Positions 1-21,911 of a stretch of DNA of 21,911 nucleotides are shown piece after piece. The notes under the pieces were generated by a model that was not told the DNA's origin, searched no databases, and was given only the letters and a program-made list of their open reading frames with translations. The translations under genes were made by a program, and so were the position numbers. Numbering within the stretch: the first letter of the stretch is position 1; every line of letters begins with the position of its first letter. This DNA comes from a virus, in IMG/VR virus record IMGVR_UViG_3300047510_002822, positions 1 through 21,911 of that record; one strand, given 5' to 3'.

Positions 1-122
1 ACGCAAACATCTCGATCCTCTCCCATTTTTGATCTGTAGGTATCTATATCAAAAATAGGATGAACTAGATTAAGTAGATCATCTGATCTTAATCCTTCAT
101 TAAGCTGCTGGTTGTTCTGCAT
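1..122 (-). CDS. Partial conserved phage protein, N-terminus only
   Basis: This leftward reading frame is cut by the window edge; only about 40 residues are present. The ATG at 122 lies inside the end of the 177-aa gene, giving a 23-base overlap in another frame. An AGGA sits about 8 bases upstream of the ATG. The visible protein begins MQNNQQL, and residues 19-36 read like ordinary folded-protein sequence (LVHPIFDID, then YRSKMGED). The frame stays open across the whole edge, whereas the frame with the neighbouring ATG closes after three codons. I do not recognise the function. The overlap suggests it is co-translated with the 177-aa gene. Without the rest of the gene I can only say that it is probably real. 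Confidence 0.55.
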   Translation of the reverse strand, partial: MQNNQQLNEGLRSDDLLNLVHPIFDIDTYRSKMGEDRDVC

Positions 123-633
123 TAGCTTGATCCTGTACTTGTGTTTCTGATGCGTCAACATTAGTGTTAACAACGCCGAACTGATTTATGATATCTTCTA
201 CTTTATTTTTGTCTAAATTCTTATAACCACGATTAATGTCCTGCATTAATTTTTTAGGCATCAAAATTTTAACTAACCAGATATCTTCGATATCGATTTT
301 ACCTTTGCGTGTTCCTGGTCTTATATCATCAGGAGTTTTAATTTTTCTTACTTTTTTTAGGGTCGATTCTGCAAATTTAACTTTGCACCCGTAATCTAAT
401 AATCTCATTCCGCCTCTAGGCTCGGGCATACGATCTTTTGGCCACATAAAGGTACACTCTACAAAATACCTGTGTTCCTTAGGACCCGCCACTAATTGCC
501 CGTCTAACCAATTATCATAGACATAGGTATCTAGCTCGTCTATAACACGTTCAAAATCTTTAAGTAAATTTAAGCTATTATTAGAACCGTAGATTTGTTC
601 TATATTGCTTATGATATCTTTTATATCTGCCAT
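100..633 (-). CDS. Conserved hypothetical phage protein (177 aa)
   Basis: This is a soluble protein of 177 residues with no signal peptide or membrane segment. The N-terminal 35 residues look helical. The middle is beta-rich with a tryptophan, proline and glycine cluster (FMWPKDRMPEPRGG, about residues 63-76). The last 25 residues are a low-complexity tail rich in Q, A and N. The ATG at 633 is preceded by GGGAG at good spacing. A TAAATAC box at 648-656 lies just upstream and is a candidate late promoter. The gene diverges from phoH and overlaps the truncated gene at the left edge. I have the impression that it belongs to a family conserved in T4-like marine phages, but I cannot name a function. 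A structural or assembly role is possible because of the late-type box, but this is inference. Confidence 0.8.
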   Translation of the reverse strand: MADIKDIISNIEQIYGSNNSLNLLKDFERVIDELDTYVYDNWLDGQLVAGPKEHRYFVECTFMWPKDRMPEPRGGMRLLDYGCKVKFAESTLKKVRKIKTPDDIRPGTRKGKIDIEDIWLVKILMPKKLMQDINRGYKNLDKNKVEDIINQFGVVNTNVDASETQVQDQANAEQPAA

Positions 634-647
634 GGAGTTCTCCCAAT

Positions 648-656
648 GTATTTATT
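648..656 (-). promoter_or_regulatory. Candidate T4-type late promoter for the 177-aa gene
   Basis: The minus strand reads AATAAATAC here, close to the T4 late box TATAAATAC. If it is used with T4 geometry, transcription would start near 643, leaving a leader of only about 10 bases that begins right at the Shine-Dalgarno. The match is good but the leader is very short, so the assignment is tentative. Confidence 0.4.
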
Positions 657-679
657 CCGCCTAAAACTTAAACATAACT

Positions 680-685
680 TATAAT
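680..685 (+). promoter_or_regulatory. TATAAT box upstream of phoH
   Basis: A perfect sigma-70 type TATAAT lies about 95 bases upstream of phoH in an AT-rich stretch. There is no recognisable TTGACA-like element at 16-18 bases spacing and no extended TG. It could serve as an early or middle promoter, or be a chance AT-rich match. Confidence 0.25.
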
Positions 686-699
686 AAAATAGGCTTCCG

Positions 700-708
700 G
701 TTAAATAC
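700..708 (+). promoter_or_regulatory. Candidate late-type promoter for phoH
   Basis: The plus strand reads GTTAAATAC, sharing TAAATAC with the boxes upstream of other genes in this window. With T4 late geometry the transcript would begin near 713, which is exactly where the leader hairpin begins. That coincidence supports the call, but the second base departs from the T4 consensus. Confidence 0.35.
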
Positions 709-712
709 GTTT

Positions 713-756
713 GTGTTCGGCTACGGACACTACGGTTTGAGGTCCGTGCCTAACAC
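713..756 (+). promoter_or_regulatory. 5'-leader hairpin upstream of phoH
   Basis: A long interrupted inverted repeat is visible. Bases 713-717 (GTGTT) pair with 752-756 (AACAC), 719-721 (GGC) with 748-750 (GCC), and 723-728 (ACGGAC) with 742-747 (GTCCGT). This leaves one mismatch, one bulged T and a 13-base loop at 729-741. The 14 base pairs are GC-rich in an otherwise AT-rich leader. The hairpin ends 6 bases before the Shine-Dalgarno AGGAGG (about 762-768), and there is no T-tract, so it is not a terminator. It could stabilise the mRNA 5' end or control phoH translation. Confidence 0.6.
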
Positions 757-779
757 GTTTAAAGGAGGGCTAACCTTAT

Positions 780-1514
780 ATGAAGCGTAAAAGAGCAGCA
801 GTACTGAAAGCTACTAATTATCAAGAAGAGTCTAATGTAATAAAGCTAGTTGATAAAAATTATCAAAAGCGCCCGAAAGTCCAGTTATACCCAAAAAATC
901 TTAATCAAGAAAACTACCTGTTAAAACTTAACAATGAGCAAAAAATGATAATTTTTGCCATAGGTCCAGCAGGCACGGGTAAAACTATGTTAGCTGTACA
1001 GTGGGCGATAGACCAGTTGAAATACGGGTCAACTACGAAAATTGTTATTACTAGACCAGCTGTTTCAGTAGATGAACAACACGGATTTTTACCGGGAGAC
1101 CTACAGCAAAAAATGGAACCTTGGACTAAACCGATAATGGATGTTTTCGCCGAGAACTACAATGCTAGAGAAATTACTAACATGATAACCGAGGGGGTGA
1201 TTGAAACCAGTCCTTTAGCATATATGAGAGGCCGAACATTTAAAAATGCTGTAATCATCGCAGATGAGATGCAGAATGCTACACCTAGTCAAATGAAGAT
1301 GCTGCTTACTAGGTTAGGTCAGGGTTCTAAGATGATTGTTACTGGAGATTTGCAACAGGCAGACCGTCCTTCAAACAACGGACTGCTCGAGTTCCTTGGG
1401 TTGTATAACAACTTTGCAAATCACAGATATGTAGATATCTGTCACTTCACAGTAGGTGACGTTGAACGCCACGAGGCGGTTAAGGAGATACTAGCAATAT
1501 ACGGAGATGATTAA
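780..1514 (+). CDS. phoH: PhoH-like P-loop ATPase
   Basis: This is a PhoH-family ATPase of 244 residues, the short form common in marine phages; the family is associated with RNA metabolism and, in cellular bacteria, with phosphate limitation. The Walker A motif GPAGTGKT is at residues 62-69. A conserved TRPAVSVDEQHGFLPGD block follows at 91-107, then the Walker B segment AVIIADEMQN at 157-166 and a sensor-like TGDLQQ at 188-193. There is no membrane segment. The ATG at 780 is preceded by a strong AGGAGG about 11 bases upstream, itself preceded by the leader hairpin. It is the only clearly rightward gene in this part of the window, and its stop codon overlaps that of the converging 80-aa gene. 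Its exact role in phage infection is not established; the family assignment is very secure. Confidence 0.95.
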   Translation: MKRKRAAVLKATNYQEESNVIKLVDKNYQKRPKVQLYPKNLNQENYLLKLNNEQKMIIFAIGPAGTGKTMLAVQWAIDQLKYGSTTKIVITRPAVSVDEQHGFLPGDLQQKMEPWTKPIMDVFAENYNAREITNMITEGVIETSPLAYMRGRTFKNAVIIADEMQNATPSQMKMLLTRLGQGSKMIVTGDLQQADRPSNNGLLEFLGLYNNFANHRYVDICHFTVGDVERHEAVKEILAIYGDD

Positions 1515-1753
1515 TCTTTAGGAAGATAGGGGGTCAATTGATCCCCTAACAATCTTTTATAGAATTCTAACATATCATCGAAGCCAGCCTGAGGATTGAT
1601 AGAATTCATAATACACTTCTTCTCTTTAAAATCTAAAATGACTTTAGAAGTTTGGTAGTGCCGAGTTTTTAGACTATTTTTAAAATCGGTAATTTCGTCC
1701 CATTTGCCGTTGGGTTTCTGGATGTACGAAACTAACATATATCTATATTTCAT
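1511..1753 (-). CDS. Hypothetical protein (80 aa)
   Basis: This small basic protein has 80 residues and aromatic-rich ends ([17 protein letters not shown] at the start and PYLPKD at the end). It has no membrane segment or recognisable motif; the alternation of hydrophobic and charged residues suggests a compact alpha/beta domain. Its ATG overlaps the stop of the ferredoxin gene (ATGA), so it is probably translated by coupling from it. It is the last gene of the leftward block, and its stop overlaps the phoH stop from the other side. I do not recognise the family. Its position after the ferredoxin makes a functional link possible, but the sequence alone does not support one. Confidence 0.75.
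1528..1547 (+). terminator. Possible phoH terminator hairpin inside the converging gene
   Basis: AGGGG at 1528-1532 pairs with CCCCT at 1543-1547, with one G-T wobble and two further pairs closing an AATT loop, giving an 8-bp stem. It starts 14 bases after the phoH stop. A short T-rich run (TCTTTTAT) follows only after five bases, so it is a weak intrinsic terminator at best. It lies within the last codons of the 80-aa gene on the other strand. Confidence 0.35.
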
Positions 1754-2073
1754 TCTTCCAACAATGGTAACTTATTAGGTTTACCATCCCATTCTTCAGA
1801 ATCCGGTAATGACGATTTCTTTTTAGTGATATTCGGCCATTTAGAGCTTAGTCTACGATTTAAATCTGTCCAAAATACTATATCAATGTCTTTATCGTTG
1901 TCTGGAACGATAGCATCAACAGGACACTCAGGAACACACACCGCACAATCAATACATTCGTCTGGATTGATTGCTAAAAAATTTGGACCTTCGTAAAAAC
2001 AATCAACTGGACATACTTCTACACAATCAGTATGTTTGCATTTAATACAGTTTTCTGTAACCAAATAACTCAT
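1750..2073 (-). CDS. fdxA: 7Fe ferredoxin (3Fe-4S / 4Fe-4S), FdxA type
   Basis: This is a full-length bacterial FdxA-type ferredoxin of 107 residues, a small soluble electron carrier. The first cysteine cluster (C9, C12, C17, C21-P) and the second (C40, C43, C46, C50-P) match the Azotobacter ferredoxin I pattern. By homology C9, C17 and C50 would hold the 3Fe-4S cluster, and C21, C40, C43 and C46 the 4Fe-4S cluster. The C-terminal extension with WPNIT and the WDG motif is typical of FdxA and is intact. The ATG overlaps the clamp loader stop (TAATG), with AAGGA in front. An 80-aa gene follows with an ATGA overlap. Nothing in the window encodes its electron donor or acceptor, so it probably serves host enzymes or a phage reductase encoded elsewhere. 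It is an auxiliary metabolic gene candidate, very likely acquired from a bacterium. Confidence 0.93.
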
Positions 2074-2990
2074 TATACTATCCTTGCAAGTTTGACTAAA
2101 GTAGCAGATAAATTTATTTCTGGATCAACTATCAAAGTATGATCCACTAATCCTTGTTTGATAATCAAAATAGCTTTGTCCTGATTGTCTTCTGAACCAA
2201 AAATATCTAAATTGTTATATAACCAAACAAATACTTCTTCCATTTCCTCTGCTCGAAGTTTTCCGCAGAGCATTTTTCGAGCCTCGTTGATTTTTCCTTC
2301 TTTGAACAATTTTACCATGTCAAATTTCCAATCGGCTTCACCTGCATCTCCCTTATTAGGAGCTGCCAATTTATTATCTTGAACATTTTGTTGGATCAGA
2401 TTAATACATTTGCGAAGATCAGGATAAGTTACTTTGACATAATTATCTAGAGTTTCAAGATCGAACTCCACAGCCTCTTCAACAAGAACAGTAGCAACAC
2501 GAGCGGTAAACTCAGTAAGATCCGTTCGCTCAACGTGAAATCCTTGACATCGTGAGTGTATAGCAGGGATAATACGATTAGGGTAGTTACAGGTGAGGAT
2601 GAAACGAGAAGTTGCATGGTACTCCTCCATGACCCCACGTAACGCTGCCTGAGCGTTCGGACTAAGATAATCAGCTTCATCTAATAGCACCACCTTGAAT
2701 GGTCCAAATGGAATCATCTGGACAAAATTTGTAATTTTATCACGCACATCATCTACCGAATTGGTACGACTTGCGTTAATTTCTAATACATCATAATCTT
2801 CAATTCCTAACTCTTGGATAAGAATCTTAGCAAGAGTAGTCTTACCTATGCCAGCTGTTCCGCTTAGTAATAGATGCGGAATGCTTTTGTCTTTGATCCA
2901 GGTTGCGATCTGTTTACGCTGATGGTCATCTCTAAAGACATAACCATCAATTGTTTTCGGACGATACTTCTCTACCCATAGTTCTTTCAT
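2073..2990 (-). CDS. 44: Sliding-clamp loader ATPase subunit, T4 gp44 / RFC-small type
   Basis: This is an AAA+ clamp loader subunit of 305 residues that opens and loads the replicative sliding clamp, as T4 gp44 does. The N-terminal [13 protein letters not shown] (5-17) is the signature of RFC-type loaders. Walker A GTAGIGKT is at 44-51, Walker B VVLLDEAD at 100-107, and the SRC arginine-finger motif at 146-148. The C-terminal helical collar domain fills the remainder. I chose the ATG at 2990 because GAGGA lies 7 bases upstream and the family begins at this point; an in-frame ATG at 3026 would add 12 residues with no homologous counterpart. The start overlaps a 41-aa ORF by 44 bases, and the stop overlaps the ferredoxin start. 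The partner subunit (gp62) and the clamp (gp45) are not in this window. Confidence 0.93.
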
Positions 2991-3072
2991 TTTTTTCCTC
3001 TGTGTCTTTAGCCCAGTCGCCTTCAATTATATAGCAAGGTTCGGGCGGTTCGTGATATTCATCATCGTTCAT
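2947..3072 (-). CDS. Small acidic ORF overlapping the clamp loader start (41 aa)
   Basis: This short reading frame has a strong GAGGA Shine-Dalgarno about 7 bases before its ATG at 3072. That ATG overlaps the stop of the preceding 55-aa membrane protein gene (ATGA). The protein starts MNDDEYHEPPEPCY and is acidic and proline-rich up to about residue 27. Its last third lies in the overlap with the clamp loader and is probably dictated by that gene. Because the ribosome-binding site and coupling are good, I think it is translated, perhaps mainly to feed ribosomes to the clamp loader start. No function is recognisable. Confidence 0.55.
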   Translation of the reverse strand: MNDDEYHEPPEPCYIIEGDWAKDTEEKNERTMGREVSSENN

Positions 3073-3236
3073 ACCAATTCCTCAGCGATACCTAGAACTT
3101 CGGCTAATACAATACATAAACCAGCTAACCAAAAGTTTCCAGCCATTAATACACCACCGGCAAATATTCTGATTCCACTTTTTGCAAGACTCACATAAAA
3201 GTGTCCTTTGCTGGTATCTTTAGGCTGTATGTTCAT
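3069..3236 (-). CDS. Small membrane protein (55 aa)
   Basis: This is a 55-residue reading frame with one hydrophobic segment at about residues 23-50 (from IFAGGVLMAGNFW to AEVLGI), rich in glycine and alanine. A polar N-terminus (MNIQPKDTSKGHFY) precedes it. The ATG at 3236 overlaps the stop of the upstream 64-aa membrane protein gene, and its own stop overlaps the next small ORF. This double ATGA coupling and the clean transmembrane segment argue that it is real. It may be a one- or two-pass inner-membrane protein. It does not resemble a recognisable holin or spanin, so no function is assigned. Confidence 0.75.
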   Translation of the reverse strand: MNIQPKDTSKGHFYVSLAKSGIRIFAGGVLMAGNFWLAGLCIVLAEVLGIAEELV

Positions 3237-3427
3237 TTATGTTCTTTCTTTAGTTCTTGAGGTTCTGCAAATCTTACGTTCGGGTCTATTATTTTGTAGA
3301 TTCCCACAGGCTTCCAATATTTGTGTACAAGATTATTAATAATTAAAATAGCGATTACCCATACTATTGCGGCTAACATAGTTAAAATACTACTGGCTAA
3401 AAACATAGCCGCATGGTCCATATTCAT
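3233..3427 (-). CDS. Small single-pass membrane protein (64 aa)
   Basis: This 64-residue protein has a strong transmembrane helix at about residues 8-32 (FLASSILTMLAAIVWVIAIL onward). A cytoplasmic-looking polar tail containing PNVRFAEPQELKKEHK follows. The N-terminus is short and contains MDHAAM; a second in-frame ATG two codons in is an alternative start. The start overlaps the stop of the cytidylyltransferase gene and the stop overlaps the next small membrane protein. It could be one of a pair of interacting membrane proteins. I do not recognise the family. Confidence 0.75.
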   Translation of the reverse strand: MNMDHAAMFLASSILTMLAAIVWVIAILIINNLVHKYWKPVGIYKIIDPNVRFAEPQELKKEHK

Positions 3428-3858
3428 TGTTTTAATCCTTTTTCTACTTCTGCGGCTACTACACGATTCCGCAATTCTGTTGTTGAAAAACTGTGTTGGC
3501 GCCTGTTGAAATAAAATTCAATTCCTTTAGCAATACATTCGTACTTTCCAGTGAATTCTTTTTCTTGATATTCATCTCCTAATATTCTAACAGTAATAGG
3601 ATAAGAAAGCAAGATGTCTACTAATTCTTTTTCAGTAGAATAGGGGATTACTTCGTCGATATACTTGCAGGCTTTAAGTTGTACGAATCTTTCAAATACA
3701 CTTTGTACAGGCTTGTTTTTTTCTGTCGGTCTATCTATAGTAGGATCTGTTTGTAAACCTACAATGAGATAGTCGCATTGTTTTTTGGCTTCTTCTAACA
3801 TCAAAAGATGTCCGGCATGAAACAGATCAAAGGTTGAGCAGGTAAATCCTATCTTCAT
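3424..3858 (-). CDS. TagD-like cytidylyltransferase / nucleotidyltransferase
   Basis: This is a HxGH-superfamily nucleotidyltransferase of 144 residues resembling glycerol-3-phosphate cytidylyltransferase. The MKIGFTCSTFDLFHAGH start places the HxGH motif at residues 14-17. The conserved GDEY is at 94-97, and the C-terminal nucleotide-binding signature (RRQHSFSTTELRNR) is at 119-132 with its STT at 125-127. It would transfer a nucleotide from CTP or ATP to a phosphorylated alcohol or sugar; the natural substrate cannot be read from the sequence. I prefer the ATG at 3858, which overlaps the stop of the MazG-like gene (ATGA) and puts the first beta strand at the N-terminus. An in-frame ATG at 3885 would add nine residues inside the MazG gene. 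It could act in surface-sugar or lipid modification, or in cofactor metabolism. Confidence 0.85.
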   Translation of the reverse strand: MKIGFTCSTFDLFHAGHLLMLEEAKKQCDYLIVGLQTDPTIDRPTEKNKPVQSVFERFVQLKACKYIDEVIPYSTEKELVDILLSYPITVRILGDEYQEKEFTGKYECIAKGIEFYFNRRQHSFSTTELRNRVVAAEVEKGLKQ

Positions 3859-4265
3859 AGGATATCCATTTCCGGCGAGATCCATCCATTACCGTTATCT
3901 TTAGAAACAAAAGGTTTTAAGTTAGGAGGTTCCCAGCCCAATGGTTTGAGAACTTTACCATCTTCACGTTTACGAACTTTGCCTGTTTCTTTGTCAATCT
4001 TGGCAAAGTTAGTACGCATTACTTCTTTCCAGGCGCCTTCAGCGTCTGCACCCATAGAATGAATAGTGCCGATGGTAACAACAAGAATATCTATTAGTGC
4101 ATCTAACGTTTCTACTTTGTCATTATTATCAACAGCTACGGCTAATTCTCTATGTTCTTCTTGAATGAGTTTAAGATACATATTGAATTGATCTTGATTG
4201 AATGTGTCGGTGCTTTGATCACAGGCTCTCATGAACTTTTCTTGATCTCTAAAAGCATTGGTCAT
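3855..4265 (-). CDS. mazG: MazG-like nucleotide pyrophosphohydrolase
   Basis: This 136-residue all-alpha pyrophosphohydrolase belongs to the MazG / phosphoribosyl-ATP pyrophosphatase-like superfamily. It is expected to cleave nucleoside triphosphates to monophosphate and pyrophosphate with Mg2+. The metal-binding pattern is visible as EEHRE at 36-40 and ETLDALIDIL at 52-61 (E52, D55, D59). The C-terminal part with KVRKREDGKVLKPLGWEPPN is a familiar phage version of the family. AAGGAAA precedes the ATG, overlapping the stop of the 79-aa gene. The downstream cytidylyltransferase starts inside its stop codon. In cyanophages MazG has been proposed to alter host nucleotide pools; the substrate here is unknown. 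Confidence 0.88.
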   Translation of the reverse strand: MTNAFRDQEKFMRACDQSTDTFNQDQFNMYLKLIQEEHRELAVAVDNNDKVETLDALIDILVVTIGTIHSMGADAEGAWKEVMRTNFAKIDKETGKVRKREDGKVLKPLGWEPPNLKPFVSKDNGNGWISPEMDIL

Positions 4266-4274
4266 TTGATTTCC

Positions 4275-4514
4275 TTAGGACTTTAGAATGTTAATAATAC
4301 GCTTCTTTTCTTGTTCTTGCAACCAGTCTTTTTCCAACTGGCCGAAATCAGGAGCATCGTTTATTGATTGGTCTATGATATTTTTAAGAATGTATAATTC
4401 TTTTTTGAATTCAAAAGAAGTGAAACCGTCGTTATATGCACTGTTACATTCTCTTGATAGGGAATGTATCTGGTTGACTATGTCAGCCAAATCCCAACTC
4501 TTTTTTAATCCCAT
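4275..4514 (-). CDS. Hypothetical helical protein (79 aa)
   Basis: This 79-residue protein is predicted by eye to be mostly alpha-helical, with regularly spaced hydrophobic residues (VNQIHSLSREC, then LYILKNIIDQSI) and a charged C-terminal helix (LEKDWLQEQEKKRIINILK). There is no signal peptide or membrane segment. The ATG at 4514 overlaps the stop of the co-chaperonin gene (TAATG), so the two are probably coupled. The stop codon region supplies the Shine-Dalgarno of the MazG-like gene. I do not recognise it. Confidence 0.75.
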   Translation of the reverse strand: MGLKKSWDLADIVNQIHSLSRECNSAYNDGFTSFEFKKELYILKNIIDQSINDAPDFGQLEKDWLQEQEKKRIINILKS

Positions 4515-4912
4515 TATTTTATAAAATCTTCTGGGCGTATAGTTGTACTGGATCCGTGACCAAATTCTTGTCCTATGTAGGCATCATTGGGTCTTTCGTC
4601 AGCAACGGCTAGAATACTAGAAACTTCTACCTTTTGAATCTCTTTCTCACTGTCACCGTCGTTGATTTTTATTTTTCTGGTCCAACGACCGTGTTCTATC
4701 AAGATCCATTGACCTTCTTTGATATCTTCTTGCTTGGGACCTACTTTGTATACTTTACCCCATCTAGGTTTAACACCGTGAGCCTTACCGTCATCGCTTA
4801 GAATTACGATACCACCCATAGTTGTTTGTTCTCCCAGATCCATATCTGTGATGATTACGTCATCGTGTAACGCACGAATTTTTATATGTTTTACATCGTA
4901 GGCAGTGACCAT
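4514..4912 (-). CDS. GroES-like co-chaperonin, T4 gp31 analogue
   Basis: This 132-residue protein aligns by eye with GroES along about 105 residues. IRALHDDVIITDMD (12-25) corresponds to GroES RPLHDRVIVKR. EQTTMGGIVIL (28-38) is the mobile loop with the GGIVI hydrophobic anchor that contacts GroEL. GKVYKVGP (52-59) and VSSILAVAD (97-105) are the following strands. The last 27 residues, ending GHGSSTTIRPEDFIK, form an extension not found in GroES. In T4, gp31 replaces GroES so that GroEL can fold the capsid protein; the same role is likely here. AGAGGT lies before the ATG at 4912, next to the stop of the 76-aa gene. The family call is confident; the specific substrate is inferred. Confidence 0.9.
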   Translation of the reverse strand: MVTAYDVKHIKIRALHDDVIITDMDLGEQTTMGGIVILSDDGKAHGVKPRWGKVYKVGPKQEDIKEGQWILIEHGRWTRKIKINDGDSEKEIQKVEVSSILAVADERPNDAYIGQEFGHGSSTTIRPEDFIK

Positions 4913-4914
4913 AA

Positions 4915-5145
4915 TTACCTCTTGTTACCTCGAGATCCCAATTCTTCTTTGATTGCTCTAGGATTATTTTTATAATAATCTTGTAGAATTTCTTCTCTAG
5001 TTTTAACGACTTTACCACCGGTTCCGATGATATCCCCGCGAGCATTCATTTTAGCATTTCCTACAGCAGGTTCTTTTTCATTTTTAAGAGCTAGCTTTTC
5101 TAGATCAACTTCTTTGCCTCGCATACTTGTGTATGATTTACCCAT
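4915..5145 (-). CDS. Conserved small phage protein (76 aa)
   Basis: This basic, hydrophilic 76-residue protein begins MGKSYTSMRGKEVDLEKL. It has a glycine- and lysine-rich centre (NARGDIIGTGGKVVKTREE, about 35-53) and ends EELGSRGNKR. It has no membrane segment and little hydrophobic core, so it may be partly disordered or work as part of a complex. I recall similar small proteins in T4-like marine phages but cannot assign a function. A strong AAGGAG, formed by the end of the upstream DnaE-like gene, precedes the ATG at 5145. The co-chaperonin gene follows with a two-base gap, so an assembly or virion role is possible. Confidence 0.8.
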   Translation of the reverse strand: MGKSYTSMRGKEVDLEKLALKNEKEPAVGNAKMNARGDIIGTGGKVVKTREEILQDYYKNNPRAIKEELGSRGNKR

Positions 5146-5146
5146 T

Positions 5147-5617
5147 TTATATCTCCTTGAAGAATTCTTCTATTGGTAATTTGTATTTAACACTGTCTAT
5201 CCTGTGTACCCCTATCAAATAGAGTACATAACTAGCTACGCTCGAACCTCGCCCTACACCCCAGACTATATTGTTAGCACGAAGTGTGTCAACTATATAT
5301 TTCATAGTTTTTAACATAGGAATCATATTGTATTTGGCAAATAATCTAAGTTCTTCAACTACTCGTTCTTTAGTTTCAGGAGTAGGGCAACGTTGGTATA
5401 ACCAATCTAAAATATCCATCGTTTGGTATTTCTCTGGAATAAACCAATTTGATGGATCGATACTAGCTGGAGGGATTGGATAACTTAAATGCTCTTGATA
5501 TACTCGATCTATATATTTCTCGAGATCGTCAGAACAGAGACAATGGTCTAGGATTTCTGGACCATGTTTTAGTATGCCTTTGATTAATTGTTCTTCAGTG
5601 TTAATTTCAGTCCACAT
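5147..5617 (-). CDS. DnaE/PolC-like nucleotide-binding fragment, lacking catalytic aspartates
   Basis: This 156-residue protein has a C-terminal half resembling the palm of bacterial DNA polymerase III alpha. At about 118-128 it reads VWGVGRGSSVA, like the DnaE VGPGRGSxxGS loop. It continues with YLIGVHRIDSVKYKL and EEFF, matching the DnaE run ITDxDPLxYxLLFERF. A helical stretch before it (LRLFAKYNMIPMLKTMKYIV) also corresponds to DnaE. The protein stops where DnaE carries its PDFDxDF catalytic aspartates, so it cannot be a polymerase by itself. The frame is intact, the start overlaps the upstream gene by 11 bases, and the stop region provides the next Shine-Dalgarno. This suggests a functional small protein rather than a pseudogene. 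It may bind nucleotides or DNA ends, but its role is unknown. Confidence 0.75.
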   Translation of the reverse strand: MWTEINTEEQLIKGILKHGPEILDHCLCSDDLEKYIDRVYQEHLSYPIPPASIDPSNWFIPEKYQTMDILDWLYQRCPTPETKERVVEELRLFAKYNMIPMLKTMKYIVDTLRANNIVWGVGRGSSVASYVLYLIGVHRIDSVKYKLPIEEFFKEI

Positions 5618-5840
5618 TAATTAGTTGATCCAAGTCAGTATCAGTTTGTCCTTGATTTTTTCTAAGATATCTCTTAGACATCTCTTCTCTATATATTGTA
5701 ACAAACGTACCTAATTGTGTCAACAGGTCAGTCTTACCTAATCTTGCTGCTGCGTGGTATTTTTTGGTAACTTCTAACAGCTTAGATTCTACTTCAGAAT
5801 CCTTTAGATCGGATAAGTCATTGACAAATGGATGAAACAT
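5607..5840 (-). CDS. Conserved small helical phage protein (77 aa)
   Basis: This 77-residue protein starts MFHPFVNDLSDLKDSEVE. It is followed by helical sequence (LLEVTKKYHAAARLGK, LLTQLGTFVTIYREEMSKR) and an acidic, disordered-looking C-terminus (GQTDTDLDQLINVD). I have the impression that it is conserved in T4-like marine phages, but I know no function. It follows the 204-aa structural gene with one base between the stop codon and this ATG. Its end overlaps the DnaE-like gene by 11 bases. There is only a weak Shine-Dalgarno, so it probably depends on coupling. It is the first small gene after the structural cassette. Confidence 0.78.
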   Translation of the reverse strand: MFHPFVNDLSDLKDSEVESKLLEVTKKYHAAARLGKTDLLTQLGTFVTIYREEMSKRYLRKNQGQTDTDLDQLINVD

Positions 5841-5841
5841 A

Positions 5842-6456
5842 TTAACTAAAGCTACCTAGATAATTTAGGAAAATATTATCAGAATCGTGTTGCCAAACTT
5901 CTATAATTACAGGATTGGTTTTTGATGTTAATGTAATTTGAGGACTAGCACCTACTACCGGAAAAGTAGCATTTTTCTTAAAAACAGTACCGCCTTCTGT
6001 GGTAAAGATAATCGTTTTATTTTCCGTGGCTGCTGTATCCAAATATATCTCTAAGGTTATCTTGCCAACTCCTGATACAACATTAGTATCTGGATCGTCT
6101 AAGGTAGGAAAATTTCTAAATACTAGATTTGAGTTTTCTTGTATACTTACAATTTGATATTGTCCTTGCTCAAAATCTATTTCCCTATTAGCTGATGTTA
6201 CAACTATCTGTCGTTTTCTAGTGATAAAATTTTGAGTATAAGCTTCATTTAAGAGTTTATAGTTAAAGCTATTGTCAGTGTCTGTCTTAGCTGTATTTTC
6301 TAGTAAGTCAGACAGCTCTCTATTAGCTTCGTAGAGTCCGTTATAAATGGTATCAAAGTTATCTCTAAATGTCTGTGTGTCGTTGTCCTGTCCTGCTACA
6401 GGAAAGTTCACATCAATATTATAAATGACTCTGCTGGTTGTTAGTCTTTCTGTCAT
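5842..6456 (-). CDS. Putative virion structural / short fibre protein (204 aa)
   Basis: This 204-residue, beta-rich protein has the hallmarks of a small tail-associated structural protein. Residues 26-41 read DTQTFRDNFDTIYNGL, a divergent version of the NF.EL motif that starts the other fibre genes in this window. A helix (EANRELSDLLENT) and then repeating beta strands with many T, N and V residues follow to the end. There is no signal peptide or membrane segment. The ATG overlaps the stop of the 920-aa gene (ATGA) with GGAGA upstream, and a TAAATAC box lies about 34 bases upstream inside that gene. It may attach to the tail or baseplate through the N-terminal motif. A specific position in the virion cannot be given. 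Confidence 0.75.
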   Translation of the reverse strand: MTERLTTSRVIYNIDVNFPVAGQDNDTQTFRDNFDTIYNGLYEANRELSDLLENTAKTDTDNSFNYKLLNEAYTQNFITRKRQIVVTSANREIDFEQGQYQIVSIQENSNLVFRNFPTLDDPDTNVVSGVGKITLEIYLDTAATENKTIIFTTEGGTVFKKNATFPVVGASPQITLTSKTNPVIIEVWQHDSDNIFLNYLGSFS

Positions 6457-9215
6457 GGTAATTTTTCTCCGCGTTGTGGGAACGCAAGGTATTTATTCTC
6501 TATCTCACCCTCTAAAACGTCAATTAGATAACGATCAGCTGTGAAATCTATTTTTTTGAAATCAAAGCCATTGGCTTTAATTCTGCTAATAATATAGTCC
6601 GCTCTACCCGATTTAGCATAGCAAAGTACTAGAGCTTTTGTATAACCTAGCTCTACCGGTGAAGTAATTTGAGTAGAACGCATCCAAAGAGGTAAAAAAT
6701 CTCTATCTCGATCTCCAACTGATCTAATTCGCTTCCTCATATTTTTTATTGAATTTGGAAATAACCGCTGATGATCACTGTCGCTGACAAACGGTATGTC
6801 GCTGTCTACTTTAATAGCATCATAGCTAATAAGCACTTTGCTGTTTATGTTATCGGGTAAGTTAATAGTGTCGCTGATACTAATTCCGCCTTCTTCAAAT
6901 TCATCTACAATTTCTACATATATTGCTTCGTAGACAACTTCTTGAGTAGTAGGATCTTTAGCCAGGGCCTTTTTTATTTCACCGAACCTAATCTGTTTTC
7001 TATAATGATTTCTGCTCATTGCCTGCACAAACTTTACCGCATCTACACTTTCTATCCCTGCAAACACCAATACTTTTATTTCCGATTGAACTCCGAAATT
7101 AGAATCACCGTACCTATAGATATCTTCTATTTTGAAAATATTGGCATCCGTGATAAAGTTAAACCAATTCAATCTATTTAACTTGGACTGCAAAGCGACC
7201 ATGTATAGGTTGGCAAATGTTTTTTGATTATCGGCTACAACAGTAATAGAAAATTCTTTGATAGATTCGGCGTAATTGGCTGTATCCCTGGCTTTAACTC
7301 TGAAAGTAAATTTCTTATCAAAAGTCGTAGTCTCATCATCGAATGTAGTGGTGTAAGCACGTGATCCTGTAGAACTATCTTCGTTGACATTTATACTATC
7401 AGTACGTTCGTAGAATCGAGTAAGACCAGTAATGCCGTTGTTTATATCACCGAATTGTCTAACCTTACCAACTATTAACCCAGTACCTAGTAAGTTTAAT
7501 CCTGGAGGTAAATTGCCGCTGACTAATTCATAGATCGCTAAATTTCCGTATAATAAACTATTTGCTATTAATTGTTTTCTGCTAGGCTGATTAGGTTTAA
7601 TAGTTCCTAAATCGCCGTCAGTAACCCATTCGATAGCACTTTCTATTTCTCCTATGATATCTATAGTAAATGTTTTTTCTGCTGTAGAAACACCTAATCG
7701 CCAGTAGTCTGTCGAAACGTCCGGAATTTGATTTTGATTATCTGAAATAGCCACATAGATAAAACCTTCGTACCTTACAGATTCACCTTCGAAATACGTA
7801 GAAGTCCCGTCCCAGTCTCCTTGAAGAGTTGATTCTGTAAGGTCAGCAGGGAAATTTACAGCCAACATTGTGAATTTATAAGTCTTGGTAACTGCTGACT
7901 GATAAGGAATCTTACCCGCTAGGTCACCTGATAGACTATCTAATGTTAATCCAGGAGGAAATATACTGTCTGTTTCTTTCTCAGTTACAGTCCAGTAGGA
8001 CGGACTGGGAGCCGTGAATTTTCCTAGCTGTGTGTTTATTAATTCGTTTGACCAATAGGAGCCTTCTATCGGAGTTTGATTCAAATGATTTGAAATACAA
8101 ACCCAGGTTAATCTGTTATAAATTACAGCATCCCCTACTTTGTAATTAATGACACTCGACCAATTACCTTTTAGGTTATAAGTGAATTTAGGCAATATGT
8201 CTGAAATTTCGTATTTCCCGTCAGTGATGGTTTCCCCAGTTTCTTTTAAGATGTAAGTACCAGGATTAGTATCAGATTTATAATAAACTATAGTTCCAGT
8301 GAATTCAGCAGGATCGTATACATCTAAGAAAATTGTTAGATAATTATTAGCCCTTCTACGACCAAGATACCCTGGAGTGATCCATTGAGGTACACGGTCT
8401 CCTGCTGAGTCTGCTCTGAATAGATTAGTATCTACTTGAACTATGCTGTTGTCTGCTCTAAGAAATTCTTCAGTTACTACATAAATTTTAAAAAGTCTTC
8501 GAATTTCATTGCGCCCATCTGTTGCAGAAACTACAAAAGCGTATGGTCGACTGATACGTCTTGGAGCTCTAACTGGTTCATTATAATCAAAAGTTACGGC
8601 ATCATAAAAGTAACTATCAAATCCGTTAGACCTAGCTTGGGGAACATCTAACGGTAGCACATCAAATGCGCTGGTATCGTAGGCGCCTGTAGGGTTTTCG
8701 CTATATTCTACAGCGAAGATAGGATCAGTAAATCCGTATATTCTTCCTTCAGCGGTAAGAGTCAATCCGGGAGGTAGTTCCCCACCATTAGGAATTAGAT
8801 AGTATTCTAAGCTATCTCCGGCTATTTCGTCAGTGTCTCTGGCTTCTAATTGAAAATCAATATAGCTGTTATCTAAAGCATAGTAAGCTTCGCCTTGTCC
8901 AACCTGTAGAAATCCTTCCTCAGTAATCCATCGGGGTGCGTCTGAGCCATCTATAGATATAGAAAATGTTCTATCTTCAAGATCGGAAGAATCTCTAGCT
9001 CTGATTACAAATCTACTTTCTGTAAATTTTCTTACTTCTGTGGGAGTTCCAACAATAGCAGATCCGCTAAGTCGTAGACCTCGTGGCAATGATCCTGAAA
9101 TCACTTCAAACGATACAGCTCCAACATCTGATGATGCCTGTAATTGTACAGATATTGTCTGTCGTTCTTGAAAAGTTCCTAAACTGCCAGCTGCCGTTGT
9201 CCAGGATATGGTCAT
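6453..9215 (-). CDS. Large virion structural protein with Ig-like and chitin-binding-like modules (920 aa)
   Basis: This 920-residue structural protein contains at least four copies of a putative-Ig (He_PIG / cadherin-like) motif of the type LPxGLxL...GxIxG, near residues 43-58, 145-160, 417-432 and 567-582. Most are followed by a strand pattern ending in RARDS or similar. Two modules at about 347-388 and 462-503 have the pattern W...Y..GD.V.Y...W/Y.....N....P....YW, like carbohydrate-binding family 5/12 (chitin-binding type 3) domains. The last 220 residues form a different mixed alpha/beta domain containing FLPLWMRSTQI and ALVLCYAKSGRADYI, which I recall from structural proteins of T4-like marine phages. 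AAGGAG lies 5 bases before the ATG at 9215. The modules suggest surface glycan binding with a C-terminal virion attachment domain; this is inference. Confidence 0.8.
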   Translation of the reverse strand: MTISWTTAAGSLGTFQERQTISVQLQASSDVGAVSFEVISGSLPRGLRLSGSAIVGTPTEVRKFTESRFVIRARDSSDLEDRTFSISIDGSDAPRWITEEGFLQVGQGEAYYALDNSYIDFQLEARDTDEIAGDSLEYYLIPNGGELPPGLTLTAEGRIYGFTDPIFAVEYSENPTGAYDTSAFDVLPLDVPQARSNGFDSYFYDAVTFDYNEPVRAPRRISRPYAFVVSATDGRNEIRRLFKIYVVTEEFLRADNSIVQVDTNLFRADSAGDRVPQWITPGYLGRRRANNYLTIFLDVYDPAEFTGTIVYYKSDTNPGTYILKETGETITDGKYEISDILPKFTYNLKGNWSSVINYKVGDAVIYNRLTWVCISNHLNQTPIEGSYWSNELINTQLGKFTAPSPSYWTVTEKETDSIFPPGLTLDSLSGDLAGKIPYQSAVTKTYKFTMLAVNFPADLTESTLQGDWDGTSTYFEGESVRYEGFIYVAISDNQNQIPDVSTDYWRLGVSTAEKTFTIDIIGEIESAIEWVTDGDLGTIKPNQPSRKQLIANSLLYGNLAIYELVSGNLPPGLNLLGTGLIVGKVRQFGDINNGITGLTRFYERTDSINVNEDSSTGSRAYTTTFDDETTTFDKKFTFRVKARDTANYAESIKEFSITVVADNQKTFANLYMVALQSKLNRLNWFNFITDANIFKIEDIYRYGDSNFGVQSEIKVLVFAGIESVDAVKFVQAMSRNHYRKQIRFGEIKKALAKDPTTQEVVYEAIYVEIVDEFEEGGISISDTINLPDNINSKVLISYDAIKVDSDIPFVSDSDHQRLFPNSIKNMRKRIRSVGDRDRDFLPLWMRSTQITSPVELGYTKALVLCYAKSGRADYIISRIKANGFDFKKIDFTADRYLIDVLEGEIENKYLAFPQRGEKLP
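6489..6497 (-). promoter_or_regulatory. Candidate late promoter inside the 920-aa gene
   Basis: The minus strand reads AATAAATAC here, the same box as upstream of the 177-aa gene. It lies within the last codons of the 920-aa gene. T4-like geometry would start transcription near 6484, giving a leader of about 27 bases for the 204-aa gene. The codons it overlaps (N-K-Y) could also produce it by chance. Confidence 0.35.
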
Positions 9216-9224
9216 TAATACTCC

Positions 9225-9815
9225 TTAGATCAACGGTGCTGCGACCGTTCCGAAATCTACAGATATCCTACTAGGAATTGGAACAGTTCCGAAATCAATA
9301 TTAGATGCAGATAAATTAAATTGCACGACACTGTCGTAGTCGTTGGACACTGGTCCAAAATCAACATTTCTTAAAATGTTAGTTACTGGTAAGTCAGTAT
9401 CTATAGTGATAACATTGTTTGCAGCGGTAACACTTATATTATTACCACCTTGCATGGTTAAAACTGTGTTTGCCGAGACGCTAGTTCCGCTAGGTACTGC
9501 AGATGCTATACCGCTTTCAGTTATAACTTTGGTAAATGCATCTGGAGTGTTATTTGAAATTACAACAGTATCTGAAGTTGATGAAAGTAAGATCTTGTTA
9601 TTTCCAGCAATTAATTTTTTAAATTCTAGATTAAGACCATTCTTTTGTTTAAAAATGCCTTCACCGTTTACAGTTTCTGGTATGTTTTTTCCTGTAACCG
9701 ATAGTTCTGCATCTAATGACGAGAAGTTTGCATTGACCTTTTGAAACGCTGACCGTAGATCATCGCCTAGGCCATCATTTACCACGTTTCCGATATTAAT
9801 TGTTTGTATAGTCAT
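9225..9815 (-). CDS. Short tail-fibre-like protein with shared attachment motif (196 aa)
   Basis: This 196-residue protein begins with TINIGNVVNDGLGDDLRSAF followed by QKVNANFSSL, nearly the same attachment motif as in the 378-aa and 2527-aa fibres. A beta-rich region with many T, N, S and V residues follows. The last 47 residues contain three copies of a short VDFGxV motif (VDFGPV, IDFGTV, VDFGTV). No membrane segment or signal peptide is visible. GAGAG precedes the ATG at 9815, and a GGTAAATA box lies 18 bases upstream of the start. It is too short to carry a large receptor-binding domain, so it could be an adaptor, a degenerate fibre or a small tip protein. Assignment as a fibre-family protein rests on the N-terminus and context. 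Confidence 0.78.
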   Translation of the reverse strand: MTIQTINIGNVVNDGLGDDLRSAFQKVNANFSSLDAELSVTGKNIPETVNGEGIFKQKNGLNLEFKKLIAGNNKILLSSTSDTVVISNNTPDAFTKVITESGIASAVPSGTSVSANTVLTMQGGNNISVTAANNVITIDTDLPVTNILRNVDFGPVSNDYDSVVQFNLSASNIDFGTVPIPSRISVDFGTVAAPLI

Positions 9816-9833
9816 AACACGCTCTCTTTAGTA

Positions 9834-9841
9834 TATTTACC
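9834..9841 (-). promoter_or_regulatory. Weak candidate late promoter for the 196-aa gene
   Basis: The minus strand reads GGTAAATA in the 34-base gap before the 196-aa gene. It shares TAAATA with the other boxes but lacks the following C and has GG in place of the consensus TA. Transcription would start near 9828, giving a leader of roughly 12 bases. Confidence 0.25.
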
Positions 9842-9849
9842 CTATTGTA

Positions 9850-10938
9850 TTATCTTACCCAATACCAAATAACGCCCGGGCTACCGCCATCTTGGATTGT
9901 GGCCAACCACGGTGCTGGTTCCCATCCGCCACACGAGATCAATGTTCCCCACCAACCGCCACGGAATCCATCTGTGGTCAACCAACCGTGATTGATACCA
10001 ATGCCTACCCAAGGCATACGTGCTTCCATAGCATCGTAATGATAATCCCACGTTTTATCATTGTAACCAAAGCGAGCTAGTTCTGTAATGTTCTTGCGCC
10101 AGCCAGGTGTACCTAAATGTTCATCACCCATGTCAGCACTTTCATGAGTTTGAGTAAATGAGTATGCTTCGTTGGCAGTCCAAGCACCGCCCAGTGATCC
10201 GTGTTCGCGAGCAGTGATCATAAAATCAAATCCTGTCTCTGCACGTTTGATCTTGTTAGCCCAACTTAATATGCTGTAGTTTTGTTCAACTGAACGATTG
10301 TTGTATGCAGCCAGTTGAGTAGGGCAAGTGGTAGCGTTGCGACTAAACACTTGTTCTTCTGTCCAGTTACTAATAGAATTTTGTAAAATCAATGTCCAAC
10401 CACCACCAAGTGTAGTCATATCACAATAGACTTGGAACGGATCGCCATTATTGATTGCGTCATTCTGTATCCAGTATACACTATCTTCACTGTCCGGGTA
10501 GTCTTGTTTGATCTGCCACGCACTAGTGCTGTATTCTTCTCTAGTCTTGCCGTTAGGTACGCCTAATGCTTGATTACGTGCTATAAGTTCTGCCTTTTCA
10601 CGTGCTAGAATAGTCTGTTCTTCTGTGCGTATTGCGGCAACTAATGCTGTACGATCAGTAATGCTTAATGTTTCGTAATAATCTAAAACAGTTTCGTTGT
10701 CTACAACTGCGTCAGTGTTGTTGATGGTATCCGCATTTTGCAAAGAGTCGTGTAGCGTATCAAAGTTTTCATTGACAGTATTGATAACTTCGACTAGTGG
10801 ATTAGCAGGATGTAAATCTTTTAGTTCTAATTTCTTAAATGTCATAGGATTCTCAAAGTTTTCGTTAACCGTATTAATAACTTCAACTAACGGATTAGCA
10901 GGATGTAAGTCGTAGAGTTCTATTTTCTTAACGGACAC
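9850..10938 (-). CDS. Tail fibre / adhesin with fibrinogen-type C-terminal domain (362 aa)
   Basis: This 362-residue protein opens with two tandem copies of a 23-residue module (DLHPANPLVEV plus INTVNENF) at 6-28 and 37-59, variants of the fibre attachment motif. A helical linker with many A, E and R residues follows (about 80-128). From about 138 to the end it resembles a fibrinogen-related domain: QIKQDYPDSEDSVYWI (142-157), PFQVYCDMTTLGGGWTLI (167-184), a late GGWWG and an ISCGG (335-339), ending VIWYWVR. Cysteines are at 172, 205 and 336. Fibrinogen-type domains often bind acetylated or other sugars, so this is a likely receptor-binding tip. The start is GTG at 10938 with AAAGGAAA upstream; an ATG at 10845 would remove the first module. 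It lies in the fibre cassette between the 378-aa and 196-aa fibres. Confidence 0.85.
   Translation of the reverse strand: MSVKKIELYDLHPANPLVEVINTVNENFENPMTFKKLELKDLHPANPLVEVINTVNENFDTLHDSLQNADTINNTDAVVDNETVLDYYETLSITDRTALVAAIRTEEQTILAREKAELIARNQALGVPNGKTREEYSTSAWQIKQDYPDSEDSVYWIQNDAINNGDPFQVYCDMTTLGGGWTLILQNSISNWTEEQVFSRNATTCPTQLAAYNNRSVEQNYSILSWANKIKRAETGFDFMITAREHGSLGGAWTANEAYSFTQTHESADMGDEHLGTPGWRKNITELARFGYNDKTWDYHYDAMEARMPWVGIGINHGWLTTDGFRGGWWGTLISCGGWEPAPWLATIQDGGSPGVIWYWVR
10762..10923 (-). repeat. Tandem duplication of the fibre attachment module
   Basis: Two copies of a 23-codon unit, offset by 93 bases (31 codons), encode residues 6-28 and 37-59 of the 362-aa protein. Nineteen consecutive residues are identical, yet the DNA differs at eight codons, all synonymous. 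The duplication is therefore not recent and the protein sequence has been kept under selection. Confidence 0.85.
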
Positions 10939-10949
10939 AGTATTTCCTT

Positions 10950-12086
10950 TTACCAGCTAGTGCCAGTCCACGCTACACGGACCCAAATGTCAGTGGTGTT
11001 ATTAACGTAGTTTTGTTTACAATAGTATATGTACGGGTCAGTGAATACCACCATTCCTTCTAGGTCTCCGGCAGCACCATAACTGTGTTCTGGCACAGTT
11101 CCATTGGGGAATATCATCCTGCCGTCAGGAGAAAATGTAAAAGTAGTACTGCCTAAAAGTGTTTGTGCAATAATCTCGGTAGTACCGTCGGAATTTATTA
11201 AAATTCCTCCTAGCGGCTCGAGTAATGGGCCATCTGCACCGGCGGCTCTCAACTGTATATATTTGTTAGAGGCACCCCAGATATTGGTATTACCAGCGAC
11301 ATCGCTTTCTACTCGGACTCCGCTAGGAAATGTTAGACTACCGTCATTGTCATCAAAGTGCCAAGGATACGATGGTGTGCCTATCGTAAGTATTCCGCCG
11401 GAAGCCGGCGAAAGACCAAGACCACCGGAAGTTGATATAACACTACCGCCTGGGAGTGTCAGTCCACCGTAACTATCAAATGTCCAAGACTTTAGTGTAG
11501 TTAGTGCATTAGTATTAACCACAACAGAGTCAGATGATGTAATTGCCACGGCTCCATTAGCAGATGCTATTTCAGCGCCTTGGATAATGATATTTTCACC
11601 AGATGCTACTGTTGGAAAAGTCACATATGGATTAGCACCACCAGTTAATACTACCTCCTTAGCACCAACTGCTAATTTATCAGTTGAAGAAACTAATGTG
11701 CCGTTGACTGTTAATTGCCCGCTACCGTTTACACTTAGGGGAGTTTCACCTAGATAGATAGTGTTGTTGCTGACATATAAACTCTTCCAAGGTTTAGCAG
11801 CACTACCTAAGTTACCACCGAGAGCAGTCTGTGGAACAACATCCCCGCCTACATTTAAGTCGCTAGTAACAGTAACAGCCTGGTCAATGGTGATCGCTGA
11901 ACTGTCTGTGGTGCTGATAGTGCTGCCGGTAAATTCAAATGCGCCAATATTTAAAGGAGCAACATCTAATCCTAGTGCTGTATAAAGTTCAGTGAAGTTG
12001 GCATTTACTTTTTGGAACGCAGCACGTAGGCTATCACCTTGTTTATCATTTGATGTTATGCCTACGTTAATTGTTTGCTTAGTCAT
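10950..12086 (-). CDS. Tail fibre protein with shared attachment motif (378 aa)
   Basis: This 378-residue fibre-like protein has residues 13-41 reading NDKQGDSLRAAFQKVNANF followed by TELYTALG, the best-conserved form of the attachment motif in the window. A module LGSAAKPWKSLYVSN follows at about 93-107 that is also found in the 704-aa fibre, as is the stretch FTGSTISTTDSSAI (52-65). The centre is beta-rich and dominated by G, S, T, N and V, as in phage fibre shafts. The C-terminus is distinct, with GMVVFTDPYIYYCKQNY and ending TGTSW, probably a compact tip. AAGGGG precedes the ATG at 12086, 11 bases after the 704-aa gene. It probably trimerises as other phage fibres do. Host receptor and exact position in the tail are unknown. 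Confidence 0.82.
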   Translation of the reverse strand: MTKQTINVGITSNDKQGDSLRAAFQKVNANFTELYTALGLDVAPLNIGAFEFTGSTISTTDSSAITIDQAVTVTSDLNVGGDVVPQTALGGNLGSAAKPWKSLYVSNNTIYLGETPLSVNGSGQLTVNGTLVSSTDKLAVGAKEVVLTGGANPYVTFPTVASGENIIIQGAEIASANGAVAITSSDSVVVNTNALTTLKSWTFDSYGGLTLPGGSVISTSGGLGLSPASGGILTIGTPSYPWHFDDNDGSLTFPSGVRVESDVAGNTNIWGASNKYIQLRAAGADGPLLEPLGGILINSDGTTEIIAQTLLGSTTFTFSPDGRMIFPNGTVPEHSYGAAGDLEGMVVFTDPYIYYCKQNYVNNTTDIWVRVAWTGTSW

Positions 12087-12097
12087 TTATACGCCCC

Positions 12098-14212
12098 TTA
12101 TGCCAACGCTGCTATTGCTGATTGGAATGCAGCATAACTGCCAGCTGCCGCCACCAATACTTTTAATTCTGCTATACTAATCGCAGCACCAGTTTGATAC
12201 CTAGAATCGGGGAATTGAATTTGACCGTTAGTATCAAACACCCATTCTTTCTGTGTTGGTCCAACTCCAGTAACAACTCCCACAACTCGATTTGATGTTA
12301 ATGTAACTGATTCTGTTCCAGCCCCAGAATATATAGAAATGCCAGTGTCTTTAGCCCAGTTGGAGTAAATGTTTAGCTCTTCGTTAACACCTTCTATTTC
12401 TGCAATAGCTAATCTTTTCTCAAGAATTAAATTATCTTTGAGTGTGATATTACCGTCAACTGTGATTGAAGTTTGGAATATAACTGGACTGTCAAACTGG
12501 ATGGCACTGGAATCACTAGTCGAAACAGTGCTGCCTATAAATTCCAATACACTGCTTGAAAATAGTTCGCTGGTAGCTGTGTCATACATCAATGGTCGAC
12601 CGTTGCCGGACGATCGTATTGGATTAACAAAGAATCCTGCAGCCGCAGCTTCTACTGCAACACCGCTGGCATTAAGTACAATTGAACTGGCATTTTGATT
12701 AGTAAAGCCTGCTCGGTATCCAATAGCGATTGAGTAGGCACCTTGATTAGTTTGACCAGCACTCCATCCTATGGCCACTGCTGAAGTACCTTGTGTAATC
12801 TGTGCAGCGGTATAACCTAGTGCAATTGAACCTGCGCCCTGAGTAGTTTGACCAGCAGTATAACCCATAGCAATTGAATTACTTCCTTGCGTATTATAAC
12901 CTGCTGTAGGACCAATAGCTATTGATTGCGAGCCTTGTGATATTTCTCCAGCAATGTGTCCTATTGCTACTCCGTAGGTACCCTGCGAAGTTTTACCAGC
13001 TTCAAATCCAATAGCCACTGCACCTTGGCCTTGCGTAGTTGTGCCAGCCTGATAACCAATTGCTGTTGCCCATTGTCCTTGTGTAGCACTTCCTGCAAGA
13101 TAGCCAACAGCTACAGCTAATGTCCCTTGTGTGGTTTTCCCTGCTTCTTGACCAATAGCTATTGAATACGTACTTTGGGAAGTTTTGCCAGCATCACTAC
13201 CTAATGCAATTTGAGATTCTACTGTTCGTAGTGTTGTGGCTGAAACATTGCCGTAAATGTAATTGCTGACAGCATCAACTAAGATTGAACTGTCATCGCC
13301 GAACACTGACCCTTTGAGATCAAAACTTGTAGTAGATGAGATAGTGATCGTATCAGTACCAGGAACAGTAGTGATAAAAATATTTGTACCTGCTGTTAAA
13401 GTAAGAGTATCTTCACGAACCTCAGCAACCACAGAACTTTGTCCAGTGACTGCTATAGTTCTAAAACCAAACGTGTCCGGTAAATCGTTAGTAATCGTTA
13501 CAGCACCTGTGCCTCCTACTGGACTGATTGAAATACCTGTACCTGCTGCGATACTGGTTACTCCTAGGTTAGTCAGTGTTACCTGACCCCTACCACCTGT
13601 TAGTGTTCCGCTAATTCCTATCTGTCCTGCAGTACCTACAAGCTGTGTGACACCTAAATTAGTTAATGTAACATTACCTTTGCCAGTACCGCTAACTCCT
13701 ATTTCATTAGCAGTGCCGTTAAGTTGCGTTACACCATTGTTAACAAACGTAACAGTATCTGTTGTGGCGTTGGTTGTGATATTGATATCTGTGCCAGCAA
13801 ATGTAACGGTATCAGTGTAGTTGTCTGCTGATACAGTAGTTTGACCGCTGACCGCGATGTTTTTAAAACTTGCTTCTGCAGGATTTTTTATTAATTCGCC
13901 GCCCACAGTTGATCCTGCAGGAAGATTTACAGCAGCGCCATCTGGGCTAAAAACCACTGCTCCACCTATATCGATACCGTCTGTGGTAAGATACAGTGCT
14001 TTCCATCTGTTGTCACTAGATCCTAGAAAAAATGCTCCTGATGTATTTGGACTTAAGTTACCTGCTAGGTTTTCTAAATCTACAGCACCGGAACTACCGC
14101 CGGATATAGTCAAATATAGTTCAGTGAAATTTGCATTAATTTTATCAAATGCATCGCTGACAGAGCTCCACAGTATAGGAGCCGAACCAGGAGTTATATT
14201 TTGTTGTGCCAT
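12098..14212 (-). CDS. Tail fibre protein with YadA-like 16-residue repeats (704 aa)
   Basis: This 704-residue fibre protein starts with the motif SDAFDKINANFTELYLTISG (about 18-37), a variant of the shared attachment module. Residues 85-330 are a T-, N-, V- and G-rich beta shaft with several near-repeats of GVTQLxGTAxxIGVSGT. Residues 332-507 form eleven 16-residue repeats of the type xxSIAIGxxAGxTTQG, resembling the head repeats of trimeric autotransporters such as YadA. Further along is a segment FIGSTVSTSDSSAI shared with the 378-aa fibre. The protein ends in a short alanine-rich helix (AAAGSYAAFQSAIAALA). GGAGAG precedes the ATG, whose A is shared with the stop of the 2527-aa gene. A trimeric left-handed beta-roll shaft is likely for the repeat region. 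Attachment through the N-terminus is inferred. Confidence 0.83.
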   Translation of the reverse strand: MAQQNITPGSAPILWSSVSDAFDKINANFTELYLTISGGSSGAVDLENLAGNLSPNTSGAFFLGSSDNRWKALYLTTDGIDIGGAVVFSPDGAAVNLPAGSTVGGELIKNPAEASFKNIAVSGQTTVSADNYTDTVTFAGTDINITTNATTDTVTFVNNGVTQLNGTANEIGVSGTGKGNVTLTNLGVTQLVGTAGQIGISGTLTGGRGQVTLTNLGVTSIAAGTGISISPVGGTGAVTITNDLPDTFGFRTIAVTGQSSVVAEVREDTLTLTAGTNIFITTVPGTDTITISSTTSFDLKGSVFGDDSSILVDAVSNYIYGNVSATTLRTVESQIALGSDAGKTSQSTYSIAIGQEAGKTTQGTLAVAVGYLAGSATQGQWATAIGYQAGTTTQGQGAVAIGFEAGKTSQGTYGVAIGHIAGEISQGSQSIAIGPTAGYNTQGSNSIAMGYTAGQTTQGAGSIALGYTAAQITQGTSAVAIGWSAGQTNQGAYSIAIGYRAGFTNQNASSIVLNASGVAVEAAAAGFFVNPIRSSGNGRPLMYDTATSELFSSSVLEFIGSTVSTSDSSAIQFDSPVIFQTSITVDGNITLKDNLILEKRLAIAEIEGVNEELNIYSNWAKDTGISIYSGAGTESVTLTSNRVVGVVTGVGPTQKEWVFDTNGQIQFPDSRYQTGAAISIAELKVLVAAAGSYAAFQSAIAALA
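12692..13219 (-). repeat. Eleven 48-bp coding repeats (YadA-like 16-residue units)
   Basis: Within the 704-aa fibre gene eleven 16-codon units follow each other without gaps. The consensus is xxSIAIGxxAGxTTQG. IA(I/L/M/V)G and AG are kept in nearly every unit, while the two residues between them vary (QE, YL, YQ, FE, HI, PT, YT, WS, YR). A twelfth, degenerate unit follows. The spacing of hydrophobic and glycine positions fits a left-handed beta-roll with the variable residues exposed at turns. Confidence 0.88.
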
Positions 14213-17200
14213 TATGCTCTCCCTACAGCAAGTTCAATAGTTCCAATATGATCACTGTCATAATCTGCTAGTGCCTTACCTAAAATTGTTCCTGATGATG
14301 CAGAGCCTTTGGCAGAAACAGCCACCCCTGGAATATTGCTAGTTACCATTAAATCTCCTTTGTTGACTTTGCCCACTACTTTGCAAGGAACTCGACCTTG
14401 TAACGCAATTAAATTTTTGTATCCAGGACAAGCACCGTTCATCACGTACCCTGCATTGTCGCTGATGATACCCGCTACTCTATGATCTCTTTCTTTGGTA
14501 GATACTGTAACTTCTTTGTCACCGCCAAACACCAGTACTGTTCCTACTTCATATTCTCGATCACCTTCGTAATATTCTGCTAAGTCAGCGGAATATGTTG
14601 CTTGGAATCTCGCACCAGCGTTCAAAGTCCATGTTCCCGAAACTGTAGCAGTTGATCCCGTATTACCTGCAGATAAAGAATAAACACTTACTGTACCTGT
14701 AGAAGTAACGTTTCCGCAAGTTATAGGAGCATTCGATAAACCGTTTTGAGTATAGAAAATATGAGATTCGTTGTAATATAATGTTTTCTTATCATTTGCA
14801 ACTGTGCCATCGCCTACGAATATTGCTCCCACAGATGCTCCTGAGCCGTTATAACCATATAACTGAGTATAACCTCCTGTGCCTGCACCTGTTAAGTCCA
14901 ATATAGTCTGAGCTACCGGTGTTACTGCATCGTTGTTCAGCAACAGTCTATTAGCTGTAACATCAGAAAATGCGATGTTCCCTCCGGAACTTCTTACGGC
15001 AACTGTGCTGCCAGTCGCTAGATCCGTGCCAGCGATCATTCCGTAATCCGATGCACCCGCTCCAGTTTTTCTTAAAAATCCTAAACTACTGTATTGACTC
15101 TTAAGAATAGCCCCACCCTCTTCTACTATAGTTGTGAATGCCACTGCGGCAACGTTATCTGTGCCTGCCGAGTTATTAGCCAATGCAGTCTTCGTGGTAA
15201 TCTGTTGCAGTTTTCCTGTAGGTATACCATTGGTTTTCAGTGAAGCCCAACCGTTAGTTACATCAAATTGACTGGAGTCGAATCCTGATATGCCTTTAAG
15301 AGCAGTTACTGAACCTCCCGATTCAGATCCTGTTTTTGTTCCCGCATAGGTGATTTGAGTTGCTGTGCAGGTTGATACAGTATAGATTCCATTATAACTA
15401 GGTGTACCTGCAGCAAATCCTGATACTATGATTTTCTGTCCTGCTGTGAATACCGCAGTAGTTGTTGAAGCGAACGATAATGTTACTACAGATCCAGTGC
15501 CGGTAGCCGATACTGATAAAATACTAGCTACAGATGTAGCATAAGCATTGTTTAAAGACAGTTTAGATTGATCGATAGCTGCTGCAGAATTAATCTGAGA
15601 GTTAACAATTTTATCATTCTGTACATTCAGGGTTACTGAATGAGCAGTACTATCTAGAGATAGAGTGATATCTCCGCCGGAAGATATTTCAGCATTGGTA
15701 ATAATAGATTCGGCACCGGTAAAGATAGCTAAATCACCGCCTCTAATATTGTCTAGATCAAAATCATCTATATTGGAAATAGTAAGACTTCTAAGATTTA
15801 CAGCATCTTGAGGATTTTCAGGATCGGCGAGATTAACGATCTTGTAATTAGACATTTTCAGATTGTCTGGCCCTTCCCAATCGAGTATACCACTCAGTGC
15901 TAAAAAGCCTCCTGTATTGTTAGGAATTCTTGATTCAGCGGCAACAGCAGCCCCACTTGCTGCTCTTGTACCTAATCTTCTTTCTATGTAACCAACTATA
16001 GCCGACTCTGTAGGAACAGTATCCTGTTGAGGATCGGCCATGTTGTCGTCTGTAGAAAATTCAGCGATTGTAGCTCCACGCTTAAATCCTAGACCGTCAA
16101 GATTACTCAATGCCAAAGATGCTGCAAACGTAACAGATCCAGTTCCTTGGTCAACTCTGAAATATGGTCCTACCGAGAAGTTACCAAACTGATCAGTGGT
16201 TACAAAAAACACACGACCCGAACCTCTTTCTTGTGTCTGTGCTCTAGTCACAGCGTTACCTTCTTCGTCGATGCTGGTCGCTGCGAGCGGAACACTATCT
16301 ATGCTATTCACTGCCTGGCCGTAAATTTCATTAGGATAGTTGGTGTCGGCATACGAGCCTGTACCAATATCTAACAAATCGTGAGATGTCACACGAGTAA
16401 GAGAAATCCTAATAGTCAGTGTACCTAAAGCAAAACTAGAATAAACAGGAATTCCAGCTTTTAATGTTATCTGTGAGTCGAATGAAATAGGACTTATATC
16501 AAAAGCAGGAGAAACAGTAATTAATCCGTAGAGAGTTCCTAGAGATGCTTTACTCTGATAATTGGTTATTTGATATGTGGTTCCTTGATAAACAAACTCA
16601 TATTCTGTTCCCGCCGCTATGCCGTTGTTAACTCGCTGAGCATCAAGAATCGAAAGATCTCCCACGGCCAAGGTAGTTGAGTTTTGGCCTCCTATGAGGG
16701 TACCATACACCTGTGTTCCTACTCCTGTAGTAGATACATTTAACTCAGGTTTTTCAATATTAAAGACCACAGTACCATTCGAAGGACTAGTAGAGTCGAT
16801 AGTAATCGAAGTTTCGCTGACGATAGTTAAAACAGTTGGGTCAGTGCCTAGGCTTCCTGTTGCTACAACAGTAATAGTACCTCCGCTGGCTGAAGCTACA
16901 ATAGTGCTGTTAGCATAGGTTACTGTAGTAGTTGTACAGCTTATTACAGTTTTTGTACCGTTTAAACTAGTACCACCTCCACCAAATCCACTAACGGTAA
17001 TTGATTGATTAGCTAGATATGGAGGTCGAGGCTGTTTGATAAAAGTAAGAGTAGCTAGAGTAGCGGTACTAACGCCACTTACGCTGGTGATATTTGGTCT
17101 CGAAACTAATCTATCACCAGCAGCTATATTTTCAGTACAGGCTAATCCTGTTATAGTCGTTCCTGATAATGTACCGCCTACTCCTATCAATGTGCTGTCA

Positions 17201-20200
17201 ATAGGAGGCTCATTAGAAACTTTAAAGGAATCTGCGGCTAGATCTTGAGACACTACCCAGTAATAACTATCGATACTGCCAATACCAGAAGGCAAACTAG
17301 ATCCAGTACCACTGGAATTAAATTTCAGCATAGTACCTGCCGTTAGACCGTGGGCTACTTTATTAAATACTCCAGGAGTTCCCGGAGTAACAGTATAGGT
17401 TACAAGACTACTGGGAGTAGAATAGGGTTGGGAAATATACGCACCAACATCAACATAATTATAATTTTCACGAAGCTGGGTCAAGGCCAACCCAAACGGA
17501 ATCATATATACAGTACCTGACAGAGTGATAACATCTGCAGATGTGTTCACCGGTGTTCCGCCGTCAACAGCAGAGATAGTAAATGTATAATCACTAGGAA
17601 CAGATGTTATATAATATTCAGTAGCGAAGTCCGGATCAACATCCGCATCGATTGATTCTGGAACTGTGGCTCCAGAAGTGGCCTTAATAATTTTAACCTT
17701 ATATCCTATTTGCTGTCTATGTGCAATATCTGTAGTAATCACTCCCGGATTAGCGATCGAAATTCCTGTTATGGTAAATGTATCCCCGTCGTAGGCTGAA
17801 TCGTATGCTGAAAAATCTAAAACACGATAGATGTCATTGGAGTCTGCTAGTTTAAGAGCTGTACTAGGGCGTGTAGCAACATCTACAACATCTCCTGTGA
17901 GCACAACATAACTATTCTGTCTGATAGTACATATCGCACCATTAGGAACACTGAACTGCAATCCTCCACTGCTGCTGATATTTAATTTGGTAAACTTAGT
18001 AGCTGCATTGACAATCTCCACAGTGGATATTGAATATTTTACCAATGCACCGTTGTGATTTATTTCTAATTCGGATCCGTTTAACGGATTATAATCTTCA
18101 TAATATCCGTAGATCGCAGTGCTAGCTTTTCGATTACTATACTGACTAGGAGTAGTAACCACAGTAAATCTCTGTGACAGTTTGTGGTATAAACTAACAG
18201 GAGTAGGTACTTCTAGTGGATCTGCTCCTTCAGCAACTAGAGCAAAGTTACCGTGAGAGCTAGATCCTCCGATCGATCTAATTTGTCCGCCGTTGATTGA
18301 ATAATAGGATACATGACAGTAATAGGTAAACATCGATACCGCTTCAGTTAATCCACCGTTAGTAGCGATTAAACCATAACCTAAGTCGTTGACCTGTGTA
18401 AAGTCATTGCTTAACATAGATCTATTACCAGGCATCAGCACTTCGTATATTCTTTCGTAGTTCAGTGTACCAGAACCCGTGCTAGTTATTTCTACCGGGT
18501 CACCGTCCGGCTCGTCTGAAAATCTAAATGTATTTGCAGTTTTACCACCTAACAATACATAATAGTCCTGACCGGCGGTGATACCGCTAGGTAAGACTCC
18601 GCCTGCTCCTAATGCGAATCGTATAGTCGCTCCACTTTGTAATCCATGACCTGTTTTATTGACAGTGGCTATATTTGAAGGATTAGTAAAAGTGAATGCC
18701 AGTGCACCATAAGTTAAAGAAAATGGAGTTGTTTCGTCTAATTCAAACTGTGCAGTTGATCCTGCCGGGTCAAAAATATACTGTCTGAGATAATTAATTC
18801 TATATACTTCGTCGTTGACGATAAATGAACAAGGCAGCTGCGGGGGTCTAATTAGCCCTGAGATCGCCAATCTTGTAGAAGTTATAGCATTAGTGATACG
18901 GAATTGTAGGTTACCGGTAAATCCGTCAACAAACATACCTCCACCGAATTTTTTGTAGCCGGTGCTTTTGCTGAATACAGCACCTTCTTGTGCGTACGGC
19001 GACTTAGCAAGAATTTGTCCTTCCGGGTCAAGTACCAACGCAAAACCACCATGGCCTTGCATAGTCATTGCTCTAAGTATTACAGCATCGTTACACAGGA
19101 ATACATCGAGTTCGTCATTATTTTTCGGTAAATTACTAGGAGAATTTTCAATTATATCTAGAAGAACATCTATTAATATACCTACAGCCCCACCTTGAGG
19201 TGTAACAGTTCCTCCGCTACCTGGTACATAAGCAGTAAATCCAGCGCCATTTACACTGGTAGTAAGATTAAAATCTGTATATAAATCTATTCTAGTCGGT
19301 TGATTGGCGACAGTTTTCACATAATAGGTATTGCCATTGAGATTGGTCATGCTGCCGCCGGCTATTCCGGAAATGTCTATTTTTTCTTTGTCTGCATAAC
19401 CGTGTGCTGCGGTAAAGGTTAATCTCACGGGATTGGCTTGAGATGCTGCGCTGATACTTCTTGGCAGAGCACCTGCTCCCCGTTCTGCTTGATACGCAGC
19501 ATCGGCAATCTGTGTAGCGGTGCTATAGATCTGTGACTCGTCTAATTCTATATTTTGTATAATTCGTTGAACTAGGTACTCTAATCTTTCAATAGCAGCT
19601 AGTGTTTCATCTAGCTGACTACTTATAGCTAGAGCTGCACTTTCATTATATGGGTCTCTGTACTTCAATGCAGCAGAAACAGTTCGATTATAACCTCCGT
19701 ATTTCAAATCGTATATCATTGAATCGATGATTAATCCTACATCTCGTTTACAGATTTCACTATTGTAGGAGAATGAACTAGTAAAGGGTGCTAGGTTTTC
19801 TTCTATTTGATAATCGATCCAAGATACTACTTCTGTTTGTAAAAATAATTTATTGCGGCTTAATAGTTCTGCAGCACTATTAAAAGACCCTTTATTGTTT
19901 ACTATAGGATAGATAGGACTGTCTGAATTTTCCAAATAATGATAACCGAACAGTCTGTCTGATGTTACAAGACTGTCAATGCTTCTATCTCTTCTAAAAT
20001 TTATTAATGCCCATGGGCTAGTGCTAAATCCTAATTTAGGTCTTATTATAGTTCTTCTAAATTCATCACCGATAACAGCAACGTTTTGTGGAATTTTTAT
20101 AGGTAAGTTTTCTTCATAAATACCGCTTTCTATGAACACAGATATCTGTACATTTCTAGTGATATCGCCATAGGCTATTCTTTCACCTTCTTGAAACGAA

Positions 20201-21795
20201 CCGTAAATGATATCAACATCAAATACTTCAGATAAATTACCGAATTCCGAAGTTCCGTCTAATGCACCTGTATGCGCTAAAATCTGAGCCAGAGCACCGG
20301 ATGCTTCTCCATAAAGATACAACCCTTCTCTGATGTCTCTTCCACGTATAGCTTCCGGGGTACCTGTTAAAACATCGCCAGTAAAATCAGTTCTCTGACC
20401 ATTAGTAAAGATTAAAAATCTCGGCAAGTCTACCACGCAGGTTGGGATTCCGGTGAACCCTGAACCTCTACTAGTGATAGTAAGTGTATCGATGCTGCCA
20501 TCTATTTGATTTACAGTTGCAGTTCCAAAAGCGTTACTTCCTCCTCCGCCTACGAATCTCACTGATACTAGTGTATAACCTGTACCTGCACCTCCTTCAT
20601 CAATCTCGACACTGTTAACGTTGAATGTGGTATTAAATGTAGCACCACTACCTGGTGTTGAACCACCATTGGAATTTGTTGCAGTGGTGCTTAATCTAAC
20701 CGAACCACTTATAACGCTGCCAGGGATTACTCTGTATTTTCCTGCGCTCAACTGCTTTATAGATAAAATTGGCCCTCTTCCGCCGCTGCCTTCGAATGCA
20801 TCTACATCTAATACTTCATACCTTGCCTGAAGACCTGTACCGCCAGATACTGTTAGTATGTCACCGATGGCATAGTTAGCACCGCCAAAATGTATAGAAA
20901 TTTCATCTATGCTTACAAAAGTCGTACCCAAAAATCCCGAACCAGACAGGGGAGAAGTGCTAATATCAGTTAGATAACAAAAGTTAGCTCCGTCGTTATA
21001 TGTTAGAACTTTTTTGTAAGGTCCTATTTCTAATGGACTTTCGTTAATAATCTCTTCGGCTCGTTTTAATGCAGCTTCTATAGTTCTATATGCATATGCT
21101 AATGCTCTTCCTTGCAATGCGTTCGATACACCAACTCTAGAATCTTCTCCAGAAGTTGCAACATATAAGTTTGCTACACTGCCGAATGCAGACGCATCTA
21201 CATATCTTTTAGTAGCTGCGATCAGTCCGTTATAAGTTTCGTCGTCGTCTGGTTCGGGGTCTCTAGATAAAATTAATGGACCGGTCATTCTACCAAACGC
21301 TGAAGTAGGTTGACCACCATCTGGATCTATAGCTTCCACGCCCGCTAGAGATATTTTTGTATCAACATATCCTTTATTAGCAGCCTCGTCGCTGGTCACA
21401 GGAGTTGCAAGATCTTGAATACGGAATTGAGTATTGGCTGATTGCGCTGAAAGATTACCACCTAATTGTGGATTTTTATCTCCGGATATGGAAGAAAATA
21501 GCGAGGATATAGATATAGATGAAGGAGTATTATTGATACTAACACCATTACCCCCAACAATAGATTTAAAAACTACCTGTCCGCCCCCTTCTTCACTAAC
21601 AGCCAGTACTCTATTATCTTGTCCTTGAAATGAATTTGGTGTTTGATCTAGCCCTGTAAAGGACAATCTTTCACCTAGTCCCAATGAACCGTAGAGTTCT
21701 CTAAAATTATCATTAACTTTTCGGAACGCATCGCGGATACTATCGCCGGTGCCGTCATTGCCTAGTGTACCAATATCTATCGAGTTTCTTGCCAT
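14212..21795 (-). CDS. Giant tail fibre / virion structural protein (2527 aa)
   Basis: This is one uninterrupted reading frame of 2527 codons. Residues 13-38 carry the attachment motif (NDGTGDSIRDAFRKVNDNF, then RELYGSLG). Two fibre-type motifs follow, AANKGYVD near 138 and AATKRYVD near 190. A right-handed beta-helix or pectin-lyase-like region seems to begin near 205 (LYVATSGEDSR) and to include SGIYEENLPIKIPQNVAVIG near 555. Near 690 is a conserved block CKRDVGLIIDSMIYDLKYGG. The middle has several related modules starting at an HG or HR motif (near 797, 1050, 1358 and 1482) and two VSGF...NG modules (near 1600 and 2125). The block VDQGTGSVTFAASLALSNLDG lies near 1890. The last 125 residues (from DLAEYYEGDREYEVGTVLVF, about 2402) resemble chaperone-type or self-cleaving C-terminal domains of phage fibres. 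AGGA precedes the ATG at 21795. It is the first gene of the fibre cassette. Confidence 0.85.
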   Translation of the reverse strand: MARNSIDIGTLGNDGTGDSIRDAFRKVNDNFRELYGSLGLGERLSFTGLDQTPNSFQGQDNRVLAVSEEGGGQVVFKSIVGGNGVSINNTPSSISISSLFSSISGDKNPQLGGNLSAQSANTQFRIQDLATPVTSDEAANKGYVDTKISLAGVEAIDPDGGQPTSAFGRMTGPLILSRDPEPDDDETYNGLIAATKRYVDASAFGSVANLYVATSGEDSRVGVSNALQGRALAYAYRTIEAALKRAEEIINESPLEIGPYKKVLTYNDGANFCYLTDISTSPLSGSGFLGTTFVSIDEISIHFGGANYAIGDILTVSGGTGLQARYEVLDVDAFEGSGGRGPILSIKQLSAGKYRVIPGSVISGSVRLSTTATNSNGGSTPGSGATFNTTFNVNSVEIDEGGAGTGYTLVSVRFVGGGGSNAFGTATVNQIDGSIDTLTITSRGSGFTGIPTCVVDLPRFLIFTNGQRTDFTGDVLTGTPEAIRGRDIREGLYLYGEASGALAQILAHTGALDGTSEFGNLSEVFDVDIIYGSFQEGERIAYGDITRNVQISVFIESGIYEENLPIKIPQNVAVIGDEFRRTIIRPKLGFSTSPWALINFRRDRSIDSLVTSDRLFGYHYLENSDSPIYPIVNNKGSFNSAAELLSRNKLFLQTEVVSWIDYQIEENLAPFTSSFSYNSEICKRDVGLIIDSMIYDLKYGGYNRTVSAALKYRDPYNESAALAISSQLDETLAAIERLEYLVQRIIQNIELDESQIYSTATQIADAAYQAERGAGALPRSISAASQANPVRLTFTAAHGYADKEKIDISGIAGGSMTNLNGNTYYVKTVANQPTRIDLYTDFNLTTSVNGAGFTAYVPGSGGTVTPQGGAVGILIDVLLDIIENSPSNLPKNNDELDVFLCNDAVILRAMTMQGHGGFALVLDPEGQILAKSPYAQEGAVFSKSTGYKKFGGGMFVDGFTGNLQFRITNAITSTRLAISGLIRPPQLPCSFIVNDEVYRINYLRQYIFDPAGSTAQFELDETTPFSLTYGALAFTFTNPSNIATVNKTGHGLQSGATIRFALGAGGVLPSGITAGQDYYVLLGGKTANTFRFSDEPDGDPVEITSTGSGTLNYERIYEVLMPGNRSMLSNDFTQVNDLGYGLIATNGGLTEAVSMFTYYCHVSYYSINGGQIRSIGGSSSHGNFALVAEGADPLEVPTPVSLYHKLSQRFTVVTTPSQYSNRKASTAIYGYYEDYNPLNGSELEINHNGALVKYSISTVEIVNAATKFTKLNISSSGGLQFSVPNGAICTIRQNSYVVLTGDVVDVATRPSTALKLADSNDIYRVLDFSAYDSAYDGDTFTITGISIANPGVITTDIAHRQQIGYKVKIIKATSGATVPESIDADVDPDFATEYYITSVPSDYTFTISAVDGGTPVNTSADVITLSGTVYMIPFGLALTQLRENYNYVDVGAYISQPYSTPSSLVTYTVTPGTPGVFNKVAHGLTAGTMLKFNSSGTGSSLPSGIGSIDSYYWVVSQDLAADSFKVSNEPPIDSTLIGVGGTLSGTTITGLACTENIAAGDRLVSRPNITSVSGVSTATLATLTFIKQPRPPYLANQSITVSGFGGGGTSLNGTKTVISCTTTTVTYANSTIVASASGGTITVVATGSLGTDPTVLTIVSETSITIDSTSPSNGTVVFNIEKPELNVSTTGVGTQVYGTLIGGQNSTTLAVGDLSILDAQRVNNGIAAGTEYEFVYQGTTYQITNYQSKASLGTLYGLITVSPAFDISPISFDSQITLKAGIPVYSSFALGTLTIRISLTRVTSHDLLDIGTGSYADTNYPNEIYGQAVNSIDSVPLAATSIDEEGNAVTRAQTQERGSGRVFFVTTDQFGNFSVGPYFRVDQGTGSVTFAASLALSNLDGLGFKRGATIAEFSTDDNMADPQQDTVPTESAIVGYIERRLGTRAASGAAVAAESRIPNNTGGFLALSGILDWEGPDNLKMSNYKIVNLADPENPQDAVNLRSLTISNIDDFDLDNIRGGDLAIFTGAESIITNAEISSGGDITLSLDSTAHSVTLNVQNDKIVNSQINSAAAIDQSKLSLNNAYATSVASILSVSATGTGSVVTLSFASTTTAVFTAGQKIIVSGFAAGTPSYNGIYTVSTCTATQITYAGTKTGSESGGSVTALKGISGFDSSQFDVTNGWASLKTNGIPTGKLQQITTKTALANNSAGTDNVAAVAFTTIVEEGGAILKSQYSSLGFLRKTGAGASDYGMIAGTDLATGSTVAVRSSGGNIAFSDVTANRLLLNNDAVTPVAQTILDLTGAGTGGYTQLYGYNGSGASVGAIFVGDGTVANDKKTLYYNESHIFYTQNGLSNAPITCGNVTSTGTVSVYSLSAGNTGSTATVSGTWTLNAGARFQATYSADLAEYYEGDREYEVGTVLVFGGDKEVTVSTKERDHRVAGIISDNAGYVMNGACPGYKNLIALQGRVPCKVVGKVNKGDLMVTSNIPGVAVSAKGSASSGTILGKALADYDSDHIGTIELAVGRA

Positions 21796-21821
21796 AATAA
21801 TTCCTAAGAATATGAATTTCT

Positions 21822-21863
21822 AAGTATTTAGCCCAAAATTCTGTAAGCCTAATGTAAATACTT
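21822..21863. repeat. 9-bp inverted repeat with back-to-back TAAATACTT boxes
   Basis: AAGTATTTA at 21822-21830 is the perfect reverse complement of TAAATACTT at 21855-21863, separated by 24 bases. Each arm therefore presents TAAATACTT on its own outward-facing strand. The intergenic position upstream of the giant fibre gene fits a pair of divergent late-type promoters, though a protein-binding palindrome is also possible. Confidence 0.5.
21824..21832 (-). promoter_or_regulatory. Candidate late promoter for the giant fibre gene and the cassette
   Basis: The minus strand reads GCTAAATAC, sharing TAAATAC with the boxes at 648, 700 and 6489. With T4 geometry the transcript would start near 21819, giving a leader of about 23 bases with AGGA 8 bases before the ATG at 21795. 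No other promoter-like element is visible in this gap, so it could drive the long leftward transcript. Confidence 0.45.
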
Positions 21864-21864
21864 G

Positions 21865-21911
21865 ATGTTTCTAAAAACAGAAATTGAATCTACAGAATAT
21901 GTTCGAGTCAG
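21865..21911 (+). CDS. Possible start of a rightward gene at the window edge
   Basis: A frame beginning ATG at 21865 reads MFLKTEIESTEYVRV up to the window end, a plausible protein N-terminus. There is no Shine-Dalgarno, and the nearby TGTAAATAC box (21853-21861) would start transcription at about the ATG itself, so a leaderless or a later start would be needed. On the other strand the same bases can be read as the end of a leftward gene stopping at 21849 (ending SVFRNIKYLH). I slightly prefer the rightward reading, but 15 codons cannot decide it. Confidence 0.3.
   Translation, partial: MFLKTEIESTEYVRV

Follow-up and report, generated by a model that had tools for sequence, protein, structure and literature searches.

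A candidate phage adhesin with an exchangeable head of predicted fibrinogen fold

Results

The FReD gene lies in a cassette of fibre genes

The window, that is the whole stretch of 21,911 nucleotides analysed, carries on its minus strand a gene for a protein that ends in a fibrinogen-related domain (FReD). The gene, its parts and its immediate neighbours are as follows.

9225-9815, minus strand: downstream short fibre gene with a gp9/10-type N-terminus, which marks a variable slot
9850-10938, minus strand: FReD fibre/adhesin gene, 362 residues; an open reading frame with orthologues of the same extent in other contigs
9853-10524, minus strand: FReD, residues 139-362
10387-10524, minus strand: GGGWT_bact N-terminal subdomain of the FReD, residues 139-184, the sole part that profiles recognise
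10525-10713, minus strand: pre-domain stretch, residues 76-138; tblastn matches begin at residue 76
10760-10931, minus strand: tandem duplicate of the N-terminal unit, KKLELxDLHPANPLVEVINTVNENF twice
10950-12086, minus strand: upstream fibre gene with a T4 gp9/10-type N-terminus (phrog_677 match, 1.7e-12)

The FReD gene starts with GTG (10936-10938, minus strand), has AAGGA a few bases upstream and stops at 9850-9852; in the orthologue from contig L012, an ATG lies one codon ahead of the equivalent GTG. Only 11 nt separate the end of the upstream fibre gene from this start. The family matched by the upstream gene, phrog_677, is described as baseplate wedge tail fiber protein connector, and both genes flanking the FReD gene match tail-fibre connector or baseplate families. 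Together with the fibre-related neighbours of window-type relatives (see below), these matches bear out the fibre-cassette setting of the original prediction.

The window encodes three further long proteins on the minus strand. One of 920 residues (6453-9215) contains putative Ig repeats (He_PIG, 8e-16) as well as two stretches matching CBM_5_12 that barely reach the Pfam cut-off (26.2 bits); homologues of this protein are found downstream of the FReD in contigs L004 and L007. A fibre of 704 residues (12098-14212) has many AIGYQAGxTTQGxGAVAIG-type repeats and a weak YadA_head match (0.018). The start of a giant fibre of 2527 residues (14212-21795) resembles the gp10-type motif, and its C-terminal region is partly common to L004 (49%) and L007 (44%).

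The T4-type late promoter TATAAATA was absent from the window (2.8 expected by chance), scans for sigma-70 promoters and terminators gave matches no more numerous than in shuffles, and neither Rfam matches at gathering score nor tRNAs were found. The clamp loader is closest to those of PA5oct-kind Pseudomonas jumbo phages (54.6%). Contigs with the FReD head reach 354,680 bases (L160), and each of the 7 contigs checked held exactly one GGGWT match.

The C-terminal domain is predicted to adopt a complete fibrinogen fold

The open reading frame and the motifs from which a fibrinogen-type domain had been proposed (YPDS..VYWI, PFQVYCDMTTLGGGWT, GGWWG and three cysteines) are all present. NCBIfam NF040941 (GGGWT_bact) matched residues 139-184 over its full model (1-46) with 68 bits (cut-off 30), and Pfam Fibrinogen_C (PF00147) matched residues 151-186 with 26.1 bits (gathering 22), at model positions 15-48 of 221. 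A family alignment was built from the window domain and 62 distinct, full-length relatives that share 42-94% identity with it; 62 of these 63 members matched PF00147 at E <= 0.01. Top phmmer matches in the PDB were intelectins (XEEL and intelectin-1, E ~8e-5, within residues 127-186), and fibrinogen-type proteins were also matched by sequence, over the N-terminal part. When three aligned animal FReDs served as the hhalign target, 33 columns at the N-terminal end could be paired; alignments to animal FReDs that were forced to be global, or made at a low threshold, were unreliable.

An AlphaFold2 monomer model of the whole domain, based on the 63-sequence alignment, had a pLDDT of 87.7 and a pTM of 0.90; a shallower alignment of 31 close sequences gave a pLDDT of 37.9. 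Using VIA-align, the model matched ANGPTL3 and angiopoietin-1 with a Z of 11.3 and an rmsd of 3.5 A (173 and 177 residues aligned of 224, respectively), tachylectin 5A with a Z of 11.2, and L-ficolin and FIBCD1 with a Z of 11.0. A Z of 8 was reached by 152 of the 381 aligned chains, and every VIA-align match listed was a FReD entry. Foldseek also picked the FReD family, with modest query TM-scores of 0.38-0.51 and rmsd values of 8.3-13.4 A (on its own alignments) among the matches listed. Intelectins were absent among the VIA-align matches listed, though present in the Foldseek list. Because the whole-domain model matches FReDs, the remaining 178 residues, invisible to profiles, are predicted to complete the fibrinogen fold. 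The fold proposed earlier is therefore upheld as a predicted one, with a positive profile search and a model that matches FReDs end to end.

The three cysteines are present in the window protein but are not a feature of the family: C34 of the domain recurs in 46 of the 63 members, the other two in 13 and 3, and 8 members have no cysteine. An interrupted FReD was seen in L238 (3873-5024, minus strand), where the matches to profile positions 1-158 and 152-231 are separated by about 80 residues.

A duplicated N-terminal unit precedes a probably helical stretch

The N-terminus of the protein is a tandem duplication (79-nt copies, 85% identical, 93 nt apart), present as a single copy in the homologue from L086. 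The second repeat opens with its own ATG (10843-10845, minus strand), with GAG six bases upstream; an internal start yielding a shorter isoform is therefore possible. The corresponding methionine is kept in all 10 proteins of the window type compared (window included), the window type being the one with the tandem HPANPL repeat. When the repeat, represented by only 7 units, was compared with the gp10-type motif using hhalign, 17 columns were aligned with a probability of 6.5% and an E of 0.0057 (0.11 for the reversed control), a weak similarity that makes the repeat at most a candidate for the fibre attachment motif proposed earlier. Pfam T4_gp9_10_N had no match in the FReD protein at E <= 1. 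Residues 76-138, which are common to homologues having unrelated N-termini, are probably helical, judging from their sequence.

The head is exchanged between anchors and is itself mosaic

The FReD head is found behind several anchors: the tandem HPANPL repeat, a WNG-type N-terminus and several other short N-termini. In L081 it lies behind a laminin-G domain, and similar stretches were seen by eye in L046 and L083. On a tree of 29 close heads, 10 of them of the window type, the window-type members required 6 anchor changes, with at least 2 forced by strongly supported branches, and a single clade for them was rejected (AU p 2.1e-43). The window-type label was somewhat clustered on the tree (24 of 500 shuffles gave a count as low), so that exchange appears to be frequent but not free. 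Counting all anchors gave 10 changes, against a shuffled mean of 11.7 and with 31 of 200 shuffles reaching so low a count; here the cut contig L190 was left out, and L026 and the cut contig L323 were classed as WNG-like by hand. The count of window type versus the rest stayed at 6 with or without these adjustments. Pairwise comparisons agreed with exchange: the window and L012 are 97% identical in the N-terminus and 73% in the FReD, and the FReD of L018, which has another anchor and lies at another locus, is 93% identical to that of the window.

The head itself consists of a conserved framework and variable segments at domain residues 50-82, 127-165 and 197-224. A PHI-type permutation test (own implementation, 144 two-state sites) gave p 0.006. 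Over six consecutive segments, the heads of L011 and L006 are 96, 48, 93, 98, 94 and 89% identical, the 48% being segment 50-82, which thus appears to have been swapped within the domain.

The position upstream of the downstream fibre gene was surveyed in the best 80 of 272 viral relatives of that gene (9225-9815). An upstream open reading frame was recovered at 69 loci and encoded a FReD at 11 of them (six distinct proteins). From the other 58, 47 distinct proteins were scanned after removal of duplicates and of four presumed spurious reverse-frame open reading frames; Laminin_G_3 was found in 7, T4_gp9_10_N in 7 and Lcl_C in 4. This slot looks like a site of adhesin exchange. The slots of L400, L401 and L422 hold YVTLAGLTWAPMTTGG-type proteins after a MLGSFTG-FKFGRRR start; these are probably the Lcl_C matches, and another exchangeable tip type. 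The exchange of the domain, from which lateral acquisition had been suggested, is supported by the several anchors, the clade test, the internal mosaic and the slot contents across phages.

The family has relatives in phages, animals and one bacterial genome

The phage FReD family is not new, since a protein of an uncultured Caudovirales phage (UniProt A0A6J5KYC4, 326 residues), 73% identical over the domain and with a TM-score of 0.96 of the query, is already named Fibrinogen C-terminal globular domain. This name is a database annotation; we found no functional study of A0A6J5KYC4, and the literature searched yielded no work on FReDs of phages. NF040941, the fibrinogen-like YCDxxxxGGGW domain, spans 46 residues and leaves the other 178 of the window domain outside its model. 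Animal FReDs (angiopoietin-1, ANGPTL3, tachylectin 5A, ficolins and FIBCD1) are alike in predicted fold over the whole domain (Z ~11); however, they are only 10-17% identical to the window domain among the matches listed, and their calcium, disulfide and pocket motifs are missing in the phage members. Intelectins (intelectin-1 and XEEL) are the best PDB match by sequence (profile E 5e-8), confined to the N-terminal subdomain, but differ in having longer chains (279-306 residues) and no sequence match past profile position 67.

Across 50,697 phage records, no place covered 80% of the query. The 18 records with partial matches, over at most one third of the query, all belong to Synechococcus phages or cyanophages; a more distant member used as the query retrieved 19 phage records, none covered to 80%. 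Cyanophages S-ShM2, S-RIM14 and S-CAM4 have the GGGWT subdomain in common with the window, whereas the C-terminal part differs (33% or less of the query covered, ~32-35% identity). The S-ShM2 protein also matches in fold and is encoded a few genes away from one annotated as fiber.

In a scan of genome contigs that returned 40 loci, only L108, from a Bacteroidales MAG, matched the whole domain. There, a full-length FReD ends a 731-residue protein (3432-5624) with arabinofuranosidase-like and Ig-like parts; its start is signal-peptide-like by eye, the protein is probably secreted, and the product of a nearby gene carries a secretion-system sorting tail. An origin from bacteria of the L108 phylum was considered and set aside: among 395 genomes searched, the L108 genome alone matched, and none of the 394 others did.

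Neighbouring genes differ between groups of relatives

Gene neighbourhoods were compared for 75 open reading frames distinct in their last 60 residues: 12 of the window type, 23 of the sister type and 40 others, which comprise all that are neither and include the contig-end fragments L041 and L044 and the bacterial L108. Only loci with at least 2500 bases of counted flank were kept (12/12, 23/23 and 38/40). Genes were called with a simple script, and the scanning of long proteins was limited to their last 700 residues.

Window-type neighbours (48 proteins at 12 loci) were mostly fibre related, with 13 matching the phrog_677 connector and 12 the phrog_958 baseplate wedge. Among the 104 proteins from the 23 sister-type loci, the commonest family was phrog_18771 (14/104), whose proteins are small and resemble holins weakly (one matches phrog_4898, E 0.0065); endolysin phrog_181 was matched by 3/104, and head closure, virion structural and baseplate wedge families by 2 proteins each. 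The families listed for this group (25 of 66) included one tail-fibre family, phrog_3201, with 2 proteins; the L018 endolysin matches this family too. For the remaining group, 127 of 175 proteins were scanned, two genes per side; the matches included virion structural families (8 and 7), tail fibres (at most 5 in any family), laminin-G (10), collagen (4) and Mtd_N (4).

In L018, a contig of 288,815 bases, the order over 6522-10025 is endolysin (phrog_181, 268.6 bits), a transmembrane protein (weakly Rz-like spanin, E 0.0032), a small lipobox protein, the FReD protein, a lipobox protein, an 85-residue open reading frame and a holin (PF11351). The order in L026 is similar, judged from sizes and first residues. 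The FReD of L043 has a phrog_18771 protein within two genes on each side, and L022 is alike by eye. No transmembrane segment and no lipobox were found in the L018 FReD protein.

Discussion

Our preferred reading, which we consider likely, is that the FReD protein is a virion-displayed adhesin with a swappable recognition head of fibrinogen fold, whose ligand is probably a glycan. The N-terminal module, a tandem repeat in the window lineage, would anchor the protein; the probably helical stretch would serve as a spacer; and the C-terminal domain would form the exposed recognition head, with segments 50-82, 127-165 and 197-224 contacting the host surface. The head would behave as a cassette, recombined with different anchors, at different loci and in different phages, and with segment 50-82 swapped inside it. 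The data show membership by sequence, the predicted fold, the place among fibre genes, exchange and mosaicism; we infer the incorporation of the protein into the virion, its oligomeric state, the surface exposure of the variable segments, ligand binding and any host-range role of the head.

Since two sister-type contigs encode the FReD among lysis genes, a role as tail-fibre tip may not hold family-wide. In at least part of the sister group, the protein could instead be a lysis-associated lectin, made with endolysin, spanins and holin, that binds glycans of the envelope or wall while the cell lyses or afterwards; the window copy would then have been fused into a fibre cassette at a later stage. 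The gene order of L018 and the similar one of L026, and the phrog_18771 proteins flanking the FReD in L043 and, by eye, in L022 agree with such a role. Fibre neighbours are scarce at the 23 sister-type loci, which counts against the adhesin reading. Adjacency of this kind is nevertheless less telling because in T4 itself the fibre genes 37-38 adjoin the holin gene t; moreover, the L018 FReD protein lacks both a membrane segment and a lipobox, some sister-type neighbours are virion genes, and members outside the two groups sit among virion structural and fibre genes. We regard both the lysis-associated lectin and the later fusion as unlikely. There are phage fibre heads whose role is mainly structural, and the strong conservation of the C-terminal IWYWVR strand and the WWGT motif would suit a cap or trimerisation head with no part in recognition. 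The variable segments, the internal recombination and the replacement by laminin-G and Lcl types in the slot favour diversifying recognition over such a structural part, which appears quite improbable.

The proposed recognition of acetylated sugars by the mechanism of animal FReDs was not supported. A calcium-dependent lectin of ficolin or tachylectin type that binds N-acetyl groups would be in line with the overall fold, tachylectin 5A, L-ficolin and FIBCD1 being among the best structural matches. In scans for sequence motifs, however, the calcium-loop motif DxD[NDTS]D, the C-x(10-16)-CH pair of the disulfide and the acetyl-pocket motif WWYxxC were found in none of the 63 members; there was no conserved cysteine pair either, and WWG was present in 62 of 63. 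It is on such residues that the binding sites of FIBCD1 are described: calcium on Asp393 and Asp395, and an acetyl pocket beside the Cys401-Cys414 disulfide, with a cis-peptide, Tyr405, His415, Tyr431 and Trp443 (PMC3908420). Because the motifs of the animal site are absent from all 63 members, binding of acetylated sugars is unlikely, although not impossible, and a lectin of the ficolin or tachylectin kind is the least probable of the readings weighed here. A further reading is rather doubtful: that in large environmental phages the FReD head, devoid of the animal calcium and acetyl motifs, is a mobile recognition cassette, a single scaffold with swappable segments, that passes between fibre and lysis neighbourhoods and in the latter may act during or after lysis instead of as a tail fibre.

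FReDs are best known from animals, where several are immune lectins that recognise microbial surfaces. Phages appear to deploy this fold from the opposite side, to have remodelled its binding region and to exchange it as a module, which makes one fold in immunity and infection a testable case; natural segment variants provide material for tying sequence to host surface. FReDs may well be under-annotated in phages: profiles detect 46 of the 224 residues, and the 50,697 phage records held no match over 80% of the query. A gene table for marine phage islands lists a 'fibrinogen-like coiled coil protein' with a frequency of 3 (PMC3909814).
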